Below, one piece after another: positions 1 to 64,000 of a stretch of 64,000 nt of DNA (its first letter is position 1; each line of letters opens with the position of its first letter). The notes under the pieces were generated by a model that saw nothing but the letters and a program-made list of their open reading frames with translations, had not been told where the DNA came from and searched no databases. Made by a program: the position numbers and the translations under genes. Source of the DNA: a virus; the IMG/VR virus record IMGVR_UViG_3300027859_000006, positions 44,152 through 108,151 of that record. The stretch is one strand, 5' to 3'.

Positions 1-341
1 ATAAATCTTCCAGACCTAGAGCGAAGTGCTTGAGCCGACTTGGTAACATTGATCCTTTTAGTTCTAGAGAAACCTTTTATCTTGTTACCTGTGCTGTCAC
101 CTACTATAGTAGATACAATACCATCGACTTCAGATTCTAATACCTCTATAGCAGCATCTATAATTTGCTCTATACTTTTCTCCGAGGTTTCTATTCCTCT
201 AGAGTCCAATGTATAAGCTAAATCTGCTCCACGCTCTACTAACATTTCCCTGTATTCTTGAACTCGTCCTAAAGCTATAGAATCTAAGAGTTTAGCTTCT
301 ACTAATTTTCGATATTCTAAATCTAGGAAACTGGTAAACAT
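1..341 (-). CDS. head/tail-joining region protein, cut by window edge
   Basis: Only the first 113 codons are inside the window; the gene runs off the left edge. Its ATG shares one base with the stop of the gene before it (TAATG), so the two are translationally coupled. The visible part has a charged helical stretch (IEQIIDAAIEVLESEVDGI) and then a basic region ending SAQALRSRSGRFI. I recognise no catalytic motif. Its place after the capsid and connector-like genes of an HK97-type operon suggests a head-completion or tail-completion protein; that rests on context alone. Confidence 0.6.
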   Translation of the reverse strand, partial: MFTSFLDLEYRKLVEAKLLDSIALGRVQEYREMLVERGADLAYTLDSRGIETSEKSIEQIIDAAIEVLESEVDGIVSTIVGDSTGNKIKGFSRTKRINVTKSAQALRSRSGRF

Positions 342-883
342 TATAACACCCTGAACATATCTAATATAGTTCTAATGTGACTTGGTAAAATACTAGCATC
401 AGTAAAGTCTACTGACTGTCCGTTACCTATATCTTTAGACTTATTAAATTCCCTTTTATCGTAGTAAGTTGTTAGCTCTACTGCCGCTTGTTTAAGTGCA
501 AAAGGCACTACAGTATACCCGTAGGTATAGTCAACAATAAATGCTCTAGGATTTCTAGGTAGGTTTATTGAAGGGTCGATTAGTTCTATCGTGCCCTCTT
601 GAGGGTGCAGAATGTATTGGGAAGAATCAAGCTCTTCGGTATACTCAGATGACCTTTTAATCCCTAAATACTCTACACTTATGATAGGAGTATCTGGTAA
701 TATGATGTAGTAATTGCTTTGGTTTAGTCGTACTCCGGTAGCTACCGAACCGCTAAAACTAACTTGACAGTATTCTTCTATAATACTATTAACAGCATCA
801 ATTAAAGGCTGGAGCTGAGTATCTTGTTTAGGATTGTTTATACCCTTAAATAATTTGTATTCGTTTAGAGTTATAACACTCAT
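341..883 (-). CDS. probable head-tail connector protein
   Basis: A 180-residue protein that by size, order and predicted make-up fits the HK97 gp6-like connectors, which form a ring below the portal. It has a helical N-terminal part (DAVNSIIEEYC, about residues 27-37), then a beta-rich middle (YYIILPDTPIISVEYLGI). No diagnostic residue proves the family. An in-frame ATG ten codons upstream lies inside the terminator hairpin; the chosen ATG has GGGAG five bases before it. It follows the capsid gene and overlaps the next gene by one base. The terminator between it and the capsid gene implies lower, read-through expression. Confidence 0.6.
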   Translation of the reverse strand: MSVITLNEYKLFKGINNPKQDTQLQPLIDAVNSIIEEYCQVSFSGSVATGVRLNQSNYYIILPDTPIISVEYLGIKRSSEYTEELDSSQYILHPQEGTIELIDPSINLPRNPRAFIVDYTYGYTVVPFALKQAAVELTTYYDKREFNKSKDIGNGQSVDFTDASILPSHIRTILDMFRVL

Positions 884-896
884 ATTTGCTCCCAAT

Positions 897-929
897 AAAA
901 AAGCCCCACCCAAAGGTGGGCAGGGCTTC
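897..929 (-). terminator. terminator after the capsid gene
   Basis: Read on the minus strand: a GC-rich stem (AAGCCC..CCCACC paired with GGGTGG..GGGCTT) with a 3-4 nt loop, followed by six U. It sits directly after the capsid stop at 948 and before the connector gene, so it would limit transcription beyond the capsid gene, as expected for the most abundant virion protein. Confidence 0.85.
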
Positions 930-947
930 TGTTTTAAGTATTATCTA

Positions 948-2885
948 TTACGCCGCTGCGTAAGTAACTGCAACAACACCTTTGTCTTGTCCGTCAGTGT
1001 CACGGATTAGAGACTCTAGGTTTAGACGTTGTGTAGCAACGATAACACGACGATCTTTCTCTACGTCGAAGTCAGTACGTACTGTAACTGTACGCTGAGT
1101 TGGAACTAGGAAGTTCTTAGTGTTAACTAGTACTGCGTATGCTTTTGAAAGCCCTGGAGCTTCGAAATGGTCAGATACTAGAACTGGCATACCGTAGATA
1201 GAACCTACTTGACCAGATAGCTTAGTAGCTGCCCCACCTACTAGGTTAACATCAGCCCATGCGTCGTCTTCGATTAGCGCGTAGTAAGCCTCTGTAGAAA
1301 CTACTAGAGTAACATCACGTACGTTTAGACCGTAAAGCTTCATTTTCTTACGAGCTTTAAGAATCATTTTAGCTGTGATTGGAATGTTACCGTTAGCTGT
1401 CGCTGTAGATGTTTCAACACCACCAGCTTTGTTAGTGTCGCTAGAAGCTTCAGCAGCTGTAGCACGTGGAACTAGACCCTTAGGCTCTGTAGTACCATTA
1501 CCTAGTAAGAATGCACGGTCGATTTCGTTAGCGTGAGACTCAACTAAGTGTTGACGAATTAGAGGTAGAAGAGGTATGATAGCATCTTCTGATGTTTCGT
1601 CAGTGATGTAGCTCTTAGCAGCAAGCTTCATTGTTTTAAGCGTGATTTCGCTTAGAGCTGCTGTGATCTCGCTACCAGTACTTGCGTCAGTACCGTAAGC
1701 TGTACCAGATACCCATGAAGCGTTCTTACGGTCAGGGTTTACTGGGATAGTTAGGTTAGCAGACGTCATTGTAATGTCGCGGAAAAGTGGAGCGATAACA
1801 AGTTCTGCTTGAATGTCGCGGATTAGGTCAGTAGAGAACACTGTCTCGTACGCTTCGCTAGAAACTTCGATTGAAGAAGAATCGTTAACCGCTTTAACTG
1901 ATTCACCGAATTTAGTACCAAAAGTACCTTTCTGTGTAACGATACCTAGTAATACTGCGTCATTAACAGACTTACGAGTATCGGGGTTCATTCCGTCAGT
2001 TACTTTGTTATAAGAGAACGACTTAGTACGAGATGCAACTACTTGCTTGATTTCTTCACGTAGTGCTTCGATTTCGTCTTCGCGAGCTTTAAGAGTATCT
2101 GCGAAACTCTTTTGGTTGCTAGCAATTTTGCCTTCAAGCTCGTCTACGATAGACTTAGCAGCTTCACGAGCTTGAGTTTTAATTTCTTCCGCTTGCTTAG
2201 CAGCTGCGGCTTTAGCAGCGGCTTCTTTAGCCTTTGCGTCAGCTTCTTTTTGGCGTTCTTTATCTAATAGGCCCATAACGTCGTCTAGGGTTAAGCCTGT
2301 ATTTTCATTTTTTGTTGACATATCTTGGATTTCCTTAATATCTGTATTTTCAGCCTCTTCAGCAGGAGGCACGAATTCTTTTTTAAATGCCTCTGCGTCA
2401 ACTAGTGACTTAGAGACCGAAAATGTAGAGTCTTGGTTGCAAGGAACGGAAACTACCGAAACCTCTAGTAACTCTAGGTCTGTAATCATATAAGTGTCTG
2501 TTTTACTATGATACTCAGCATCATGGATGTAAAAACCTACACTAAATGTGGACAATACGCCATCCTTAATAAGATGGTATACGTCTCCAGCTCCCTTGCT
2601 AATCTTAGCTTCGATGAAAAGTCCATTATCATCTGCGTACCAGTTAGTAGCTTTACCGATTGGCTTGCTATGGTCGTGGAAGGCTAAAATTATTGGGTTC
2701 TTTGAATAGTTGCTAGTAGCATTGCTTTTTAACCAAGTGTCCTTTGGTATAACATCGCCAGCTCGGTCCTTTGTGACCGTATTGGCGTAGCCACTAATTA
2801 TAATATCAGAAGACTCGTCGTCAGCCATCTTAACTGTTTTAATCTGGCTGACAATTTTACCTTCGTATTTATTCTTTAGAGTCAT
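948..2885 (-). CDS. prohead protease-major capsid protein fusion
   Basis: One 645-codon frame holds an HK97-type prohead protease (about residues 25-160) and an HK97-fold major capsid protein (about 300-645). The protease part has the usual serine-protease layout: GYANTVTKDRAGDVI, His70 in AFHDHSKPIG, Ser115 in STFSVGF and ELLEVSVVSVP. An Ala/Lys/Glu-rich coiled coil (about 200-290) looks like the delta scaffolding domain. In T5 protease and capsid are separate genes. Here Met189 (ATG at 2321) has AAGGA ten bases upstream and would give a separate 457-residue capsid precursor, so both a fusion and a capsid-only product are plausible. It overlaps the preceding gene by 17 bases. Confidence 0.93.
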   Translation of the reverse strand: MTLKNKYEGKIVSQIKTVKMADDESSDIIISGYANTVTKDRAGDVIPKDTWLKSNATSNYSKNPIILAFHDHSKPIGKATNWYADDNGLFIEAKISKGAGDVYHLIKDGVLSTFSVGFYIHDAEYHSKTDTYMITDLELLEVSVVSVPCNQDSTFSVSKSLVDAEAFKKEFVPPAEEAENTDIKEIQDMSTKNENTGLTLDDVMGLLDKERQKEADAKAKEAAAKAAAAKQAEEIKTQAREAAKSIVDELEGKIASNQKSFADTLKAREDEIEALREEIKQVVASRTKSFSYNKVTDGMNPDTRKSVNDAVLLGIVTQKGTFGTKFGESVKAVNDSSSIEVSSEAYETVFSTDLIRDIQAELVIAPLFRDITMTSANLTIPVNPDRKNASWVSGTAYGTDASTGSEITAALSEITLKTMKLAAKSYITDETSEDAIIPLLPLIRQHLVESHANEIDRAFLLGNGTTEPKGLVPRATAAEASSDTNKAGGVETSTATANGNIPITAKMILKARKKMKLYGLNVRDVTLVVSTEAYYALIEDDAWADVNLVGGAATKLSGQVGSIYGMPVLVSDHFEAPGLSKAYAVLVNTKNFLVPTQRTVTVRTDFDVEKDRRVIVATQRLNLESLIRDTDGQDKGVVAVTYAAA

Positions 2886-3102
2886 TAGCTTGGTTACCTG
2901 ATTTTACCGCCGGTGCTTTCTTAGCAGGAGATTTTGTTTCTTCTCCAGCTAGTGCATCTTGGTAACGAACAACGAAGTTGTCCCACGTACCGTACTCTTT
3001 AGAAATATCAGCCACTAGGCATGGTGCTTCTGGATCGTTGCGGAACGCTGTTTTACCTGGCAGGTCTTTGCCGTAATGTTTCATTATTTTCTCTAGTAAC
3101 AT
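2869..3102 (-). CDS. small morphogenesis-operon protein
   Basis: A 77-residue protein lying between portal and protease/capsid genes. Its ATG overlaps the portal stop (TAATG) and its end overlaps the protease/capsid start by 17 bases, so it is translated as part of the head operon. The first 50 residues look folded (YGTWDNFVVRYQDAL); the tail is Lys/Ala/Ser-rich and probably disordered. I do not recognise a family. A structural or assembly role is inferred from position only. Confidence 0.8.
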   Translation of the reverse strand: MLLEKIMKHYGKDLPGKTAFRNDPEAPCLVADISKEYGTWDNFVVRYQDALAGEETKSPAKKAPAVKSGNQANDSKE

Positions 3103-4313
3103 TATTTGTCATCTTCGTTTGTTGAAGGCTTGCCGCCTTCCTGACCTGATACTCCGGTAGCAGAACCTGCAACGTTTGCAGGAATTCTGATTTCGTCTAG
3201 TAATGGGTCTTCTAAAGGTTCTAGTCTTAGTATTGAACGAGCTTCTTTGCCCAGCATAATACCATTGTTGACTAGAGATGAAAGTCTGTCTGACTCTGCT
3301 TTTAAGTCTGGTCTTAGAGCGACCACTTTATGAGTAGTTAACTCAATATCATAAGCAAAGAAAAACTCAAATGCAGACTCAAATTTTCTCATCATCGGAA
3401 GAATGGTAGTGGAGAATAACAACTCCATATTCGGCCTAAGGTTAGCATTATTACCAGAATCTAGTAGTATATGAGGTATACCCAGTGCTAAGGCTATTCG
3501 TTTTTCCATCGCTTCCATGGATTCGTTAAAGTCTAAATCTCTAAAGCTATTTGTATTTAGTGACTTAGCCTTCATTCCAGCATCAAGAATCATAGGTCTA
3601 CCCTGCGAGTCTTTAGGGTTAAACTTAGACATCCACTCTTTTTCGCGTCTATCTTTTAATCTGGTAGATAGTACTGCTTCAGTCTCTACGACTAGGCCAA
3701 TCATTGTACCATTTTCGTAGAATCTAGCCTGAAAATCTAGAGCGGTTTCGTGTGTAAGGATTGTCTTGATAGCTGCTAGTAATCTTGAACGTCCCCTGAA
3801 GTTTCGGTACTCGGAACTTGAGGAATTGTCTCTGATGTGTATGATTTCATTAGGTTTAAACTTAACAATAGAATTATAAACATACTCGCTAACGTACGCC
3901 TTTTCATCAGTTTTAATCTCCATGTGTCTTGCAGGTACATGGTAGAAGCCTGAACCGTCAAAGTGAACAAAAACGTTACCCTCGATAATCATGTCTAGAA
4001 GTAATAGCCTTTTAAACGTATTGATATCCATGTATGGGTTAGGTCTGTTGTTCATTAAAGTACTGAGCGTTTTGCCGCGCATGTTACCATCAGCTCTAGC
4101 CGTGAAACTAAGTTTGTCTTTTACATCAAACTCAATATCCGAACCTAAGTCTACTAGAAGGTTAACGCAGCGGTTAACAATTTCCATTAGGTTGTACGCG
4201 TTTTCAGTTGTTCTAATTTTGTTCTGGTTTGTCCCAACGTGTGTACCCGCCTCTTCAGCTATGTACCTTTGGGCGGGGTTTGCTTTAGAATGAATTTTGC
4301 TTCGTAAGCTCAC
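3102..4313 (-). CDS. portal protein (HK97 family)
   Basis: A 403-residue phage portal protein of the HK97 type, which forms the dodecameric DNA gate at the capsid vertex and docks the terminase. Family traits seen: early helix (VNRCVNLLVDL), LSTLMNNRPNPYMDINT, the wing segment LLLLDMIIEGNVFVHFD, HYTL-like YHVPARHMEI, HIRDNSSSSEYRNFRG, and the C-terminal clip/stem part GIPHILLDSGNNANL. The length is normal for siphophage portals, including T5-type ones. The C-terminal 20 residues are Gly/Ser-rich. It follows the HNH gene and overlaps the next gene by one base. Confidence 0.95.
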   Translation of the reverse strand: MSLRSKIHSKANPAQRYIAEEAGTHVGTNQNKIRTTENAYNLMEIVNRCVNLLVDLGSDIEFDVKDKLSFTARADGNMRGKTLSTLMNNRPNPYMDINTFKRLLLLDMIIEGNVFVHFDGSGFYHVPARHMEIKTDEKAYVSEYVYNSIVKFKPNEIIHIRDNSSSSEYRNFRGRSRLLAAIKTILTHETALDFQARFYENGTMIGLVVETEAVLSTRLKDRREKEWMSKFNPKDSQGRPMILDAGMKAKSLNTNSFRDLDFNESMEAMEKRIALALGIPHILLDSGNNANLRPNMELLFSTTILPMMRKFESAFEFFFAYDIELTTHKVVALRPDLKAESDRLSSLVNNGIMLGKEARSILRLEPLEDPLLDEIRIPANVAGSATGVSGQEGGKPSTNEDDK

Positions 4314-4325
4314 TTAACGCTGTCC

Positions 4326-4736
4326 TCAAATCAAAGAGGCAAATCTACCTTTAGTAGTCTTGCCCTCTGCTTTGTCGCGCTGTTTTTCAACCCAACGCTC
4401 CTGTTTCTTAGCGGTGTGCAAAGGAGGCTCACGTCCATAGATAGAATGTAGTTTTCTATGATGCTCTTCGCAAAGAGTAACAGTGTAGTCTACAAGCTCA
4501 TACCAATACATCTTATAAAAGTCATCTCGCATTGCTCGGACTTCTTCATCTGTATCTACTGGAATATTATGCTCCTCTACGTAATTCTTGAAGAGGGTAG
4601 AAACCGTGGTATAGTGGTGTAATTCCAGTTTTTCTTCCGTACTACATATTGCACACTTACAGTCCTTTTTATAGTTGGACTTTATACCGTCTCTAATATG
4701 TTTTACGGCAACCCGCTTTTTGGTATTTGCTGCCAT
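4326..4736 (-). CDS. HNH endonuclease
   Basis: A 136-residue HNH nuclease. Zinc-binding CxxC (CKCAIC, about residues 26-31), the HNH core LELHHYTTVS (His40-His41) and a second metal/catalytic cluster TLCEEHHRKLH near the C-terminus are all present. Start chosen at the ATG with AGGAGG nine bases upstream, not at an in-frame TTG seven codons earlier. HNH proteins beside terminase are common in HK97-type phages, where some take part in DNA packaging; a free-standing homing nuclease is the alternative. A good promoter lies just upstream. Confidence 0.88.
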   Translation of the reverse strand: MAANTKKRVAVKHIRDGIKSNYKKDCKCAICSTEEKLELHHYTTVSTLFKNYVEEHNIPVDTDEEVRAMRDDFYKMYWYELVDYTVTLCEEHHRKLHSIYGREPPLHTAKKQERWVEKQRDKAEGKTTKGRFASLI

Positions 4737-4765
4737 AAATTTTTTCCTCCTAATCAATATAAGCT

Positions 4766-4793
4766 ATTATAAACACTTTTATAAATTTGTAAA
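4766..4793 (-). promoter_or_regulatory. promoter for HNH/portal/capsid unit
   Basis: Minus strand: TTTACA, 16 bases, TATAAT. It lies between the large terminase stop and the HNH gene and can start a transcript for HNH, portal and capsid. Confidence 0.7.
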
Positions 4794-4818
4794 GTATTTA
4801 ATTTAGTCCTACTTCTGT

Positions 4819-6102
4819 CTATACAGTAAAGCTATATAAAGCATATCTCAACGCGTCAGCTATGTGCGAAAATGCATCATGGACAGGTTTAGGCTTTAGT
4901 AGCTCAGGACGAGGATCCCACCTATAGTTAGCAAGCATGTCTAGAGTATGTATACAAGACTTATCTACTATTAACTTTCCGTTGTCTACTAAGCTTTGAA
5001 CGTACGCTATACCATCCAGTACCGATTTTATGCTAGGGTTGGACGGGATATCATGTAACTCTGCTAAATCCTGCCTAAACTGCGCAGCGGCAGAGTCACA
5101 GAATACAAAGTCCGTATCATCACCCATCATTTTTCGTATGTGTTCTGCGTGTTGGTCTGTATTTCTTTGTGCTTCCAAGTACTCATCAACAAGATAAAAT
5201 ACCTTCTCATCGAAAGAATAGTAGAGCTTAACAACCGCAGTAGGGTCTTTATAACCAGCGTCAATACCCATAAGAGCATCGCAATCTTTAAAGTTACGTC
5301 CAGACAAGTCCTGAACATACTTATCGGCATCGAACCCTTCGTAGATTTGACCTTCGAACGTTGTAAAGTCCGCTTCATACTCTTGTCTAAACTCCGCATT
5401 AGACATTGAAAGCTTAGCTTCCTCAATGTCAGCCTCAGACGTTCTAGGGTTATCTCTCCATGTAGAGTGTATTGAAGCCCAGAAAGGGTACTTGTCGTCA
5501 TAACCACGCATGTAGAAGTCATGGAAGTAGTTAGTACCACGAGGTGTTGAAATAAATATAGCTTTAGAATTATCTTTGTCTAGAGTAGGACGTAACTGGA
5601 TGTTGAAAGCATCCACGCCTTTAGGGTCTAGCGCGGCTTCGTCAAATAGTATCAGGTCATAAGAACGACCTACACAAGAGTTAGCTTGAGATACAGAACC
5701 CAGCTTTATTAGAGAGCCATTCTCTAGTACAATCTCTTTATCCTTAGCATTTAGCTTTTCGGTTTTTATATCATGCTTCTTAATAAGCTTTAACTGCTCT
5801 GTCCATGAAATGTTAGATAGTGAGTAGTTAGGTGATATAATAAGTATTTGAGTGCCTGGCTCTAGAGCCTTTAGGAACGCTATGTGGTTAGCACTAAATG
5901 TCTTACCTGTACGTCTTGAAAGACACCCTACCACAAAACGGTGAGCAGGGTCATTGATAGCATTAATTAGTGCTATCTGAGGAGGTATTAACTCTACCCC
6001 CTCTAACTCGAAGAATTGGTCGACTGGAAGCTTTAGAAATCGTTTCTCTAAAGGAAAGTCTTGCAGCTCTTCAAAGTTAATACTGGCTCTAGATACTTGC
6101 AT
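4819..6102 (-). CDS. terL: terminase large subunit
   Basis: A 427-residue packaging motor and headful/end-cutting nuclease. ATPase: Walker A GCLSRRTGKT (about 59-68), Walker B DLILFDEA (149-156), and a coupling motif near FISTPRGTN (184-191). RNase H-like nuclease: Asp281 in MGIDAGYKDPTAVV, Asp336 in FVFCDSAAAQ and the C-terminal HDAFSHIADALRYALY. All catalytic acids appear to be present. Its ATG meets the stop of the small subunit gene, so the two are coupled. Length fits T5-type terminases. Confidence 0.96.
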   Translation of the reverse strand: MQVSRASINFEELQDFPLEKRFLKLPVDQFFELEGVELIPPQIALINAINDPAHRFVVGCLSRRTGKTFSANHIAFLKALEPGTQILIISPNYSLSNISWTEQLKLIKKHDIKTEKLNAKDKEIVLENGSLIKLGSVSQANSCVGRSYDLILFDEAALDPKGVDAFNIQLRPTLDKDNSKAIFISTPRGTNYFHDFYMRGYDDKYPFWASIHSTWRDNPRTSEADIEEAKLSMSNAEFRQEYEADFTTFEGQIYEGFDADKYVQDLSGRNFKDCDALMGIDAGYKDPTAVVKLYYSFDEKVFYLVDEYLEAQRNTDQHAEHIRKMMGDDTDFVFCDSAAAQFRQDLAELHDIPSNPSIKSVLDGIAYVQSLVDNGKLIVDKSCIHTLDMLANYRWDPRPELLKPKPVHDAFSHIADALRYALYSFTV

Positions 6103-6593
6103 TAACTACTCCCTAACTTGCTAATTAGCTTGTCATACGAAGACTCTTCAATAACATAGTTGTTATACTGATTATTAGTCTGGTTCTTAATTTGAACTTC
6201 TTCTTTCTTACGCTCAAGTTCTAGAAGCTCTTTCTTAACCTTAGCCTCGAATTCAAGCTCTTTCATCTTCATAGCGTGCTGTGCTTGCAGCAGGTCTAGA
6301 ATATCTTTACTAGAGCCCATGTCGGTATCGTCCATTTCTTCTAGTTTCTTAGCAATAAGTTCATCCATGACTCTAGCCATCTTAAAGCGATTTCGGAATC
6401 CTGCTTCGTGATAAATTCTATCTACATATTCCTTGATCTCACGCTTATTTAATTCTGATTGTAAGTCCGCTACTGGAAGCCCTAGCTCTAGACTAGTCTT
6501 CTCTATATCGCCACCAGACATTATATATGCCTCGGCTACTTTTAACCCTTCCGGACTTAACTTTTCTGGGTCTATTAATTCTGTACTGCTCAT
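6102..6593 (-). CDS. terS: terminase small subunit, probable
   Basis: A 163-residue protein directly before the large subunit and overlapping it. The N-terminal part (KVAEAYIMSGGDIEKTSLEL) reads as a helix-turn-helix DNA-binding segment and the middle to C-terminal part is a long charged coiled coil (MKMKELEFEAKVKKELLELE), the usual layout of small terminase subunits that recognise the packaging site and form a ring. The assignment rests on this layout and position, not on a strict motif. Confidence 0.78.
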   Translation of the reverse strand: MSSTELIDPEKLSPEGLKVAEAYIMSGGDIEKTSLELGLPVADLQSELNKREIKEYVDRIYHEAGFRNRFKMARVMDELIAKKLEEMDDTDMGSSKDILDLLQAQHAMKMKELEFEAKVKKELLELERKKEEVQIKNQTNNQYNNYVIEESSYDKLISKLGSS

Positions 6594-6594
6594 G

Positions 6595-8577
6595 TTAATT
6601 TAATCCTATAAATGAAAAGGAGAAACCTGGAATAGTAATACTATTTTCTAGTCCTCCGCTACCGTTAAAGGAGAAGTACGTATAGTCGTACTCTATACCT
6701 ATAAGGGTGTCTGTAATTTTTACTAAATAAAAGGTACAACGTATAGTATACCAGGTATTCCAATAGGGGTCTCCACTAGGAAGCTCCTCTTTGTCAAATC
6801 TATATGTCTCAGAAGTGGAGTAGAAAGGTACTCTAGAAGAGAATGATGAAAATCCTATAATGCCTTTGTCTTGTGCATATAACTCTTCCCATGACTGTTG
6901 ATCGCTAGAGTAATCCCATTCCACGGGGGTAACTGAGTAACCCCAGCAGTCGGAGCTCCTAACCCCTTGGTTATCAAGTATTATTGTTAGGTCTGTCAAT
7001 ATACCTGTACCAGTAACAATACCTTCCCCTTGAGAATTAGTCTCATGAGACGGTATATTGAACGTATAAACAGGAGTAGTATGATCTGTGCTTTTGCCCA
7101 TATACCTCATACGAGTCCTTCCACGACCCGCGTTAAACCAAGTGTTACCGCCTCGTTTAATTATCCCCTTAGTCATTTCAATGTCCCATCCAGATCCGCC
7201 AGATCCGCCAAGAATTTGTACAGCATCACTAGGGTTCTGGCCGGAATACACCCCCAAGGGGTCTATCAGGCCGACTATTGGTATTATAGGATCGGATAGA
7301 TTCATACTGTTAACATACGAACCGTCGTTCACAATACCTGCATAGGCTAGGAACATACCTGAGAAATCTGCCCCATCTACTGTGAAGTTATCAGGGTCTA
7401 ATAGTATTCCAGATGCTCCGGTTTTAGCGGTTTCATAGTTTAAGTCTCTACCACTACTAACTACATTGAACTCGTATATCTCAACAGAGTTTATATCTTG
7501 AGGTGTCCTAATGTACGTGTCTCCTGAGGTGTAGTAAGCCCCTTCCGAACCGTAAGCGAAAGATCCGAGAGTATATTCAGCCTGAGCCAAGTTCTCGTTA
7601 CTAAAATTGATTTTTCTACTTATTACAGGCGCTCCACCTTTTCGGTTGCCCAGCTTATCTACAGTAACTACCATAGTTAGACGAGTAGAGCTAGGGGTAT
7701 AAGATACCAAATTTCCTGTAGTGCCGTCTAATGCGTCTGAGAATTTAAATAGCCTATTTACAAGCTCGTCAGTGTGCTCTGTTATTCTAATATATTTTAG
7801 GCATTTAATATAGTCAAACATACTATGCATGTAAGTATCATCTCCGTAGTCTACATTAATACCTACCCAATCCTGAAACCAGTCTGTCGCAGTCTTGCCT
7901 GACTCCACGGCGGGCGGAGCCGCCGGGACTACGTTAGGATTACATATATGAAGTATCTCATCTCCGGCCCGGTTTACACCAAGAAAGAAGTCGCACGGAG
8001 CCTCTGGCTCGGGTCTAGGGGGTGGAGGTGAAAGTAGGGACGCAGATACTGTGTTTGAGAAAGGCCCGTAAACTACGTCGCTGCCTGTGCCCTTCACCAT
8101 GCGGACTTTAAAACTACCCCCTTCCTCATGTATATAACTACTACCCGTGCCAGTAAATACCGTAGTACCGTTCCTTACGACTTCTACCCTTTCCCCAATA
8201 TCTGTGTTAGGGTTCCAATCTAGTAATACTCCGTCATACCTACTAGTAGCGGTCAGTACCCTAGTTTCAGGCTTCACGTGAAATATAATGTTTATGGTGT
8301 TACTAGGATATAAATTATCTGTTCTTAGCTGAGCTTTTGTAGCATTAGCTGGTGGTATTACCTTTAATGAATTGGAACTAGTAGAGGTATTAGCCGACTG
8401 CCAGTTTCCACCTACTAGCCAATATAAATGGTACATCCCTGGACTACTAGGCTCAGTCCATTGCAAGTTAGCATATTTATAAATAGGACTAGTAGAGTTT
8501 GATAAGTTTGTTACTTTTTTAGCAGGGTTGTCCGCCACAAAGTAGACGGATACCGTTCCAGTTGTATATGTAGCCAT
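6595..8577 (-). CDS. large virion or tail-associated protein, unknown
   Basis: A 660-residue beta-rich protein with few charged residues. About residues 105-180 resemble an Ig/FN3-like module (LLDWNPNTDIGERVEVVRNG, then FSNTVSASLL), followed by a Pro-rich linker (PPPPRPEPEAP). No enzyme motif seen. It sits just upstream of the terminase genes in the late operon and overlaps the gene before it (stop/start share bases at 8577). A virion, decoration or fibre-type role is likely but unproven. Its Gly/Ser/Thr/Tyr-rich composition supports an extracellular structural protein. Confidence 0.75.
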   Translation of the reverse strand: MATYTTGTVSVYFVADNPAKKVTNLSNSTSPIYKYANLQWTEPSSPGMYHLYWLVGGNWQSANTSTSSNSLKVIPPANATKAQLRTDNLYPSNTINIIFHVKPETRVLTATSRYDGVLLDWNPNTDIGERVEVVRNGTTVFTGTGSSYIHEEGGSFKVRMVKGTGSDVVYGPFSNTVSASLLSPPPPRPEPEAPCDFFLGVNRAGDEILHICNPNVVPAAPPAVESGKTATDWFQDWVGINVDYGDDTYMHSMFDYIKCLKYIRITEHTDELVNRLFKFSDALDGTTGNLVSYTPSSTRLTMVVTVDKLGNRKGGAPVISRKINFSNENLAQAEYTLGSFAYGSEGAYYTSGDTYIRTPQDINSVEIYEFNVVSSGRDLNYETAKTGASGILLDPDNFTVDGADFSGMFLAYAGIVNDGSYVNSMNLSDPIIPIVGLIDPLGVYSGQNPSDAVQILGGSGGSGWDIEMTKGIIKRGGNTWFNAGRGRTRMRYMGKSTDHTTPVYTFNIPSHETNSQGEGIVTGTGILTDLTIILDNQGVRSSDCWGYSVTPVEWDYSSDQQSWEELYAQDKGIIGFSSFSSRVPFYSTSETYRFDKEELPSGDPYWNTWYTIRCTFYLVKITDTLIGIEYDYTYFSFNGSGGLENSITIPGFSFSFIGLN

Positions 8578-8912
8578 TATAGTGGTTCCGTACCAGGGCC
8601 CCCAGGAGGAGTTCCGGCCTCTTCGTTGATTTCCATCTCAAAGTAATATTTATAGGTATTTTGATTAGTTACATTAGAATCTGTATAGATTATGTCACGT
8701 TGGATAAAAAACCCCTCGCCCCCGTCCGTTGGTAAGCTGTAATTTCCAGAAACTTTAGAGAAAGACCCATTGTTAGTAGACCTCATTACGTATCCGTATC
8801 CATCTTCTTTAAGTTGTATCCCAGACCCGCCAGAATTCACTCTAACATTTATAGATACTTCTACTGTAGCCCCTACTATTTCTGCGTTTATTGTACTGTT
8901 GTTAGTTGCCAT
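8577..8912 (-). CDS. small virion-type beta protein
   Basis: A 111-residue protein, first gene of the late leftward unit. It is rich in beta-prone and Asn/Gly/Ser residues (VSINVRVNSGGSG, FSKVSGNYSLP) and ends in a Pro/Gly tail (GTPPGGPGTEPL). The style matches the 660-residue gene after it, so the two may act together, for example as a virion surface or fibre pair. I recognise no family. AGGAGG stands just before the ATG and a consensus promoter lies upstream. Confidence 0.7.
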   Translation of the reverse strand: MATNNSTINAEIVGATVEVSINVRVNSGGSGIQLKEDGYGYVMRSTNNGSFSKVSGNYSLPTDGGEGFFIQRDIIYTDSNVTNQNTYKYYFEMEINEEAGTPPGGPGTEPL

Positions 8913-8933
8913 GGTTTCCTCCTAATATTTAGT

Positions 8934-8962
8934 ATTATACGGTAAGCTATGCAAATTTTCAA
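8934..8962 (-). promoter_or_regulatory. promoter for the late leftward unit
   Basis: Minus strand: TTGAAA, 17 bases, TATAAT, followed by a short leader with AGGAGG before the gene at 8912. It is placed to drive the two virion-type genes and probably the terminase genes. Confidence 0.75.
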
Positions 8963-9063
8963 TTGTATTATTTTTACCCACGGTCTAGTAATGCAATTTG
9001 CCCAGTGTTACACGTACGGGTATGGCCTGTACCAAGCCATTGAAGACGTGTCTGGAAACCGCC

Positions 9064-9180
9064 CTGTATAGTGTTTTGAGTAATATGCTAATTTTCTAAG
9101 TGTTACACGCGTCTAGTAGAATCAGCGCTGTATAGTGTTTCTATCAATATGCTAATTTTCTAAGTGTTACACACGTCTGG
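9064..9180. repeat. two tandem 53-bp repeats with a GTGTTACAC palindrome
   Basis: Two copies (9064-9116 and 9128-9180, period 64) share CTGTATAGTGTTT, AATATGCTAATTTTCTAAG and GTGTTACAC, the last a perfect palindrome around a central T. A third, partial copy of the palindrome is at 9005-9013. The block fills the gap between the late promoter and the A2-like gene, with no gene in it (8963-9269). Repeated operators, or a sequence linked to the genome end, would both fit. Confidence 0.8.
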
Positions 9181-9197
9181 GGGCGACCCCGTATCTA

Positions 9198-9216
9198 AAT
9201 GAGAATAAGTCTCATT
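9198..9216. promoter_or_regulatory. Fur-box-like palindrome 1
   Basis: AATGAGAATAAGTCTCATT, a perfect inverted repeat of AATGAGA around five bases. It resembles the gammaproteobacterial Fur box and is the first of seven such sites in this block. Confidence 0.55.
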
Positions 9217-9234
9217 ACCGCCCCCTATGGGTAT

Positions 9235-9262
9235 GGGATCACATACCTTAGCATGTGATCCC
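9235..9262. terminator. hairpin after the A2-like gene
   Basis: A perfect 10-bp stem (GGGATCACAT / ATGTGATCCC) with an 8-nt loop starts eight bases beyond the stop of the A2-like gene. There is no U tract, so termination is uncertain; it could also protect the mRNA 3' end or bind a regulator. Confidence 0.4.
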
Positions 9263-9269
9263 GATCCAA

Positions 9270-9653
9270 TTACTCGGTGTCGTCATCCGATCCGCTTTCT
9301 AGATCATCGATGATCGCCGCTTGTTGCTCAACAAATGCCGCTAGCGCTTCAAGTTCTCCCTTGTTCGCCTTTTCCAAGCTGTCAACCGTTAGACCTGTTG
9401 TTTCAGCGATTTGCTTAACAACTTCGATTTTACGCGTTGCGCTTGGGTTGCCCACCTTTGCCTTAGCTTCTGGCGAGATGTATTCGCCCATGCTAACCAA
9501 CTTCTGACGCGCGCTGTGTTCTGTTACGTCAGAGTCGTATGCAAGCGCTTTAAACGCTGCCGGTTCAAGCGCCTTGCCACCATTAGCTTTGATAGCTGCC
9601 GCGTATGCTGTGCTTAACTTCGCTGTGTTTTCTTCTGTCCAAACTTTAGCCAT
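9270..9653 (-). CDS. A2-like pre-early DNA-binding protein
   Basis: A 127-residue acidic-tailed protein. Residues about 5-60 (VWTEENTAKLSTAY ... DVTEHSARQKLVSMGEYI) match the short phage family in which a W-T-E-E helix is followed by a helix-turn-helix reading SARxKLVxxGEY. A paralogue is at 17292-17603. Size and location beside the A1-like gene recall T5 A2, a small DNA-binding pre-early protein; that link is inference. AAGGAG stands eight bases before the ATG. The C-terminus is Asp/Glu/Ser-rich and probably disordered. A hairpin lies directly behind the stop. Confidence 0.7.
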   Translation of the reverse strand: MAKVWTEENTAKLSTAYAAAIKANGGKALEPAAFKALAYDSDVTEHSARQKLVSMGEYISPEAKAKVGNPSATRKIEVVKQIAETTGLTVDSLEKANKGELEALAAFVEQQAAIIDDLESGSDDDTE

Positions 9654-9748
9654 GATTTGATCTCCTTAGATCGTAAATTAAATGTTGGTTTGTGTTTGCG
9701 GTCGTATTTTGCCCCGACCGCTTGAGCATTAAAACAAATTAAGAACGG

Positions 9749-11410
9749 TTATGCAACAACTTTTTGCGGGTTCAAGGTGATTAATTGTACCTGTCCGTTG
9801 CTGTATTCCATCATGTGACCGTGATCCCACGATGACGCGCCCCCACGGTTATAGCCTTGATTTAGTCGAGCGGTAACGCCTGTAGTAAACACTGAGCCTA
9901 TTATGCATGGGCTGTGGGTGTGTCCTGTTATTAGGTTTAAATTCCAGTCTTTGAACTGATTTGGGTTTCCTGCGCTCCCGTTTGCGCCCTTGTGCCCATG
10001 CTGCGAATAATCGAATTTAAGCGGCTTAAAAGGCTTATCCATTCGACCAAAATGCACATTATTGGGTAACTCTGGCAATGTGGTTAGATCGGCATTTTCT
10101 AAGGCGATCTGTAACGCGTTTTTCTCATGTTCACCTTGGTCTAAGGTATCGCACACTAACCAATTTAACAGATAGTATAATTTGCTGTTATGGCTGTCCT
10201 GCTTGGGATTAACGCTACTATCATCCAGCCAATTGTCGAGCGCTGAGTTGTGATTGCTCTCGGTGATCGATACGGTATCAACTATGGTAGATAATTCGGT
10301 TAACTGTACGATTACCTGTTTAAGGTCGTTCTCAACGCTTTCATGTCGATTTGCGTACAAGTGCTTCCCACTGTTACGGTTATGGTGAGACCTTGTGCTA
10401 AAGTGTAAAATATCGTCAACTGCGATCACACTTGGTTTAACTTTGTCAAGAAAGTCCATTGTCTTTTGCCAATATGCATGATCGTAAACTTCACAATGTA
10501 GATCACCAAGTTTTCCGGCTTCTGGTAATTTACCGTAATAATATTCGAGTTCAGGTAACACCACATTCAATGATCCGTCATCGCCTTGAAAAACGTTGGT
10601 AACGTTATAACCACCGTCACACTTGTAAACGATCATGGCTGCCTGTTTATGGTCTTTTTCCGCTTCTGCTCCTGCGCGACTTCTGGTGTAGTTGTACGCT
10701 GTGCAGCTACCAGTAGTGACAGCCTTTGTAATTGATTGATCGTTAAGTCGTGGTAGCGTTTTGTACTGCTGCTTGGGGCTTGCTACTACCGTGATTAGTT
10801 CACCACTATTCAGCTTGGCCGCTGCATTAATAGGCAATTTGTTAGTTGGTAAAACTGCTGCGGTGCTAGCGATCAAACAGGCGTTTTTCTCGAATAGCCA
10901 ACAATCGTCAAGCTGTAAAAACGGCGTGACCTTAGGGTTAAATACTTCGGCTTCGGTCTCTACCGCTGGACTAAAGGCGTTTTTGTTATAGTAAACGGGC
11001 ATTACCATTAAACGCGCATCTAGTAGGCTTGCTCTCATATCATCGATCATAGCAAGAAGTTGATCCTCAAAGCCTGTGGTAATAGTGTTATTTTGTGCGC
11101 TTGTAATTACGAAAACATCACCGTCTAGAACTGGCAATAAATCGCGCTGTGATTGAGTGTAACCAACTTGTGTATCTGCCGCTGGTTTAGTCGCTGCACT
11201 TGGCTTTTTCGCTTTCTCAGCCTCTCTCAGGCTCTTTAGATGCTCAACAACTAGCGGCATTAAAATAGCTGCATCGCCTTTAAGATCAAGGTTATGGATC
11301 GCATCCTCAACAACTTCCAAGCGTGAATCACGTTTACGCTTACCTAAAAGGTTATTTTCCTCGCACTCTGCGCAAAGTAGATCAAAGTTTTTATCGTTTA
11401 AATGTTTCAT
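9749..11410 (-). CDS. A1-like pre-early metallophosphoesterase-type protein
   Basis: A 553-residue protein. The middle and end carry a calcineurin-like metal-site pattern: GDLHCEVYDHAYW, SITESNHNSALDNWL and LITGHTHSP, with DVFVITSAQNNTI early on. Size, this pattern and the neighbouring A2-like gene resemble T5 A1, the pre-early protein needed for host DNA breakdown and shut-off; the identification is moderate. DNA here is unusually GATC-rich and CTAG-poor compared with the rest of the window. Between it and the A2-like gene lies a 7-bp hairpin (9698-9721, GCGGTCG/CGACCGC) without a U tract. Confidence 0.65.
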   Translation of the reverse strand: MKHLNDKNFDLLCAECEENNLLGKRKRDSRLEVVEDAIHNLDLKGDAAILMPLVVEHLKSLREAEKAKKPSAATKPAADTQVGYTQSQRDLLPVLDGDVFVITSAQNNTITTGFEDQLLAMIDDMRASLLDARLMVMPVYYNKNAFSPAVETEAEVFNPKVTPFLQLDDCWLFEKNACLIASTAAVLPTNKLPINAAAKLNSGELITVVASPKQQYKTLPRLNDQSITKAVTTGSCTAYNYTRSRAGAEAEKDHKQAAMIVYKCDGGYNVTNVFQGDDGSLNVVLPELEYYYGKLPEAGKLGDLHCEVYDHAYWQKTMDFLDKVKPSVIAVDDILHFSTRSHHNRNSGKHLYANRHESVENDLKQVIVQLTELSTIVDTVSITESNHNSALDNWLDDSSVNPKQDSHNSKLYYLLNWLVCDTLDQGEHEKNALQIALENADLTTLPELPNNVHFGRMDKPFKPLKFDYSQHGHKGANGSAGNPNQFKDWNLNLITGHTHSPCIIGSVFTTGVTARLNQGYNRGGASSWDHGHMMEYSNGQVQLITLNPQKVVA

Positions 11411-11475
11411 AAATAACGGTTTCCCTATTAAGGTTTTTTAAGGATCTATGAAGATCCCGTTACGAGTTGATCAAA

Positions 11476-11991
11476 TTAATGACCGTGAAAAGGAACGTGA
11501 ATTGCTTTCATGTTCAGGCGCTGTGCCATTTGGCAGTTTGCTAGATTATCATCGACCAAAAATGATCGCGACAATTCAGCCGATGAAAATGCGCGTGTTA
11601 GGTGGTACTCTTTTAATTCAAAATCTCGTCTACGATCATTTTCGCCCTCTCTGGAAAAGATTGCGGTCGGTTTGATCCCGTTTTTACGCAACCACTTTTC
11701 AGAGTTCTTGCACATAACGCGAGCGGTACAAACAAAAAATGGTCTACCTGCATCAGTTAGGAACTGCGGCACTTCTGCCAGTGGCATGATCTGATCTTTA
11801 GCAATATTTGCAGCCGTTGAAAGTTTACGATACATTTCAAGGTTAAGCGATCCGTCAGGGTGTATCGCTTGGCGGTGTGTAGCATCGATCACTACACCAT
11901 CAAGATCAAAAATAGGTATAATGCTCTGATCCAATAGGATCGCATCAGTCATTTGAAGCGCTGCCGCTCTTGTATTTTGAATTGTTAACAT
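11476..11991 (-). CDS. HAD-family phosphatase (polynucleotide 3'-phosphatase-like)
   Basis: A 171-residue HAD hydrolase. Motif I is FDLDGVVIDA (nucleophile and acid Asp), motif II FFVCTAR, and REGENDRRRDFELKEYHL followed by FLVDDN gives the Lys and acidic motifs III/IV. The REGENDRRxDFELK block is like the phosphatase half of T4 polynucleotide kinase. A nucleotide or DNA/RNA 3'-end phosphatase is likely; it stands where T5 has its deoxynucleotidase (Dmp) and may do a comparable job. GGGAG precedes the ATG. It is read toward the A1-like gene. Confidence 0.8.
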   Translation of the reverse strand: MLTIQNTRAAALQMTDAILLDQSIIPIFDLDGVVIDATHRQAIHPDGSLNLEMYRKLSTAANIAKDQIMPLAEVPQFLTDAGRPFFVCTARVMCKNSEKWLRKNGIKPTAIFSREGENDRRRDFELKEYHLTRAFSSAELSRSFLVDDNLANCQMAQRLNMKAIHVPFHGH

Positions 11992-12065
11992 CTGGTTAAC
12001 TCCCGTTTAAGGTATATAAAAATATACGGTTTTTGTTGGGGCTGCTTGCCTCTCAACTGTTACCC

Positions 12066-12093
12066 ATTATATAGACCAACAAACTTTTGTCTA
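12066..12093 (-). promoter_or_regulatory. promoter for HAD/A1/A2 unit
   Basis: Minus strand: TAGACA, 16 bases, TATAAT. The leader to the HAD gene is about 75 bases long. It is the best candidate for driving the pre-early leftward unit. Confidence 0.6.
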
Positions 12094-12170
12094 TATTAGT
12101 TTTTATACGTATGTATGAAATTATATACTTTTCATTTGCTCTGTTCTGTGCTACCCTACCAGCAAATGCA

Positions 12171-12189
12171 AATGAGAACTATTCTCATC
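12171..12189. promoter_or_regulatory. Fur-box-like palindrome 2
   Basis: AATGAGAACTATTCTCATC; the arms TGAGAA/TTCTCA are perfect. It lies in the origin-side non-coding stretch. Confidence 0.55.
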
Positions 12190-12224
12190 TGACCGGCTCC
12201 GCCAGGTCGGAACGACCAAACGCA

Positions 12225-12243
12225 AATGAGAATGATTCGCATT
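12225..12243. promoter_or_regulatory. Fur-box-like palindrome 3
   Basis: AATGAGAATGATTCGCATT, followed by CAACCGCGCCGATTTT, a flank also found after site 5 and in altered form after site 4. Confidence 0.55.
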
Positions 12244-12369
12244 CAACCGCGCCGATTTTGGGTCGCTTTCCCAGCTATGACTTATTATTGCATTTACGTG
12301 TAGCATTGTCTAGAACTAATTTATTATAAGAATGAATTTATTTAGGCGATTTTGTTATATAGTGAATTG

Positions 12370-12718
12370 TGGCATTCTAGCAATTACTATGCCAACTCAA
12401 AAACCGTGCCAAAGTCGCAAATCGCGTATAAGCGGTCTAAATGGCTCTGTATTGAGAGCTGGATGCAAGCCAAGCAAGTGCATTGCTATACCGTAGAAGT
12501 CTTCTCATATTGCCATTGTGTAAGTTGTTGATTTTAAAGGGAAAAATAATGCTTGACAAGCCGATGGCACGATTTTTTCTATTGCAAACGACGTGCCAAC
12601 TTTTATTGGTCAATTTCACTACTTTTTAGTCAATTTCGCTTATGGCACGGACTTTGCTAGGTAAATACGAATGCAAATGATAATGATTCGCATTTGACCG
12701 CGCCGAAAAATGGCATGG
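12370..12718. repeat. TGGCAY iteron-like repeats
   Basis: Seven copies of TGGCAC/T or its complement lie at 12370, 12389, 12406, 12565, 12593, 12643 and 12711. Two have longer matches (TGGCACGGACTTTGCTAGG and TGGCATGGAAGTTGCTAGGG). They crowd directly before the DnaA-box cluster in a stretch without genes, as initiator-binding iterons would. No gene is seen between 11992 and 13120. Confidence 0.55.
12676..12694. promoter_or_regulatory. Fur-box-like palindrome 4
   Basis: AATGATAATGATTCGCATT, the copy closest to the classical Fur box, followed by TGACCGCGCCGAAAAA. It lies between two TGGCAY repeats next to the candidate origin. Confidence 0.6.
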
Positions 12719-12733
12719 AAGTTGCTAGGGAAG

Positions 12734-12880
12734 TTATCAACAGGTACGTGTGAGTAAGTGAAGTTATGCACAATACTGTATAAATGTACAAGCGCTCAGC
12801 GGACGCTGGTGGACTTATCCACAGAAAATTGTGGATAAATATACCTGTATAGATATACAGTAGTTTTAAGTTGTGGGTAA
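12734..12880. other. DnaA-box cluster, candidate replication origin
   Basis: Within 147 bp there are three perfect DnaA boxes (TTATNCACA): 12764-12772, 12815-12823 and, inverted, 12830-12838. Two one-mismatch boxes are at 12734-12742 and 12872-12880. AT-rich DNA and TGGCAY repeats flank them. Such a cluster in non-coding DNA is typical of DnaA-dependent origins. Whether the phage uses host DnaA, or only competes for it, cannot be told from sequence. Confidence 0.65.
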
Positions 12881-13039
12881 CTCAAACGTACCATTTAAAG
12901 CTCCTGTAAGCCATTCTGACGGGTTTTTATGTGAGAGTAATACTAGGGCTTAGGTGGGATAGAATACCTAGTGAGTCCAGGCGAAGCCTGGTTATAAAAA
13001 ACGGGTTTTCTAGAGCGAAAAGTTATTATAAAAAGGTAC

Positions 13040-13068
13040 TTTACAATTTTAGCCACCGCTACTATAAT
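13040..13068 (+). promoter_or_regulatory. promoter for the gene at 13121
   Basis: TTTACA, 17 bases, TATAAT on the plus strand. The leader (TTGAGGCAATA ... AACGGGGTA) closely matches the leader of the gene at 15094. Confidence 0.75.
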
Positions 13069-13120
13069 GTATTTAAAGGTTGAGGCAATAAGGCAGCAAC
13101 CAAAAACGGGGTATAAAAAT

Positions 13121-13486
13121 ATGAAATATTTCAATTTTGATGTTAATGCATCTATTTCTGTAAAAGTTGAACTAATTCAACTAGTATCTAACTCTGAACT
13201 AGTTGCTCTACGCTTTTCACGTACCGAAGAAATTTTTGGTATTAAAGAACTTGTAAGTGTAAAGCATGTTGCAGTGAGCAATGAAGAGGTGTACAGTACT
13301 AAGCTAGAATCCCTAGCTATTAAGGCATTTGGTACTAATAGTAAAATATACGCTACATTTTTAGTTGCAGGTAAAAACGAAAATGCTAACGAGCACTACT
13401 ATAAACTTATGGAAATTCAAGAACTCCTACACGCATTAAAAACCAGACCTAATTTAAGACTTCGTAATATGGAAGTTACAAAATAA
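13121..13486 (+). CDS. hypothetical early protein
   Basis: A 121-residue soluble protein of unknown family, with alternating hydrophobic strands (VKVELIQLVSNSELVALRF) and a helical end (YKLMEIQELLHALK). A longer frame exists upstream, but its first 18 codons overlap the promoter; the ATG at 13121 stands behind the GGGGTA leader. First gene of the rightward set. A hairpin follows the stop. Confidence 0.75.
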   Translation: MKYFNFDVNASISVKVELIQLVSNSELVALRFSRTEEIFGIKELVSVKHVAVSNEEVYSTKLESLAIKAFGTNSKIYATFLVAGKNENANEHYYKLMEIQELLHALKTRPNLRLRNMEVTK

Positions 13487-13523
13487 TATAAAAAAAAAGG
13501 TCTTGACTTTCTAGTTAAGACCT
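13487..13523 (-). terminator. hairpin with U tract on the minus strand
   Basis: AGGTCTT paired with AAGACCT around an 11-12 nt loop. The A run before it on the plus strand is a U tract for minus-strand transcription, so it can stop leftward transcripts entering the rightward gene. On the plus strand it lacks a U tract. Confidence 0.5.
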
Positions 13524-13616
13524 GCGCCGCGCGCCGTAGGCGCCAAAATTATGACACATGCAAGCTACGTGCCACTACGCAAGATTACGTGTGTGGTCTG
13601 ACCAGTGAAAAAGTTG

Positions 13617-13644
13617 TTGCGGTCTTAGCTGGTAGCTGTATAAT
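13617..13644 (+). promoter_or_regulatory. promoter for the small membrane gene at 13676
   Basis: TTGCGG, 16 bases, TATAAT, with a GGGAGACAGGG ribosome-binding region before the ATG. Confidence 0.65.
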
Positions 13645-13675
13645 GATTACATCAACTAGAGACAGGGAGACAGGG

Positions 13676-13816
13676 ATGAATGCATCTCATGTTATAGGCT
13701 TGCTATTTTTAGGCCTAGCCATTGCTACACTTTTTTCTAGAGAGCCACTAGCGGCTATACCAGTGGCTACTATAGGTGTGTTGCTAATGTTTGGCAACAC
13801 TGAGAAACCAGTTTAA
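13676..13816 (+). CDS. 46-aa membrane protein
   Basis: Two hydrophobic segments (VIGLLFLGLAIATLF and LAAIPVATIGVLLMF) joined by SREP make a small two-pass inner-membrane protein. The ATG behind GGGAGACAGGG was chosen; a longer frame runs back through the promoter. A strong terminator follows. Function unknown; tiny early membrane proteins often act on host envelope functions, but nothing here shows that. Confidence 0.65.
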   Translation: MNASHVIGLLFLGLAIATLFSREPLAAIPVATIGVLLMFGNTEKPV

Positions 13817-13840
13817 CCCCGTAGGCGATAACCGCCATTT

Positions 13841-13870
13841 TGCCCCGTCTATCTGGGCGGGGCATTTTTT
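13841..13870 (+). terminator. rho-independent terminator
   Basis: TGCCCCG / CGGGGCA stem, 10-nt loop, six T. Ends the 46-aa membrane-protein transcript. Confidence 0.9.
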
Positions 13871-13882
13871 AAGGGTAGTATA

Positions 13883-14074
13883 ATGGATAAAAAATTCGGC
13901 TGGTGTGGTGCTGGCTTAATGGTAATTTTTAGCTTTACCTTGTTGCCGATTTTCGGTATACTAGGTCTGACGTTGCTTACAGTGCAAGCGGTTAGCACTA
14001 AGCAACATAACTTGACAGCTCTAAACACATTTAGTATACTAGGGCTGATTTTAAACTCTACGGGAGTAATTTAA
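13883..14074 (+). CDS. 63-aa membrane protein
   Basis: A small protein with two likely membrane helices (LMVIFSFTLLPIFGILGLTLL and a C-terminal FSILGLILNSTGVI). It is separated by one base from the next gene and both are read rightwards. No family recognised. No separate promoter is obvious in the 12 bases after the terminator, so it may rely on read-through or on a start within the hairpin region. Confidence 0.6.
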   Translation: MDKKFGWCGAGLMVIFSFTLLPIFGILGLTLLTVQAVSTKQHNLTALNTFSILGLILNSTGVI

Positions 14075-14075
14075 T

Positions 14076-14474
14076 ATGTTTAAGCAATTCGCAGCAACAC
14101 GTATTCTAGCTACAGCTATCGCTTCGGTTTTGGATTCTGGAAAGGATCTAAGTTGTGAAAATGTTGTTTCAGCTATGATGATCGAGGCAAGCAAAAACGA
14201 AATCCCTTACGCGGATTTAAAAACCTTTTGTGTTGACACGATTGTAGTGGCAACGAATACACCTACTACTCCAATCGTTGCAAACCTAGAGGAAATTGCA
14301 CAAGCGGATGATCCTCTGATGCATTTAGCCAGTCGTATATTGAGCGATGAAAACATGGGAGCGCTACAGAAAAACCTAGAGGCTGAGCCTGATGAAGATG
14401 AGGAAGAAGGTTCACTACTTGATGTGATTCGTAGCTTGCGTGGCAATGTGCGCACGGAAAAGGATGTAAACTAG
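14076..14474 (+). CDS. hypothetical acidic early protein
   Basis: A 132-residue protein with a helical first half (FAATRILATAIASVLDSG, VSAMMIEASKNE) and a very acidic stretch (EAEPDEDEEEGSLLDVI, about 105-121). It belongs to a string of four small rightward genes. No family recognised. The acidic segment could mimic DNA or bind a basic host protein; that is only a thought. Confidence 0.7.
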   Translation: MFKQFAATRILATAIASVLDSGKDLSCENVVSAMMIEASKNEIPYADLKTFCVDTIVVATNTPTTPIVANLEEIAQADDPLMHLASRILSDENMGALQKNLEAEPDEDEEEGSLLDVIRSLRGNVRTEKDVN

Positions 14475-14485
14475 TAGAGGCAGCT

Positions 14486-14734
14486 ATGGCGAACACTGGC
14501 ATTGAAAAGGGGTGTTCGCCTACACCCCTGAGAACAGTAAGCACAATTCGCAGAGAGATTCAAGCCCTAGAGCAAGAATATCTCAATTTACCTAGTATAA
14601 TGGTAGCTAGTATAGTAGGGTACGATTATATAGATCGTATTAATGCGAAAAAATCAACTATTAATTTTCTCACTACCAGAATAAGACGCCGCAAGTTTTA
14701 CAACTGGCTGAGAAAGAAAACAGGGTGCAAATGA
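14486..14734 (+). CDS. hypothetical basic protein
   Basis: An 82-residue protein with a coiled-coil-like stretch (STIRREIQALEQEYLNL) and a basic end (TRIRRRKFYNWLRKKTGCK). Nucleic-acid or RNA-polymerase binding would fit but is unproven. Its stop overlaps the start of the next gene (ATGA), so the two are coupled. Confidence 0.65.
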   Translation: MANTGIEKGCSPTPLRTVSTIRREIQALEQEYLNLPSIMVASIVGYDYIDRINAKKSTINFLTTRIRRRKFYNWLRKKTGCK

Positions 14735-14991
14735 TGAAACTAGAAGACAAACTAGAAGTGGTTAAAAAGTTAACTGACCTATTTAAACGTAACTACGGTA
14801 CACAACAAAGTGTGGAGATACTCCAAGCGTTATTCGATGCAGAGGGTAGTGCGGAGGAGGATTTCGCGGTTGATGAACTACAACCCATTTTAGGGCTACA
14901 CTTGAGCTATGTTTCTGAAAGCGATGAGACAGAGCAGAGCGACATTGATACTACCAGTTTATTATGTGAACTTTTTGCATACTGCACTTAG
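14731..14991 (+). CDS. hypothetical acidic protein
   Basis: An 86-residue acidic protein (MMKLEDKLEVVKKLTDLF ... DETEQSDIDTTSLLCEL). The ATG at 14731 overlaps the previous stop; a GTG two codons earlier is possible. The basic protein before it and this acidic one are coupled, so a complex is conceivable. A terminator follows. Confidence 0.65.
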   Translation: MMKLEDKLEVVKKLTDLFKRNYGTQQSVEILQALFDAEGSAEEDFAVDELQPILGLHLSYVSESDETEQSDIDTTSLLCELFAYCT

Positions 14992-15004
14992 TAAAATTAA
15001 TTTC

Positions 15005-15024
15005 AAAAAAGCGCTTGCTTTTTT
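15005..15024 (+). terminator. terminator overlapping a promoter
   Basis: AAAAAAGC / GCTTTTTT stem with a four-base loop, ending in T. Its right arm is also the -35 region of the next promoter, a compact terminator-promoter joint. Confidence 0.7.
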
Positions 15025-15042
15025 GTGTGCCCGTTGTATACT
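15015..15042 (+). promoter_or_regulatory. promoter for the gene at 15094
   Basis: TTGCTT, 16 bases, TATACT. The leader GTCGAGGCAATA ... AACGGGGTAAAAAATATG matches that of the gene at 13121. Confidence 0.7.
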
Positions 15043-15093
15043 ATAAACAAGTCGAGGCAATACCGCCAAGACACTAATAACGGGGTAAAAAAT

Positions 15094-15546
15094 ATGAAAA
15101 CTTCTTCTTTTGTGGCTGGTACTGTAGATTGCGTTTATCCTAGACCTGTAGAGGGTGACGACTTGGCAAAGGTGGCCGCTGCTCTAGACAGCATGGAGGA
15201 ACTTTATACAGTTGAGCTATCGCTGGATAACTCTTTTGATAGTGAGGGAGAGTACCTAGTGCCTCTATTGGCAGGGTTTGACCTGAATAATGACTACCGT
15301 GCAGAGGGCAGACTAAACAAGTCTTTCCGTGATTATAAAGACCGTAGCAAGGGCTTTGCGTTCGTAGGCAAAATGGAGGTGCAGCCTCGCTACCTACCAC
15401 AAGCAGAATTTTGGTTCAATACTACTAGAGAACCTAGCACATGGGGGGAGGCTTTGCAAGCTACCGTAGAGCGGATCAAAGAACACGACGGAAGAGGCAC
15501 TTTAGTAGTAAAAGCCCGTCGCGAAATTTTTAAAATAGCTATCTAA
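15094..15546 (+). CDS. hypothetical early protein
   Basis: A 150-residue soluble protein of unknown family. Seen: DLAKVAAALDSMEELY, the strand-rich EGEYLVPLLAGFDL, and a basic end (TLVVKARREIFKIAI). The ATG at 15094 follows the conserved GGGGTA leader; a longer frame begins inside the promoter. A GC hairpin with a GCAA loop (GGGGC/GCCCC, 15557-15570) lies just behind the stop, before two tiny coupled genes. Confidence 0.7.
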   Translation: MKTSSFVAGTVDCVYPRPVEGDDLAKVAAALDSMEELYTVELSLDNSFDSEGEYLVPLLAGFDLNNDYRAEGRLNKSFRDYKDRSKGFAFVGKMEVQPRYLPQAEFWFNTTREPSTWGEALQATVERIKEHDGRGTLVVKARREIFKIAI

Positions 15547-15591
15547 TCAATAATAGGGGCGCAAGCCCCCCAATACTTACAACTGGAGAAA

Positions 15592-15645
15592 ATGAAGATG
15601 AAATTTAAAAAAGCTATGAAAATTGTAAAAAAGCTTGACAGCTAA
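15592..15645 (+). CDS. 17-aa basic peptide
   Basis: A tiny frame, MKMKFKKAMKIVKKLDS, with TGGAG three to four bases before its ATG and a stop two bases before the next ATG. It may be a real basic peptide or a leader that couples ribosomes onto the 60-residue gene behind it. Confidence 0.4.
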   Translation: MKMKFKKAMKIVKKLDS

Positions 15646-15647
15646 GC

Positions 15648-15830
15648 ATGAAAGCAAAAATAACTATGCTAGAGGAATTAACAGGCATAGAGGATGGTGA
15701 AACTCTGACCAAAGAAATACTAGCGCAGGGTGTAACTCTTGAAAACGTCGCCTTAGCTAATTCAGCCGCCAACAAACATACGTTTACTTGGACAAAAGAC
15801 GACGTAGAAAGGATGCGACCTTATATGTAA
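15648..15830 (+). CDS. 60-aa hypothetical protein
   Basis: A small soluble protein (MLEELTGIEDGETLTKEILA, then TWTKDDVERMRPYM). It follows the 17-aa frame by two bases and is closed by a strong terminator, so it is probably expressed from the promoter at 15015. No family recognised. Confidence 0.6.
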   Translation: MKAKITMLEELTGIEDGETLTKEILAQGVTLENVALANSAANKHTFTWTKDDVERMRPYM

Positions 15831-15842
15831 ACTAAAGTGAAT

Positions 15843-15869
15843 AAAAAGTGCATATTTATGCACTTTTTT
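15843..15869 (+). terminator. rho-independent terminator
   Basis: AAAAAGTGCATA / TATGCACTTTTTT hairpin with a two-base centre. It closes the rightward unit. The stretch from here to 16243 holds no gene, only the Fur-like sites and a 38-bp repeat. Confidence 0.88.
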
Positions 15870-15970
15870 GCATAACCGCGCCGCTCCGGCACACGGATTC
15901 CCACCTATACAGTATAACAGGTCTACACGTCAACGCAAGCACTTTTTAACTGGTCAGACCACGTAATCTA

Positions 15971-15989
15971 AATGAGAATGATTCGCATT
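15971..15989. promoter_or_regulatory. Fur-box-like palindrome 5
   Basis: AATGAGAATGATTCGCATT, identical to site 3, with the same CAACCGCGCCGATTTT flank 3.7 kb away. Confidence 0.55.
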
Positions 15990-16034
15990 CAACCGCGCCG
16001 ATTTTACCATACCCTGACACAAAAAACAAGTCTA

Positions 16035-16053
16035 CATGCAAATGATTCGTATT
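16035..16053. promoter_or_regulatory. Fur-box-like site 6 (weaker)
   Basis: CATGCAAATGATTCGTATT, two mismatches from site 7 seventeen bases away. The symmetry is poorer than in the others. Confidence 0.4.
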
Positions 16054-16069
16054 TAACTTTTTGAATCTA

Positions 16070-16088
16070 AATGCAAATGATTCGCATT
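16070..16088. promoter_or_regulatory. Fur-box-like palindrome 7
   Basis: AATGCAAATGATTCGCATT, with perfect outer arms AATGC/GCATT. With sites 5 and 6 it makes a cluster of three in 118 bp. Confidence 0.55.
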
Positions 16089-16168
16089 CGCAAAGTAACC
16101 TTATTTTTCGACAAATAAATTTACCGAAAAATCGGGGGTTTACCCCTGTCCGGGAGCGCAGCGACCTG

Positions 16169-16206
16169 CGCCAGAGTACGATTTCGACTAGTACTAAACC
16201 GACCGC
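16169..16206. repeat. 38-bp direct repeat, copy outside the gene
   Basis: CGCCAGAGTACGATT ... CTAGTACTA.ACCGACCGC recurs with few changes at 16337-16375, inside the small gene at 16244-16477. The outer copy lies just beyond that gene's stop, as if the 3' part had been duplicated. Confidence 0.7.
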
Positions 16207-16243
16207 TGCCCCTACGTGTGAGCTACCCTGAGTACTAATCCGA

Positions 16244-16477
16244 CTACCATGGCGGCTTGTCCCAATCTTCAGCAGACACTACAGCTTCTGACGGGCGTGC
16301 TGTGCTGGTGGAAGTAGACGGGCGCGAAGTGCCCGTCGCCAGAGTACGATTCTGACCTAGTACTAGACCGACCGCCTCTGCCAAGAGCAGGAGTTCGTCT
16401 TTTTTAGCAGCACTGAGGCTAGGGGCGGCAATGTTTAAGTGAGTACAAATCTGATTGGCTATATCTGTCTTAGTCAT
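16244..16477 (-). CDS. hypothetical protein with acidic-aromatic tail
   Basis: A 77-residue protein. The first 45 residues are helical (TDIANQICTHLNIAAP, KKDELLLLAEAVGLVL); a Ser/Thr/Arg-rich linker follows, and the C-terminus is SAEDWDKPPW, an acidic-aromatic tip like those used for docking onto partners (SSB-type tails look similar). The linker is encoded by the repeated 38-bp unit. Own promoter at 16509. Confidence 0.6.
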   Translation of the reverse strand: MTKTDIANQICTHLNIAAPSLSAAKKDELLLLAEAVGLVLGQNRTLATGTSRPSTSTSTARPSEAVVSAEDWDKPPW

Positions 16478-16508
16478 GCTTATTCCGGTTAATTCAACTT
16501 ATACGCAT

Positions 16509-16537
16509 ATTATATAAGGTTTATAGCGGAAAAGCAA
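16509..16537 (-). promoter_or_regulatory. promoter for the gene at 16244
   Basis: Minus strand: TTGCTT, 17 bases, TATAAT, lying over the 3' end of the Bro-N gene. Confidence 0.7.
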
Positions 16538-17178
16538 GGGATTTCTTGGCTTATTTTGGGCTTTTCAGGGAATCTTATATCAGGCTTAAATGCGTACCAT
16601 TTACCATCTAGAGTATAAGAATTATGATACTTTGCGCAATATATAGTGTCAAAGTTATATATACCCTCATCTTCTACATACTCCCAGAACTCAGCTAAAG
16701 ACCATCCGGCCGGTTTGACCTCCGAAGGAGGGAGGTAGCCGAGAACCCTGTAGGCGTTGTTGTCTATTAAAAATTGTTCAGTCTTGTCACCCACCAGCGC
16801 CTCTATTTCAGAGTACAAATCCGGTGACAGTTTATTTTTAGTCAGTACCTCTGTAGCAGCAAGTCTCTTTAAAGCGGCTACCCCTGTTTTTCTAACTAGA
16901 GGTAGGATCTCGGAACAGACGTAAAGCTGCCATTCTCTTGCTGTTGGCATATCAGATCGCATTAAAAAGAAGTAAAGAACCTGCTCAGCATACAATTTAC
17001 GTCCGTCGGAGCACGGTGCACTCTCGATACGTAAATCAGCATTACGCTTAAGAAAATCTCGTATTGCTCGCTTAGGCTCTGAGTAACCTAGCTTCTCTGC
17101 AAATTCTTCAAGGTCAAAATAAAATTCGTTGTTTATCTCGTAGAGTGAGACACCCTTTTCTAAGTTTAGTATATTCAT
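16510..17178 (-). CDS. Bro-N domain (antirepressor-like) protein
   Basis: A 222-residue protein whose residues about 15-105 have the Bro-N/ANT pattern: DLEEFAEKLGYSEPKRAIRDFL, YAEQVLYFFLMRSDMPTAREWQ, then EILPLVRKTG. The second half (about 120-222) is unrecognised. Bro-N proteins bind DNA and often act as antirepressors or regulators. The -10 box ends seven bases before the ATG, so its mRNA would have almost no leader. Confidence 0.85.
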   Translation of the reverse strand: MNILNLEKGVSLYEINNEFYFDLEEFAEKLGYSEPKRAIRDFLKRNADLRIESAPCSDGRKLYAEQVLYFFLMRSDMPTAREWQLYVCSEILPLVRKTGVAALKRLAATEVLTKNKLSPDLYSEIEALVGDKTEQFLIDNNAYRVLGYLPPSEVKPAGWSLAEFWEYVEDEGIYNFDTIYCAKYHNSYTLDGKWYAFKPDIRFPEKPKISQEIPCFSAINLI

Positions 17179-17185
17179 AGGTTTC

Positions 17186-17214
17186 AGTATATCAAAAATA
17201 GTCTAGGAGGGCAA
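17186..17214 (-). promoter_or_regulatory. promoter giving a nearly leaderless mRNA
   Basis: Minus strand: TTGCCC, 17 bases, TATACT, then seven bases to the Bro-N ATG. No ribosome-binding site fits, so translation probably starts at or next to the 5' end. Confidence 0.65.
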
Positions 17215-17231
17215 ATGATTTAACAAAACAC

Positions 17232-17260
17232 TTGATTCGAGACGTTTTTTAACGTATAAT
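17232..17260 (+). promoter_or_regulatory. promoter module on the plus strand
   Basis: TTGATT, 17 bases, TATAAT, then ACTTGTATTGAATGAATGAG and GAA before the ATG. It is the same module that drives a dozen minus-strand units. Confidence 0.88.
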
Positions 17261-17291
17261 ACTTGTATTGAATGAATGAGGAAGAACGAAT

Positions 17292-17603
17292 ATGTGGAAC
17301 GAACAAAAATCTGCTCAACTAGTTAAGACTTACAAAACTAACGGCTACGATGCTGCGCAAGCGGCGAAGGCGCTTGGAGTATCGGAACGCTCTGCTATCT
17401 CTAAGCTGGTGGCTCTAGGAGAGTATGTTAAGCCTGTTAAGGTACAAGCTTCCACGGGGCGCATTAATAAAACTCAGTACATTTCTGCGGTCGAGGCAAT
17501 GCTAGGAGTCAAGTCTGGTAAACTAGCGGGTCTCTCTGGGGCTAGTGCTAATGCGATAGAAGAATTAGCGGCTGCTCTTGTAAAACTAGGAGACCGTGCA
17601 TAA
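17292..17603 (+). CDS. A2-like helix-turn-helix protein, paralogue
   Basis: A 103-residue paralogue of the protein at 9270-9653: WNEQKSAQLVKTY, then a helix-turn-helix with SERSAISKLVALGEYVKP and a Ala/Leu-rich helical end (SANAIEELAAALVKL). A DNA-binding regulator is likely. It stands at the far end of the pre-early block and points the other way. Its stop overlaps the next gene. Confidence 0.75.
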   Translation: MWNEQKSAQLVKTYKTNGYDAAQAAKALGVSERSAISKLVALGEYVKPVKVQASTGRINKTQYISAVEAMLGVKSGKLAGLSGASANAIEELAAALVKLGDRA

Positions 17604-17851
17604 TGGATGTTATTGTTGGAATTTGGACTGTATTAACCCTTCTAGGGTATCTAGCCTACTTCGCAGGCGACAGAGCGACTGTAGTAATGTATGACCTAGA
17701 GGTGTATCAGGGTAGAGTATTCAATTGGGCGGATGCAGTTAGTATTATCCTAGGGGTGGTATCGGGGCACTATTGGCTGTCTTTGCTAGTGCCGCTCAGC
17801 TCGATTCTCATGTATAAGCGCACTCGCAAAAAGTTGGGACGTCCCAGCTAG
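17603..17851 (+). CDS. 82-aa membrane protein
   Basis: A two- to three-helix membrane protein (IVGIWTVLTLLGYLAYFA, ADAVSIILGVVSGHYWLSLL, VPLSSILMY) with a basic end (KRTRKKLGRP). Coupled to the helix-turn-helix gene before it (TAATG). Function unknown. Confidence 0.7.
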   Translation: MDVIVGIWTVLTLLGYLAYFAGDRATVVMYDLEVYQGRVFNWADAVSIILGVVSGHYWLSLLVPLSSILMYKRTRKKLGRPS

Positions 17852-18736
17852 CGCCGCTCCGCGGCGAGCCCTTTCCCATCTATAACATGTATTATACGCG
17901 GAATTGAGCCCGTTTGCAAGTGATTTTTAGTAAGAAACTGGTGAGGCTAGGGTGGGTTTTGGGAAAGACTCGGGGAATTTTAGTCGCGCCTAACGGTCGT
18001 TTACGACCTGCGCCTCCGAAAAAGCTAAAAAATTGCTTGCGAGGCTACAAACCCAAATTTCGCCACTTCGCGGCGGATTAGGGTAAAATGTTGCAAACCC
18101 AATCTTGGCCGTAAACGGCCGGGTTATGGGTAGAAGTGTAATAGACCTAGGGGAAGGTTGGGAGGGATTTGGGATACAAGTGTAATCCGCATCGAGGAAA
18201 GAATTTGGGTAAGTGTTGCTAAGGTTCTCGCCGGAACAATGCCGAAGGCATAGAGTGGGCGAGGATATAGCAGAAGTGTAATAGAAGTATAGTAGAGTCT
18301 AGGGAGAAGTCTAGGCTAGAGTTGGAAAGGCAGCGGGCGGGGCGAGTCCAGGGCCGTATGTTGGGAAGGGTCGGGGAAGGTTGGGATGGATTTGGGATTA
18401 AGTGGGGAAACATTCCTCTGATATAGCTATAAGTATAACTATAAATAACTATCCCTCCTAGTTTTTTGATACTCAAAATTTTAAAATTGGTACTTTTTCG
18501 ATAGATACAATTATGGCAATAAAATCTTTTTGTTGTGTTCGCTTAAAGCGTCTATTTCTTAGTATTGGTTAGGCTTGTCAAAGTTTTTTGGGGTGTGCTT
18601 TAAACAGAGTCGCACCCCACTTTGAGCCAAACCGACTAAGAAGTCGCTAAAGCTCACATCAATAGAGAGTCATATAACTCTCTAGAAGATGTTAATATTG
18701 TAGCAGATTTTTTTCTCCATGTAAAGTATTTTTCTT
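17852..18736. other. 885-bp gene-free, partly purine-rich stretch
   Basis: No convincing gene. Left part: short palindromes GGTCGTTTACGACC and GGCCGTAAACGGCC. About 18120-18410 is G/A-rich on the plus strand, with a 26-bp repeat (18150-18175 and 18373-18398, one difference) and three AAGTGTAAT copies. Right part: two hairpins (near 18595-18625 and 18663-18690, AGAGAGT/ACTCTCT) in front of the converging leftward genes. It separates the rightward block from the leftward early genes and could hold a genome end, nick site or packaging signal. Confidence 0.6.
18150..18398 (+). repeat. 26-bp purine-rich direct repeat pair
   Basis: GGGGAAGGTTGGGAGGGATT plus TGGGAT at 18150-18175 recurs at 18373-18398 with one change. 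Both lie in G/A-rich DNA on the plus strand. Confidence 0.8.
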
Positions 18737-19009
18737 TTACTCACCAATGGGTTCTGACCACAATGCTTCAAATGGTTCTTTGCAGTAAACAACATATGAC
18801 CAAGACGTGTAACTTGGGTTACTTTTTCGGTCGACTTTGTTTTCTTCTAGGATTTGAAGATATCGGTCGTATTTTTGCTTAACAGTTCTTTCCTTATCTT
18901 CCTTGAACAAGCGTTGTGTGACTTGCATATGCTTTAACAGCATTTCTTGAGTGTGGTTTGGGAATTTGTTGCAAAACTGTCTTAGTTTAACTTTGTAGGC
19001 TTCTTTCAT
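18737..19009 (-). CDS. family A small protein, copy 2
   Basis: A 90-residue basic protein, paralogue of its upstream neighbour: both have MKE.YKVK..QFCNK, a helical middle and a W-rich end (SYTSWSYVVYCKEPFEALW here). It is the last gene of the leftward early run and overlaps the copy before it by four bases (ATGA). Family and function unknown. Confidence 0.75.
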   Translation of the reverse strand: MKEAYKVKLRQFCNKFPNHTQEMLLKHMQVTQRLFKEDKERTVKQKYDRYLQILEENKVDRKSNPSYTSWSYVVYCKEPFEALWSEPIGE

Positions 19010-19260
19010 TTCTTAAAATACTCCTTATAGCTCTCTTTAAAATATACTACATACTTCCAGCTTGTCCAGCTAGGAGGGTTGGTAGGGTCTTTCAACTCTT
19101 CTGCGCTTACTCGTTCTACGAACGCTTCATAACACTCCTTAACCGAGAGGTGCAGCTTATCAGCACGAAAGCGTTTTCTAGTACTATCTAAAATTTGCTC
19201 TGTAGGGTTTTTATACTTATTACAGAACTGCTTTATTTTAACTTTGTATGATTCTTTCAT
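19006..19260 (-). CDS. family A small protein, copy 1
   Basis: An 84-residue paralogue of the next gene: MKESYKVKIKQFCNKYKNP, then PSWTSWKYVVYFKESYKEYF. The two copies keep the same conserved ends and differ in the middle, as after a tandem duplication. Function unknown. Confidence 0.75.
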   Translation of the reverse strand: MKESYKVKIKQFCNKYKNPTEQILDSTRKRFRADKLHLSVKECYEAFVERVSAEELKDPTNPPSWTSWKYVVYFKESYKEYFKK

Positions 19261-19267
19261 GGTGCTG

Positions 19268-19513
19268 TCAACTTCTATTAATCTTTTTTATTTCTGCTTT
19301 AATAGCTTTTAATCCTCCGACTTTTCTTAGTATCTTCCATCGGGTGTACATTACTTCTAGCTTAGACATATCTTTGTAACCTTTAATCCACCAAGTAGCA
19401 CTGGTGTAGGCGACGTAGTCGCCAGCTCCTAGGTTTACAACAGCTTGTCGGACTAGAGGACAGCTAACTCCAAAGAACTCAGTACAAATACCATATCTTA
19501 ATGCGTTAAACAT
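19268..19513 (-). CDS. family B small protein, short copy
   Basis: An 81-residue protein matching the first domain of the two genes before it: RYGICTEF, VRQAVVNLGAGDYV, TWWIKGYKDM, then WKILRKVGGLKAIKAEIKKI. It lacks their second domain, so it is either a short form or a deletion product. It overlaps its neighbour by eight bases. Function unknown. Confidence 0.75.
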   Translation of the reverse strand: MFNALRYGICTEFFGVSCPLVRQAVVNLGAGDYVAYTSATWWIKGYKDMSKLEVMYTRWKILRKVGGLKAIKAEIKKINRS

Positions 19514-20066
19514 TAGGATTATTCCTCGCTATGAGCATCATTCTAATGCTGTACCAATGTTTTATAATAAATTGTATAATCTCTTTCCTAGCCTTTCTAC
19601 CTGCTTCTGTATTTGGACTACCAGCTTTGACCCAATAGTGTTCTGCTGGGTCTATGCCAGGACACCCCATTTCATGGAGGATTTGGCCGAGATTTCCTAC
19701 ACTACCTAAAGTACCTGAAGGGGTTATATACTCAGCTATTTGATGGCACAGGTAATCGTCGCTTCTTAAATGAAAGGGGGGAGTAAAAGGTACATAGCTT
19801 CTTTGTTCAAGCTCGGTTAGTCTTTCGACTTCTTCTTTCAAAGCACTCAATCCATTCACTCGGTTCAGGATTTTGATTCTAGTAATAACAACTTTCCACC
19901 AAGGAATATTGTAGTAGTCTTTAATCCACCACACGTTCTCCTTATGCTCAACGTATTGAGAGCCGCCTAGATTAATGACGGCTTGTTTAACAATAGGCGA
20001 ACTAAGGTTAGGTCTGTCACCTTTTACGGCTATACAAATACCTACTAATAGTGCTCTTAAATACAT
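19506..20066 (-). CDS. family B two-domain protein
   Basis: A 186-residue protein. Domain 1 (about 1-75) has VKQAVINLGGSQYV and VWWIKDYYNIPWW; domain 2 (about 95-186) has DDYLCHQIAEY, LGQILHEMGCP and HYWVKAGSPNTEAGRKARKE. Both domains recur in the next gene upstream. Conserved Trp, Gly and Lys suggest a folded helical protein. Family unknown. Confidence 0.75.
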   Translation of the reverse strand: MYLRALLVGICIAVKGDRPNLSSPIVKQAVINLGGSQYVEHKENVWWIKDYYNIPWWKVVITRIKILNRVNGLSALKEEVERLTELEQRSYVPFTPPFHLRSDDYLCHQIAEYITPSGTLGSVGNLGQILHEMGCPGIDPAEHYWVKAGSPNTEAGRKARKEIIQFIIKHWYSIRMMLIARNNPNV

Positions 20067-20572
20067 AGTCTTATCCTCAAGGTGTTCCAGTTTACTCGCA
20101 TAAACCGTATGATTTCTTCTCTAGCCTTTTGCCCTTCTGGAGTATCTGGTTCTCCTGCTTCAACCCATAGAGACTTATATCTGGTTGAGACATTAGGACA
20201 TTTCATACTTAAAAGAATGTCTCTAAGCTGTTCTGAAGTTACAGGAATATCGTAGATTATTTTTAACTGTGGGCAAATATATCTATCAGGCATTAGATCA
20301 GGGCAGCTTACAGGCATAGTAGAAATCTTATTTTCTACTCTTACAGCTTCTTTGCGCAGCTTTTTATACCCTCCGACTTTAATTAGAATTAATAGCCTAA
20401 TGAGCATAATTTTCCACTTAGGGGATTTGTAGTAGTTTTTAATCCACCAAGAAACGCTTTCCCTATCCACATATTTTCCACCACCTAGATTAATAACTGC
20501 TTGCTGTATAACATGAGTATTAATAGTGGATATAGGAAAACAAATACCTCGCTTTATTGCTTCAAACCACAT
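20057..20572 (-). CDS. family B two-domain protein
   Basis: A 171-residue paralogue of the gene at 19506: VIQQAVINLGGGKYV, SWWIKNYYKSPKWKI, then DRYICPQLKI, LRDILLSMKCP and SLWVEAGEPDTPEGQKAREE. It overlaps its neighbour by ten bases. The three B copies lie in tandem behind six C copies, so this region grows by duplication. Confidence 0.75.
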   Translation of the reverse strand: MWFEAIKRGICFPISTINTHVIQQAVINLGGGKYVDRESVSWWIKNYYKSPKWKIMLIRLLILIKVGGYKKLRKEAVRVENKISTMPVSCPDLMPDRYICPQLKIIYDIPVTSEQLRDILLSMKCPNVSTRYKSLWVEAGEPDTPEGQKAREEIIRFMRVNWNTLRIRLCI

Positions 20573-20574
20573 AA

Positions 20575-20856
20575 TTATTCCTCCGCTTCTTTAAGTGCTT
20601 CTTCTAGGTCTTCAATGCACTCAGCTTGGTCATTAATGCGTTGTGCTACTACCATCAATGCAGTTATTTCTATATCTAACAAGTAACTTATAACATTAAT
20701 ATTGGCGGCATTATGTTCAGCTTCTACTACCTTTTCAATCTGCTCATCTGTAAGCATATGACCTATGATGCAACGGCATCCGTCTGAGTCAACGTACTTA
20801 CCTTGTACTAGACGGCCTTGCTCTTTAACTTTTTCAAGCGCTTTCTGTAAGTTCAT
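20575..20856 (-). CDS. family C small protein, copy 6
   Basis: A 93-residue member of a six-gene tandem family: LQKALEKVKEQGRLVQGKYV, then the core DGCRCIIGHMLTDEQIEKV and a helical end. Core Cys-x-Cys-(I/V)-I-G-H is shared with copies 3 to 5. It overlaps the copy before it by 22 bases. Function unknown. Confidence 0.78.
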   Translation of the reverse strand: MNLQKALEKVKEQGRLVQGKYVDSDGCRCIIGHMLTDEQIEKVVEAEHNAANINVISYLLDIEITALMVVAQRINDQAECIEDLEEALKEAEE

Positions 20857-21160
20857 AGTGTCTTTCCACGTAGCTTTTAGCTTTTTGCATAAATTCTTTC
20901 ACAGACTGACTATGGTCATTTAGTACCTGCAAATCGGATAGAGTTATTAACTCTCTAGTTGTTAAATCTAAGCTTAGAGCGTCTACTGTTCTATTTTGTA
21001 GGTTTGTATTTACAATATACTCTATTTCGTAATCATCCATCAAATGACCAATAACACAGCGGCAGCCTCCGCTGCCTATGTATGCTCGTTTTATAAGTCT
21101 GTTTTGGTCTTCTACTTTCTGAATAGCTTCTAACAAATTTTCTTTAGTTACTGGTTTCAT
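20834..21160 (-). CDS. family C small protein, copy 5
   Basis: A 108-residue copy with N-terminus MKPVTKENLLEAIQKVE, identical to that of the gene before it, and core GGCRCVIGHLMDDYEIEYI. The identical N-terminus and different C-terminus point to a recent duplication or gene conversion. Overlaps by four bases upstream (ATGA). Confidence 0.78.
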   Translation of the reverse strand: MKPVTKENLLEAIQKVEDQNRLIKRAYIGSGGCRCVIGHLMDDYEIEYIVNTNLQNRTVDALSLDLTTRELITLSDLQVLNDHSQSVKEFMQKAKSYVERHYELTESA

Positions 21161-21486
21161 TTAAACAGCTCCTCTACTAATTCTTTAGCTTCTTTTGCAA
21201 ATACGTCTACTGGGAGTTTTTCAATGTCATTCAGGCTTTGAAGTTTTGCTAAAATAAGTCTGTCTTTAACAGACACGTTGATAGAGTTGGTTTCAAGAAG
21301 AAATGCTCCAATAGAGAAATCATTGAACCCAGCTTCTTTTAGTTTAGCCAACTCTTGGTCATCCATCAAGTGACCAATAACACAGCGGCAGCCTGTAGAA
21401 TCTTCATATTCATAATGAGTTAGCTTGCCCTGCTTCTCTACCTTTTGAATAGCTTCTAACAAATTTTCTTTAGTTACTGGTTTCAT
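21157..21486 (-). CDS. family C small protein, copy 4
   Basis: A 109-residue copy: MKPVTKENLLEAIQKVE, core TGCRCVIGHLMDDQELAKL, then DRLILAKLQSLNDIEKLPVD. The motif LQxxND seen here is kept in all copies. Overlaps both neighbours by four bases. Confidence 0.78.
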   Translation of the reverse strand: MKPVTKENLLEAIQKVEKQGKLTHYEYEDSTGCRCVIGHLMDDQELAKLKEAGFNDFSIGAFLLETNSINVSVKDRLILAKLQSLNDIEKLPVDVFAKEAKELVEELFK

Positions 21487-21803
21487 TGGTACGATTCCTC
21501 GATTATTCGTGTGCAGCGAGCTTTGAAATTGTCCATACTCGTAGCGGTGTCATTAACAAACTGCAACGCTGATAGAATCCCTTCAGGTTCAGTTCCTAGG
21601 AGGTGCTTTCCAATAACACCTATTGGAAGCCCATTAGCATTATTACTTAAAATGGCATGTAGCTCTTTATCTTCTAGTAGATAGCCTACAACATCGCGAT
21701 GTTTGCCGTCGCTGGAAATGTAGGCATTTTTAAGGATAAGACCTTGGTCTATTACTTCCTGTACCGCTTTAGTAACGCTTTCTTTAGTTAGTGCTTTCAC
21801 CAA
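21483..21803 (-). CDS. family C small protein, copy 3
   Basis: A 106-residue copy whose core reads SSDGKHRDVVGYLLEDKELH; the Cys pair of the other copies is lost but the (V)VG.LLEDKEL part remains. End: ILSALQFVNDTATSMDNF. So the Cys residues are not essential for keeping the gene. Confidence 0.75.
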   Translation of the reverse strand: MVKALTKESVTKAVQEVIDQGLILKNAYISSDGKHRDVVGYLLEDKELHAILSNNANGLPIGVIGKHLLGTEPEGILSALQFVNDTATSMDNFKARCTRIIEESYQ

Positions 21804-22140
21804 AATATCTCCTTACAACGTTCTTCGCTTCTTTTTCAAAATAGTCAAGGTCGACAGCTAAGTCGTGCGCTGACTGTAGTGCCATTAACATTAGTACGTC
21901 TTCTTCGTCAAAGAAACCGTGTACTTCCTGTACTGATTCTACTGCTGTATCACTAGGAGTATTATCTGCTAGCTTTCTTTGCTCCGGAGTAAGAAGCTTG
22001 CCTACTACACAGTTGATATTTGGGTCGTCTGGGCTTTCGTAGTAACATCTCTCCTGCTCATTAACGCTTAGGCATCCCTGTGCCACAACTGCATCGATTG
22101 CATCAACAACTTGCTTTCTAGTTAATCGTTTACTCACCAA
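21784..22140 (-). CDS. family C small protein, copy 2
   Basis: A 118-residue copy: TRKQVVDAIDAVVAQGCL, core DPNINCVVGKLLTPEQRKLA, then VHGFFDEEDVLMLMALQSAH. It is closest to copy 1. Acidic overall. Overlaps its downstream neighbour by 20 bases. Confidence 0.78.
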   Translation of the reverse strand: MVSKRLTRKQVVDAIDAVVAQGCLSVNEQERCYYESPDDPNINCVVGKLLTPEQRKLADNTPSDTAVESVQEVHGFFDEEDVLMLMALQSAHDLAVDLDYFEKEAKNVVRRYFGESTN

Positions 22141-22468
22141 AATACTCCTCTACAACTTTTTTCACTTCTTTTTTAAAACCGTCCAGATCGTTAGCTAAGT
22201 CGTGTACTGCTTGTAGACCAACTAACAATGGAACATCTTCTGGGTCGAAAAATCCATGTTCACGGTTAACCCAGTCTATGCTAGAATCCACTTCAGTAAG
22301 ATCGGCAAGTTCTCTTTGCTCTGGAGTTAGCAACTTACCAACGACACAATTGATATTTGGATTGCTAGGATTTGCATATAGACAGTTCCCTTCAGCGTCC
22401 TGCCCTAAACATCCCTGCGCTACAACCGCATCGATTGCATCAACAACTTGTTTTTTAGTTAAGCGCAT
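22130..22468 (-). CDS. family C small protein, copy 1
   Basis: A 112-residue copy: KKQVVDAIDAVVAQGCLGQD, core NPNINCVVGKLLTPEQRELA, then EHGFFDPEDVPLLVGLQAVH. First of the six C copies. It overlaps the gene before it by 14 bases. Confidence 0.78.
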   Translation of the reverse strand: MRLTKKQVVDAIDAVVAQGCLGQDAEGNCLYANPSNPNINCVVGKLLTPEQRELADLTEVDSSIDWVNREHGFFDPEDVPLLVGLQAVHDLANDLDGFKKEVKKVVEEYFGE

Positions 22469-22700
22469 TAGTAGCCTCCAATAGTTCTTTCAGTGTGGCG
22501 GGTTTAGCGTCTTTTATGTATGGGAAATCTTCACCGTCAAGAACCCAGTACTCTAGCTCTACTAGAACGTTGTTCTCAACACTGGCGATTAGTACTTCGT
22601 CCTCTCCTGCTTTACCATATATATTTCTGTATAGTTCAAAGAAACAGCTTTTCAGGGCTTCTAGGTTTTCTTCTGTGTCTTCGATAATAAAGTTCTTCAT
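22455..22700 (-). CDS. hypothetical acidic protein
   Basis: An 81-residue acidic protein (DTEENLEALKSCFFELYRNI, VENNVLVELEYWVLDGEDF) between a family D gene and family C copy 1, overlapping both. No family recognised. Confidence 0.7.
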   Translation of the reverse strand: MKNFIIEDTEENLEALKSCFFELYRNIYGKAGEDEVLIASVENNVLVELEYWVLDGEDFPYIKDAKPATLKELLEATNALN

Positions 22701-23101
22701 GCTAATAATTCTCTTACTTGTTTAAGGTAGTCTAATGCTGTCTCGGCATTAGATTCTGTGTTTAAATGAGGATGTTCTAATAAAGGGTTCAAAACATCAG
22801 TGGCTTCGGCATCTGTCTTTCTATTCTTCCACCAACTGCCAAACATAGAGTTTGAAACGGTCTCCCCCACCTCGTCTCCCACGTGAAGCCATACTTCATC
22901 AGGGTTAGTATCTTTTACCAGTCTCGAAACTTCAGGGTCTAGTACTGCATAACCGCAGATACAGGCAGCAGTTTCACAGTTATGGATGGTCGTGCTTTTG
23001 CTAAGTAGTTCTTCGTGTTCGTAGAAAACTGCCATGCTAAGCTCTTTATCCCTAGCAACGACTTCTTCCATAGCGTTAATCACAGCGTTCAAAACTTTCA
23101 T
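22697..23101 (-). CDS. family D protein with C-x-x-x-C-x-C-G motif
   Basis: A 134-residue protein of a type common in phages, with a motif like CGTxACIAG: NCETAACICGYAVLDPEVSR here. Helices on both sides; end WWKNRKTDAEATDVLNPLL. Related genes are at 23492 and 24095. The motif resembles the core of family C, so C and D may share an origin. Its own promoter module lies at 23131. Function unknown. Confidence 0.75.
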   Translation of the reverse strand: MKVLNAVINAMEEVVARDKELSMAVFYEHEELLSKSTTIHNCETAACICGYAVLDPEVSRLVKDTNPDEVWLHVGDEVGETVSNSMFGSWWKNRKTDAEATDVLNPLLEHPHLNTESNAETALDYLKQVRELLA

Positions 23102-23130
23102 TCGGATTTCCTCATTTATTTAATACATAT

Positions 23131-23160
23131 ATTATACGTTAAAATTAAGTAGATTTGCAA
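23131..23160 (-). promoter_or_regulatory. promoter module, paralogue unit
   Basis: Minus strand: TTGCAA, 18 bases, TATAAT, leader with GAGGA before the ATG at 23101. It starts the unit of families A-D. The -35 box lies in the end of a decayed gene. Confidence 0.85.
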
Positions 23161-23455
23161 GCGATTTTATCTTTGAATTGAACTATGCGTCTCAATGTTT
23201 TTTGCTTCAAATCTCGGTATCTTAGTTCTTGCTCGTATCGCGTTATTTGGTCTTTTGTTAAGACCTAGTCGTACAGGTGTTTCAATATCTCGCTCTAGTG
23301 CTACATAGCTCATAAAAGAAGTTTTCCGGCTCGTATACGTAAGCTCTTCCATTCGTTTCAAACCAACAGTACCCTATTGTAATATAGCCCTGTTCTTTTA
23401 AATACTGGCTTTATTTCGTCGAAGTAGTTTTCTAGTTCAAAGTCATACTAAGCCT
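23140..23455 (-). pseudogene. decayed gene with at least two frameshifts
   Basis: Three frames in turn give protein-like text with no single open frame: FELENYFDEIKPVFK, then EQGYITIGYCWFETNG and YVYEPENFFYEL, then LTKDQITRYEQELRYRDLKQ and IVQFKDK. Stops fall between the parts. A 64-codon frame here (23167-23361) mixes two of them and is not a real gene. The 3' end now overlaps the promoter of the next unit. The original family is not recognised. Confidence 0.7.
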
Positions 23456-23491
23456 AGAATTATTTCCATACACATGGAATGTTAAGGGTAA

Positions 23492-23890
23492 TCATAGCCT
23501 TTTCAACTTTAATATAATAAGGTTAATGAAGTTGATAGCCATTGCTCTGTTATTATGGTCTTCTGTTAAGTGGGGGTGTTTTAGATCATCGTCTGTGAAG
23601 AACTTAGACTCGTACGCCATTGCACGTCTAGCCATGTAAGTAGACCTATAGATACTTTCTGCCACCCTTAGTCCCGCGTCTTCTAGAACATCCTCAAATA
23701 GGTTTTCTAGTTCGCTAGCTGCTGCTATGCAAGCAAGGTTTGAGGACGCATTACCTGGGTCTCTGTAAACTGTCAAGTCACCTATTAAACAGCAAGAGCT
23801 TCCACAATACCAGTACCCCATGTCTAAAGGGATAGTAGCCTTCTCAGAAGCCTTAATCATTTCTTCTAAAAATTTAATTAGTTTGTTCAT
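23492..23890 (-). CDS. family D protein
   Basis: A 132-residue paralogue with the Cys motif as CGSSCCLIGDLTVYRDPG, followed by helices (CIAAASELENLFEDVLED) and an end LTEDHNNRAMAINFINL that matches the duplicate at 22697 (LNTESNAETALDYLKQV). Start at the ATG with GGAG nine bases upstream; a longer frame runs on 10 codons. The decayed gene lies behind it. Confidence 0.75.
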   Translation of the reverse strand: MNKLIKFLEEMIKASEKATIPLDMGYWYCGSSCCLIGDLTVYRDPGNASSNLACIAAASELENLFEDVLEDAGLRVAESIYRSTYMARRAMAYESKFFTDDDLKHPHLTEDHNNRAMAINFINLIILKLKRL

Positions 23891-24095
23891 TTTGTCGGCT
23901 CTCCAGTATTGAAATGTCAAATGGGTTTAGTACTGAAATTACTTTGTTAAAAGATATTTTTATTCCTGAAAGGTCTGAGAAAATTAAGTTATGGGATTTA
24001 CCCTTTATAGTAATCTCTTTTTCTTTAAGCACGGCAGCCTTCGCTGCCACTTCACTTAAGGGTGTATGGATTACTAGAAGTTCTGCTATTGTCAT
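23874..24095 (-). CDS. hypothetical protein
   Basis: A 73-residue protein (IAELLVIHTPLSEVAAKAAV, ISFNKVISVLNPFDISILES). It overlaps the start of the family D gene behind it by 17 bases and its ATG touches the stop of the one before. No family recognised. Confidence 0.65.
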   Translation of the reverse strand: MTIAELLVIHTPLSEVAAKAAVLKEKEITIKGKSHNLIFSDLSGIKISFNKVISVLNPFDISILESRQNEQTN

Positions 24096-24523
24096 TAGTA
24101 GTCCTTGTAAATTTTAAGTAATTCTTTTTTAGGATCATCGTGCTCAGAGTATTCGTCAGGTACACCGTTTTCTAGGAAATATCTAATGCGTTTCGCTGCT
24201 CCTTTTGGAGTATTATCTACATCTTTCCATTCGTAGCCAAACATCCACTCTTGAGACCGGTAATCAATACCAAAATAGTTCTCTATGAAAATATCCCACA
24301 TAGGAATCATATTAGTCTCTTCGATACTTAGTCCTAGAGCTTGAGGAGCATGACCGATAGCACACGCGGCGTAACCACAGGCTTTAATATCTACATCCTC
24401 TATTTCATCAGGGCAAAGTGTTCCGTTCTCTGAAGCTACCCAGTCTTCCATATCAAAGCGCTTGTAGTCTTCTGGCAAGCCGTCTAGAAATTTTGCTAGT
24501 TTTAAAAGGTTTTCTTTGTTCAT
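24095..24523 (-). CDS. family D protein
   Basis: A 142-residue paralogue with DIKACGYAACAIGHAPQALG, the best form of the family D motif. The middle (FIENYFGIDYRSQEWMFGYE) is longer than in the other copies. End: TPKGAAKRIRYFLENG. First gene of its unit, behind a promoter module. Confidence 0.78.
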   Translation of the reverse strand: MNKENLLKLAKFLDGLPEDYKRFDMEDWVASENGTLCPDEIEDVDIKACGYAACAIGHAPQALGLSIEETNMIPMWDIFIENYFGIDYRSQEWMFGYEWKDVDNTPKGAAKRIRYFLENGVPDEYSEHDDPKKELLKIYKDY

Positions 24524-24552
24524 TTATTATTCCTCAATCATTCAATACAAGT

Positions 24553-24581
24553 ATTATACGTTAAAATAAGCTATTTATCAA
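24553..24581 (-). promoter_or_regulatory. promoter module
   Basis: Minus strand: TTGATA, 17 bases, TATAAT, then ACTTGTATTGAATGATTGAG and GAA, nearly identical to the plus-strand copy at 17232. Confidence 0.9.
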
Positions 24582-24596
24582 GTGATTTAACGAGAC

Positions 24597-24619
24597 AAAA
24601 AGGAGGCCGAAGCCTCCTT
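24597..24619 (-). terminator. terminator of the NAD operon
   Basis: AGGAGGC / GCCTCCT stem with a TTCG-type loop and five U on the minus strand. It overlaps the last codons of the macrodomain gene and isolates the NAD operon from the next unit. The same stem recurs at 34718. Confidence 0.9.
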
Positions 24620-25079
24620 ACTGTAATTTATATACTATAACGTTGTGGTCGATAAAAATTTCCTCTAATAGAGTAATAACTATTTCCCACTTACCACCAG
24701 CTCTATCACTACCCATTAAATATGGTACAGCAATAGTAGAGCCTTTTGGAGCGTACCTTGAAGCTTCTAACATGGCCTCTACTAGAGCCATGTAACTTAA
24801 CTGCCTACCGAAGTTATCGTTCATTAAGCTAGATTTTCCACCAAAGTAGTCTTGACCGTATAAGTTTAAAACTCTACCGTCTGTAGACATACTTCCTAGT
24901 ATCTTATCGTTAGCATTGTAGTGTACAGTATCCGCTTCGTATGCACTGGGAATCCTTTCCCTGATTTCCTTAGCAATGCCGGAGCCAAAGTTGTTTCGAC
25001 AATTGCAGCAGTGCATTAAAAACTCTACTTCACCCTCTAGTAACGCTGAAACTGCATTTCCTAGTTTAAAATCAATCAT
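24618..25079 (-). CDS. macrodomain protein
   Basis: A 153-residue macrodomain, a fold that binds ADP-ribose and related nucleotides and often removes a phosphate or ADP-ribose group. Seen: CCNCRNNFGSGIAKEIRERI (about 23-42), the central DNFGRQL, and the nucleotide loop VPYLMGSDRAGGKW (about 118-131). It resembles single-domain ADP-ribose-1''-phosphatase types (Poa1-like). Last gene of the NAD operon, overlapping the NAMPT gene by four bases (ATGA). It could recycle or clear ADP-ribose derivatives for the pathway. Confidence 0.88.
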   Translation of the reverse strand: MIDFKLGNAVSALLEGEVEFLMHCCNCRNNFGSGIAKEIRERIPSAYEADTVHYNANDKILGSMSTDGRVLNLYGQDYFGGKSSLMNDNFGRQLSYMALVEAMLEASRYAPKGSTIAVPYLMGSDRAGGKWEIVITLLEEIFIDHNVIVYKLQ

Positions 25080-26611
25080 AGCATCGCCCTCATACGCACG
25101 TCATTCCACGACGTTTTGCGAACCATTTTACCATTCTTAAAGATAACTTCTAAGTCACCACCATCATCGTTAGGTTGCTGGTCGTACAGCTCACCATCAA
25201 TAACTTTTAGGTAGCCCTTAGCTGATTTCTTAGTACCATTATCAGTTTTAGGGTCTTTGAACAGTTCTACATGCTCACCACCACGAGTACCTGCCGTAGC
25301 CTTAAACGCAATTCCTAGAGTGTCTCTAGTATTGTACTGGTATGTGTAAGAACCGATACCGAATACAACGTTGCATGATGCAAAACCTTTAGCAGCTAGT
25401 CGAGCCATAATAGCTTCACAACGGTGAAGTGTGATTGAGTCACCATAAATAAGACCTACTGAGCTATTAAGAATTTTGAAGCCTTCTTCGGTTTCGTCAC
25501 CTCCAAAGATATCATACAAAACTTCAACCGCTCCTTTAATCTCATGCTCCGCTAGCTCTTTACCAGTTTTACGGCAGTAGTAAACACCTCCAGATTCACG
25601 ATACTCACTAGGCTTATAACCAGTAAGAATCTTGACAGGGTCTCCACTATCTGGACGGAACACTGTACGTCCTGGCACTAGTACGTTACCGTCTTCATCT
25701 ACAATGTCTTCTCTGCTTTCGATAAGTTCTTTAAGCAGAACTGTGTAAGAAGTAAGAACTTTCCAGAAGTCCCAAGTGTCTGACACGATACTAACAATAC
25801 CAGCAGGGTATAATTTAAGCAAGCGCTCAAACGTATCTATTTCTTTATCTTTAGAGCCCATACACATTACAGAGTGTTCTGTAGCTGGTACTGTAACACC
25901 TGTCATTGGGTCTGCATTGTGGAAGTATTTTAGCGCTTGTTTCACTGGCAATGTATCTGTACCGTTGAAATACACCATGTGACCCATTGCTCCAAATACT
26001 GCGTCTTCTACAAAAGATAGTCCACGCATTGAGAAGTCATGGCACTGTAGCTCTGTAGAGATATCAGAGCAACCTGTACGAGCTGCGTATTCATCTACTA
26101 GAATACGGAATTCACGTGCAATTGTAGCATTAGTAATAGGCTTCCAAGTAACCGCTGATAGCAGAGTTTCTAGGTAATTAGTAACCCAGAAAAACTCAGG
26201 TAATGTGTCTTTAATAGTTAAGAACGGCACTTTAATTTTAGCAACAGTACCTTCCGGCAAGGCCTTGATGATAATTGGCAAGTAGCCTAGGTCATGTAGA
26301 GCGTATACGTGATCTAGAGTAATAGCACCTGGTCCTAGAGCATCTTCTACAACTTCTTTATACTGAGGACATACATCGTCTCGGTCTTGCTTGAAGAAGT
26401 TTTCATCGAATAGCTCTTTAATAAAATATAATACTGTTGCTTCCATACCTACGGCAACGTATTTACCATCGTGCTTAGGCCATGTTTGTTGGAATATTTT
26501 ATTGCTTCGAGGAGTACCATTAGAATATACAACTTCTGTATCTTCAGGGTACTGGCTTCTGTGGTCTAGTTTATAACCATCAGTAATTAGTAAAGGGTTT
26601 AATTTAAACAT
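25076..26611 (-). CDS. nadV: NAMPT-like phosphoribosyltransferase (NARP1 Namat-type)
   Basis: A 511-residue nicotinamide phosphoribosyltransferase homologue, close to the usual 470-500. Family marks: PATEHSVM (catalytic His), VFRPDSGDP (phosphate and ribose binding), LIYGDSITLHRCEAI, VVFGIGSYTYQ and GTRGGEHVELFKDP. Classical role: nicotinamide + PRPP to NMN. Paired with a PRPP-synthetase homologue as here, phage enzymes of this type are known to join nicotinamide to ADP-ribose pyrophosphate and remake NAD+ (NARP1). It overlaps the neighbouring genes by eight and four bases. Confidence 0.93.
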   Translation of the reverse strand: MFKLNPLLITDGYKLDHRSQYPEDTEVVYSNGTPRSNKIFQQTWPKHDGKYVAVGMEATVLYFIKELFDENFFKQDRDDVCPQYKEVVEDALGPGAITLDHVYALHDLGYLPIIIKALPEGTVAKIKVPFLTIKDTLPEFFWVTNYLETLLSAVTWKPITNATIAREFRILVDEYAARTGCSDISTELQCHDFSMRGLSFVEDAVFGAMGHMVYFNGTDTLPVKQALKYFHNADPMTGVTVPATEHSVMCMGSKDKEIDTFERLLKLYPAGIVSIVSDTWDFWKVLTSYTVLLKELIESREDIVDEDGNVLVPGRTVFRPDSGDPVKILTGYKPSEYRESGGVYYCRKTGKELAEHEIKGAVEVLYDIFGGDETEEGFKILNSSVGLIYGDSITLHRCEAIMARLAAKGFASCNVVFGIGSYTYQYNTRDTLGIAFKATAGTRGGEHVELFKDPKTDNGTKKSAKGYLKVIDGELYDQQPNDDGGDLEVIFKNGKMVRKTSWNDVRMRAML

Positions 26612-27368
26612 GCGATTTTACCTTGTTTTCTGCAAATATTTCGTCGTAGTGCTCTGTTAGCACTTCAACGCCTTTTGAAAAGATACCGTGAGATACATGA
26701 AGAATCTTTTTCTTAACTTCTGGTAGAACTTTAGCTAACTCAATGAAAGTACGTCCACCGTCACAAATGTCGTCTATTACCAGTACCACATCATCTTTAG
26801 TGAGTTTATCAATATCAGATACTTTGTAGTCTGTAATCTCCCCCGACTCGTTGCGAACTTTAGTACCGTATAAGATTTTAAGCTCGCACTTTAACTTATT
26901 AGGTAGAAGCTTGTAATACTTGTCCTTAGCTCCTTTATCAGGGAATACTAACGCTGTAGCTTTGTGGTGCGATACTAACTCTTCAACATCTTGATGGACG
27001 TTGTCGTAGTAACCACTGTGTGTATCAGAATGTACATCGAAAGTCACTATGTTATTATAGCTGTTTTTGAGTAACTTAATAATAAGCGCTTTCCCGCCAG
27101 ATTCCCCTTTGGAGCATACTCTATCCTGTCTAGAGTACGGCAAGTATGGTATTGACAATATCAGCGTAACGTTATGATTGGCTCGTCTTAAAGCATCGCT
27201 AAGCATTAGCAATTGCATAATAGTTTCTGAGCTATAATCCTCAGTTACAGATACCGTTAGCTGGTCTGGTAGGTTTTTAGGTATAACCCGAACACCTACT
27301 TCACCTGCGGGAAACTTCCAAAAATCAACAGGTACTTGGTGACCTAATGCATTACTTACTACAATCAT
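26604..27368 (-). CDS. prs: PRPP-synthetase-like kinase (NARP1 Adps-type)
   Basis: A 254-residue ribose-phosphate pyrophosphokinase homologue, shorter than the usual 310-320. ATP site SIPYLPYSRQDRV (about 88-100), metal site FDVHSD, and the PRPP/ribose loop VVLVIDDICDGGRTF (about 195-209) are present. In NARP1 the equivalent enzyme (Adps) pyrophosphorylates ADP-ribose rather than ribose-5-phosphate. The short length and pairing with NAMPT favour that; PRPP synthesis for ordinary salvage is the alternative. Its ATG directly follows the TAA of the 55-aa gene. Confidence 0.9.
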   Translation of the reverse strand: MIVVSNALGHQVPVDFWKFPAGEVGVRVIPKNLPDQLTVSVTEDYSSETIMQLLMLSDALRRANHNVTLILSIPYLPYSRQDRVCSKGESGGKALIIKLLKNSYNNIVTFDVHSDTHSGYYDNVHQDVEELVSHHKATALVFPDKGAKDKYYKLLPNKLKCELKILYGTKVRNESGEITDYKVSDIDKLTKDDVVLVIDDICDGGRTFIELAKVLPEVKKKILHVSHGIFSKGVEVLTEHYDEIFAENKVKSHV

Positions 27369-27536
27369 TTACCGCTCCTCTCTAGGTGCTAAATAGCGGG
27401 GCATTCCCCACACGTTTACAAGGTGTTCGTATTCCCCATCTTTCCAAAGTGACACAAGCTCTTTTATATCATCTTCTTGGTCATCTTCACAGAGCCAGCG
27501 GAAAAAGTTAACTTCTCTAAATGTATTCGTATTCAT
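27369..27536 (-). CDS. 55-aa first gene of the NAD operon
   Basis: A small acidic protein, MNTNTFREVNFFRWL and EDDQEDDIKELVSLWKDGE, ending MPRYLAPREER. Behind a full promoter module with GGAG before the ATG; its TAA abuts the ATG of the PRPP-synthetase-like gene, whose ribosome-binding site (GAGAGGAG) lies in its last codons. So it is expressed with the NAD genes and couples their translation. Function unknown. Confidence 0.75.
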   Translation of the reverse strand: MNTNTFREVNFFRWLCEDDQEDDIKELVSLWKDGEYEHLVNVWGMPRYLAPREER

Positions 27537-27560
27537 TTGTTCTCCTTAATTTATGTATAT

Positions 27561-27589
27561 ATTATACGAAATTAAGAGCGTTTTGGCAA
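27561..27589 (-). promoter_or_regulatory. promoter of the NAD operon
   Basis: Minus strand: TTGCCA, 17 bases, TATAAT, short leader with GGAG. The -35 box lies in the last codons of the upstream gene. Confidence 0.9.
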
Positions 27590-27808
27590 GTCGTTTTCTT
27601 CTTTCATTTCTCGGTAAAAGTGTAAATTTTGCAGCGTAACTGCTTTAGCTATTAACTCTAGCCTTTCTCGCTTCATTATTTCTATAGAGTATCTAGCAAG
27701 GTCTATGTTTTGCCTAGTTAGAGTAATCTCTTCTAACATAGCTTCTATTTCTTGAATAGCAAGATTGCGACTTTCTATCTCGTTAGCTAAGTTTTCTAAT
27801 GTACTCAT
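27572..27808 (-). CDS. small coiled-coil protein
   Basis: A 78-residue charged, helical protein (LANEIESRNLAIQEIEAMLE, IMKRERLELIAKAV), very likely a coiled coil. It overlaps the gene before it by 26 bases, and its 3' end overlaps the NAD promoter. No family recognised. Confidence 0.7.
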   Translation of the reverse strand: MSTLENLANEIESRNLAIQEIEAMLEEITLTRQNIDLARYSIEIMKRERLELIAKAVTLQNLHFYREMKEENDLPKRS

Positions 27809-28145
27809 AAAGTTTTTCTCTAGTCAGTACTTCACCAATGGCTTTTTCAAAATAAGTAATCCAGCCTCTAGTGTTAGGGTACTTTCCAAATTCGTAGTGA
27901 GCCTGGAAGTCTTTAAAACTCACCTCATTTTCGTACTCTCTACTAGGGCGAAATGAAATTGTTTCGAATTGCTGTTGGCACGCTCTAAGTGCCTCTGATT
28001 TAGTGATTCTAGTATTGAACTTTTTAGCTACATATCTGTAGTCTATATCGCTCTCTACTATATATTCTTCAATAAAGGCGGGAGTAAATGTCCCATCCTT
28101 GTTTTGAAACTCTTCTTTTAAATGCTGAAAAATATCTAAAGACAT
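27783..28145 (-). CDS. hypothetical protein
   Basis: A 120-residue soluble protein: MSLDIFQHLKEEFQNKDGTF, FIEEYIVESDIDYRYVAKKF and a helix-turn-helix-like KSEALRACQQQFETI. Start at the ATG behind GGAGG, not an in-frame start six codons earlier. Overlaps both neighbours. Family unknown. Confidence 0.7.
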   Translation of the reverse strand: MSLDIFQHLKEEFQNKDGTFTPAFIEEYIVESDIDYRYVAKKFNTRITKSEALRACQQQFETISFRPSREYENEVSFKDFQAHYEFGKYPNTRGWITYFEKAIGEVLTREKLYEYIRKLS

Positions 28146-28588
28146 TAATCGAATCCTCCACAACTAAGGCTGGATGAATCGCTAGAAGAATATCCGGTAT
28201 CGCTGCTAGAAGTGTCAGTGCTGGAAGAGTACCCGCTGTTTACACTAGGTCTTATAAGGATATCACTCTCAAATGAGGATATTTCAGCTGGCTCTCTAAT
28301 AGGTTCACGTTCTAGCCATTCGTCAGCTATATTCTCTGACGGGTTTCGTACTACAGGGGAGTCAGCGACTTCATTTGCAAAAGTATCCATTACTGTACTA
28401 GCCTTCCATCCAAAATATTCTTTAGCAAAATACGGGTCTGGGAACTGGTCTAGAATACTTGCTAAGAATACCCATTCAAGTAGCGAAGAATCCCAAACTT
28501 CTAGTTGTCTATTAGTGCTTTGGCGTCTGCGTGATTTAGTGTAGCGGTTTTTAATTAGTCGTTTAGTTCTAGTTTTCTTAAAAAACAT
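28145..28588 (-). CDS. hypothetical protein with Ser-rich tail
   Basis: A 147-residue protein: very basic start (FFKKTRTKRLIKNRYTKSRR), a short folded part (LLEWVFLASILDQFPDPYF), and a low-complexity C-terminus of Ser, Asp, Thr, Tyr and Gly (SSSTDTSSSDTGYSSSDSSS). The start overlaps the stop of the previous gene (TAATG). The charge layout resembles tethering proteins, but no function is clear. Confidence 0.7.
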   Translation of the reverse strand: MFFKKTRTKRLIKNRYTKSRRRQSTNRQLEVWDSSLLEWVFLASILDQFPDPYFAKEYFGWKASTVMDTFANEVADSPVVRNPSENIADEWLEREPIREPAEISSFESDILIRPSVNSGYSSSTDTSSSDTGYSSSDSSSLSCGGFD

Positions 28589-28791
28589 TAAGGATATCTC
28601 CATTTAATTTTATTGCTTGGGATAAAGAACACTTCGTCTTTACTGTCCCTGAATTCAATGTTGCCACTTCTGGACGAAGCCCATACTTTTCGTGTTGCCA
28701 CCGTCCAGGCATCGTTGTGCCATACCTCTAGCTTTATATCAACGGGTGGCAGGTTCTGATTGTAATGCGTGTTTAAGTTGACGGATTTCAC
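28588..28791 (-). CDS. hypothetical protein
   Basis: A 67-residue protein, likely a small beta fold (VDIKLEVWHNDAWTVATRKV, IEFRDSKDEVFFIPSNKIKW). Overlaps the gene before it by 53 bases in another frame. No family recognised. Confidence 0.65.
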   Translation of the reverse strand: MKSVNLNTHYNQNLPPVDIKLEVWHNDAWTVATRKVWASSRSGNIEFRDSKDEVFFIPSNKIKWRYP

Positions 28792-28963
28792 GTTCTTGTT
28801 CCCTAACCCTATCTTCGATGTGGTTATAGTTTTTAGCGTTTTGTAAGTAACCAGAGTACATTTTATTAAGCGTACTCTCGTCTAGTTTCATTAAGTCCTT
28901 AATCATAACTCGATCTAGGCTCAATAGGATTACCATAGTATGCGCTACTTCTTGTTTAGTCAT
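28739..28963 (-). CDS. hypothetical helical protein
   Basis: A 74-residue protein, helical, with a coiled-coil end (VREQEREIRQLKHALQSEP). Start at the ATG behind AAGGAC that overlaps the stop of the membrane protein gene. Family unknown. Confidence 0.68.
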   Translation of the reverse strand: MTKQEVAHTMVILLSLDRVMIKDLMKLDESTLNKMYSGYLQNAKNYNHIEDRVREQEREIRQLKHALQSEPATR

Positions 28964-29180
28964 GTTCTTTTTGTCCTTCGTCGGTAACACTTTCAAATAG
29001 GGTTTCTTTAAAGATAACAATAAATGCTATTGTGGCGACTGTTACTGTTATTAGGGCGTAAAGCACGCCGATGAAATTGGATAACACTACAACGGATGTA
29101 GCGTAAATAGCCACTGTAATAACGTACAGTATTAAACTGTATAACGCTACTGCGGCGTCTCGTAATATGATGTTAAGCAA
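28956..29180 (-). CDS. 74-aa membrane protein
   Basis: Two membrane helices (AAVALYSLILYVITVAIYAT and LYALITVTVATIAFIVIF) and an acidic tail (ESVTDEGQKEHD). Overlaps both neighbours. Function unknown. Confidence 0.7.
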   Translation of the reverse strand: MLNIILRDAAVALYSLILYVITVAIYATSVVVLSNFIGVLYALITVTVATIAFIVIFKETLFESVTDEGQKEHD

Positions 29181-29461
29181 TTTAATAAATCTCTTAATCC
29201 CGAAATCGGGGCTTTCTCAAAACCTTTCACTGTAGGATAGGCTTTTTCGAGTTGTTTTACATAGTCTTTTTTAAATCGACTAGTAACGGGGCTAACTGAT
29301 TGTTTAGTTTGAGGATTTAATAATTTTTTCAATTCTGAGTTTGGAATAGTACCAATGTCAAGGGTCTTTGCTCCGAATTTGGTCGCGATTGCAGTTAAAA
29401 TTTCTTGCTTACTAGCCTTGTTCTGCAAGGCTCTGCGATTCTTTCCCCAAGTTTCTATCAA
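29147..29461 (-). CDS. hypothetical basic protein, TTG start
   Basis: A 104-residue basic protein (WGKNRRALQNKASKQEI, SRFKKDYVKQLEKAYPTVKG). The best start is a TTG that overlaps the stop of the previous gene (TTGA) with AGGAG ten bases upstream; the frame also extends upstream without a ribosome-binding site. Two repeat-like parts (LLNP and LLNC ends) suggest a duplicated short SAP/HeH-like helical motif; this is tentative. Confidence 0.65.
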   Translation of the reverse strand: MIETWGKNRRALQNKASKQEILTAIATKFGAKTLDIGTIPNSELKKLLNPQTKQSVSPVTSRFKKDYVKQLEKAYPTVKGFEKAPISGLRDLLNCLTSYYETPQ

Positions 29462-29904
29462 AGTAATAAAGCTCCTGCAAAGAATGAAAGCATACATAGT
29501 AAAATAAAGGACATTATATTGTGCTTAGACCTATTAGCATTAGATTCCACCTCTTCTACAAAACGTATAAACCCTGCCTCGTTTTCATAATAGGGCTTTA
29601 ATTTGTTAAATGGTACTAATTCAGTTATTCTCATGTAGCTGTATCTATGATGGTCTAGAAGGACTACTGGCATATTAGCCTGCTCTGACCTGAGATGCTC
29701 TCTAAGTTTTGTAGCTTCAGCATTTAGGTATGATACTTCTTGGCAGAGACTATCTCTTTCATCATTTAATTTCTTTTTAGTAGTTTCCTGAACCTCTACA
29801 AGCCTTTCGGTCTCCGCTTCTATATTTTTAAGTTGCAGATATTTATTAGCATTGGTTTCTAGCGCTTCGTACTCATCTAAGGGTAATGTTATTGTTTTAC
29901 TCAT
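29458..29904 (-). CDS. coiled-coil tail-anchored protein
   Basis: A 148-residue protein: long coiled coil (about 10-80: LKNIEAETERLVEVQETTKK), a short folded part (SYMRITELVPFNKLKPYYE) and a C-terminal membrane helix (IMSFILLCMLSFFAGALLL). It would sit in the inner membrane with the coil in the cytoplasm. Start at the ATG overlapping the end of the 43-aa gene. Function unknown. Confidence 0.7.
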   Translation of the reverse strand: MSKTITLPLDEYEALETNANKYLQLKNIEAETERLVEVQETTKKKLNDERDSLCQEVSYLNAEATKLREHLRSEQANMPVVLLDHHRYSYMRITELVPFNKLKPYYENEAGFIRFVEEVESNANRSKHNIMSFILLCMLSFFAGALLL

Positions 29905-30028
29905 CACCCATCTCACACTGTACTTCGTCTAGGATTTCTTCTACTTCAAATGCTAGAGTGTCAGCAGAAAGGTTTTCTTTCTCGACCCACTCAAACATTA
30001 GTTTTCTTATTTCGCCATAATAGTCCAT
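29897..30028 (-). CDS. 43-aa acidic protein
   Basis: MDYYGEIRKLMFEWVEKEN then FEVEEILDEVQCEMGDE: a small acidic helical protein with AGGAG six bases before the ATG and an 8-base overlap with the next gene. First gene behind the endolysin terminator. Confidence 0.65.
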   Translation of the reverse strand: MDYYGEIRKLMFEWVEKENLSADTLAFEVEEILDEVQCEMGDE

Positions 30029-30044
30029 ACGTACTCCTGATACA

Positions 30045-30075
30045 AAAAGAGCCGAGCGAAAAACGCTCGGCTTTT
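30045..30075 (-). terminator. terminator after the endolysin gene
   Basis: AAAGCCGAGCG / CGCTCGGCT stem with a five-base loop and a run of U on the minus strand, directly behind the endolysin stop. Confidence 0.92.
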
Positions 30076-30077
30076 AA

Positions 30078-30533
30078 TCAATTTAACAGCCCCGTAAATA
30101 TACCATTACTATTAATGGTTAATACTTCGTTTCTGTTGTTGCCCTCGACATAAGAACAGTGAACCCATCCAGACCTTACCCCTTTAGCAGGGTCATAGAA
30201 TTCTAGGATTAACTGGTCAAATTCGAGATTATCTCTTATCCAAGCAGCAACTTCATAGTTACCTGCTCTAAGAGCCTCGCCATCAATGGCCTGACCTAAA
30301 ATATGTTGGCTAGTATCTTCCGATCTAAGCGCTCTATTAAGTTCTAGGCTTCTGTAAGCTGAATTTATTACCACCGGCCCGAACTGGTCTCTAACAGGCT
30401 GCCACACGTTATCTACCAAGGATTTTAAATTTGATATGATAACGTGGTTATCCGTGGTATTATCAATACCTAGCCTGTCAGCGGTTGCCGATTTAAACAT
30501 TTCAGCTAAAGTAAAGTTTTTACTTAGTTTCAT
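30078..30533 (-). CDS. M15 peptidase endolysin
   Basis: A 151-residue M15-type (VanY/L-alanyl-D-glutamate class) zinc peptidase that cuts peptidoglycan cross-links at lysis. Zinc and catalytic residues: SEDTSQHILGQAIDGEA (His and Asp), YEVAAWIRDNLEFDQLI, then SGWVHCSY (His). N-terminal FTLAEMFKSATADRLGI is the family start. No signal peptide, so it needs a holin. The holin-like gene overlaps its start; the terminator follows. Confidence 0.93.
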   Translation of the reverse strand: MKLSKNFTLAEMFKSATADRLGIDNTTDNHVIISNLKSLVDNVWQPVRDQFGPVVINSAYRSLELNRALRSEDTSQHILGQAIDGEALRAGNYEVAAWIRDNLEFDQLILEFYDPAKGVRSGWVHCSYVEGNNRNEVLTINSNGIFTGLLN

Positions 30534-30658
30534 AAACCTGTTATTAATTTGATTGCGAATAGTAAAGATTCTGGGCTTACCCCAAGTAGTAGTAAAACTA
30601 CCACCCCTACTACCATAGCCAATATCTTAGCGACCTTTATCCACAATCGTTTTGTCAC
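30530..30658 (-). CDS. 42-aa single-helix protein, holin candidate
   Basis: GTG start with AAGGAGG four bases upstream. Basic N-terminus (MTKRLWIKVAK), one long hydrophobic helix (ILAMVVGVVVLLLLGV), then SPESLLFAIKLITGL. Its TGA overlaps the endolysin ATG (ATGA). Position, size and topology fit a small holin or pinholin. The topology alone does not prove it, and other small membrane proteins lie in the lysis region. Confidence 0.65.
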   Translation of the reverse strand: MTKRLWIKVAKILAMVVGVVVLLLLGVSPESLLFAIKLITGL

Positions 30659-30718
30659 AATACCTCCTTATGGTTAGCTTTCTGGAGTGAAGCTTACCCT
30701 GAGTTTCGTGACTGAGCT

Positions 30719-31588
30719 TTAAATTGTTTCTCGCTCTTTTTGGAATTTGTCCATGATTTCATTTGGAATCGCAACGGCTGCTGTGATTTCTGAAATGAAT
30801 TTTTCAACCATATCAGAGTCACGTGTAATAGCTACCATCGCGTCTTGAAGCATAGCTTCTGAAATGTATCGTAGACGTGGGTCGTCTTTACCAAAGTGTT
30901 GCGCTAGACCTACTGCTGCGTTAGCTACTGCTAGTTTAGCTAAACCGTTATTTTTCGCATCTTTTTTCTTAGCGAAAAGGCGAGCGTACCAAGGCAATGA
31001 CGCATACATTTTACTCTGGATGAAATCGTTAGCTGTTTTACCGGCTGTAAGTTGAGCCGCCATAACTGCTGCGTCTTTGTTTGTGTTTACTACTTTATCG
31101 AAAAGGCTTTTCATTTTATTTGATTCCTGTTGTTTTTGTTTGCTTACTGTTTTAACCGCTGCTGCTTGTGCTGCTTTTGCCATAGGCACTGGTATTTTGT
31201 CGAGTTCTTTTAAGTCTATTTCACCATGACTAGCCCAATAAGGTAGTATAATATACTCTGTTAGTTCTTTACATCCGGTACTTTCGTACCAGCTAAGGAA
31301 CTCTTCTATTTGGTATACTATATCCTGCTTATCTATAGTATTAACTACCAGCTCTACTTTAGAAGTCTTGCCGAACTCGTCAACTTCCATAACTAAAAAT
31401 ACGCAGTCTTTTGACTTAGCCCAAGTTAAAGCTCGCTTTACCCAAGGGCTTTGACCTCTGCGTGAGTAGTACCCTTGAGCATTGGACAGAGCTAACATAT
31501 TTTGTCCTAGGCTTTTATCTAGATCGTATTGGTATTTAACACGAATACTAGCACATGCTTTATTGAAAGTATTTACAGAATTATTCAC
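30719..31588 (-). CDS. hypothetical protein
   Basis: A 289-residue protein. The first half is a small alpha/beta-like unit (ALTWAKSKDCVFLVMEVDEF, IVYQIEEFLSWYEST); a Lys/Gln-rich hinge (KTVSKQKQQESNKMKSLF, about 145-165) leads to a helical second half (GLAKLAVANAAVGLAQHF). An internal ATG at the hinge has only a weak ribosome-binding site. Single gene behind a promoter module. Family unknown. Confidence 0.75.
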   Translation of the reverse strand: MNNSVNTFNKACASIRVKYQYDLDKSLGQNMLALSNAQGYYSRRGQSPWVKRALTWAKSKDCVFLVMEVDEFGKTSKVELVVNTIDKQDIVYQIEEFLSWYESTGCKELTEYIILPYWASHGEIDLKELDKIPVPMAKAAQAAAVKTVSKQKQQESNKMKSLFDKVVNTNKDAAVMAAQLTAGKTANDFIQSKMYASLPWYARLFAKKKDAKNNGLAKLAVANAAVGLAQHFGKDDPRLRYISEAMLQDAMVAITRDSDMVEKFISEITAAVAIPNEIMDKFQKERETI

Positions 31589-31620
31589 ATCGAAATTTTC
31601 CTTTTGGTCATTTCATTAAT

Positions 31621-32148
31621 TTATGTGTATATTATACGTAAATTTGGCTGTTTTAGCAAGCAATTTTTTTTAGTTTTATTGTGTAATTTCTTAGGAAATA
31701 AGTCAGCCGCAGTTGAAGCAGCCCATGCCTCTGGCTTTAGAATAGGAGACACCCCACAAACACCAAGAATATACCCAGCAGCGGCCTTCGCCGCACAATT
31801 TGAACCGTACTGCTCTTCAGACGCAATGTCTAAATGTACTTCGATAGGGTAGTCAATCCCTTCCTCTACCAGAGCATTTTCCAGTTCTAGATAAATGTTA
31901 GCTAAGGCTTGTACCTCAGTCATCATTCTATGTTGTGGTTTTCCTAGGTTTTTATCGTAAACGCGCTCTCTGGTAGTTTCCCCTACCACTTGGCAGCCTT
32001 TGCTGCCTGCTAGGTGGATAACTGCAACAACAGTTATCTTAGCCCAAGCGATACCTTTAGTATCTACGAATCTAACGCTGTCCGCTCCTAGATATAATCT
32101 ACTGTTACTAGGGGCTTCTTTTAATTTATGAATTGTCTCCCGAATCAT
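31621..32148 (-). CDS. RNase H-like protein (YkuK/DUF458 type)
   Basis: A 175-residue protein of the YkuK (DUF458) RNase H-fold family. Seen: LYLGADSVRF (first acid), the strand pair ITVVAVIHL, and VHLDIASEEQYGSNCAAKAA with KPEAWAASTAADLF, the family signature. A nuclease is likely by fold; the substrate is not known for the family. The C-terminal 25 residues run into the promoter of the next unit. The start overlaps the ClpP gene by 23 bases. Confidence 0.82.
   Translation of the reverse strand: MIRETIHKLKEAPSNSRLYLGADSVRFVDTKGIAWAKITVVAVIHLAGSKGCQVVGETTRERVYDKNLGKPQHRMMTEVQALANIYLELENALVEEGIDYPIEVHLDIASEEQYGSNCAAKAAAGYILGVCGVSPILKPEAWAASTAADLFPKKLHNKTKKNCLLKQPNLRIIYT
31631..31659 (-). promoter_or_regulatory. 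promoter module
   Basis: Minus strand: TTGCTA, 17 bases, TATAAT. It lies over the last codons of the RNase H-fold gene and starts the unit with the 289-residue protein, holin candidate and endolysin. Confidence 0.88.
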
Positions 32149-32788
32149 CGGTATTCTCCAAGTTTTTGATTATTTTCTTAGCATTCTCTATAGTTTCTTG
32201 CTGTTTAACCTTTTCAAATGCCTGTACTTTTTCTGTTTTTGCCTTTACTAGTCTCTCAATCCGTTCACGCATCTCATCAGAGTTAAACCAGTAGTCTTTA
32301 CCATTAAACATAAGCTCTAGCTCGTCTTCTGTTAAAAAATCTGAGTAGTAATGTCTGTTTAACTGTGCTATCCACTTATCTGTAGCCTCTATCTGAGATT
32401 TGACCTTATGCCCTTCTCCATAGAATCCAGCTGAGTATTGATGGAACAAGCTTAACGTATTGTCTTCTATACACCATCCATCACATGCTAGGAATACTAT
32501 AGTAGCTGCGGAATCACATGCAGATTCTATAATGCCTATTACAGTTCCTTTACAATTTTCTATAGCATTAACTATTTGTACTGCGGTATATACTTGGCCG
32601 CCTGGACTGTTAATATGGATATGTATTTCGTCTGCTTCACTTGCAGACCTTAACGTGTTTAGTAAATCTGTATAGTCCGAAGCGTCCCCTATACTTCCCA
32701 TTAAGTTGTAATGGTATACTGTGTTAGAAGTACCCTCGTTTCCAATTGATACTGCGAATTTAGATAGTGATGGTGTATGGTAAGACAT
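32126..32788 (-). CDS. ClpP-like serine protease
   Basis: A 220-residue ClpP/S14 protease. Seen: IHINSPGGQVYTAVQIVNAI (oxyanion loop), the nucleophile region ESACDSAATIVFLACD and the catalytic His in LFHQYSAGFYGEG; a long charged C-terminal helix follows (REERIERLVKAKTEK-like). The nucleophile motif is CDSAAT rather than GxAAS, as in other phage ClpP-like proteins. Partner ATPase would be from the host. Role in T5-like phages unknown; head maturation or host take-over are possible. Confidence 0.88.
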   Translation of the reverse strand: MSYHTPSLSKFAVSIGNEGTSNTVYHYNLMGSIGDASDYTDLLNTLRSASEADEIHIHINSPGGQVYTAVQIVNAIENCKGTVIGIIESACDSAATIVFLACDGWCIEDNTLSLFHQYSAGFYGEGHKVKSQIEATDKWIAQLNRHYYSDFLTEDELELMFNGKDYWFNSDEMRERIERLVKAKTEKVQAFEKVKQQETIENAKKIIKNLENTDDSGDNS

Positions 32789-32798
32789 ATTATCCTTG

Positions 32799-33053
32799 TT
32801 ATATAAGTACTAGTTTTATAAGTTTAGTTACCCAGTACTCTGTCTTTGGTATAGACTCTTCTTTATGACTAGAACCTCGGTGCAATGCACTAGAAAGTTC
32901 TTCTTTGGTGAATAATGCGTAGTGATGATCTTTAATATCATTAACATACGCAGGGTACAGGGCAGTGCCCTGTACATCTATCTGCTCTGAAAGTCTTATT
33001 TCCGAAGATATGTACTTAGGTGGTTTTTTCTTTCTGCGTAAGAATTTTAGCAC
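32799..33053 (-). CDS. hypothetical basic protein
   Basis: An 84-residue protein with a very basic N-terminus (KFLRRKKKPPKYI) and a hydrophobic end (YWVTKLIKLVLI). Overlaps the o-spanin gene by 38 bases in another frame. Family unknown. Confidence 0.6.
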   Translation of the reverse strand: MLKFLRRKKKPPKYISSEIRLSEQIDVQGTALYPAYVNDIKDHHYALFTKEELSSALHRGSSHKEESIPKTEYWVTKLIKLVLI

Positions 33054-33414
33054 ACCTTGAGTCCTCCTTTGGTCTGTAGGTACAGAACTTAATATTCATT
33101 TCTCTCAAGTAACGAATTAAGTCCTCAGTACAGGCCGCCATTTTTAAATTATCTTCAAAAGAAAGAGCCACGAAGGGCTCTTTATCAACTACCATTATTT
33201 TCCACTCGACGTCGCACGTTTCATACGGTGCTGGCCAAGCGGGATGGTATACAGCAGTTTCTACTTGCTCAGGGGTTGAAATGGTACAACCAGTTAGAGT
33301 TAAAGCAGTAACTGCAACTAAGGTAATATCTAGCACTGCGTCAGTAATGTCCCCTATATAGTCTAGGAAGTACGAAAAGACTGTGCTTAGAAAGTTTTCT
33401 ATTGCTGCTGACAT
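33016..33414 (-). CDS. o-spanin (outer-membrane lipoprotein)
   Basis: A 132-residue protein with a hydrophobic leader and lipobox (VTALTLTGC, Cys about 42), then YHPAWPAPYETCDVEWKIMV and VALSFEDNLKMAACTEDLIRYLREM, the layout of phage outer-membrane spanins. The leader is longer than usual, so translation may begin at an internal site. It overlaps the i-spanin gene by 16 bases. The pair would fuse the two membranes at lysis. Confidence 0.82.
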   Translation of the reverse strand: MSAAIENFLSTVFSYFLDYIGDITDAVLDITLVAVTALTLTGCTISTPEQVETAVYHPAWPAPYETCDVEWKIMVVDKEPFVALSFEDNLKMAACTEDLIRYLREMNIKFCTYRPKEDSRCAKILTQKEKTT

Positions 33415-33770
33415 AAGTTAGTATCTCCTGTAATACAACCTAATTCGCGCTGGGTCTCATTGAAGGCTTTATTTAGCTTTATTTCTACGAGACCTGGCTT
33501 TGCCGCCACAACACTTTCCCTACCTGATAGTTCTGATAGCTTTCGCTTGTTGGAATTTGTCTCTTTAGTTAGTTCTAGCACAGTTGACTCTGTTAATACT
33601 TGCAGAGTTTGTACGTCCTTGATAGACTTTTCTAACCTATCAACACTTGCTTGTTTAGTTACTAACTGTTGCTTTGTTACGGCGTGTTCTTGAATCTCTT
33701 TATAAAAAAGAAAGCCCCCTACCGCTAATAAAAGCATAAGAGCTATTATAATTTGTGTTCTGAATGACAT
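33399..33770 (-). CDS. i-spanin (inner-membrane)
   Basis: A 123-residue Rz-type spanin: one N-terminal membrane helix (IIIALMLLLAVGGFLFY), a periplasmic coiled coil (about 25-80: LVTKQASVDRLEKSIKDVQT), and a C-terminus FNETQRELGCITGDTNLC typical of these proteins. Paired and overlapping with the o-spanin gene. Confidence 0.88.
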   Translation of the reverse strand: MSFRTQIIIALMLLLAVGGFLFYKEIQEHAVTKQQLVTKQASVDRLEKSIKDVQTLQVLTESTVLELTKETNSNKRKLSELSGRESVVAAKPGLVEIKLNKAFNETQRELGCITGDTNLCQQQ

Positions 33771-33788
33771 AGTATAATAAAACCTCTT

Positions 33789-34160
33789 TCATGTCAAGAA
33801 AGTTTTCACTTTCCTCCAGACAACCACTCCTATGTACATTAAGCGTGCTTTCCACTTATCAGTGTTATTATCGACTAGAGTAGAATAAAATTGCAGGTCT
33901 CTTTGAGACCCGTCTACTCTCATATGTATAAGAAAATCGTGTTGTACAGAAGCTTCTAAGTTTTTCGGGCAAAATGGCCCTCCAAACACACTCCAAAATA
34001 TTCTAGGGATAGAAGCTCCGTCTGTAATAAACCCTTTAGGAATAGTAAAGGTTTGCCCTAGAATGGGACTATTAAACACGTAATCCTGCACTACCATATA
34101 ATTGTAGTTGCCGTTAGGGGAAATTGTTAACTTATTGTGGCTTTGTAGCTGGCGGTACAT
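33789..34160 (-). CDS. DUF1353-family protein
   Basis: A 123-residue DUF1353 protein: FTIPKGFITDGASIPRIFW (the signature) and VQHDFLIHMRVDGSQRDLQF (conserved His-Asp). Function not established; genes of this family often stand near phage lysis or tail genes. Start taken at the ATG behind AGGGT; it overlaps the small membrane gene before it by 29 bases, and an upstream in-frame extension is possible. Confidence 0.78.
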   Translation of the reverse strand: MYRQLQSHNKLTISPNGNYNYMVVQDYVFNSPILGQTFTIPKGFITDGASIPRIFWSVFGGPFCPKNLEASVQHDFLIHMRVDGSQRDLQFYSTLVDNNTDKWKARLMYIGVVVWRKVKTFLT

Positions 34161-34266
34161 TCGGTGACCCTGATGAACCACTGCCTTTTTTAGATGCGCT
34201 ACGTTTTTTAATAAAATATAGAATTGCAGCAATACCTGCAATTACTAATACTGATTCTAGAAACAT
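34132..34266 (-). CDS. 44-aa single-helix membrane protein
   Basis: FLESVLVIAGIAAILYF forms one helix, then KKRSASKKGSGSSGSP and a Pro/Ala tail. AGGAG stands five bases before the ATG. In the lysis region; a holin-related or accessory membrane role is possible. Confidence 0.65.
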   Translation of the reverse strand: MFLESVLVIAGIAAILYFIKKRSASKKGSGSSGSPNVPPATKPQ

Positions 34267-34268
34267 AC

Positions 34269-34610
34269 TTACTCCTGATCTTTGTCTGCTTCTACTTTCC
34301 ATTTCCACCCAGAATTGGTATAGAAGCCAAAAAATACAGCACCTGCGCCAAACATCGTCGTGATTAGGGCTGTATAACCTACGGGCCTTCCGATTACGCC
34401 CACCTGTCTGCAAGCTAGTAGCTCTGCGGTTTTGATACTTTCCCCTTTATTAAGTACCACCTGCATCACTGCTGCGTCGCATTTTATTTCAGGAACTTCC
34501 TTATACGAAATGTACCAATTCACAGACATTATAAGACCTACTGTGTATACTACAAGTACCATTCTAGGAAATATCCTAAACATGTCTAAGTATTTAGCTA
34601 TTTTAGACAT
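34269..34610 (-). CDS. 113-aa two-helix membrane protein
   Basis: Two hydrophobic segments (MVLVVYTVGLIMSVNWYI and YTALITTMFGAGAVFFGFY) flank a periplasmic-type loop with two Cys (EIKCDAAVMQVVLNKGESIK, ELLACRQVG). A second holin or antiholin candidate, as first gene of the lysis-proximal unit. A nine-codon leader frame precedes it. Confidence 0.68.
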   Translation of the reverse strand: MSKIAKYLDMFRIFPRMVLVVYTVGLIMSVNWYISYKEVPEIKCDAAVMQVVLNKGESIKTAELLACRQVGVIGRPVGYTALITTMFGAGAVFFGFYTNSGWKWKVEADKDQE

Positions 34611-34614
34611 AGGG

Positions 34615-34644
34615 TTAGAGGCCTGTTAAATTTAATAAATACAT
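34615..34644 (-). CDS. nine-codon leader peptide
   Basis: MYLLNLTGL with a strong AGGAGG before its ATG; the stop lies four bases before the ATG of the 113-aa membrane gene, which has no good ribosome-binding site of its own. Translation of the leader probably loads ribosomes onto that gene; Leu-rich codons could make it sensitive to tRNA supply. Confidence 0.5.
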   Translation of the reverse strand: MYLLNLTGL

Positions 34645-34666
34645 AAAAAATTCCTCCTAGGACTAC

Positions 34667-34694
34667 ATTATATCAAAATATAACTTGAAGTCAA
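34667..34694 (-). promoter_or_regulatory. strong promoter for the lysis-side unit
   Basis: Minus strand: TTGACT, 16 bases, TATAAT, followed by AGGAGG. It differs from the common module and is closest to a full sigma70 consensus. Confidence 0.85.
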
Positions 34695-34717
34695 CAGAAG
34701 AATTTTTATACAGATAC

Positions 34718-34743
34718 AAAAAAGGAGGCCGAAGCCTCCTTTT
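34718..34743 (-). terminator. terminator after the Ro60-like gene
   Basis: AAAGGAGGC / GCCTCCTTT stem, TTCG-type loop, U tract on the minus strand. The stem is the same as that at 24597. Confidence 0.92.
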
Positions 34744-36124
34744 ATAAGTAGTCGTACTTAGGTATGCACAGCGCGGATTTGACCATGTCTAGAGGTGTTA
34801 CTACTTCCCCAGACAATACTGTCTTCATAACCGCAGCTGAGAAGCCCGATACTAAAACAGTACCATTCTGTCCAGCTCTAACTGGTACGTTATCACGTCT
34901 GCTAGCAATGTTCCAGAACACTAATTTAGGAGCAGTAAAACCTGAGGCTTCAAAGTCTCTAATAGTTTTCTCAGATACAGGGCTTGAACCGCAACGGTCA
35001 AATTCCATATCAGACAGTACGATTAACGCATCTGGCAAATCTTCATCAGTCAGTCCGTTAGCAACGGCTCTATCCAGGATAGTTTGCATAGCGCGATTAA
35101 TATCCGTATTCATGCCCCAGTGCGCTCTACTTAGGTTACGAAGACGAGTTTCTAAGGTATCACCACAAAGTTCTTGCATTCTAGGACGTTCAGAGAACGT
35201 TAAGAACTGGTCTTTGAACACTCCTTTGTTTCGCTCGGCTAGGTAAATACCAAGAGACATTGCTACTTGCATAGTAGTGAATTTAGTATTCCCAGCTGCA
35301 ACACACATAGACGCTGAAACGTCTATCATAGGCAAAAAGCTGCCTTCGCCCACGTAATCTGGCAAACCTTTCCATTGAGCTTCTCGAAGCTGCCCTGAAC
35401 TATTTGCTACAATCTCATAAGGATATAGCACGCTAGAGTTAACCGTATCCTTGCCCTTTTCAAGGGCGGATAGATACTCTTCGTATCTTTCACCGTCATT
35501 GCGAGCAAACGCTTTGCGATAAAGTAACTGAGCACGAGAAGGCAACTTACCGTACTCAATTTGATCCCACTCACGATTACACATCTGAGTCTCAACTACG
35601 TTAGTAGTTTCAACTAACAGCTTGCGCAAAGTTTTTGGCGGAACGCCAAGGTGACGGCGCACCTCTCCGAAGATTGTACCTTTACGAGGCATCCACTTAG
35701 CTGCTAGAGCATTTTTCTCAACCGCAATAGCGCGTAGCCATACGGTGATAGCGTGTGCCTTAATGTCTCCACCAAGTTCAATTACTGGGATTAGGTCGTC
35801 GAAGCGACCAATCTCAGGGATTTTTGATACAATGGCTTTACCTGTTTCTAGGTCGACCAGTTTAAGGATTTGTGTAATCCATTGGCGGAAGTGTTTACGT
35901 TCACCGTAACCACCACGAGGGTCACGTGTATACAGAGCTAAGCGAATAGCCAAGTCTGGGTTTTCTTTAAAAGCCTGTAAGAATTCACCTACTAGGTTAG
36001 TTCCACGGCTAGAACCTGCACGACCGAATAAGTCTACTAGGAATGAACCTGATGTAGAGTTTGTTACTGCTCTATTCTCTGTAAATGAGTTAGCGTGCGT
36101 CATTGCGTTAAATAGTTTGTTCAT
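34742..36124 (-). CDS. Ro60/DUF2828-like RNA-binding vWA protein
   Basis: A 460-residue protein with an alpha-helical repeat part (about 1-250: LAIRLALYTRDPRGGYGERK, IPEIGRFDDLIPVI) and a von Willebrand A domain (about 265-440) with the metal-site motif DVSASM, then TFSERP and ALIVLSDMEFD. This is the layout of TROVE/Ro60 and DUF2828 proteins. Ro60 proteins bind misfolded RNA and Y RNAs and guide RNA decay or repair. It stands next to the tRNA cluster, which suggests a role in tRNA or ncRNA quality control. Confidence 0.85.
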   Translation of the reverse strand: MNKLFNAMTHANSFTENRAVTNSTSGSFLVDLFGRAGSSRGTNLVGEFLQAFKENPDLAIRLALYTRDPRGGYGERKHFRQWITQILKLVDLETGKAIVSKIPEIGRFDDLIPVIELGGDIKAHAITVWLRAIAVEKNALAAKWMPRKGTIFGEVRRHLGVPPKTLRKLLVETTNVVETQMCNREWDQIEYGKLPSRAQLLYRKAFARNDGERYEEYLSALEKGKDTVNSSVLYPYEIVANSSGQLREAQWKGLPDYVGEGSFLPMIDVSASMCVAAGNTKFTTMQVAMSLGIYLAERNKGVFKDQFLTFSERPRMQELCGDTLETRLRNLSRAHWGMNTDINRAMQTILDRAVANGLTDEDLPDALIVLSDMEFDRCGSSPVSEKTIRDFEASGFTAPKLVFWNIASRRDNVPVRAGQNGTVLVSGFSAAVMKTVLSGEVVTPLDMVKSALCIPKYDYL

Positions 36125-36449
36125 TTTTGATTCCTTTTAATGCTGTAATATGCTCGGAAATTGGGATTAGCAAATAAAACAATGCTAAGTAAATATTTGA
36201 TACTGCCCAGATTATGCAGAAGATTACTGCTACAAAGCCTAGGAAGCCTTTAAAGGTTTTCTCTCTATACCGATAGGCACGGATTCTAAACTCCATATCA
36301 CCACCAGTAAAGTAATCTTTTATTGCTACTGCTACGTTAGCAGAGATAAACAAGGCTAGCGCTGCGTTAAATCCATACGCTATCCACGTAAGGATTGTTA
36401 CAATGAGTGATACCGCACCGATAATTTGATTTTCTTTACTTACTTTCAT
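36108..36449 (-). CDS. 113-aa membrane protein
   Basis: Three to four membrane helices (IIGAVSLIVTILTWIAYGF, AALALFISANVAVAI, GFLGFVAVIFCIIWAV, IYLALFYLLIPI) around a basic loop (FRIRAYRYREKTFK). It overlaps the Ro60-like gene by 17 bases, so the two are coupled. Function unknown. Confidence 0.72.
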   Translation of the reverse strand: MKVSKENQIIGAVSLIVTILTWIAYGFNAALALFISANVAVAIKDYFTGGDMEFRIRAYRYREKTFKGFLGFVAVIFCIIWAVSNIYLALFYLLIPISEHITALKGIKNEQTI

Positions 36450-36682
36450 TAATTTTTCCTTAGTAGCACAACATTGTGCAGTGATTGAATGTATATAGAT
36501 TTGTTAACCTGAGTGAAAAGTCTCTGTAGCATAACAGGGTCATTAGTCTCAAATGACACTCTAGGAATGGAGACTCTTCGTTTGTTCTTTGTTATAACGT
36601 GGTAAAAGTCTTTATCTTGAGCAACTTTTTCAACGTGAATCATCATATCTGGGTGTATAAGACCGTTTAAATCCCAAGCCAT
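36449..36682 (-). CDS. hypothetical protein
   Basis: A 77-residue beta-rich protein (HVEKVAQDKDFYHVITKNKR, NKSIYIQSLHNVVLLRKN). First gene of the unit with the membrane protein and the Ro60-like protein, behind a promoter module. Family unknown. Confidence 0.7.
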   Translation of the reverse strand: MAWDLNGLIHPDMMIHVEKVAQDKDFYHVITKNKRRVSIPRVSFETNDPVMLQRLFTQVNKSIYIQSLHNVVLLRKN

Positions 36683-36712
36683 ATTGTTTTCCTCATTTCT
36701 TAATATGTGTAT

Positions 36713-36741
36713 ATTATACGTTGAAATATGTTGTTTTGCAA
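36713..36741 (-). promoter_or_regulatory. promoter module of the Ro60-like unit
   Basis: Minus strand: TTGCAA, 17 bases, TATAAT, leader ending GAGGAAAACAATATG. It begins 19 bases after the tRNA-His gene. Confidence 0.9.
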
Positions 36742-36759
36742 ATCTTTTTTAAAGTTATT

Positions 36760-36835
36760 TGGGGTGACTGACGGGGTTCGAACCCGCATAATCTAGAATC
36801 ACAGTCTAGGACATTTCCAAATCTGCCACAGCCAC
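36760..36835 (-). tRNA. tRNA-His (GTG)
   Basis: 76 nt with CCA encoded. Acceptor GTGGCTG/CAGTCAC, anticodon loop CTGTGAT, T arm GGTTCGAACC. Discriminator C, as bacterial tRNA-His needs. Confidence 0.93.
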
Positions 36836-37342
36836 ACTAAATAACTCTAATCACCGTACCGAGAAAGTGTACAAAGCTTTCTCTATGATTTTTTGTTACT
36901 CTGTCTTACCAGAGTAGGTACAGATACGGGAAAGAGCTTTCGGGTTTTGGTAGTACTCCAGACCCGCCGGAAGTTCTCCAGCGAAGGGGAATTGAACCCC
37001 TTACCTAACCCTATTTAGGAGTGAGAGTACGAAAGAGATAGCTAGTCTCGTTCATGGGAGGATCAATCCCTAATTACTACACTCCATATAACCACTCAAT
37101 TATATGGAGTGTCTCTGGCGGCTTCTCACACCGATTTTATACAGACCCAGAGACTGCCTGACCGCGTTCCTGCGGCAGTGGGATACTTTATATAACAAAA
37201 GTAACAAAACTTGACACGTTTAAGTGAAAGTGAAAGTGCCCAAGACCTTGGAATTTTATACTGGATTCCAACAGTACCACTCTACTACATCTAGGGCGAG
37301 ATGGCGTAGTTCCGCTACGCTCGGGAGATTTTATTCTGTTAG
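36836..37342 (-). ncRNA. structured non-coding region beside the Ro60-like unit
   Basis: About 500 nt with no gene but many hairpins. 37081-37110 is a perfect 11-bp stem (ACTCCATATAA/TTATATGGAGT); 37111-37118 pairs with 37147-37154 (GTCTCTGG/CCAGAGAC); ACTGCC/GGCAGT at 37153-37179; GCGTAG/CTACGC at about 37305-37320. Two T-arm-like hairpins occur (36985-37001, AGGGG AATTGAA CCCCT; 37056-37070). No matching acceptor stems were found, so these are not ordinary tRNAs. It may be decayed tRNAs or a structured RNA that binds the Ro60-like protein. Confidence 0.5.
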
Positions 37343-37648
37343 TCAACCGTGCTCTTCTTCGTTGTAAACTTCTACTTCGTAGACCAGCTCTCCTGTAGCG
37401 TCTTCGTATCCTTCAACTTCTAGGTCTTCTAACTCTTCTTCAGTGTACTCGTCTTCGCAGATTGGAGTTCCGATAGTATCCAAGTCTCCGAAAGCATCCT
37501 CATCTTGGTACATGCCGTACATTTCGGCGTTATCGATTGAGTACTGACGAGCAAGCTCCATTGCCGCTTCTTCGTCTTTCGCCTCTAAAATACCTTCGTC
37601 GTCACAGCCTGCGAAGCCAGTTCCAACTTTGTAGTAATACTTAATCAT
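37343..37648 (-). CDS. acidic hypothetical protein
   Basis: A 101-residue, strongly acidic protein (IKYYYKVGTGFAGCDDEGIL, CEDEYTEEELEDLEVEGYED). Start at the ATG behind GAGGAG; the frame also extends five codons upstream. Acidic phage proteins of this size can mimic DNA, but nothing specific supports that here. Behind a promoter module. Confidence 0.72.
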   Translation of the reverse strand: MIKYYYKVGTGFAGCDDEGILEAKDEEAAMELARQYSIDNAEMYGMYQDEDAFGDLDTIGTPICEDEYTEEELEDLEVEGYEDATGELVYEVEVYNEEEHG

Positions 37649-37678
37649 TAACGTTCTCCTCAATCATTCAATACAAGT

Positions 37679-37708
37679 ATTATACGTTAATTTTGCTTGT
37701 TTGGCTAA
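37679..37708 (-). promoter_or_regulatory. promoter module
   Basis: Minus strand: TTAGCC, 18 bases, TATAAT, then ACTTGTATTGAATGATTGAG and GAG. The -35 box is weaker than in other copies. Confidence 0.8.
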
Positions 37709-38198
37709 TGATTTTTTCTTTTGAAATAGGCTTCCAGCTTTCTAATTGTTCCATAGATACGTTTACATATCTAGGGTCTGGTATTATATGACTGTGTAAA
37801 TGTCCGTGAATATTTAGCTTTGCTCTATATTCTAGTTGGTTAGGGTGAACTGGCATATGCGTAATAAGAACTTTACCAAAACCCTTCCAGCGGTCTTCTA
37901 AGCATCCTGCTAGTTTTACGTTTGGAAGTGCTTCTTGTATTAAATGAACTTTACTAGGATAATCGTGATTTCCTAGCACTACTATAATGTCTTCACAGTG
38001 CAATGCTGAAAGTCGCCAAAACTCAGAATTGAATGCTAGGTCTCCTAGTAGGTATAGCTTATCTGTGGGTTTAACAGTATCATTGATAGCCTCAATGATA
38101 GTTTTGTTGTGTGTTTCTATATCTGGGAAGTTACGACCGAACTCAAGAATCCGTCTGTGTCCCAAATGTAAGTCGCTGGCAAAGTACGTTGTACTCAT
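37680..38198 (-). CDS. metallophosphoesterase
   Basis: A 172-residue calcineurin-like phosphoesterase with all metal motifs: ASDLHLGH (about 7-14), LLGDLAF (49-55), VLGNHDYP, ITHMPVHP and NIHGHLHSH. Substrate unknown; single-domain phage enzymes of this kind are thought to act on nucleotides or nucleic-acid ends. Its 3' end overlaps the next promoter module, and its start overlaps the gene before it by 56 bases. Confidence 0.9.
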   Translation of the reverse strand: MSTTYFASDLHLGHRRILEFGRNFPDIETHNKTIIEAINDTVKPTDKLYLLGDLAFNSEFWRLSALHCEDIIVVLGNHDYPSKVHLIQEALPNVKLAGCLEDRWKGFGKVLITHMPVHPNQLEYRAKLNIHGHLHSHIIPDPRYVNVSMEQLESWKPISKEKIISQTSKINV

Positions 38199-38430
38199 TT
38201 AAAAATTCCTCTGGTGTTACGTCTCTGTAGTATACTTCATCTACATAGCCTATTGGAGTGTTTACTGAATACTGAGGATCTCCAGTCTCCCAGATTTCTC
38301 CTTTTCTACGTATAGCTCTAGTAAGTATAAGCTGCGGTACTAATCTTTTACGTAAGCCTAAAAAGCCGTAACGTTCTATACGATTTTCTATTCTAAACTT
38401 GTATTCATCTGTAGGGGTTTCTGTTACCAT
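38143..38430 (-). CDS. hypothetical basic protein
   Basis: A 95-residue protein (YKFRIENRIERYGFLGLRKR, IGYVDEVYYRDVTPEEFLNE). Its ATG lies in the last codons of the 55-aa membrane gene. Family unknown. Confidence 0.7.
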   Translation of the reverse strand: MVTETPTDEYKFRIENRIERYGFLGLRKRLVPQLILTRAIRRKGEIWETGDPQYSVNTPIGYVDEVYYRDVTPEEFLNEYNVLCQRLTFGTQTDS

Positions 38431-38591
38431 TGCACTTCTGCCCTATCTAAATACGTTCCAACCATAACTACGTTTCCTGCTGCTAGGAAGTAGGTGATTG
38501 CTGCCATTAGGTAATTGTGAGTATCCCCTAATACAGAGATAGCTAAGTAAGCCGCCACTGCAATGGCTGCTAATTCTCTTTTAGTATTCAT
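38424..38591 (-). CDS. 55-aa membrane protein
   Basis: MNTKRELAAIAVAAYLAISV then YLMAAITYFLAAGNVVMVG: two likely helices. GAGGA stands before the ATG and the end overlaps the next start by seven bases. Function unknown. Confidence 0.68.
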   Translation of the reverse strand: MNTKRELAAIAVAAYLAISVLGDTHNYLMAAITYFLAAGNVVMVGTYLDRAEVQW

Positions 38592-38983
38592 GTTACTTCC
38601 TCGTTAATAAATATTTGGTCTGCGCTTAAAGTAGGGAGAGGCACTCGGTTTAGGCGTCAGCTACTGAGAGTCCACTAGTTATCCAGACTACTCGACCTAC
38701 GAAAGTCAAGAACTGCGTTACTTGCAGATGTGGCTTTTTTGGATACCCGCATCACAACATAAGCGCATACCAAATATCTATATAAAAAGTGGCTGACTGG
38801 GGTGGACAGTCAGCACTTTTACCATTTAACAAACACAAAGGAGATCAAATGCACTACACCCTAACTTTATTATATAGCCGAAGCTACGGCTGACATTTTT
38901 GGCTTTGACGTGCCCTAGAGGATTACACCCCGTCCTCTAGTCGGGTACTGAGGGCTTGCTTAAACTGCAAGTAAGCCCCAATC
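38592..38983 (-). ncRNA. structured non-coding region closed by a 18-bp stem
   Basis: No gene in about 390 nt. An 18-bp inverted repeat with one mismatch (38611-38628 and 38760-38777, ATATTTGGTCTGCGCTTA) encloses 131 nt. Behind it on the minus strand's 5' side are further hairpins: 38874-38889 (AGCCG/CGGCT), CTAGAGGA/TCCTCTAG at 38914-38941, and GGGCTT/AAGCCC near 38952-38979. This looks like a structured transcript, or transcripts, rather than spacer. Confidence 0.55.
38784..38820 (-). terminator. terminator hairpin in the structured region
   Basis: AAAAGTG.CTGACT / AGTCAG.CACTTTT, about 13 bp, with a U run on both strands. It lies directly next to the 18-bp stem structure. Confidence 0.75.
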
Positions 38984-39232
38984 TTATAAAACTAACCGTG
39001 CTGATATTGTTGTTACGTCTTGGTCGTCGATTAGCTCACCGTCTTCATCTAAATTGTCCGAATCTGTGTACTCGCCGTCACCTACCCCCATCAAGTCAAA
39101 CTGAGAAGTAAAGTCTTCTAAGAATTTCTCTTCTGACCAGTCTTCTGCGTGGCAGTCTGGAACATCGTCAGGTACTTCGTAAGTCTCTGTATACCCACAA
39201 TAATCAACACAATATATTTCAACAATTTTCAT
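38984..39232 (-). CDS. acidic hypothetical protein
   Basis: An 82-residue very acidic protein (EVPDDVPDCHAEDWSEEKFL, DSDNLDEDGELIDDQD). Similar in style to the gene at 37343. Behind a promoter module and followed by hairpins. Function unknown. Confidence 0.7.
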   Translation of the reverse strand: MKIVEIYCVDYCGYTETYEVPDDVPDCHAEDWSEEKFLEDFTSQFDLMGVGDGEYTDSDNLDEDGELIDDQDVTTISARLVL

Positions 39233-39261
39233 TCACTTTCCTCATTTCTTAATATGTGTAT

Positions 39262-39290
39262 ATTATACGTTAAATTAACTTGTTTAGCAA
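39262..39290 (-). promoter_or_regulatory. promoter module
   Basis: Minus strand: TTGCTA, 17 bases, TATAAT, leader ATATACACATATTAAGAAAT plus GAGGAAA. Confidence 0.9.
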
Positions 39291-39304
39291 ATGATTTAAT
39301 AATT

Positions 39305-39432
39305 TGGAGCAGAGAGAAGGAATCGAACCTCCGCCAATCTTTTATGAGAAGAAAGCTAAATAGTTGCTGCAAGTATTCTTCCAAACAGAATACCTTGTTT
39401 GCTGTATTATGCTACCACTACACCATCTCTGC
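39305..39432 (-). tRNA. 128-nt interrupted tRNA-like gene
   Basis: Perfect acceptor GCAGAGA/TCTCTGC, encoded CCA, D arm GTGT-AGTGGTA-GCAT and a good T arm, but 128 nt long. If position 26 joins the anticodon arm at TTCTT-CTCATAA-AAGAT, the tRNA is normal with anticodon CAT and about 52 nt inserted between D and anticodon arms. The insert has its own 7-bp hairpin (GTATTCT-GTTTGGA-AGAATAC; read as an anticodon arm it would be TTG, Gln) and begins with ACAGCAAAC, the motif of the stem-loop family in the spacers. Function as a tRNA is doubtful without removal of the insert. Confidence 0.6.
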
Positions 39433-39534
39433 ATGAGTACCCTAGGAAGTGCACTCCCTAAGTTTAGTATTATAGACCTGACCGGCTCGGCTCGGATTAT
39501 TATAGTGGGGTCAATCACTCTACGTTTTATAAGG
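39433..39534. other. short non-coding gap
   Basis: Contains an imperfect palindrome around AGTGCACT and nothing else I can name; probably the processed leader of the interrupted tRNA-like gene. Confidence 0.4.
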
Positions 39535-39732
39535 CTAACGTATTACCTCAGAATTTATAAACTTCTCTGAGCTAAGGTCTATAGCCCTAACTTCGAAATC
39601 CCAATATAGTGGGCAGTTAAGCTCTTCTTCTGCTACGTTTTGTGCTTTTTCGTAAGCTTCTGAAATAGACAGGTCATCGTCAACCTCTACCTGTACTGTT
39701 TTAGTAATCTTTACTTCTACTTCAACAAACAT
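39535..39732 (-). CDS. 65-aa hypothetical protein
   Basis: A small acidic protein, MFVEVEVKITKTVQVEVDDD, SISEAYEKAQNVAEEELNCP, resembling the start of a beta-alpha-beta fold. Behind a promoter module. No family named with confidence. Confidence 0.68.
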   Translation of the reverse strand: MFVEVEVKITKTVQVEVDDDLSISEAYEKAQNVAEEELNCPLYWDFEVRAIDLSSEKFINSEVIR

Positions 39733-39761
39733 TCGTTTTCCTCATTTCTTAATATGTGTAT

Positions 39762-39790
39762 ATTATACGCTGAAATGGGTTATTTTGCAA
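39762..39790 (-). promoter_or_regulatory. promoter module
   Basis: Minus strand: TTGCAA, 17 bases, TATAAT, same leader with GAGGAAA. The 150 bases upstream (39791-39954) hold no gene. Confidence 0.9.
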
Positions 39791-39954
39791 ATGATTTAAT
39801 AATTAATTTGAATGTCATACCAGGTTCCGAACCAGTTAAAATAAAACCTATAAATTATACTCTTTTTGTAATACAGTACTTTAGGTATAATTGTAGTGGA
39901 TATATTTAGTCTATAAGTGCTTGGTCTTTTACACATTTTTACCGCTGAAATCAT

Positions 39955-40194
39955 TTAGTCGCGCCCTAGTAGTAGATTTATAGGTATCTCTTTGCCTGAG
40001 TTACACGTAAAGGTATGTCTGTTGTAAGACTTTAACTCTCCAAATCCGTTAAGCTCACAAAAGCTATTATAAGACTCTAGCTTAACTAGCGTTGCTTTGT
40101 ACTCAAAGTCTGCGTTAGTTTCGACGCCTGATCCTATAACAAAGCCTAATGCGAAAGCCATCATGATTGTAAAGAAAGCGATTGGGGCTGGCAT
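39955..40194 (-). CDS. 79-aa secreted or membrane-anchored protein
   Basis: An N-terminal hydrophobic helix (IAFFTIMMAFALGFVIGSGV) and a polar remainder with two Cys (NSFCELNGFG, RHTFTCNSG), which suggests a periplasmic domain with a disulphide. AAGGA stands before the ATG. Function unknown; superinfection-exclusion proteins can look like this. Confidence 0.65.
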   Translation of the reverse strand: MPAPIAFFTIMMAFALGFVIGSGVETNADFEYKATLVKLESYNSFCELNGFGELKSYNRHTFTCNSGKEIPINLLLGRD

Positions 40195-40215
40195 ATCTAT
40201 ATATCCTTTATTAAA

Positions 40216-40247
40216 TAAAAAGAAACCCCTGCTTTTACACAGGGGTT
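40216..40247 (-). terminator. terminator after the methylase gene
   Basis: AACCCCTG / CAGGGGTT stem, 8-nt loop and U tract on the minus strand. Confidence 0.9.
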
Positions 40248-40278
40248 ATTGACACCTCGGTAGCGAATTTCCAAGTCG

Positions 40279-40758
40279 TCAAAGGTTTGGAAACCAACAA
40301 ATGTCTGAGAACGTTTCTATAAACTTCTCTTTGTTGTTCCCGAAGTAAGTAAAACATGAACCCCTAGAGCCTTTACCTTTGTAAGTCCCATCGGGTAGCA
40401 TAAAGCTAAGTCTTCCAGTTGTGTAGGCTTGTAGTCCAGAGCGCAGAGGTACAGACCATAATGTATCTGTTCCGGCATTGGTTAGCATAATCCCCTCTGC
40501 CATGTTACCGTTTTGATATTCGGCTAGGAACTTCGCTGTGAAGTGCTTTAAAAGCTTTGTGGAGTAAGGCGGGTTACACCAGACTCTCCCAATCCAGGGC
40601 TTTTCAAGCCCAGAATCTTCAGCAGTATAAATTTTTGAAGCTCCGACAGTGCGGTTTGCATATTCACAACTAGCAGGGTCTAAGTCAATAGTTCCCAGTA
40701 CAAGTTTAGCTTTCTCTATAATATAAGGTGGAGTGTACCATTCACAATTCATATTCAT
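40279..40758 (-). CDS. phage DNA N-6-adenine methyltransferase
   Basis: A 159-residue enzyme of the small phage Dam-type family: EWYTPPYIIEKAKLVLGTID, LDPASCEYANRTVGA (S-adenosylmethionine site) and RVWCNPPYSTKLLKHF, with the NPPY catalytic motif. The target is probably GATC by family, which is notable because GATC is rare outside 9.2-12 kb. Behind tRNA-Arg; its ribosome-binding site (AAGGA) begins five bases after the CCA end. Confidence 0.9.
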   Translation of the reverse strand: MNMNCEWYTPPYIIEKAKLVLGTIDLDPASCEYANRTVGASKIYTAEDSGLEKPWIGRVWCNPPYSTKLLKHFTAKFLAEYQNGNMAEGIMLTNAGTDTLWSVPLRSGLQAYTTGRLSFMLPDGTYKGKGSRGSCFTYFGNNKEKFIETFSDICWFPNL

Positions 40759-40771
40759 GTTTTCCTTAAAA

Positions 40772-40847
40772 TGGCACTGACAGCAGGACTCGAACCTACA
40801 ACCTCTCCGTTCGTAGCGGAGTGCTCTTCCAGTTGAGCTATGCCAGC
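40772..40847 (-). tRNA. tRNA-Arg (ACG)
   Basis: 76 nt with CCA. Acceptor GCTGGCA/TGTCAGT (two G-U), anticodon loop CTACGAA, T loop TTCGAGT. The protein gene before it ends ten bases inside this tRNA. Confidence 0.94.
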
Positions 40848-41266
40848 TTTGGTGTTTCTATTTTTACAATAAGAATATCTTTAGGCATTCCTCTTGTATA
40901 GTGTTCTAAAATTTCCCATGTTGGAGGATACTCGTCAATTAAAATAAGTAGTTTTCCTAAGCCTCTTATTTCTACAAAATGTGTCTTTGCGTGTTTATCT
41001 ATCCTAACAGAATCAGGATTCATGTTATCTAGCATTTCTTTAATAAACACTGACTTTCCCGACGCTCTAGGTAGTCCCCAAGAGTAATGCATAAACTCCT
41101 TTGCAGACACTAGAGGGTTGTAGTATCCTCGGAAATTATTGTAACCAGTTAGTCCTTGCTTTAACATAGGATTATCCAATGTAGGACATGACCAGTACCT
41201 TGAATCTATTAGTTTGGATTTGTGAAGCCAGTCATTGATTAGTTTTAGAACGTCAGTTTGCCACAT
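40838..41266 (-). CDS. P-loop NTPase-like protein
   Basis: A 142-residue protein with a Walker-like loop GLPRASGKSVFIKEML (about 64-79; one residue longer than the standard spacing) and a Walker-B-like LLILIDEYPP (about 106-115). N-terminal part: WLHKSKLIDSRYWSCP. Too small for a full AAA+ module; a nucleotide-binding helper protein is likely. Its stop lies inside tRNA-Arg. Confidence 0.7.
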   Translation of the reverse strand: MWQTDVLKLINDWLHKSKLIDSRYWSCPTLDNPMLKQGLTGYNNFRGYYNPLVSAKEFMHYSWGLPRASGKSVFIKEMLDNMNPDSVRIDKHAKTHFVEIRGLGKLLILIDEYPPTWEILEHYTRGMPKDILIVKIETPKLA

Positions 41267-41283
41267 ATTTCCTCTTTTTGATT

Positions 41284-41360
41284 TGGAAGACTAGAGGGGA
41301 ATCGAACCCCTATGAGCTGGATTTGCAATCCAGTGCCTATATCCCTTCAGCCACTAGTCC
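41284..41360 (-). tRNA. tRNA-Cys (GCA)
   Basis: 77 nt with CCA. Acceptor GGACTAG/CTAGTCT, anticodon arm CTGGA-TTGCAAA-TCCAG, T loop TTCGATT. The coding gene before it ends 24 bases inside. Confidence 0.95.
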
Positions 41361-41726
41361 ATTGTTATAGTTTTCAGTTAATTCTTCATGGTTCTTCATA
41401 GCTCCAGGACTTAAAAACCTTTCGCCTACCTCCATAAGATGGTTGTTTAGGTAGAACGGCACTAAAACTACATCTGCGTTGTGTCCTGGCTCTATCCGTA
41501 TCTTACCAGTAGCTCCTAAATGTTTCCTTAGTGCGGTAAATGCAGGGTGGTAATCAAAAGAAGTTATACCAAATTTCTTGTATTCTGAATCATAGTAAGT
41601 AATACCGGAATATAAGCTGCACATATACTCAGGATTTAAGAAGTAATACTCGGGCATTCCTAAGTCTAGTTTCAATTGAAAGTACCTCCCACTTTTTCTA
41701 GCAAAATCTATCATTAAGTCTAGCAT
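41337..41726 (-). CDS. hypothetical protein ending inside tRNA-Cys
   Basis: About 129 residues: LDLMIDFARKSGRYFQLKLD, YYFLNPEYMCSLYSGITYY and IEPGHNADVVLVPFYLNNHL. The frame continues seven codons upstream to a GTG; the ATG at 41726 has a weak GAG. The last eight codons overlap tRNA-Cys. Family unknown. Confidence 0.65.
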   Translation of the reverse strand: MLDLMIDFARKSGRYFQLKLDLGMPEYYFLNPEYMCSLYSGITYYDSEYKKFGITSFDYHPAFTALRKHLGATGKIRIEPGHNADVVLVPFYLNNHLMEVGERFLSPGAMKNHEELTENYNNGLVAEGI

Positions 41727-41817
41727 ACAATTATCTCGTTGCTCCACCTACAGCCTTCTACTGCACCTTAAAAGATTCACTCGCAGAACGGAAGTGATGG
41801 TAGTTTCTTTTTGCAAA

Positions 41818-41906
<89 letters not shown>

Positions 41907-41907
<1 letters not shown>

Positions 41908-42143
41908 TATTTATCGAAACAGGTTAATCCTGATGCCTTGTCTCCGCCAGAGACAAGTATAAGGCACGATTTTTCTGGATGCCCTACCGGAGTAAATTCG
42001 TAAATATCAGGATTAGAACCCCAGCCGTCTACTTCGTAGACGCGCACTGGGTTTAATAGTACTCCGCCACCGTTGTCACTAGATTGGGGGGTACATGCTG
42101 CTGTTAAAAATACAGCTGAAAAAAGAATTGCTAATTGTTTCAT
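41907..42143 (-). CDS. lipoprotein, superinfection-exclusion candidate
   Basis: A 78-residue lipoprotein: signal peptide MKQLAILFSAVFLTAAC with lipobox LTAAC (lipid on Cys17), then NGGGVLLNPVRVYEVDGWG and TPVGHPEKSCLILVSGGDKA with two more Cys, probably a disulphide. T5 makes a small lipoprotein (Llp) that blocks its own receptor after infection; this gene could do the same. The link is by type and size, not by sequence identity. Confidence 0.82.
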
Positions 42144-42160
42144 TTTATTCCTTGGTTGAT

Positions 42161-42235
42161 TGGTGGAGACACCGTGGGTCGAACACGGCGGTTTTGCCTT
42201 ATGAGAGCAAACTGAGCACCTACCGCTCCATCTCC
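42161..42235 (-). tRNA. tRNA with CAT anticodon (Met or Ile2)
   Basis: 75 nt with CCA. Acceptor GGAGATG/TGTCTCC, anticodon arm TTGCT-CTCATAA-GGCAA, T arm CCGTG-TTCGACC-CACGG. With two other CAT tRNAs present, this one may be the lysidine-type Ile tRNA; base modification cannot be seen. Confidence 0.92.
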
Positions 42236-42496
42236 TTAAATTGGTTTTGGGGCTGCTCCTTTACGCCCTTCAGCTATATAACCTTTAGCAAAGTTAGGCA
42301 GTTGCATAACTGGAGTACCCTCTAGAATGTCTAAGCGAGTTATATCAGCCCAATGCTGCTTATCCATACTTTCTGTAATTACTGCTTGTACGCATCCGTA
42401 CAGGTCAAAAGATACGCTACTTACTACACCAGTAGTACCGGTAACTTTATCTCTTACTTTTCTACCTAAAAACTTGTTTACGTGTTCTTCTATCAT
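42236..42496 (-). CDS. conserved SH3/KOW-like phage protein
   Basis: An 86-residue protein of a type seen in many phages: LGRKVRDKVTGTTGVVSSVS, then FDLYGCVQAVI, a small beta-barrel pattern, and a C-terminal tail. Function unknown. It ends one base before the tRNA with CAT anticodon and begins in the stop of the gene before it (TAATG). Confidence 0.78.
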   Translation of the reverse strand: MIEEHVNKFLGRKVRDKVTGTTGVVSSVSFDLYGCVQAVITESMDKQHWADITRLDILEGTPVMQLPNFAKGYIAEGRKGAAPKPI

Positions 42497-42666
42497 TAAC
42501 AGATTTCTCTTAATTCAAAAATTGGTGGGGGTTCAACTGTACGTCTAATTTTTTCTTCCAGACGTTTACTTTCCATATACATTGCAAATTGTACCACCGC
42601 CTGTCGCTCTTCGGGCGACAGTGTCTGCGTAGTAATAAACTCGTCTAATGCTTTTTTACAGTTCAT
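42496..42666 (-). CDS. 56-aa helical protein
   Basis: MNCKKALDEFITTQTLSPEE then RQAVVQFAMYMESKRLEEK: a small helical protein with AAGGA before its ATG, coupled to the next gene by TAATG. Family unknown. Confidence 0.7.
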   Translation of the reverse strand: MNCKKALDEFITTQTLSPEERQAVVQFAMYMESKRLEEKIRRTVEPPPIFELREIC

Positions 42667-42680
42667 AGAATTCCTTAATT

Positions 42681-42773
42681 TGGCGGAGAGAAAGAGGATC
42701 GAACTCTTAAGGCCGTTTAGGGCTCGCTTGATTTCAAGTCAAGTGCAGTCGCCAGCCGTCTGCTTGCCTCTCC
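42681..42773 (-). tRNA. tRNA-Ser (TGA)
   Basis: 93 nt with CCA and a long variable arm. Acceptor GGAGAGG/TCTCTCC, anticodon arm CTTGA-CTTGAAA-TCAAG. The nuclease gene before it ends 35 bases inside. Confidence 0.95.
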
Positions 42774-43146
42774 AAAGTAAGTTGTTTAAATTTGTGTCGT
42801 TAAGAGTAAGTGCAGATTTAGCAGTTATTCTTGATGCGTCTAGTAAGTGCAGTTTATTTTTTGGCAAGTCGTAAACGGCTAGCACGCTTTGAGCTTTGTT
42901 ATCAAAGCTCTTTATTGTATTTCCAGTCCTATTAGATCTAGTAGACTTTAATTCTACTACTAAGTTGCCAGACGGCGATACTTGACTAGAAAACTTTACC
43001 TGCACTAGTAAAAGCTCATCCTCTTTTAAGGCTATAAAGTCCACTGGAGATTTACCAGAAGTATCTTCAAATATATAGTATCCTAACTCTACTAGGGCTA
43101 ATTTTGCCCTGTATTCTGCTAAATATCCTTTGTTAGATGAATGCAT
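42739..43146 (-). CDS. PD-(D/E)XK nuclease-like protein
   Basis: A 135-residue protein with the restriction-nuclease fold pattern: NKGYLAEYRAKLALVELGYY (Glu), SPVDFIALKEDELLLVQVKF (Asp, then Q-x-K), and a C-terminal basic part. It resembles the small intron-type and DUF-type PD-(D/E)XK nucleases. It may be a free-standing homing nuclease or a repair enzyme. Its last 12 codons lie in tRNA-Ser, a typical target for homing. Confidence 0.75.
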   Translation of the reverse strand: MHSSNKGYLAEYRAKLALVELGYYIFEDTSGKSPVDFIALKEDELLLVQVKFSSQVSPSGNLVVELKSTRSNRTGNTIKSFDNKAQSVLAVYDLPKNKLHLLDASRITAKSALTLNDTNLNNLLWRGKQTAGDCT

Positions 43147-43150
43147 TAGT

Positions 43151-43486
43151 TTATTTCCTTACCAACTCAGCGGTACTTTCCAAATGTTCTTTTATGCTTT
43201 TCCAACCCAAGTCATGACCACTACCGTACTCAGGTCTATGATGTACTACAATGTGTGCTAATTCGTGAGCGATTGCGTTTTCCACCATCGAGTCAAAGTG
43301 GTTTAATATAAATTCTGGATTGAACACAACCATACCATCACCTTCGTAAAACGTTCTAGCTGGAGCGCTTAAAGGAGCAGCTATTACTGATACATTGCTA
43401 AGATCTAGATTGAATTCCTGTTCAGCTACTTTTAATACTTGAAGTACCTGCTGTAAAAATAGCTTAATGGTCTGTTCTTCGTTCAT
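43151..43486 (-). CDS. SprT-like zinc metalloprotease
   Basis: A 111-residue protein with AIAHELAHIVVHHRPEYGSG (HExxH) and then GHDLGWKSIMK-type third ligand, the SprT/Spartan layout without the C-terminal zinc ribbon. N-terminal FLQQVLQVLKVAEQEFNLDL. SprT proteins cut DNA-bound proteins; small phage versions are uncharacterised. Behind a promoter module. Confidence 0.82.
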   Translation of the reverse strand: MNEEQTIKLFLQQVLQVLKVAEQEFNLDLSNVSVIAAPLSAPARTFYEGDGMVVFNPEFILNHFDSMVENAIAHELAHIVVHHRPEYGSGHDLGWKSIKEHLESTAELVRK

Positions 43487-43514
43487 TTGCTTTCCTCATT
43501 TATTCAATACAAGT

Positions 43515-43543
43515 ATTATACGTTAAATTAACTTGTTTAGCAA
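43515..43543 (-). promoter_or_regulatory. promoter module
   Basis: Minus strand: TTGCTA, 17 bases, TATAAT, then ACTTGTATTGAATAAATGAG and GAAA. Confidence 0.9.
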
Positions 43544-43549
43544 ATGATT

Positions 43550-43714
43550 TTAAAAGCTTTCTAGAAAAGCGTCTACTAATTCAGGAGGCTTAGGCTGTTT
43601 ATCAAGATACTCTTTACATATCTTTAACCAGAAGTCTCGTTGTGCCCTAATTTTATCCGCTGAAAGCTCTGGTGGCTCTGATGCGATTATACGAACTATT
43701 TGCTCTGCTGTCAT
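43550..43714 (-). CDS. 54-aa hypothetical protein
   Basis: MTAEQIVRIIASEPPELSAD then KIRAQRDFWLKICKEYLDKQ: a small helical protein. The ATG behind AGGAAG was chosen; the longer frame upstream runs through tRNA-Trp. Family unknown. Confidence 0.65.
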   Translation of the reverse strand: MTAEQIVRIIASEPPELSADKIRAQRDFWLKICKEYLDKQPKPPELVDAFLESF

Positions 43715-43730
43715 GGTTACTTCCTGAAAG

Positions 43731-43806
43731 TGGCAAGGGTGGAGGGAATCGAACCCGTCTCTATGCGAAGGTTTGGAATCTTGCTGCATACCATATGCTC
43801 ACCCCT
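43731..43806 (-). tRNA. tRNA-Trp (CCA), divergent
   Basis: 76 nt with CCA. Acceptor AGGGGTG/CACCCTT, T loop TTCGATT, anticodon loop TTCCAAA. The anticodon stem has only about three pairs and the D arm is small, so it is the weakest of the intact tRNAs. Confidence 0.75.
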
Positions 43807-43810
43807 ATTT

Positions 43811-43905
43811 TAATTTAACATGCAGCCTCGTTATCTAGCCGTTGCGTTTACTTGAAAAACTAAATATGAGATTTGCCGCTAGTGTCGAGGCTGCATGTTA
43901 AATTA
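43811..43905. ncRNA. 95-nt element closed by a perfect 20-bp stem
   Basis: TAATTTAACATGCAGCCTCG is repeated inverted without error at 43886-43905 around a 55-nt interior that has a further CTAGC/GCTAG pairing. It lies between tRNA-Trp and tRNA-Pro. A second hairpin follows (AGCCTAGT/ACTAGGCT at 43904-43932). No gene lies in 43807-43979. Confidence 0.7.
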
Positions 43906-43979
43906 GCCTAGTAGTTAAAGCTCTGACTAGGCTCAAAGCGAACTTTATAAAGTTATACTTTAAAGGTGTTCAACCTAAA

Positions 43980-44056
43980 TGGTCAAAGAGGGGAGATTCG
44001 AACTCCCGACCCCTCCCTCCCAAGGGGAGTGCGCTACCTGACTGCGCTACTCTCTG
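43980..44056 (-). tRNA. tRNA-Pro (TGG)
   Basis: 77 nt with CCA. Acceptor CAGAGAG/CTCTTTG, anticodon arm CTCCC-CTTGGGA-GGGAG, T loop TTCGAAT. Confidence 0.95.
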
Positions 44057-44158
44057 TTATATTGTATGAGTAGAGTAAACCATATACAGACAAGGCCCTA
44101 CTCTAATTGCTAATCCCATAGCTTTGATTACAAATTCTGTGCTTTTATGTTCTATCAT
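44057..44158 (-). CDS. 33-aa protein
   Basis: MIEHKSTEFVIKAMGLAIRV and GPCLYMVYSTHTI; GAGGA before the ATG, start overlapping the previous stop (ATGA), end abutting tRNA-Pro. Possibly a one-helix membrane peptide. Confidence 0.5.
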   Translation of the reverse strand: MIEHKSTEFVIKAMGLAIRVGPCLYMVYSTHTI

Positions 44159-44361
44159 AGTTGTTCCTCTTCATACCCGCATCTTTTGCAGGTAACTACT
44201 GTGACCATTGAGTTAGCCCAGTGTGGGGTTGATTGCCATTCGTGGCAACAGTTTCTGACTTCTTTAGCTTGAGATAAATCTTTAGCTGCAAAAGCTATTT
44301 CCGCCTCTAGACGCTCTATTTTTTCGTCTAACTCTTTATTTAGTTCATCTAGATTAACCAT
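44155..44361 (-). CDS. 68-aa coiled-coil zinc-ribbon protein
   Basis: An N-terminal coiled coil (LDELNKELDEKIERLEAEIA) and a C-terminal zinc-binding pattern (NCCHEWQSTPH ... TCKRCGYEEEQ). Probably binds a nucleic acid or protein partner. Coupled on both sides. Family unknown. Confidence 0.68.
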   Translation of the reverse strand: MVNLDELNKELDEKIERLEAEIAFAAKDLSQAKEVRNCCHEWQSTPHWANSMVTVVTCKRCGYEEEQL

Positions 44362-44575
44362 TGATATTCTCTACTTTTTCTAACCAACCTGTATCAATAA
44401 CTTTAGTGATAGGTTTTCTTAAAGGTCTACCATTTCTATCTAAGAAGACTAGAACAGTTGCCAAGTCTAGCGAACCAGTTGGCCTAGAAGACAAAAATAT
44501 AATTTTACCTGTCCATCTAGCTCTAAAGTTACTTCTTATAGTATCAGTTACTTTAAATTTAAGTTTGTTTTTCAA
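44354..44575 (-). CDS. hypothetical basic protein, TTG start
   Basis: About 73 residues: MKNKLKFKVTDTIRSNFRAR, IIFLSSRPTGSLDLATVLVF. The promoter's -10 box is so close that the frame's earlier TTG (44593) would lie at the transcript's very end; the TTG at 44575 has GGGAG six bases upstream and is preferred. Family unknown. Confidence 0.6.
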   Translation of the reverse strand: MKNKLKFKVTDTIRSNFRARWTGKIIFLSSRPTGSLDLATVLVFLDRNGRPLRKPITKVIDTGWLEKVENING

Positions 44576-44600
44576 AGCAATCTCCCAATTCAATACAAGT

Positions 44601-44629
44601 ATTATACGTTAAATTAAGCAGATTAGCAA
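44601..44629 (-). promoter_or_regulatory. promoter module with shortened leader
   Basis: Minus strand: TTGCTA, 17 bases, TATAAT, then ACTTGTATTGAAT and directly GGGAG; the usual GATTGAGGAA part is missing. Confidence 0.85.
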
Positions 44630-44635
44630 GTAATT

Positions 44636-44712
44636 TGGTACGGCGAGTGGGGGTCGAACCCACAATCAACAGATTTTAAGTCTGTTCGCGATTCCAATTT
44701 GCGTACCGCCGC
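44636..44712 (-). tRNA. tRNA-Leu (TAA), short variable loop
   Basis: 77 nt with CCA. Acceptor GCGGCGG/TCGCCGT, anticodon arm ACAGA-CTTAAAA-TCTGT, T arm GTGGG-TTCGACC-CCCAC. The variable loop is about five bases, whereas bacterial tRNA-Leu normally has a long arm. A protein gene ends at the anticodon. Confidence 0.88.
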
Positions 44713-44852
44713 TCTTGAAATATTTTTACTGTTTTTCCGTTATCCTGAATAGACACTCTAAACTCGTCAGTTTCTGTGTTTATATACCTGACTAGCACTC
44801 TACCAGTTTCGTCTATAAATTCCAGCCTATTTACTCTGCCTAAAGGTTTCAT
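44676..44852 (-). CDS. 58-aa protein ending in the tRNA-Leu anticodon
   Basis: MKPLGRVNRLEFIDETGRVL then VRYINTETDEFRVSIQDNG, a small beta protein. AAAGGA precedes the ATG. The last 12 codons lie in tRNA-Leu, and the TAA stop is read from the anticodon loop CTTAAAA. Family unknown. Confidence 0.65.
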   Translation of the reverse strand: MKPLGRVNRLEFIDETGRVLVRYINTETDEFRVSIQDNGKTVKIFQERRYANWNREQT

Positions 44853-44869
44853 ATTATTTTCCTTTAAAA

Positions 44870-44947
44870 TGGTACAGGGAGCGGGGGTCGAACCCGCAAA
44901 CCTCTGAATCTAAATCAGAGAGGTATTCCAATTCCCATCACCCCTGC
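44870..44947 (-). tRNA. tRNA-Leu (TAG), short variable loop
   Basis: 78 nt with CCA. Acceptor GCAGGGG/TCCCTGT, anticodon arm TCTGA-TTTAGAT-TCAGA. Again no long variable arm. Reads CUA, a codon favoured by this phage's CTAG-rich DNA. Confidence 0.88.
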
Positions 44948-44954
44948 ATTTGAT

Positions 44955-45120
44955 AAATTTTAAATGTGTACTATTGTTTTCTCTGACTACCTCAAGCTAA
45001 GCTGATCAGTTCCTAGTGGTGTAGTTGCCCTTACTCGGCCTAAGTTGGTGTAAGATATTATATTTATAAGTGGCCTTACCTAAATTTGCCTAAAGTTTCC
45101 CTAGTACACATATAAAATTT
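44955..45120. ncRNA. 166-nt element closed by a 17-bp stem
   Basis: AAATTTTAAATGTGTAC (44955-44971) pairs with 45104-45120 with one mismatch. The interior has no gene. The stretch 44948-45205 is otherwise empty of genes; a TCCATC/GATGGA hairpin at about 45171-45195 holds a T-arm-like CGAACCCC. Confidence 0.6.
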
Positions 45121-45205
45121 ATCGAGTTCACTGAATTACACAGCTGCCGCTAATTACTAGCCTTGTTATTGTCCATCGAACCCCTGATAAGATGGAGACA
45201 TTAAT

Positions 45206-45295
45206 TGGTGGATAGTAGAGGAGTCGAACCTCGTGCCCTGAGGGTACTGGTTTACAGCCAGCTGACACACCACTGCGTCCTTATTGATACTATCC
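45206..45295 (-). tRNA. tRNA-Tyr (GTA)
   Basis: 90 nt with CCA and a long variable arm. Acceptor GGATAGT/ACTATCC, anticodon arm GCTGG-CTGTAAA-CCAGT. Confidence 0.95.
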
Positions 45296-45363
45296 TTTAA
45301 AAGTATTTTCGCGAATGGCACTAAGCGTTCTCTCTTACCGGTCTAGAGCTAAACTACGTATGC

Positions 45364-45603
45364 CTAGTTTCCATCCCGAAAATACTCTTCTGGTTCAATC
45401 ATAGGTACAAAAGATTCGCAGCAGCTAATCTCAAATGCTGTTTCTTCTACGGGGTCTAGAGTAAACGTTACAGAGTACTCTTTACCGTTTTCATCTTTAA
45501 CAGTACCTACTTTCATTTCGCAGCCTGAGGTACTTTCTTCTTTCATTACATTGAAAGACTCTTTTAGAAAGTACCCTACTACGTCTGGGTAAATAAAGTT
45601 CAT
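45364..45603 (-). CDS. hypothetical acidic protein
   Basis: A 79-residue protein with strands (KVGTVKDENGKEYSVTFTLD) and an acidic end (SFVPMIEPEEYFRDGN). AAAGG precedes the ATG. It begins 18 bases behind tRNA-Gly. Family unknown. Confidence 0.68.
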   Translation of the reverse strand: MNFIYPDVVGYFLKESFNVMKEESTSGCEMKVGTVKDENGKEYSVTFTLDPVEETAFEISCCESFVPMIEPEEYFRDGN

Positions 45604-45621
45604 TAATTAAACCTTTTAATT

Positions 45622-45696
45622 TGGAGCGTCTTACAGGACTTGAACCCGCGCTTTTTGGGTGGAAACCAAACGTGCTACCATTAACACTAAAGACGC
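45622..45696 (-). tRNA. tRNA-Gly (TCC)
   Basis: 75 nt with CCA. Acceptor GCGTCTT/AAGACGC, anticodon arm TTTGG-TTTCCAC-CCAAA, T loop TTCAAGT. Confidence 0.95.
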
Positions 45697-45704
45697 AAAT
45701 AATT

Positions 45705-45794
45705 TGGCGGAGAGAAGAGGTCTCGATCCCCAAGCCACATTTAAGGCTCGACTAGCTTAGCAGGCCGCCCCAGTACCTAACTGGTTTACTCTCC
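45705..45794 (-). tRNA. tRNA-Ser (GCT), weak anticodon stem
   Basis: 90 nt with CCA and a long variable arm. Acceptor GGAGAGT/TCTCTCC, anticodon loop CTGCTAA, but only three firm pairs in the anticodon stem. The small gene before it ends nine bases inside. Confidence 0.8.
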
Positions 45795-45926
45795 AAATTC
45801 TTTAGATTGTTTCTTGACAACAATATCTTTATGTTCTTTTTCTAACTCTTCGATACGCTGCCTTAGCTCTCTGACCTCGTTAATGAGTTCAGTAAGTGGG
45901 TCAATCCCTGTTGATATTGTATTCAT
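45786..45926 (-). CDS. 46-aa coiled-coil protein
   Basis: MNTISTGIDPLTELINEVRE then LRQRIEELEKEHKDIVVKK: a short charged coiled coil. Weak GGA before the ATG; coupled closely to the basic gene before it. Stop lies in tRNA-Ser (GCT). Confidence 0.6.
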   Translation of the reverse strand: MNTISTGIDPLTELINEVRELRQRIEELEKEHKDIVVKKQSKEFGE

Positions 45927-45928
45927 TT

Positions 45929-46105
45929 CTAATCCGTAATGAAAGTAAAGGAAGAGACCTTTTTGTTTTCATAAGGACAAATGTAAGGTAGGGTTCTCAT
46001 TAACGTTAATTTTTGAGCGATATGCCCAAACCGTTTATGCCACTTTCTTTCTGATTTAAAGGCTTTTGATATTTTAACCTTATTTCTTTTGGAAAACTTT
46101 CTCAT
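45929..46105 (-). CDS. 58-aa basic protein
   Basis: MRKFSKRNKVKISKAFKSER then KWHKRFGHIAQKLTLMRTL: very basic, probably nucleic-acid binding. GGAGAG before the ATG. Family unknown. Confidence 0.65.
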   Translation of the reverse strand: MRKFSKRNKVKISKAFKSERKWHKRFGHIAQKLTLMRTLPYICPYENKKVSSFTFITD

Positions 46106-46124
46106 TATTTACTCTCCATTAAAT

Positions 46125-46200
46125 TGGTGCCTCCACGAGGACTTGAACCCCGATAAGTGAATTACAAAATCACCGTAATAGCCAGTTATACGATAGAGGC
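46125..46200 (-). tRNA. tRNA-Thr (TGT)
   Basis: 76 nt with CCA. Acceptor GCCTCTA/TGGAGGC, anticodon arm GTGAT-TTTGTAA-TTCAC. Its 5' end abuts a 14-bp hairpin. Confidence 0.95.
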
Positions 46201-46242
46201 GTTTATCTCTTAATACTCTAAATAAAGCATTAAGAGATAAAC
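46201..46242. ncRNA. 14-bp hairpin abutting tRNA-Thr
   Basis: GTTTATCTCTTAAT / ATTAAGAGATAAAC, perfect, 14-nt loop. It begins at the base next to the tRNA 5' end, a good site for transcript processing. Confidence 0.75.
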
Positions 46243-46537
46243 AAGCGTTTTACACTATAACCACACTCAAGTGGAAGCCAACCGAGTAGTTGGACTAGAG
46301 CTATGAACTCTCGTGCTGTTTAGGAGGTAGGACTCAAATCTCTAGCTGTTTCGGCTACCACCTCACATACTACTGCGTTGCGGACACCTAGTTTATCAAA
46401 AAAGGACAGAGTAGTTTGATTTTTAAGGACTTTTAACTGTCCAGTCTAATAACACTTTAACGGTGAGACCAATACACCGCCGTACTTTTACAGTACCTAT
46501 ACATTAGATTTTGTTTGCTGTAACTACTCTTTAAAAA
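46243..46537 (-). ncRNA. structured spacer with tRNA remnant and ACAGCAA element
   Basis: No gene in about 295 nt. It holds small hairpins (CCAACTACTCGGTTGG, CCACTTGAGTGTGG), a tRNA-like fragment without anticodon arm (46324-46364: GAGGTGG/CTACCTC ends, D-type arm, T-type arm), and a long stem element (46408-46416 with 46522-46530, AGAGTAGTT/AACTACTCT) whose minus-strand left arm is followed by ACAGCAAAC. Confidence 0.5.
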
Positions 46538-46615
46538 TGGTGCTCCAGGAGGGACTCGAACCCGTCACTTTCCCGATTATGAGTCAGGTACATTAGCCAG
46601 CTATGTTACCGGAGC
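46538..46615 (-). tRNA. tRNA-Met (CAT)
   Basis: 78 nt with CCA. Acceptor GCTCCGG/CTGGAGC, anticodon arm CCTGA-CTCATAA-TCGGG. Probably elongator Met; Ile2 cannot be excluded. Confidence 0.93.
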
Positions 46616-46628
46616 TTTAAATTAAAAC

Positions 46629-46683
46629 AGACTGCTTTTTTATTTTCACCCATTGAAATTTTAAAAGTTGCTGTTAGCAGTCT
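46629..46683. ncRNA. ACAGCAA stem-loop between two CAT tRNAs
   Basis: AGACTGCT / AGCAGTCT enclose 39 nt. On the minus strand the left arm runs into AACAGCAAC. It fills the gap between tRNA-fMet 3' end and tRNA-Met 5' end. Confidence 0.65.
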
Positions 46684-46690
46684 TTAAAAG

Positions 46691-46769
46691 TGGTTGCGAG
46701 AGAGGGACTCGAACCCCCGTCCGTACAGGTTATGAGCCTGACCATCTAACCATCTGATTGTATCTCGCT
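46691..46769 (-). tRNA. initiator tRNA-fMet (CAT)
   Basis: 79 nt ending GCAACCA. The 1-72 pair is mismatched (A-A), the mark of initiator tRNAs, and positions after it pair well (GCGAGA/TCTCGC). Anticodon arm TCAGG-CTCATAA-CCTGT, T loop TTCGAGT. Confidence 0.85.
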
Positions 46770-46923
46770 ATCTAATTAAATTAGCTATAGATTCTAGAAT
46801 ACTTACTATTAAGTATGTAATACCTAGAACTACTACCCAAAGTATACCTACAAAAAACGCAAATATACCTATAAATACTTTTGGAAATATTAGCACTAAA
46901 GCTAACAATATTAACCAACTCAT
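46768..46923 (-). CDS. 51-aa membrane protein
   Basis: MSWLILLALVLIFPKVFIGI then FAFFVGILWVVVLGITYLIV: two membrane helices. AAGGA before the ATG. Its TAG overlaps the first two bases of tRNA-fMet. Confidence 0.68.
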   Translation of the reverse strand: MSWLILLALVLIFPKVFIGIFAFFVGILWVVVLGITYLIVSILESIANLIR

Positions 46924-46940
46924 AAATGTTCCTTAAAAAT

Positions 46941-47016
46941 TGGAAGGGGTAACTGGACTCGAACCAGTAATCGCGAGTTCAAAGACCGCTGCCTTAACCA
47001 ATTTGGCTATACCCCT
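46941..47016 (-). tRNA. tRNA-Gln (TTG)
   Basis: 76 nt with CCA. Acceptor AGGGGTA/TACCCCT, anticodon arm GCGGT-CTTTGAA-CTCGC. Its 5' end touches an 11-bp hairpin. Confidence 0.95.
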
Positions 47017-47057
47017 ATAGTTGAATAACGTCTAGTTTTAAACCCCATTCAACTATA
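47016..47057. ncRNA. 11-bp hairpin at the tRNA-Gln 5' end
   Basis: TATAGTTGAAT / ATTCAACTATA, perfect, 20-nt loop; overlaps the stop of the small Cys-rich gene. Likely a processing signal. Confidence 0.7.
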
Positions 47058-47217
47058 TGCTCTCCTCACAGCCCTCACAAAGACCAGAGTGTCTGTCTAT
47101 ATCTTCTTCAGAACCGATTGTTCCACAATTGTCGCAGAAGTACGCTTCTACTAACAAATCTTCTTCACAGTTACACACGTCTTCGCTACACATGCAACCA
47201 ATACAGAACATTTCCAT
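47053..47217 (-). CDS. 54-aa Cys-rich zinc protein
   Basis: MEMFCIGCMCSEDVCNCEED then YFCDNCGTIGSEEDI and GLCEGCEESI: four CxxC-type pairs, so at least one zinc ribbon. Acidic. Behind a promoter module. A protein or nucleic-acid contact role is likely; nothing more can be said. Confidence 0.75.
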   Translation of the reverse strand: MEMFCIGCMCSEDVCNCEEDLLVEAYFCDNCGTIGSEEDIDRHSGLCEGCEESI

Positions 47218-47246
47218 TTAGTTTCCTCATTTCTTAATATACGTAT

Positions 47247-47275
47247 ATTATACGGAAAATAAGGCTGTTTGGCAA
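47247..47275 (-). promoter_or_regulatory. promoter module
   Basis: Minus strand: TTGCCA, 17 bases, TATAAT, leader with GAGGAAA before the Cys-rich gene. Confidence 0.9.
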
Positions 47276-47286
47276 GTAATTTAAAA

Positions 47287-47344
47287 ACTAGGGCGGGAGT
47301 CGAGCCCGCATTTTACCCAAACATCAACTTTCGTTGTTCCTAGT
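47287..47344 (-). ncRNA. 58-nt tRNA-like hairpin pair without anticodon
   Basis: Closing stem ACTAGG/CCTAGT, a perfect T arm (GCGGG-CTCGACT-CCCGC) and a CAAC-GAAA-GTTG hairpin in place of D and anticodon arms; no CCA. A tRNA remnant or a deliberate tRNA mimic. Confidence 0.6.
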
Positions 47345-47349
47345 AAATT

Positions 47350-47425
47350 TGGTGCAGAGAGTGGGTAACGATCCCAACCTCTCAGGTGCTTCAAACCTGC
47401 GCTAATCCATCTCAGCTATCTCTGC
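47350..47425 (-). tRNA. tRNA-Phe (GAA), odd T loop
   Basis: 76 nt with CCA. Acceptor GCAGAGA/TCTCTGC, anticodon arm CAGGT-TTGAAGC-ACCTG. T loop ATCGTTA replaces TTCGAAT-type sequence. Confidence 0.88.
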
Positions 47426-47436
47426 AATAAATAATC

Positions 47437-47498
47437 AGGCTGCATTATATTGGTTTTTGATTAGCAGTCAAATAATACAATGTTGCTGTTAGCAGCCT
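47437..47498. ncRNA. ACAGCAA stem-loop between tRNA-Ala and tRNA-Phe
   Basis: AGGCTGC / GCAGCCT around 48 nt; on the minus strand the left arm is followed by TAACAGCAAC. The sequence before it (CTTTTAAAG after CCA) matches the element at 46629. Confidence 0.65.
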
Positions 47499-47505
47499 TT
47501 AAAAG

Positions 47506-47577
47506 TGGTGGAGAATAAGGGTAACGATCCCTTTCAGCCAGGGTGCAAGCCCAGCGTCTAGCCCATCTAGATTCCCC
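47506..47577 (-). tRNA. tRNA-Ala (TGC), odd T loop
   Basis: 72 nt with CCA. Acceptor GGGGAAT/ATTCTCC, anticodon arm CTGGG-CTTGCAC-CCTGG. T loop ATCGTTA, the same as in tRNA-Phe; small D arm. Confidence 0.85.
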
Positions 47578-47583
47578 GAAATT

Positions 47584-47658
47584 TGGTAGGTCTAGGGAAT
47601 TCCGAGATCCCGTCCTCTGCTTTGTAAGAGCAGCGCTCTGCCTCTGAGCTATAGACCT
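47584..47658 (-). tRNA. tRNA-Val (TAC), odd T loop
   Basis: 75 nt with CCA. Acceptor AGGTCTA/TAGACCT, anticodon arm CTGCT-CTTACAA-AGCAG. T arm GGGAT-CTCGGAA-TTCCC has a mismatch at the usual G53-C61 pair. Confidence 0.88.
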
Positions 47659-47825
47659 AAATAAAACTGGTTACTATTGTTGACGCTTCTTAAACGTCCG
47701 TTTCTTGATGTTGGTAAGAAAATAGTATTTGCTGTAAGTAACCATTTAGAAGCACACTGGTCAAGGAAGCTAATCACCAAAAGGCTTGACTACTTTCCGA
47801 ACATAGCTTGCAGTGTGCTTGTAAA
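47659..47825 (-). ncRNA. two nested stem-loop elements between tRNA-Ile and tRNA-Val
   Basis: 47669-47743: GGTTACT/AGTAACC stem, with TACAGCAAAT behind the minus-strand left arm. 47750-47820: AAGCACACTG/CAGTGTGCTT stem with an inner GTCAAG/CTTGAC stem. No gene. Confidence 0.65.
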
Positions 47826-47901
47826 TGGTAGTGGTAGCAGGGATCGAACCTGCGGCCTTTCGATTATCAGTCGAACGCTCTGCCAGCTGAGCTATACCAC
47901 T
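47826..47901 (-). tRNA. tRNA-Ile (GAT)
   Basis: 76 nt with CCA. Acceptor AGTGGTA/TACCACT, anticodon arm TTCGA-CTGATAA-TCGAA. Confidence 0.96.
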
Positions 47902-47906
47902 ATAAT

Positions 47907-47983
47907 TGGTGGGTCGCCCGAGACTCGAACTCGGAACCTTCTAATTAAAAGTTAGATATTCTAACCAATTGAATTAGCGACCC
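47907..47983 (-). tRNA. tRNA-Lys (TTT)
   Basis: 77 nt with CCA. Acceptor GGGTCGC/GCGACCC, anticodon arm TCTAA-CTTTTAA-TTAGA. Confidence 0.96.
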
Positions 47984-47990
47984 ATTAAAT

Positions 47991-48067
47991 TGGTTCAGCT
48001 GACGGGAATCGAACCCGCTTACGCAACACTGCGTCTAGGGTGAAAACCTAGTGTCGACATCGGCTGA
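47991..48067 (-). tRNA. tRNA-Glu (TTC), rebuilt shape
   Basis: 77 nt with CCA. Acceptor TCAGCCG/CAGCTGA (one mismatch), anticodon arm CTAGG-TTTTCAC-CCTAG, normal T arm. The D arm is reduced to about eight bases (TGTCGACA), while a variable arm with an ACGCA/TGCGT stem has been gained. Confidence 0.78.
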
Positions 48068-48077
48068 GTTGTAAATT

Positions 48078-48153
48078 TGGCGGAGCTACAGGGAATCGAA
48101 CCCCGATCTTCGCGCAGACAACGCGTCATAATTAGCCATTATACGATAGCTCC
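48078..48153 (-). tRNA. tRNA-Asp (GTC)
   Basis: 76 nt with CCA. Acceptor GGAGCTA/TAGCTCC, anticodon arm ACGCG-TTGTCTG-CGCGA, T loop TTCGATT. Confidence 0.93.
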
Positions 48154-48159
48154 TAAATT

Positions 48160-48234
48160 TGGCGGATGAGGGGAATTTCGAAATCCCGACCGTCGGCTTA
48201 ACGGGCCGCTGCTCTGCCTCTGAGCTACACATCC
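48160..48234 (-). tRNA. tRNA-Asn (GTT), C33
   Basis: 75 nt with CCA. Acceptor GGATGTG/CTCATCC, anticodon loop CCGTTAA. Position 33 is C rather than the universal U, and the 53-61 pair of the T stem is lost. Confidence 0.85.
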
Positions 48235-48290
48235 TTTATTTTCTAAAACATATTATAACAAACGTTTAGCAAATACATTTTTAACTTATT

Positions 48291-48317
48291 TGGCACAGGT
48301 AGAGGGACTCGAACCCC
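48291..48317 (-). pseudogene. duplicated 3' end of tRNA-Arg (TCT)
   Basis: CCA, acceptor 3' strand and T arm match the intact tRNA-Arg at 48543 in 26 of 27 bases; the 5' half is absent and replaced by the end of a 56-aa gene. Confidence 0.85.
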
Positions 48318-48355
48318 AAGGCTAGTATTGATAGATAGAGAAATTATCTCTGTCG

Positions 48356-48526
48356 TTAATCCCATTTAATTCTAAGAAAATACTTTTTTATTAGCTTACC
48401 TTTAGAATCAATATAGTCCACATAAGTAGCTACACCTGTACTACCAGCCTTACATTTGTAATTCTCATTATATTCTTTTATAACCTTATTAGGTTTTCTG
48501 TACGGTAGTGGTTGGTAAACTTTCAT
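48356..48526 (-). CDS. 56-aa basic protein between tRNA-Arg and its copy
   Basis: MKVYQPLPYRKPNKVIKEYN then GVATYVDYIDSKGKLIKKYF; basic, beta-like. It lies between tRNA-Arg (TCT) and a duplicate of that tRNA's 3' end. The ribosome-binding site is weak. Family unknown. Confidence 0.55.
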   Translation of the reverse strand: MKVYQPLPYRKPNKVIKEYNENYKCKAGSTGVATYVDYIDSKGKLIKKYFLRIKWD

Positions 48527-48542
48527 AGACTATTTCTCAAGT

Positions 48543-48619
48543 TGGCGCAGGTAGAGGGACTCGAACCCCCAACTCACTGCTTAGAAGGCAGTTGCTCTCT
48601 CCAGTTGAACTATACCCGC
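48543..48619 (-). tRNA. tRNA-Arg (TCT)
   Basis: 77 nt with CCA. Acceptor GCGGGTA/TACCTGC, anticodon arm ACTGC-CTTCTAA-GCAGT. First tRNA of the leftward cluster. Confidence 0.96.
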
Positions 48620-48674
48620 ATTTCATAATAAGAATATATTATATGACTTTTTTAGTAATTTATCAAGTCATTTT

Positions 48675-48863
48675 TTAATTTTTACAACCGTAAACATATT
48701 TTAACTGGTTATGGGACTTTTCCTTTTCTGAGAAAAAGCCCTCAATGTAGAGCTTTTCACAAAGCTCACGTAATTCTAAATGCGTTATGCTAGACTCGTG
48801 GACGAATACGCAGCCTTGCCTACTTGCTAAAGACTTGATTTTTGTCTCACTAGGCTTACGCAA
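48675..48863 (-). CDS. 62-aa hypothetical protein
   Basis: Basic, helical (SETKIKSLASRQGCVFVHES, LRELCEKLYIEGFFSEKEK). It overlaps the gene before it by eight bases. Family unknown. Confidence 0.68.
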   Translation of the reverse strand: MRKPSETKIKSLASRQGCVFVHESSITHLELRELCEKLYIEGFFSEKEKSHNQLKYVYGCKN

Positions 48864-49203
48864 TGAATGCTAGCCCTTTTAATTCTAGGAACAGATTACG
48901 TACCGCGTTAGCTTGAGGCAGATTTACCACCTTTTCCGACATATTAGTTTCAATGTGTTCATAGTTGAGCGCGGACTTTAGCGTAACTACTTCACCAGGG
49001 CTGTAGTCTAGTACTAATTTCATACTATACGCATGTCTAGGTACTAATACATCTTCAACAGCGTCTGCTACATCGAACATATCACGCAAAGTAATATCGT
49101 TTGATGATAGGTACTCTAGAGCTTTAGCTTCTAAAGCTCTATTACGAGCAGCTTGACCTGAAGCTGACCCAATAATCATAGCTTTCTGAAAACTTTTTAA
49201 CAT
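48856..49203 (-). CDS. 115-aa hypothetical protein
   Basis: Helical first half (GQAARNRALEAKALEYLSSN, MFDVADAVEDVLV), strand-rich second half (KLVLDYSPGEVVTLKSALNY). Behind a promoter module, first gene of the unit leading into the tRNA cluster. Family unknown. Confidence 0.7.
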   Translation of the reverse strand: MLKSFQKAMIIGSASGQAARNRALEAKALEYLSSNDITLRDMFDVADAVEDVLVPRHAYSMKLVLDYSPGEVVTLKSALNYEHIETNMSEKVVNLPQANAVRNLFLELKGLAFIA

Positions 49204-49236
49204 TTTATTGTTTTCCTCATTTCTTAATATGTGTAT

Positions 49237-49265
49237 ATTATACGTTGAAATAAGCTGTTTGGCAA
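49237..49265 (-). promoter_or_regulatory. promoter module leading into the tRNA cluster
   Basis: Minus strand: TTGCCA, 17 bases, TATAAT, leader with GAGGAAA. No terminator separates it from tRNA-Arg (TCT), so it may also transcribe the first tRNAs. Confidence 0.9.
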
Positions 49266-50045
49266 TTACTTTTTAAATTTATTTAATACCTCAGTTAACT
49301 CTTTGACTGTTAACTTACCCCAGTCTATAGACTTATGCAAATGCTGTGTGCATGTGTCTATGTATGGTTTCTTCAAGCGGCCTGTAGGAATAGAATATTC
49401 TCCTATTTTTATGTCCGAGGCTTTTTCTAAATCGGTAACAGTTAGCTTCTCCATTGCTGGGCAGCCTAGATTTTCTGCTATTTCTTTTTTGGTTAGCCTT
49501 TTAGGCTTCTTTTCTTTAGAATGACCAGGGCATGTACCTATAGTTTCTAGTTGTTGCTGATAGAATCTGTCGCCCATAAAGAATGGCCTCTCTCGGTTAG
49601 TCCATACAAGATCAAAGCTCTGTGCCTTATCTCGCATGTAAAATAATCTGTATTTGTCTACTAAGTTTAACTGTGGGTAATAATCCTTCAGAGTTGTGCA
49701 ATTAGGTAAGGGGGTTCTAATTACTAACTCTGAAGGATCTAGGATTCGGGGTAGTTCTTCTAAAATAAACGTAGTGCTCTTATGGATTCGTCCATATCGG
49801 AAAGAGTATTCTCTACCTACTGCTATTGCAAGGTCGTACAATAGTGTATAATTTCCGCCTGTTTTACAAGCCCACCGAGTGCATGGGTGGTTTATATGAG
49901 TTGGTTTGTAGGAGGTTTGAATGTTTCTTTCTCCGGCTGCCACAGACAAAATTTGAGCGTACTCTAAGGGCATCTTTACAACGTGTTTGTCGCAATGATA
50001 CTGAGCGCACTTTGTTAAATCTGTATCTAACCAGAATATGTTCAT
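49266..50045 (-). CDS. conserved phage protein of unknown function
   Basis: A 259-residue protein that starts like a family found in many large phages: NIFWLDTDLTKCAQYHCDKH and VVKMPLEYAQILSVA, then HPCTRWACKTGGNYTLLYDL. The conserved His-Cys-Asp-Lys-His and a Lys/Arg-rich middle suggest an enzyme on nucleic acid, but I cannot name it safely. A C-terminal extension (about 190-259) looks like two SAP/HeH-like helical motifs (KLTVTDLEKASDI, KLTVKELTEVLNKF). Confidence 0.75.
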   Translation of the reverse strand: MNIFWLDTDLTKCAQYHCDKHVVKMPLEYAQILSVAAGERNIQTSYKPTHINHPCTRWACKTGGNYTLLYDLAIAVGREYSFRYGRIHKSTTFILEELPRILDPSELVIRTPLPNCTTLKDYYPQLNLVDKYRLFYMRDKAQSFDLVWTNRERPFFMGDRFYQQQLETIGTCPGHSKEKKPKRLTKKEIAENLGCPAMEKLTVTDLEKASDIKIGEYSIPTGRLKKPYIDTCTQHLHKSIDWGKLTVKELTEVLNKFKK

Positions 50046-50075
50046 TATACCAAACCTCTTACAAATGTAGTAAAA

Positions 50076-50264
50076 TTAGACTGCGCGAGCCAAGAATCCA
50101 CGGATTTTTGCATACCCAGACAATACCTTACGCTTATGCGCAGGGTTATCAAGCACTTTATGTCGCCAGTTAATTAACTGACCGTAAAGGTTTTGTGCTT
50201 CCACGGCGCGTTGGTGGTTAGCCTGTAGCTGTTCTGTTAGAGCGCGAGTTAGTTCGTTATGCAT
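50076..50264 (-). CDS. 62-aa basic helical protein
   Basis: LTRALTEQLQANHQRAVEAQ then KRKVLSGYAKIRGFLARAV, basic and helical. Its ATG overlaps the stop of the gene before it. Possibly DNA-binding; family unknown. Confidence 0.65.
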   Translation of the reverse strand: MHNELTRALTEQLQANHQRAVEAQNLYGQLINWRHKVLDNPAHKRKVLSGYAKIRGFLARAV

Positions 50265-50536
50265 TATTTTGCCTCCTTAGCAAATACTGGAGTGAATGAC
50301 GGCATTAGGGTTTTTCGTCCTGCTCCGTCATATACATAAAACTTTTGCGCTGGGTGGCCGTTTTTACCGGCTGGTTTGCGCGGCGTACCTTGAGCAGGTG
50401 CTTTAAATGTTTGCTCGTCATTAGGGTGCGCTTTTAGGTGACGTGCGATTTTACGTGCACGGTTTTTCTGCATACGACCTTCTGTTGCGTATGCTGCGTA
50501 TGAACCTTTACCTTTGCGTGATTTTTGTTTAGCCAT
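50264..50536 (-). CDS. 90-aa very basic protein
   Basis: KQKSRKGKGSYAAYATEGRM and KNRARKIARHLKAHPNDEQT: strongly basic, probably nucleic-acid binding; C-terminal half KFYVYDGAGRKTLMPSFTPV. Behind a promoter module. Family unknown. Confidence 0.7.
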   Translation of the reverse strand: MAKQKSRKGKGSYAAYATEGRMQKNRARKIARHLKAHPNDEQTFKAPAQGTPRKPAGKNGHPAQKFYVYDGAGRKTLMPSFTPVFAKEAK

Positions 50537-50569
50537 CTTTTTTGTTTCCTTTTGTTAATTTATGCGTAT

Positions 50570-50598
50570 ATTATACGTGGAAATAAGTTGTTGAGCAA
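50570..50598 (-). promoter_or_regulatory. promoter module
   Basis: Minus strand: TTGCTC, 17 bases, TATAAT; the leader uses AAGGAAAC in place of GAGGAAA. Confidence 0.85.
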
Positions 50599-50606
50599 GA
50601 GATTTT

Positions 50607-50870
50607 TTATCGCGTTTTGTTAAGTGTCCAATAATCGACCGTGTAAGAAATCCCACCGTTCTCACTGAATTGCTGAGAAACGCTGTTATCATTATACATT
50701 ACACCTACTCGGCATGTATTGCCATCTAGATGGCGTACAGTGCCGTGCTTTTGAGTTGCTGAGTTAAATACCTTATCCCCTTCTTGGATTTCGCATTTAA
50801 GTCCAGTGCTCTGATAAAACGCAAAGCATAAAGCTGTTGTTAGGGCAATGCCCCAACCTACTGTTTTCAT
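50607..50870 (-). CDS. 87-aa exported protein
   Basis: Signal-peptide-like start (VGWGIALTTALCFAFYQSTG), then a small beta domain (GDKVFNSATQKHGTVRHLDG, RVGVMYNDNSVSQQF), like SH3-type modules. Probably periplasmic or membrane-anchored. Its ATG directly follows the stop of the gene before it. Confidence 0.68.
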   Translation of the reverse strand: MKTVGWGIALTTALCFAFYQSTGLKCEIQEGDKVFNSATQKHGTVRHLDGNTCRVGVMYNDNSVSQQFSENGGISYTVDYWTLNKTR

Positions 50871-51023
50871 TTATTTAGTTTCCTTAATAAAATGCCAGCA
50901 TGCTCCAGAAGCAGGATTGTCGTGCTGGTGTTTAGTTTTACCGCATCTAGCACACGGTTCGTTTTCGCTTACTACAAAAGCGATTAAAAATAATACTATT
51001 GCTAAAAACGCAAAAAGTGCCAT
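50871..51023 (-). CDS. 50-aa membrane/zinc protein
   Basis: One N-terminal helix (ALFAFLAIVLFLIAFVV), then CARCGKTKHQHDNPASGACW with a CxxC pair, two His and a third Cys, a likely metal site. AGAGG before the ATG. Confidence 0.65.
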   Translation of the reverse strand: MALFAFLAIVLFLIAFVVSENEPCARCGKTKHQHDNPASGACWHFIKETK

Positions 51024-51024
51024 G

Positions 51025-51792
51025 TTATACCTCTACAAAGTTAGAAGGGCTATATCCCTCTGTCTCGTAATTAAACTTATCAGTTACATAACCTCTAGGG
51101 TTAGAGTACAATAGTGTGTCGCCTACACTTTCTTTAACATACTTGTGCGTATGTCCAAATATCCACATAAGCGGCTTTTTATCTAAAATAAACTGAGTTA
51201 AGTCTGTGTAATAAGCGTGACTTAAATCATCGTTTTTGTATCTTGTGCTATCTACCCCCATTTTGTGAGGAGAGTGGTGAGTTACTACTACTGTAGGCTT
51301 AGAGTAATCTATAGACTCTAAGAAAAGCATAGCTGAGTAATGCATGTTCGTCCAGTCTAGGATATCTAGTTTGCGATACTTAGCACCTGCTCTTATCTGA
51401 TAGAAATCGTTCATGCTGAACTTAGCTGTTACTCTAACTACGGGGTCTCCGTTATTTAGGCTAGTCCACAGAGTAGTACCAACAAACTGTATCCCATCTA
51501 ACTCTACTACGTCTTCGTCTAGTAGGAATACGTTGTTTAACTCTAACTCTTTGATCTTATTTCTGATCTTATTCGGAAGAGTGTCTATGTTGTGCCTGTA
51601 GTATTCATGGTTTCCTAGTACATATATTACGTACTTAAACATAGAAGCCCACTTAGGTATGTACTCTTTTCTAAAAGCTTTAGTACCTACGAAAATATCG
51701 CCTGCTAATACTAGCACGGCGTCCTTGTCACCCTCTATATTATCAGGGTAGCTGAACTCACAGTGAAGATCGCTTAGTGCTACAATTTTCAT
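51025..51792 (-). CDS. metallophosphoesterase
   Basis: A 255-residue calcineurin-like phosphoesterase: LSDLHCEFSYP (about 6-16), LAGDIFVG, VLGNHEYYRHN, VTHHSPHKMG and IFGHTHKYVKE, all five motifs. Larger than the enzyme at 37680 and only distantly similar. Substrate unknown (nucleotide or nucleic-acid 2',3' ends are typical). Behind a promoter module. Confidence 0.92.
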   Translation of the reverse strand: MKIVALSDLHCEFSYPDNIEGDKDAVLVLAGDIFVGTKAFRKEYIPKWASMFKYVIYVLGNHEYYRHNIDTLPNKIRNKIKELELNNVFLLDEDVVELDGIQFVGTTLWTSLNNGDPVVRVTAKFSMNDFYQIRAGAKYRKLDILDWTNMHYSAMLFLESIDYSKPTVVVTHHSPHKMGVDSTRYKNDDLSHAYYTDLTQFILDKKPLMWIFGHTHKYVKESVGDTLLYSNPRGYVTDKFNYETEGYSPSNFVEV

Positions 51793-51821
51793 AATTGTTT
51801 CCTCATTTATTTAATACAAGT

Positions 51822-51850
51822 ATTATACGTTGAAATTAGCAAATTAGCAA
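51822..51850 (-). promoter_or_regulatory. promoter module
   Basis: Minus strand: TTGCTA, 17 bases, TATAAT, then ACTTGTATTAAATAAATGAG and GAAA. Confidence 0.9.
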
Positions 51851-51862
51851 ATGATTTATAAT

Positions 51863-51889
51863 AAAAAAGAGAGCCGAAGCTCTCTTTTA
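51863..51889 (-). terminator. terminator after the PKD protein gene
   Basis: AAAAGAGAGC / GCTCTCTTTT stem with a TTCG loop and U tract on the minus strand; overlaps the last stop region. Confidence 0.92.
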
Positions 51890-54646
51890 TGTAGATACTG
51901 TCAAAGTAACAAGTACCCTATCCGACCTAGAAGGTGTTTCGTAGTCGAATCTTATAACATGTTTCCCTACAATTTCTGAAGTTAAGTAAACCTGTATTAT
52001 GTTTTCCTGTCTAGAGTGATATATTATATCAACCTCATCAGGATTAACTATAGTATAGCTTACTATATTTTCAGGGGAGATCCAAGCAGGATCTATAGTT
52101 AGTGTGAAACTATCTACTTCTCCTTGCCTTATTTTACCTCTCCATGTTCCGTCTCCAGACACCGTGGAGTAGTCTCTTGTAGCGTTTATAAAGAAAGGTC
52201 TTTGAGCGGCTACTTGTAGTTTAACTATCTTGCTACTAGTAAGGCCTGCTGAGTCTGTAACTACAAGCTCAAAAGCCATAGTTTCAGCTTCCTGTATATC
52301 CGGTATTACTACTTTAGCTACAGCTTTACTAGCGTCTTGGATAATCACAGGCGTACCAAGTAACTGGCTCCAAGAGTAGCTGACTATACTAACCGATCCT
52401 TGTTCCGAATTAGAACCATCTAATGTAACTTCATCATTACTTGAAACTATCTTATTAAGTCCAGCGTCTGCTACAGGAGGAATACCTGGAGGTAGTACTA
52501 CGCCTTCAACAAACACAGATACTGTAGATACTTCGGAATTAAGACCTAAATTATCTGTTACAACTAGTGTGAACTCAAGATTTTGTGGGGTAGTTGGGGC
52601 ATCAAATGTAGGTGTTGCCGTTGCGTCACCTGTTAGTGTAACCACATCACCTACCGACTGTGACCACGCATAGCTAGCAATCGTTCCGTCGCCATCAGTT
52701 GATCCAGTACCGTCTAGTGTTACCGTTGCACCTGCTTCCACTGTTTGATCTGCCCCAGCGTTTGCTGTTGGCGGCTGATTCACTAAAACCTCCTCATTTA
52801 TTGTAAATTCTACCTCATCACTGGTGCTGCCATCGGCATTTGTCGCTGTAAGGCGTAAAATATAAGTGCCAGGCTCATTAAAAAGTACACTTGGATTAAG
52901 TGCTGATACATTTGAAAATGTTGGGTTTTGACCACTTGTACAAGACCAAAGCAGCGAGTCAAAGTTACTAGCTGTTGCCGTAGATAGTGCCACAGTGTCA
53001 CCAACATTAGCCGTTGAGTTTTGGCCTGCATCAACAATGGGTAATGTTGGTTGCGGCACGCTCCACTGATTGAATGTACCCCATTCGTTGAAACTCATGT
53101 TTGAATCCTCTTTTCTTGTTGTCGCAGATACATCAAACGCGTTAAATAACGGGTAGTAGCTAGATGCACTAAATTGATACTCGTTTTTGTATGATAGATA
53201 AAGCTCTCCTGTTGAATCCTTAAAGTCTCCGCATTGTGGAACTGCATGAATTTTATCTCCTGTCGTAAATGGTAGGGGCTGCTTGAACAATTGCTGTTTA
53301 TAAGGCTGAACCTGATATCCTAACAACTCACCATCTTTCACTTTCTGTAAGTCAAGTGTATCAAATAATAAAACGGAAAGGTATTTGTCATCACGTATCG
53401 CAGCGCTACCACCTCCGCTAGGTGGTGTTAATGTGTAGTCGCCCAAATCTTCATCATAAATCCAAGACTGCGCTTTGTAGATTAAGCCTTTTTGTACCGG
53501 TTGCACTTGCCCGTTTTCGTCTAACTCCGGCACAGGTTTGCCGTTTTCGTCTAGCACAGCCGTAGTTATTCCGCCATTATATTCTTTCTGGTATTCGTAA
53601 GGCTGAGTAGGTGCATTTTTATAGTATGGCTCTCTAGTTGTACCAAGAGTGTTAGTGAGCACGGCTAAAGTGCGTGTGCCCGGCACAATAAACTGCGTAA
53701 TGACTCGTGATTGGTCATTCCACCATTCATTTTTAGCTACACCGCCAGACAGCAACTCAATAGCCGTATTTGTGCCCAGTACGTCAGTAAGAAACGAATC
53801 TGTGATGTTTATGTGGGCTATTTCTTCTGGTGTAAACACGCTTCTATTATAAAGAGCTTGTGGCGTACCGTCTGGGCCGTTTGACTCATCTGGGTAGTAC
53901 ATTACAGGTTCAGACCCGAACGACACTAGGTCATCAGGATCTGACGTTGTCACAAGTTCGCTTGTCGAAAATGCTAATAAGCTTGGCCCTGCACTCCAGT
54001 TCGTTGTTATCGACGACTGATTAGAGCCTGAAAATATTTCACCACCGAAGAACGATTGCCAATCACTAGGTACATTTGACATATTCCCAAGCATCTTACC
54101 GATATCGCGCATTGAGAAATCATCTTCAACCGTGAGTGTCGGGTCTTGCGCGGTCTCGGCTGCGTTGAGATTACTTGAGTCAAATACAAAAGTAGTTTGC
54201 GGCCTTAATCCATTAGCTGCGTAGTAAATATTGTTATTAACAATCAGCTTGCCACTTTTTTCATGCAAACCTAAGATTATGAAAAAACCATTAGTTATGT
54301 CGGGGTCTGCATATTCGAAGGTTCTTATAACGGGGTTTTGACCTACACCCTCTGACTCACCAAGCATATCAAGACCTATATCAGTACGATCTAGGGTTGT
54401 TGGTATACTGTCAAAGTCCTCTGGTACTATAAAAGACTCAGGTAAGTCGTACTTAGCTGCTCTAAACAACTTGTACGGCTCACCTTGATCTGAGTTTTGT
54501 GCGTACCTGACAGTATAAATACTATTACCGTCCTCTGATAGTGTAAAGTCCCCCTTTCCTTGGCGCATATCGCTATCTACTATAGTAAACGAGCCTTTGT
54601 GAGTAAGGGTAATAGACTCCGCTAAAGGTATAGATGTACTAGGCAT
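51887..54646 (-). CDS. large PKD-repeat virion protein
   Basis: A 919-residue protein, no signal peptide. About 1-520 is an unrecognised beta-rich part (FRAAKYDLPESFIVPEDFDS); about 535-800 holds three PKD-type domains (VDAGQNSTANVGDTVALST, ANAGADQTVEAGATVTLDG, ADAGLNKIVSSNDEVTLDG), and the last 100 residues form another beta unit. PKD repeats are common on phage tail and surface proteins that touch polysaccharide. Codon use and GC in about 52.5-54.3 kb look more even than in neighbours, possibly a recent import. Overlaps the esterase gene by one base. Confidence 0.85.
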   Translation of the reverse strand: MPSTSIPLAESITLTHKGSFTIVDSDMRQGKGDFTLSEDGNSIYTVRYAQNSDQGEPYKLFRAAKYDLPESFIVPEDFDSIPTTLDRTDIGLDMLGESEGVGQNPVIRTFEYADPDITNGFFIILGLHEKSGKLIVNNNIYYAANGLRPQTTFVFDSSNLNAAETAQDPTLTVEDDFSMRDIGKMLGNMSNVPSDWQSFFGGEIFSGSNQSSITTNWSAGPSLLAFSTSELVTTSDPDDLVSFGSEPVMYYPDESNGPDGTPQALYNRSVFTPEEIAHINITDSFLTDVLGTNTAIELLSGGVAKNEWWNDQSRVITQFIVPGTRTLAVLTNTLGTTREPYYKNAPTQPYEYQKEYNGGITTAVLDENGKPVPELDENGQVQPVQKGLIYKAQSWIYDEDLGDYTLTPPSGGGSAAIRDDKYLSVLLFDTLDLQKVKDGELLGYQVQPYKQQLFKQPLPFTTGDKIHAVPQCGDFKDSTGELYLSYKNEYQFSASSYYPLFNAFDVSATTRKEDSNMSFNEWGTFNQWSVPQPTLPIVDAGQNSTANVGDTVALSTATASNFDSLLWSCTSGQNPTFSNVSALNPSVLFNEPGTYILRLTATNADGSTSDEVEFTINEEVLVNQPPTANAGADQTVEAGATVTLDGTGSTDGDGTIASYAWSQSVGDVVTLTGDATATPTFDAPTTPQNLEFTLVVTDNLGLNSEVSTVSVFVEGVVLPPGIPPVADAGLNKIVSSNDEVTLDGSNSEQGSVSIVSYSWSQLLGTPVIIQDASKAVAKVVIPDIQEAETMAFELVVTDSAGLTSSKIVKLQVAAQRPFFINATRDYSTVSGDGTWRGKIRQGEVDSFTLTIDPAWISPENIVSYTIVNPDEVDIIYHSRQENIIQVYLTSEIVGKHVIRFDYETPSRSDRVLVTLTVST

Positions 54647-56739
54647 TAGGTTGTTACTCCCTTAATACCACAGCCCTCACTTAACACTGTATTGCCACTA
54701 TCAACATAACCGCGAAGGAATGTGCCAGACGCAACTGTTAGACCTGTTATGGTTGCAGAGCCACCGGAGTAGGTAACATTGCCACTGAACACTTCATTGT
54801 CGTCAACGTCCATCAGATAGGTTTTATACGTCCCATCAGGTGCACCAATGTCGAAAGTAATATCAACCAGTACAGGGGGTACACCTTCGATAACAGTAGT
54901 TTCAAGTGTTATAGGTTCAACCATAACAGCCTGCGAGTTATGAAGCTCATCGCCAGTAGGGAATGTAGTTTCATCTAGGTCTTGCCCTTGGTGGCTTCGT
55001 AGCTTAAGGGTACCAGCAGGGATTGACGCAAATGTTAATACAATCTTGTCAGGTGCAACGTATGAAACACTTGTAGGATTTGATACGGTTGAGAAATCAT
55101 CATTGGTTAGCTCGTAAAGGCTTGTGGCCAATGAAGGTACTGTTAGACCCGTGCTACCATTCAAGTTATGAGGGATAGTCACGTTATTTCCGTTATAAGT
55201 TGCTGATGTTGGTATAGGTCCGCGTCCACTATTGCCAGAACCATTAAACACTGCTAGGAATGAATCTGAGAATCTAAGTACTTCAGTCACATACCCTTGA
55301 CTTGTACGGTGTAAGCTATCAGACATTGGCAAGTCCATAGACTGATGTGAAATGTACACATCTGCGGTAGAGTTAGCATAATTAGTTTGAGCGTTACGAA
55401 TACCTTGCCACCCTGAGTCGCTACCTGTACCACCATCGTTTCGGCCAAGTTGGACAATAAACAATGCTAGCGTGTCTGACGTTTGGCCTGTGCGTGACAG
55501 GATATCGGAGCGTAACTCACCAAGGCGCGTTTCATAAGTTGCTTGCGTACTATTTATATTTGATTCGCCTTGTCCCCACCATAACGCGTTAATTTTTCCA
55601 CCTGCGGCCGTTAGTGCCGCTTGGCGGCTTGCGTAGTTATCTCCCCCTGGTAAATGCTGTTCGATAGTGGTTGCACCCACTGCCGTTTCATATGCAGCCA
55701 CAACGCATCCTAAAGATTGAGATATCGCGTTAAGTCCTGCGTAAATGCACCCTCTATCTGTGGGTTGCTGGTAGTCTGAACCGTTGAATTTAACAACATT
55801 ATCAAGCGGCACAGCAGCGAGTGTATTGTTCCATAGCATGTCGGTATTGCTCTGCCCTGCGAACTCTATAACCAAGCCAAAACCAATACGAGGTGATGAT
55901 GTTTGTATGTTTGTGGCGTTAGCATATCGAACAAGTATTTTGTAGTAAGGGCCGCGGGGTATGTCAACCGCGCTAGAGAATGTGCCACCTGTTGGAGCTG
56001 CATCCAATGTAGTCCAATCAGTAACAACCGTGCCGCTTACAAACTCTTCTACTCGATATTCGATAGCTGTTGGTGTAGTCACTCCCTCATAAGTACCGCT
56101 TATTGTGTAGTTGTAGGTAGGGCCAAACGTCGCATAAACCTTTCTTGATGGCTCGTTAGCAAGCATTATTAAATCACTAGCTGTTGTTCCTAGGTCTAGA
56201 TCATCGATATATGGGTTAGCTGTTAAACCGTACATACCTGCATTGGTGCTTGTGTTGCTTGAGATTGCTGAAATATCAACAGGTGTTCCAGCACTAACTC
56301 CGTTAATTAAAAGCTCGACTGTATTATTGTCTCCGTCTACTTCCAGACGCACAATATCATCAACTGCAACTGGTGTGTTAGTGTAAGTTTTTAGTATCTG
56401 CGTACCGCCACCATTGCGAAATATGATGCTTGTTGTGGTAGCAGATGAAAGTCGAATAGAAATCCAGTTCAGTCTTGCGTCAACTCGTACAGCAGGGCCG
56501 CCATCACGATCAATGTCTGTAAATGCGTACTTCATTCTAGCTTCGGAATAGTGAGAAGTTGAGCTAGCGTTATAGCTCATTACCGTTCCGTCTGTTGTAT
56601 CCATCACTAAAGCCTGATTTTCGACACGCGCTGCATTTATGTTGGCAGGAAAAGAACCGTAAACTGTCCAGCCTGCTATATCTTTGAGTAGCGTATTCTC
56701 TGCGTACTCTGAAAAGTCTGTTTGAAATACTGAAGCCAT
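54646..56739 (-). CDS. SGNH esterase tail protein (sialate O-acetylesterase-like)
   Basis: A 697-residue protein. About 1-190 is a LamG/jelly-roll-like beta part; about 285-500 an SGNH hydrolase of the SASA type: VIEFAGQSNTDML (nucleophile Ser), LWWGQGESN (block III), and MDLPMSDSLHRTSQGY (Asp and His). The end has two or three beta modules. It would remove acetyl groups from host surface glycans. With the PKD protein behind it, it is likely a receptor-binding or tail-spike protein, perhaps one from a host-range locus. Confidence 0.85.
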   Translation of the reverse strand: MASVFQTDFSEYAENTLLKDIAGWTVYGSFPANINAARVENQALVMDTTDGTVMSYNASSTSHYSEARMKYAFTDIDRDGGPAVRVDARLNWISIRLSSATTTSIIFRNGGGTQILKTYTNTPVAVDDIVRLEVDGDNNTVELLINGVSAGTPVDISAISSNTSTNAGMYGLTANPYIDDLDLGTTASDLIMLANEPSRKVYATFGPTYNYTISGTYEGVTTPTAIEYRVEEFVSGTVVTDWTTLDAAPTGGTFSSAVDIPRGPYYKILVRYANATNIQTSSPRIGFGLVIEFAGQSNTDMLWNNTLAAVPLDNVVKFNGSDYQQPTDRGCIYAGLNAISQSLGCVVAAYETAVGATTIEQHLPGGDNYASRQAALTAAGGKINALWWGQGESNINSTQATYETRLGELRSDILSRTGQTSDTLALFIVQLGRNDGGTGSDSGWQGIRNAQTNYANSTADVYISHQSMDLPMSDSLHRTSQGYVTEVLRFSDSFLAVFNGSGNSGRGPIPTSATYNGNNVTIPHNLNGSTGLTVPSLATSLYELTNDDFSTVSNPTSVSYVAPDKIVLTFASIPAGTLKLRSHQGQDLDETTFPTGDELHNSQAVMVEPITLETTVIEGVPPVLVDITFDIGAPDGTYKTYLMDVDDNEVFSGNVTYSGGSATITGLTVASGTFLRGYVDSGNTVLSEGCGIKGVTT

Positions 56740-56788
56740 TATATGTCCTTACTATTTTTTAACGAAAGTACGTTCTGTAATTTATGTT

Positions 56789-57493
56789 TCATCTTACTAT
56801 TCCTATATATTCCACGCTAGTAAGGCTTCCGGCCCATGGCCCTTTTATTTCAACCTTAAACTGCTGGACTAGCCTATCAAAAGGCAATGTAATGTCAAAA
56901 AATATATCCTCGTCTTTTACTAGAGGTATATTAATCATTTTTGTATTTTGTGGTATAGGTAAAAATTCATCTCTGTTCCCTAGTCTGCCAGATACTTTGT
57001 AAGTACAATCGTATTCTGTAGTAACTGCAGGACTTACTTTTATCCTAATAGTAGTAGCTTCTCTTCTGTTATTAATAATAGAATCTGATACTAACTTCCA
57101 AGTGTCAGGGTGTAATATGCCCATAATATCCTCTAGTTTAACGTTGTAATATGGTGTAGAAGTCGGATTAGCTTCGGATATTAAGTCCTCTTTTAAAGCT
57201 GAAGTAGCAATTCCTGCTTCTATTAACAAGTCTAGAGAAAATATATTCATGAGCCCCTTGCTCTGTGATAGTATAAAATTAAACTCACCTAAGCTAAATA
57301 TTGTTTGCATAGTGGCTATACATAGCGGGTTATCGGAGTTTAGAAATATACTATATAAATTATGTTTTACCAAGTACATAGTAATTACTTCAGAAGACAG
57401 TAACTTTCCCTGAACCTCTTCATGATTCCTTACCTGTTCTAATATTTCTTCATCAGTACCGCTGTACTGGTTTACTACGGTCAGTAGGTTCAT
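56789..57493 (-). CDS. hypothetical protein before the spike genes
   Basis: A 234-residue protein: helical first half (VVNQYSGTDEEILEQVRNHE), strand-rich end (DIFFDITLPFDRLVQQFKVE). It leads the unit with esterase and PKD genes, separated from them by 49 bases. A virion-linked or chaperone role is possible. Family unknown. Confidence 0.72.
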   Translation of the reverse strand: MNLLTVVNQYSGTDEEILEQVRNHEEVQGKLLSSEVITMYLVKHNLYSIFLNSDNPLCIATMQTIFSLGEFNFILSQSKGLMNIFSLDLLIEAGIATSALKEDLISEANPTSTPYYNVKLEDIMGILHPDTWKLVSDSIINNRREATTIRIKVSPAVTTEYDCTYKVSGRLGNRDEFLPIPQNTKMINIPLVKDEDIFFDITLPFDRLVQQFKVEIKGPWAGSLTSVEYIGIVR

Positions 57494-57515
57494 ATGTCTC
57501 TCCTAAATAAAAATA

Positions 57516-57543
57516 ATTATACACGCCTAAAAATAAATTGCAA
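57516..57543 (-). promoter_or_regulatory. promoter of the spike unit
   Basis: Minus strand: TTGCAA, 16 bases, TATAAT, then GGAGAG before the ATG. Its leader differs from the common module. Confidence 0.85.
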
Positions 57544-57564
57544 GAGATTATTTTTTACACATAA

Positions 57565-57591
57565 CAAAAAACCCGCACTAAGGCGGGTTTT
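57565..57591 (-). terminator. terminator after thymidylate synthase
   Basis: AAACCCGC / GCGGGTTT stem and U tract on the minus strand, one base behind the stop. Confidence 0.93.
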
Positions 57592-57592
57592 A

Positions 57593-58712
57593 TTATACTG
57601 CCATTTTGGCTTCTATTTTGCCATGGCTTTTATAGTTTTCTAATTGTATGTCTTTGGGGTCTACACAATGACAGAAGTTTTGAAACTTTTGCCATGGAGT
57701 ACTACCTACGGATTTTGGTAGTTTTAAAGTAGGCAATGGATAAGGCTCATTCTGTAGTATTTGACCGCACTGCTCTAGGTGGTCATTGTAAATATGAGTA
57801 TCTCCACCAGTAAAAATAAGCTTACCTGGCTTAAGTCCTACACACTCAGCTATAATGTGGGTCAATAACGCGTAAGAGGCTATATTAAACGGCAAGCCCA
57901 AGAAAACGTCTACTGACATTATGTTCACAAGAGGTCGTTAATCTCTTGCCGGTATTACACCAGCTGCAAGTTACCTTACAGATCAGACTATATCACAACC
58001 CTTTAAGGGTTCTATCCGTTTCGGTCTCACTTGAGACCTACTCTCTTTCGAGATAGTCGTTAGGCATTTATGTAGAAAAAGCTTTCTACAATTTAGCACG
58101 GGATTGTCCTAGCTTATTAGGAGTTTCCCCGTTTAGGATAGTTTTTCGAGTACAATTACTTGTACAAGGCGCTCAAAGTTAACGCTGATGCCACATTAAT
58201 GACAGTTTACCGTCTTTCAATACAAAACACTGGAATGTGTAGTGGCACGGTGGTAGAGCCATCTGGTCTATCTCAGAGGGATTCCAAGCTGTAACTATAT
58301 GTCGTCTACCGTAAGGGTCTTTTACTAACCCATCTATAAGCTTCTCCATCTGGTCTACACCATTAAAGGAACGCCACTGCTTACCGTATATAGGGCCTAG
58401 GTTACCATTAGAGTATCCTAGTGCTTTCGCTTGCTTGTTATAGTTATCATCCCAGATGGTTTTCTTTATAGAAGTAGTAGAGCCATGAGTTAAGTATCTT
58501 AGCTCGTTTACGTTAGTAGAGCCTCTCATAAACCATAGTAGTTCCGCCCGTACCGCGTTCCAAGCCAGAGCTTTCTCTGTTACAGCGGGAAAACCTTCAG
58601 ATAGGTCAAACTCCATTCGAGTACCGAATACTCGTCTAGTCCCTACGCCAGTTCGGTCTTCTACTCTATCACCTGTTAAAACTTGAGTAATTAAATCTTT
58701 ATACTGTTTCAT
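57593..58712 (-). CDS. thyA: thymidylate synthase, split by a group I intron
   Basis: Joined exons 58182-58712 and 57593-57916 give a normal 284-residue enzyme that makes dTMP from dUMP and methylene-tetrahydrofolate. Seen: DRTGVGTRRVFG, LWFMRGSTNVNEL, the catalytic Cys in LPPCHYTFQ, then after joining QRSVDVFLGLPFN and SYALLTHIIAECVGL, GGDTHIYNDHLEQ. The intron sits exactly between Arg and Ser of the phosphate-binding QRS motif. The start overlaps the end of the dihydrofolate reductase gene by 14 bases, so folate recycling and dTMP synthesis are coupled. Confidence 0.95.
57917..58181 (-). ncRNA. 265-nt group I intron in thyA
   Basis: Removing this stretch restores the reading frame and the exact QR-S motif. 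The upstream exon ends in T and the intron ends in G, as group I introns require. Inside are core-like segments AATGCCTAACGACTATC and GATATAGTCTGATC (P3/P7 region), with several stem-loops. It is too short to encode a homing nuclease. Site and host gene recall the T4 td intron. Confidence 0.9.
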
Positions 58713-59196
58713 TTGTTACCTTATATAACGTGAAGTCTTCACAGTCGTCTAAAACTTCTTTTTCTTGTTCGGCTAGCCAACTTAAAACTGATTTGTCTAA
58801 ATACACATCAGCGTCTGGGAACTCCCCTTTAAACTCTGTGTAGTATACTTCATTACAGCGTTTTAAATTTTCTACCGTTAATAAGCTAGTACCGCCTATA
58901 ATACTGTAAGTTGCATCTATACCTTGTTCTATAGCTAGTTTTAAATATTCTAGTACATCGTGCTTAGTATAATCTATAGTTATCCATTCATTACTAGGAT
59001 TACTGGACACTAGGATAGGCACTCTATAAGGCAAGGGTAAAGGTATAGAGTTAGCTGTACTTTTTCCCATAACAGTAAATGTGTTGTGTGTTAACTTTTT
59101 AAAGTTAGCCATATCTCTGGAGTTTCTAGGCCACGGCATAGTGCATCCTTTACCGAATTCACCCTTCTTACCGCTTGCAAATACTGCTTTAATCAT
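58699..59196 (-). CDS. folA: dihydrofolate reductase
   Basis: A 165-residue enzyme that recycles dihydrofolate made by thymidylate synthase. Seen: AVFASGKKGEFGKGCTMPWP (Met20-type loop), RDMANFKKLT (acid in the active site), VMGKSTANSIP, ILVSSNP and SIIGGTSLL. Overlaps thyA by 14 bases downstream and its neighbour upstream by four. Confidence 0.95.
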   Translation of the reverse strand: MIKAVFASGKKGEFGKGCTMPWPRNSRDMANFKKLTHNTFTVMGKSTANSIPLPLPYRVPILVSSNPSNEWITIDYTKHDVLEYLKLAIEQGIDATYSIIGGTSLLTVENLKRCNEVYYTEFKGEFPDADVYLDKSVLSWLAEQEKEVLDDCEDFTLYKVTNETV

Positions 59197-59546
59197 TCAT
59201 TGTATTCCTCTACGTGCAATAATTTGTTTTGTCTTCTGGCAATGTCTATCATGTGTGCAGTACCTGGACTAAATAAGTTCCAAAAGGCTACTACTTTATC
59301 ACACTCCTCTAGCATTTCGCAGTTTCGTATCAGCCCTGCCCTTTGTCCAAACTTATCCCAGTTGGGTCTAATTGATAGTACATCTATATCTCGATAAATA
59401 GCCCACTTTTTACCTAGAGTATCTGCTCCTGCGGCTTCGCCACAGACTACTTTAGTTACGGGGGTTTGTTTATGTATGCTATCCATTACATCTTGTAAAA
59501 GGAAGTAAAAGCGAAAGCTCCTACCTCCAACAATTGCTACTTTCAA
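59193..59546 (-). CDS. SLOG-family nucleotide-binding protein (YspA-like)
   Basis: A 117-residue protein: KVAIVGGRSF, VVCGEAAGADTLGKKWAIY, then PNWDKFGQRAGLIRNCEML and KVVAFWNLFSPGTAHMI. This is the small YspA/cpYpsA type of the SLOG superfamily, which binds nucleotides or ADP-ribose-like molecules. Function unknown; with an NAD-rebuilding operon elsewhere in the genome, a ligand-binding (sponge) role deserves thought. Coupled to the reductase genes. Confidence 0.85.
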   Translation of the reverse strand: MKVAIVGGRSFRFYFLLQDVMDSIHKQTPVTKVVCGEAAGADTLGKKWAIYRDIDVLSIRPNWDKFGQRAGLIRNCEMLEECDKVVAFWNLFSPGTAHMIDIARRQNKLLHVEEYNE

Positions 59547-59555
59547 AGTCTCTCC

Positions 59556-60884
59556 TTAATATTGTGAGAATTGTTCTTTAAGTAGTGCTGAAATTTCGTC
59601 GTAATTTGAATTAGCCATATCTATAGAGTTAAGTAGGTAAGAAGAAAGTTGCATTTCTTGAGCGGCTACTTGTACTTTAGAAGAGTCTAAATATCTACTC
59701 ATATACGGCAGTGGGTCTTCCTTAGGCGCTTCAAATTCAATATCTAGAGTATTGGCTACTTTAGCTGCACGGAACTTAACGTAATCAAATACTAAATTAG
59801 CATTAAGTCGTAGAATTTCTCTACCTTCAGAAAACAGGTAGTTAGTCCATTGACGTTCTTGCTCTAGTATTTCGTTGAACACTTCTTCAATTTTAGGTTT
59901 AACTCGTTTATATGCTTCTGGGTTATTCTTAAACTCAATACTAAGAATATGCATACCACCTTTTGCATGTAGCATCTCGTCTCTAGCAATAAGAACTACT
60001 AACTGCGCAATACCTTGGAAGAACCCAAGCTCTGCAATGCCGAATGTGATAGCGAAGCTTGACATGAAGTTTACAGCTTCTAGCATGTATAATGCTGCCA
60101 GTGCTACATATAGCTTTTCGCGTCTTTCCTCCCTAGGAGCGTCGTGCGGTAAGTTACCTAAATCATCAAATACGTTACGTAGTACGTTTGAACGCTGGAT
60201 AACTTCAAAGTTTTTATAGCCTTCTCGTAGTGCGTCGTTAGGGTCTACAAACGTTTGCTTGATAATGTGTGAATATGTTCTAGCATGGATAGACTCGAAC
60301 AATGCCACAGCATTGTACCAGTTCTCTAAGTCAGAGTTAGAGACGTTCTCTAGTAAAATACCTGTTATAGACCTAGAGGCTATAGAGTCAGCTAAATGCT
60401 GCCACAGGATTGTTTTAACCATAGAGTCCACGATAGGTTTAGGAGCGTTAATCATGTCCTGCCTATCTTGTGTAATATCTACTTCAAACTCGTTCCATAC
60501 CTGTGCCATTTGCTCTTGGAATAGCTTATCTAGGATAGGGTATGGTCGGTTAATAGTGTCAGCGAAACCTAGGTCGTCCCCAAGGAATAAGGGGTATTCT
60601 GAGGTTTCGTGTCCTGTGTTGTTTAAGTTAAAGACAGTCTTACGTTTAGGTGCTATGCCTAGATAGTTCTCTAGTTCTTGGTATCCACCTACGTGTACCT
60701 GCTGCTCTCTTTGGTCAACTATCTGAGGCACGGTAGATGCCTCAGGAAAGTAAGACCATAGCTCATGTTTGTTATTTACCACTACTGTGGTATACGTAAG
60801 TCCATGTCGATTTAGCAGTTCCTTGGCCTTATCACACCAAGGACAGTCTAATTTTGTTACAATAAAAAAGTCATTAGAATCCAT
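59556..60884 (-). CDS. nrdB: glutaredoxin-NrdB fusion (class I RNR small subunit)
   Basis: A 442-residue fusion. Residues about 1-75 are a glutaredoxin (KLDCPWCDKAKELL, STVPQIV); about 80-442 the radical-carrying beta subunit: EFEVDITQDR, FESIHARTYSHI with Glu, His and the radical Tyr in standard spacing, MLEAVNFMSSF and LIARDEMLHAKGG. The fused glutaredoxin can re-reduce the alpha subunit. The C-terminus ends EQFSQY. Follows nrdA by nine bases. Confidence 0.95.
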   Translation of the reverse strand: MDSNDFFIVTKLDCPWCDKAKELLNRHGLTYTTVVVNNKHELWSYFPEASTVPQIVDQREQQVHVGGYQELENYLGIAPKRKTVFNLNNTGHETSEYPLFLGDDLGFADTINRPYPILDKLFQEQMAQVWNEFEVDITQDRQDMINAPKPIVDSMVKTILWQHLADSIASRSITGILLENVSNSDLENWYNAVALFESIHARTYSHIIKQTFVDPNDALREGYKNFEVIQRSNVLRNVFDDLGNLPHDAPREERREKLYVALAALYMLEAVNFMSSFAITFGIAELGFFQGIAQLVVLIARDEMLHAKGGMHILSIEFKNNPEAYKRVKPKIEEVFNEILEQERQWTNYLFSEGREILRLNANLVFDYVKFRAAKVANTLDIEFEAPKEDPLPYMSRYLDSSKVQVAAQEMQLSSYLLNSIDMANSNYDEISALLKEQFSQY

Positions 60885-60893
60885 TAGTGCTCC

Positions 60894-63083
60894 TTATAAT
60901 TTACACGCGCCACTATCGCATGTCTCTTCTTGTTCAATTACTTCCTCACTTTCTGTATCAATGAAGTTTTGGTAATACGATGTTTTAATACCAGCTAATG
61001 CTTGTCTAACGAACCAATTAATAGTTTCTATTAAAGGTATTTTCTTGTTATCATACTTAGTAAAGTCTGTGTAATAATCACAAGAAATAGCTTGGTCTGT
61101 GTAGTTCTGGAAAGCTTGGTAGTATGGAATCATGTCCACGTCCCATGCTTTTAAGTGTGTGCCTTTAACGAAATGTTCGGAGATAAACTGCACTTTTCCA
61201 CGTCTAGCGCTCTTATAGATTACTCGTTGTCTGCTAGGGTAAATACCGTTTGTAGCATTACTAAATACAGAGCTTGATTCTGTAGGCATAAGTGCTACTA
61301 GAACTGAGTGACCTCTAGGCTTGCCGCGTCTAAGTTCCCAATCCATAGTAGGGAATCTATACCCGTGCATAGTATCGATAGGTAGCCAATTTAGGTCTAC
61401 ACCCTCTACAGGAGGACAAGTACCGTCTTCAACCATATCCTGACTAGCTTTAAGTAAGGAGTAGTAGTGAAGTTCCGCTAGGCTCTCAACAAAATCTAAA
61501 GATTCTTTAGATCCGTCGTAGTCTAAACCTTCTTGGTATAGTCTAGAAGCTAATCCAGTAACTCCAATACCTACAGAACGTCTGCGTAATAGATTATGCT
61601 TAACGGAGTCTGTAAGTGCACACTCAGAAGCTTTAACCATCATTGCCTCTACTGTACGTAGTGCAATGTCAGCCATTTCAAAATACTCTTCATTAGAGAT
61701 TTTTGCTACGTTTAGAGCTGCTAGTGAGCAGTATGCTATTTCGCCTTCTGATATGTAATTTCTGTAGATGTCGTGCATGTCTACAAAGCCTTTAGTAGGA
61801 AGCGCAATTTCAAGGCAAAGATTGGATTGAGTAATCGTATCCATAAACGGTGTATGTTCATTAGCACGGCTCAGGTTTATGCAGTATACTCTACCAGTCT
61901 CCCAACGTGCCTGTATAAAAGCAATAAGGACTTTTAAAGCTTTTACTTTAATATGCTTCTTACCGTCTAGTAATGCGTCTTGTACGAAGTCCATGTAATC
62001 TTCCATATGGAAGGCTTCATGGACTTCAGGGGCTTCCTCTATCGAGAATAAATACCAGTCGTCGTTGTTTATAACTGCTCTAACAAAATCGTCGTTGTAA
62101 GCAAAACTATAATCTATTTTATCAATACGTTGTGATAAGTCTATACGCTGGGTTTTCCAAAGTAGCATTGACTCAATATCTGGGTCAATACACTTCAAAG
62201 TCATTGTAGCTGAACCACCACGGGCTAGCTGAGTAAACTTTTTAACAGAAGCTTCAATTGATTTGTAAAGAGGTGCTTTACCTAAATGAGCAATACGACC
62301 TTCTTTGACAGGGTCTCCCTTAGAGCGAGTATTAAGTGTAATACCAATACCAGCTTTTTTAGAGGTCATTTTAGAAGCTAAGTGTTCCGCTACTTCTAAT
62401 GAGTCTACAGTATCATTTGCTTCAATTACTGAGCATGAAATAGTATCGAAGTTACCATCCCTACAACCAGTATTAACTGGAGTTGGAAGGTTTAGCTTAG
62501 ATAACATTACAGCTTTAGCAGTTCTATAGGCTAAGTCAGTTACTCCGTGCAAGGATATTGCAATACCTAGTACTGCCTGGGCAGGAGTCTCTATAGCTTC
62601 TTCGTTTTCTTTAATAGCGTATTTATCAATGAACTGTTTTACAGTTGGGAACTCTAAGTCTAGAGCTTCTAGTTCTGTGTACCATTCATTTATAAGTTCT
62701 CTTTTCTCGAATAGAGCTACGTCATCCACCCAATGTTTCCAATAACCTAAGTCCGACATTATTTCCATAAAATCATAGAAATCTATAGCTTCAGGGTGCA
62801 TAATGCCTAGAGTATTGGACTGCGTTTTGTAGATATTGGCTCTTTCCACCTCAGCAGCAATTCTACTCCACTCTACTTGCTCTTTGTCTAGACATACTTG
62901 AATTATTGTATCGTTTATGTCTGTGGTAGATACTCCGTCTATTAGACGAGGTATTACTTTACTAAGTAACTCGTACTCTTTTTCTACTTGGTCTTCAGAG
63001 TTACGAATAACATAAGTAACCCACTTTCTTAATTTAGCGTGATTAAAAGGCTCTTTAGAACCGTTTCGTTTTGTCACTAACAA
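60894..63083 (-). CDS. nrdA: ribonucleotide reductase alpha subunit
   Basis: A 729-residue class I enzyme that makes deoxynucleotides. Seen: ATP-cone-like N-terminus (VTKRNGSKEPFNHAKLRKWV), TGCRDGNFDTISCSVIEAND with the first redox Cys, NLCLEIALPTKG (active-site Cys and Glu), LMPTESSSVFSNATNGIYP, and a C-terminal Cys pair (ETCDSGACKL). TTG at 63083 is the best start, nine bases behind GGAG; GTG two codons later is possible. Confidence 0.95.
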   Translation of the reverse strand: MLVTKRNGSKEPFNHAKLRKWVTYVIRNSEDQVEKEYELLSKVIPRLIDGVSTTDINDTIIQVCLDKEQVEWSRIAAEVERANIYKTQSNTLGIMHPEAIDFYDFMEIMSDLGYWKHWVDDVALFEKRELINEWYTELEALDLEFPTVKQFIDKYAIKENEEAIETPAQAVLGIAISLHGVTDLAYRTAKAVMLSKLNLPTPVNTGCRDGNFDTISCSVIEANDTVDSLEVAEHLASKMTSKKAGIGITLNTRSKGDPVKEGRIAHLGKAPLYKSIEASVKKFTQLARGGSATMTLKCIDPDIESMLLWKTQRIDLSQRIDKIDYSFAYNDDFVRAVINNDDWYLFSIEEAPEVHEAFHMEDYMDFVQDALLDGKKHIKVKALKVLIAFIQARWETGRVYCINLSRANEHTPFMDTITQSNLCLEIALPTKGFVDMHDIYRNYISEGEIAYCSLAALNVAKISNEEYFEMADIALRTVEAMMVKASECALTDSVKHNLLRRRSVGIGVTGLASRLYQEGLDYDGSKESLDFVESLAELHYYSLLKASQDMVEDGTCPPVEGVDLNWLPIDTMHGYRFPTMDWELRRGKPRGHSVLVALMPTESSSVFSNATNGIYPSRQRVIYKSARRGKVQFISEHFVKGTHLKAWDVDMIPYYQAFQNYTDQAISCDYYTDFTKYDNKKIPLIETINWFVRQALAGIKTSYYQNFIDTESEEVIEQEETCDSGACKL

Positions 63084-63115
63084 TAGTTTTTTCTCCTCTT
63101 ATTATTTATGAAAAT

Positions 63116-63142
63116 TCTATACAAAATTATGTATTTATGCAA
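63116..63142 (-). promoter_or_regulatory. promoter of the nucleotide-synthesis unit
   Basis: Minus strand: TTGCAT, 15 bases, TATAGA; weaker spacing than other promoters. Leader with GAGGAG before nrdA. Confidence 0.6.
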
Positions 63143-63156
63143 GAGATTTTTAGCCT

Positions 63157-63179
63157 AAAAAACCCTCCGAAGAGGGTTT
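63157..63179 (-). terminator. terminator after phoH
   Basis: AAACCCTC / GAGGGTTT stem with a TTCG loop and U tract on the minus strand. Confidence 0.93.
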
Positions 63180-63181
63180 GA

Positions 63182-63883
63182 TTATAACTTCTCGTGTTCA
63201 AATAACTCTCCTAGAAGAGAGGATTCTTTGCTTCTCACGCAGTAAGACCAATCAGGGAAGTCAATATGTATAATAGGTAAATTACCGTAACGGCCTATAA
63301 AATCTGTAAGTACAGTTAGCCCACTAGTAGCCTTCATTGACGTCTGTCTAACATCACCATTGATAACAATCTTAGAGTCCCATCCGGTTCTAAGTAGTAG
63401 TGTTTTTAACACACTCCATTCGATATCTTCAGCTTCATCTATTATAACAAAGGCGTTATTGAATGTCAAGCCTTTTATATGCTCTAGAGGTAAAAGTTCT
63501 ATCCTCTCTTGCTCTAGTAACCTTTCGTATCTATGTTTTCCAATGCGTTCTTTAATTGCGTTAGAGACCGGTGCTATCCACGGCTCCATCTTCTCGTTTT
63601 TTGTGCCAGGAAGTAATCCAATAGACCTAGTACCTTCTATTTGATTCGGGCGCGCAATTATTATTTTTTCGATAGGCGATGAATTATCGTCCAACATATC
63701 AATAGCTATCCAAGCTGCTATTGCTGATTTACCAGAACCTGCAACACCTGTACCAACTATAATATTAAAATTCCTAATGGAATTAATATATGACTTTTGC
63801 TTGTCATTCTTTGGTAAAATAGGCTTCCTTTCGTATACAGGGGAATCTCCGACAAATTTGTTCTTTCTATCTTTTTTAGACAT
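63182..63883 (-). CDS. phoH: PhoH-like P-loop ATPase
   Basis: A 233-residue PhoH-family ATPase: VGTGVAGSGKSAIAAW (Walker A, about 42-57), ARPNQIEGTRSIGLLPG, AFVIIDEAED (Walker B) and LLRTGWDSKIVINGDVRQTS. Many T5- and T4-like phages carry it; an RNA helicase-like or RNA-processing role is suggested for the family. An overlapping 15-codon frame starts upstream. AAAGGT precedes the ATG. Confidence 0.93.
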   Translation of the reverse strand: MSKKDRKNKFVGDSPVYERKPILPKNDKQKSYINSIRNFNIIVGTGVAGSGKSAIAAWIAIDMLDDNSSPIEKIIIARPNQIEGTRSIGLLPGTKNEKMEPWIAPVSNAIKERIGKHRYERLLEQERIELLPLEHIKGLTFNNAFVIIDEAEDIEWSVLKTLLLRTGWDSKIVINGDVRQTSMKATSGLTVLTDFIGRYGNLPIIHIDFPDWSYCVRSKESSLLGELFEHEKL

Positions 63884-63930
63884 AGTGACCTTTACTAAAA
63901 ATCTCTCCGTAAACCTTATCCATGAATACT

Positions 63931-63958
63931 ATTATACATACAACTTTCTAAAAATCAA
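63931..63958 (-). promoter_or_regulatory. promoter of phoH
   Basis: Minus strand: TTGATT, 16 bases, TATAAT; leader of about 45 bases. The last 40 bases of the window show no other gene. Confidence 0.8.
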
Positions 63959-64000
63959 GTGAAATATTCCAATTCACACCCGTAAATCAGACGGGTGCGC

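What the first reader, a model, noticed from the sequence alone, without database searches (positions are those of the whole stretch)
24597..27589. NARP1-like NAD+ rebuilding operon with an added macrodomain gene
Four coupled genes behind one promoter and before one terminator: a 55-aa protein, a short PRPP-synthetase homologue, a NAMPT homologue and a macrodomain. The middle pair matches the published NARP1 pathway, in which phages turn ADP-ribose plus nicotinamide back into NAD+ and so defeat NAD-depleting defences. A macrodomain and a leading 55-aa protein are not, as far as I know, described parts. The macrodomain could remove a phosphate from ADP-ribose-1''-phosphate or release ADP-ribose from proteins, feeding the kinase.
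Basis: partly seen in the sequence, partly recalled or inferred. Interest (0 to 1): 0.82.

Follow-up and report, generated by a model that had tools for sequence, protein, structure and literature searches.

The report
Phage NAD+ rebuilding operon with macrodomain
This T5-like phage carries the known two-enzyme pathway that phages use to rebuild the vital cofactor NAD+ after bacterial defences destroy it, plus an adjoining enzyme that probably frees more of the ADP-ribose raw material; the same trio has already been reported in a Pseudomonas phage, but here it proves to be a recurrent cassette, seen in three gene orders and also beside the other phage NAD+ pathway.

Summary
On the minus strand at 27536-24618 lie four tightly coupled ORFs (gap 0, overlaps of 8 and 4 bases): a 55-aa protein, Adps, Namat and a macrodomain, between a consensus promoter and a terminator. 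Namat carries the exact published signature (GSYTYQYNTRD) with its catalytic and adenine-clamp residues, so this is NARP1 by sequence. The macrodomain is an ALC1-like hydrolase with the active-site Asn and Gln of SCO6735 invariant across 97 phage relatives; characterised near relatives release free ADP-ribose. The 55-aa ORF is a real gene (dN/dS 0.16) but occurs only in two close relatives.

The macrodomain partner is not undescribed: the Pakpunavirus Adele paper (PMC12846349, December 2025) reports Adps-Namat-macro and proposes the same ADP-ribose feed. What I add: the macro gene sits beside NARP1 in three gene orders across unrelated phages, well above chance, and the same family also lies near NadM-Nudix and a true Nampt, without Adps, in about 13 further clusters. 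It is a recurrent but optional partner of both phage NAD+ pathways. No KptA, NADAR or RNA ligase was detected in this 108-kb record. The substrate remains unknown. New member of a known kind.

The parts
27561..27589 (-). sigma-70-type promoter TTGCCA-17-TATAAT, overlapping the 3' end of the upstream ORF
   Evidence: 11 of 12 matches; surrounding sequence conserved in L001/L002; predicted only
27369..27536 (-). 55-aa protein, unknown function, real gene, lineage-restricted
   Evidence: AAGGAG before ATG; dN/dS 0.16; homologues only in L001 and L002
26604..27368 (-). Adps: short PRPP-synthetase homologue, predicted ADP-ribose pyrophosphate synthetase
   Evidence: aligned with SPbetaL1 Adps, 29% identity, loop DDICDGGRTF
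25076..26611 (-). Namat: nicotinamide ADP-ribose transferase with signature GSYTYQYNTRD
   Evidence: 49% identity to SPbetaL1 Namat; catalytic F193, D219, R319, D321 and clamp Y422, Y426, T428, R429, D430, K38
24618..25079 (-). ALC1-like macrodomain, predicted ADP-ribosyl hydrolase/phosphatase releasing free ADP-ribose
   Evidence: phrog_335 3e-36; A3 profile vs BT1257 1e-24, SCO6735 2e-22, DarG 2e-18, Poa1p 3e-18; AF2 pLDDT 93.6; N26, G34, A36, Q76, P119 invariant in 97 sequences
24600..24619 (-). intrinsic terminator (8-bp GC-rich stem, 4-nt loop, T run)
   Evidence: identical stem in L001 and L082

Best explanation
The operon is a NARP1 NAD+ rebuilding unit of a T5-like phage with an added ADP-ribose-releasing macrodomain. 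Adps pyrophosphorylates ADP-ribose left by NADase defences, and Namat joins the product to nicotinamide to give NAD+ (established for homologues; inferred here from sequence signatures). The macrodomain cleaves ADP-ribose off an adduct at the distal ribose C1'' (DNA, protein or phosphate), which both undoes that adduct and returns free ADP-ribose to the NAD+ pathway (inferred). The 55-aa protein is a lineage-specific accessory of unknown role.
For: Namat has the exact signature GSX(T/S)X(Q/N)X(N/V)TRD reported as absent from Nampt, and all catalytic and clamp residues; the solved structure 9w5x scores 439 bits versus 196 for human NAMPT. Adps overlaps Namat, and Adps lies near Namat in nearly all of 80 independently retrieved Namat loci. 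The macrodomain fold is confidently predicted and matches BT1257, TARG1, DarG and Poa1p. Invariant Asn26 and Gln76 match SCO6735 Asn27 and Gln85, both needed for its activity, and SCO6735 releases ADP-ribose from DNA and protein. All four genes are under purifying selection. Adjacency: of 50 Namat contigs, 15 have a macro gene and 5 of those lie within 400 bp (0.21 expected by uniform placement, 0 of 200,000 trials). In 82 macro clusters Namat/Nampt is within 400 bp in 18, whereas RNR, PhoH, ClpP and other control genes are adjacent in 0-1. Three gene orders: Adps-Namat-macro, Adps-macro-Namat, macro-Adps-Namat. In Barbavirus the block swaps with the pair: flanks about 99% identical at DNA level, macro only 67% at protein level. 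In the second cassette class the macro sits beside NadM-Nudix, a Nudix that could also consume ADP-ribose. Precedent: RyDEP beside NARP1 supplies ADP-ribose.
Against: No enzymatic evidence for any of these proteins. 35 of 50 Namat contigs show no macro gene (many are fragments), so it is not required for NARP1. The macro also occurs with no NAD+ pathway nearby (45 of 82 clusters) and with an Adps-free pathway (about 13 clusters). The ADP-ribose adduct it would act on is not identified; this record has no detected KptA, NADAR or RNA ligase.
Confidence: 0.6

Rival explanations
1. The pair is NARP1, but the macrodomain is a separate counter-defence enzyme that strips ADP-ribose from phage DNA or proteins (DarT-like or ART toxins). 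It is parked beside NARP1 in an NAD/ADP-ribose counter-defence island, and any ADP-ribose it frees is incidental.
For: Closest characterised relatives are SCO6735/BT1257 and DarG, and SCO6735 reverses DarT thymidine ADP-ribosylation and rescues cells. The macro occurs widely without any NAD+ pathway in the fetched flanks (45 of 82 clusters; Barba12A; ABPH49 beside an RNA ligase).
Against: Tight, repeated coupling in one operon with NAD+ rebuilding genes of two kinds and in three orders. The catalytic Lys of DarG/TARG1 is Gln here, although SCO6735 works with Gln.
Confidence: 0.27
2. Metabolite repair: the macrodomain is a Poa1p-like ADP-ribose-1''-phosphate phosphatase that salvages ADP-ribose-1''-phosphate, either a breakdown product of the unstable Adps product (1''-pyrophosphate) or the by-product of host KptA.
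For: His23 and Asn26 coincide with Poa1p His23 and Asn26 (residues named). PHROG calls the family phosphatase. No KptA was detected in the phage itself, so a source linked to Adps chemistry would explain the operon.
Against: Poa1p Ser30 is Asn30 here (Thr/Val in most relatives). The profile scores Poa1p below BT1257 and SCO6735. The breakdown route is my inference. It does not explain the Adps-free NadM-Nudix cassette.
Confidence: 0.08
3. The macrodomain binds or degrades cyclic ADP-ribose-type immune signals (Thoeris).
For: Iyer and Aravind proposed that phage Macro domains degrade soluble ADP-ribose signals. RyDEP beside NARP1 does exactly that with a different fold.
Against: I found no macrodomain shown to cleave 2'- or 3'-cADPR; the RyDEP paper states that none was known before it. 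Conserved hydrolase residues speak against a pure sponge.
Confidence: 0.04
4. Ordinary PRPP synthetase plus NAMPT making NMN, not NARP1.
For: Namat can also use PRPP in vitro; family models name the first enzyme ribose-phosphate diphosphokinase.
Against: The adenine-clamp signature is complete; no NMN adenylyltransferase lies in the operon; the NCBIfam subfamily cut-off for PRPP synthetase is not reached (103.2 of 113 bits).
Confidence: 0.01

Closest known systems
NARP1 of Bacillus phage SPbetaL1 (Adps-Namat; PMC12774641, which cites the original Nature 2024 paper)
   Same: Adps directly followed by Namat; Namat 49% identical with the same catalytic and adenine-clamp residues
   Different: No macrodomain found in the fetched 5.4-kb stretch and no 55-aa homologue; Adps only 29% identical; clamp-loop Arg40 is Lys38 here
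Pakpunavirus Adele / SW_PA2862_7_24 Adps-Namat-macro (PMC12846349)
   Same: Same trio in the same order, and the same proposal that the macrodomain releases ADP-ribose for NARP1
   Different: Small extra ORFs between the genes; macro only about 35% identical and with the GCGLAG-type loop instead of GSDRAGG; no 55-aa homologue
Rheinheimera phage Barba19A (PMC6715854) and Pseudoalteromonas phage PH357
   Same: Macro, prs-like and nadV-like genes in one run
   Different: Order macro-Adps-Namat; Barba19A was interpreted as nucleotide salvage, with macro filed as host signalling
RyDEP-NARP1 of mycobacteriophage DyoEdafos (PMC13232231)
   Same: A third enzyme beside NARP1 that produces ADP-ribose for it, shown biochemically
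   Different: RyR-domain fold acting on 2'/3'cADPR, not a macrodomain
SCO6735 / BT1257 ALC1-like macrodomains
   Same: Best profile matches; invariant Asn and Gln at the positions essential in SCO6735
   Different: Bacterial chromosomal proteins; sequence identity low (about 22%)
Yeast Poa1p ADP-ribose-1''-phosphate phosphatase
   Same: His23 and Asn26 conserved; fold match, TM-score 0.75
   Different: Ser30 not conserved; lower profile score than SCO6735/BT1257
KVP40-type NadV/NatV NMN salvage
   Same: Related phage NAD+ rebuilding; the same macro family sits in NadM-Nudix/Nampt cassettes
   Different: True Nampt without the adenine clamp and no Adps

Membership tests
NARP1 (Adps + Namat) | Namat signature GSX-X-X-TRD with aromatic residues at motif positions 3 and 7 | tested here: met
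   GSYTYQYNTRD, Y422 and Y426; Adps-free phage Nampts L142/L144 read GGALLQIVNRD
NARP1 (Adps + Namat) | Conserved catalytic core (SPbetaL1 F189, D215, R306, D308) | tested here: met
   F193, D219, R319, D321
NARP1 (Adps + Namat) | Selectivity-clamp loop basic residue (Arg40) | tested here: inconclusive
   Lys38 here and Lys in all other non-Bacillus Namats compared, but also Lys in Nampts; the loop is variable by the authors' account
NARP1 (Adps + Namat) | Adps gene in one operon with Namat | tested here: met
   8-base overlap; near Namat in nearly all of 80 Namat loci
NARP1 (Adps + Namat) | Adps makes ADPR-PP from ADP-ribose; Namat makes NAD+ from ADPR-PP and nicotinamide | not testable with these tools
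   needs enzyme assays
Canonical PRPP synthetase | Reaches the NCBIfam subfamily cut-off TIGR01251 | tested here: not met
   103.2 of 113 bits
ALC1-like macrodomain, SCO6735 type | Fold and profile match | tested here: met
   AF2 pLDDT 93.6; Foldseek BT1257 1.8e-9; profile BT1257 1.4e-24, SCO6735 1.8e-22
ALC1-like macrodomain, SCO6735 type | Essential Gln85 and Asn27 | tested here: met
   Gln76 and Asn26, invariant in 97 sequences
DarG / TARG1 type macrodomain | Catalytic Lys (DarG Lys80, TARG1 Lys84) | tested here: not met
   Gln76 at the equivalent place
Poa1p ADP-ribose-1''-phosphate phosphatase | His23, Asn26 and Ser30 together | tested here: not met
   His23 and Asn26 met; Ser30 is Asn30
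Any ADP-ribose-releasing macrodomain | Releases free ADP-ribose from an adduct | not testable with these tools
   needs enzyme assays

The most novel reading that the evidence does not exclude
An ALC1-like (Gln-type) macrodomain is a general third component of phage NAD+ rebuilding. It feeds free ADP-ribose either to Adps (NARP1) or to the Nudix half of NadM-Nudix (NMN salvage), so one enzyme both removes an ADP-ribosylation-based attack and converts the removed group into NAD+. The three-order NARP1 cassettes and the NadM-Nudix/macro/Nampt cassettes would be two solutions to the same problem.
Probability: 0.35. Interest if true: 0.72.

Novelty: new member of a known kind. Interest (0 to 1): 0.47.

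Why it matters
If the macrodomain frees ADP-ribose for Adps, phages could turn ADP-ribosylation-based defences into a source of NAD+ and counter two classes of defence with one operon. The gene-order survey makes that testable in many phages and separates an optional partner from the core pair. Finding the same macro family in NadM-Nudix/Nampt cassettes suggests the partner is tied to NAD+ rebuilding as such, not to NARP1 alone.

Tried and rejected
Pfam Macro did not find the macrodomain in this record; phrog_335 and structure prediction did. A source of ADP-ribose-1''-phosphate inside the phage was sought and not detected: no KptA, NADAR or RNA ligase. The GxDR variant of the glycine-rich loop looked NARP1-specific at first, but only 12 of 37 carriers have NARP1 in the fetched flank, so I dropped it. 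A wider family for the 55-aa protein was sought in named phages, PHROGs and all fetched loci and not found. Claiming the trio as undescribed was rejected after PMC12846349. Reading the adjacency as a requirement was rejected: 35 of 50 Namat contigs have no macro gene detected. The macro-centred sample was seeded mostly with NARP1-linked macros, so its NARP1 fraction is biased upward; the NadM-Nudix class was not among the seeds. The uniform-placement null ignores functional clustering; the control genes address this only in part.
Full report
WHAT IS THERE. The window is bases 44152-108151 of a 108,151-base IMG/VR virus record. Its large terminase is about 60% identical to Vibrio siphophages such as vB_VpS_PG07, so it is most likely a T5-like phage; the Vibrio phages Achelous and BBMuffin, which carry a related cassette, are filed under Demerecviridae, Ermolyevavirinae. 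On the minus strand four ORFs run 55 aa (27536-27369), Adps (27368-26604), Namat (26611-25076) and macrodomain (25079-24618), with spacing 0, -8 and -4 bases. A near-consensus promoter lies at 27589-27561 and a GC-rich terminator at 24619-24600; both regions are conserved in close relatives. Codirectional genes upstream could read through, so 'one promoter' is a prediction.

THE PAIR IS NARP1 BY SEQUENCE. The published Namat signature, said to be absent from Nampt, is matched exactly: GSYTYQYNTRD (for the motif, for the alignment). Against SPbetaL1 Namat (49% identity) the catalytic F189, D215, R306, D308 are F193, D219, R319, D321, and the adenine clamp F392, Y396, T398, R399, D400 is Y422, Y426, T428, R429, D430. 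R40 is K38, as in all non-Bacillus Namats compared. A search of solved structures puts 9w5x first at 439 bits versus 196 for human NAMPT; that 9w5x is the SPbetaL1 enzyme is my inference from residue numbering. Adps is 29% identical to SPbetaL1 Adps and falls below the NCBIfam PRPP-synthetase cut-off. Activity is inferred.

THE MACRODOMAIN. Pfam misses it; phrog_335 finds it at 3e-36. An AlphaFold model from 97 natural sequences has pLDDT 93.6 and matches BT1257, TARG1, DarG and Poa1p. As a profile the phage family is closest to BT1257 (90 bits) and SCO6735 (83), then DarG (70), Poa1p (69) and TARG1 (59). Asn26 and Gln76 are invariant in all 97. They correspond to SCO6735 Asn27 and Gln85, whose mutation nearly or completely abolishes activity; Gln85 replaces the catalytic lysine of TARG1/DarG, and SCO6735 frees ADP-ribose from DarT-modified DNA and from protein. 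His23 and Asn26 also coincide with Poa1p, but Poa1p Ser30 does not. So the protein looks catalytically competent, and its characterised near relatives yield free ADP-ribose, but the substrate cannot be read from sequence.

THE 55-AA PROTEIN. It is under purifying selection (dN/dS 0.16, 54 codons) and has a good ribosome site, but homologues occur only in two close relatives, L001 and L002. It is not a general NARP1 part.

IS THE MACRO GENE A REAL PARTNER? Starting from Namat: Adps is near Namat in nearly all of 80 loci. Of 50 contigs searched whole, 15 have a phrog_335 gene; 5 of the 15 lie within 400 bp of Namat and 10 within 5.5 kb, against 0.21 and 2.5 expected by uniform placement. Starting from the macrodomain: 82 clusters at 70% identity; 21 have Adps and Namat within 8 kb, 13 have NadM-Nudix and Nampt, 3 are partial, 45 have none. 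Namat/Nampt is within 400 bp in 18 clusters, whereas eight control genes are adjacent in 0-1. Named phages show three orders: Adps-Namat-macro (Pakpunavirus, Otagovirus REC), Adps-macro-Namat (Thalassavirus, Vibrio P018-4, Vibrio 1.063.O) and macro-Adps-Namat (Barba19A, PH357). In Barbavirus, Barba12A has a macro alone at the site where Barba19A has macro-Adps-Namat; flanking DNA is about 99% identical but the two macros are only 67% identical, so the macro seems to have been exchanged together with the pair. Direction of that exchange is not known.

A SECOND CASSETTE. In about 13 clusters the same macro family sits near, often directly between, a NadM-Nudix protein (CTP_transf_like plus NUDIX) and a true Nampt without the Namat signature, and no Adps is present in the fetched flank. 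The macro therefore accompanies both phage NAD+ routes. Nudix domains of this kind are thought to consume ADP-ribose or NAD+ (also my own knowledge), so a free-ADP-ribose supplier could serve both, but this is inference. It argues against feeding Adps as the only role of the family.

PRIOR ART. The Pakpunavirus Adele paper (December 2025) names Adps, Namat and a downstream Poa1p-like macrodomain and suggests it releases ADP-ribose for NARP1. GenBank already labels the REC gene Poa1p-like. Barba19A was reported in 2019 with the three genes, without the link. RyDEP provides a proven example of an ADP-ribose supplier beside NARP1. I found no paper in the library on the NadM-Nudix/macro/Nampt cassette, though the 2022 survey of viral NAD/ADP-ribose systems notes NADAR near NadM and NadV. 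The original NARP1 paper is not held, so what it says about macrodomains was not checked.

MECHANISM AND VERDICT. Shown: gene order, family identities, signature residues, selection, recurrent adjacency. Inferred: NAD+ synthesis by this pair, ADP-ribose release by this macrodomain, and the functional link. The most likely reading is a NARP1 operon with a macrodomain that removes ADP-ribose adducts and returns the product to the pathway. The main rival is that the macrodomain is an independent anti-ADP-ribosylation enzyme sharing the operon. The finding is real and its interpretation reasonable, but it is a new member of a kind already reported; the added value is the breadth of the association, the active-site class, and the second cassette.

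Noticed in passing
L139, L141, L142, L144, L161 and others (e.g. L144:6743-9947): Cassette NadM-Nudix / small Zn-ribbon-like protein / macrodomain / true Nampt, without Adps, in uncultured viral contigs; no named phage macro above about 40% identity to the one tested.
   Followed up: partly
L086 (Barba12A) versus L088 (Barba19A): Flanks about 99% identical, but the macro is only 67% identical and an Adps-Namat pair is present in one phage only: the block appears exchanged as a unit.
   Followed up: yes
window 57590-58712 (-): Thymidylate synthase is split: a 177-aa first part ends at MWHQR and the remainder (DVFLGLPFNIASYA...) resumes about 260 bases later; the insert looks by eye like a short ORF-less group I intron, but Rfam did not call it at the gathering cut-off.
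   Followed up: partly
window 21784-24523 (-): Run of small unannotated ORFs (112-142 aa), the two at 21784-22468 clearly similar to each other (VVGKLLTPEQ...), without Pfam matches where tested.
   Followed up: no
window 36760-48619 (-): 21 tRNA genes.
   Followed up: no
window 59556-60884 (-): Glutaredoxin fused to the ribonucleotide reductase small subunit.
   Followed up: no
window 34742-36124 (-): 460-aa DUF2828/DUF7788 protein, probably TROVE/vWA-like by eye.
   Followed up: no
window 24553-24581 (-): Second near-consensus promoter (TTGATA-17-TATAAT) just after the operon terminator, with the surrounding sequence conserved in L001 and L082.
   Followed up: no
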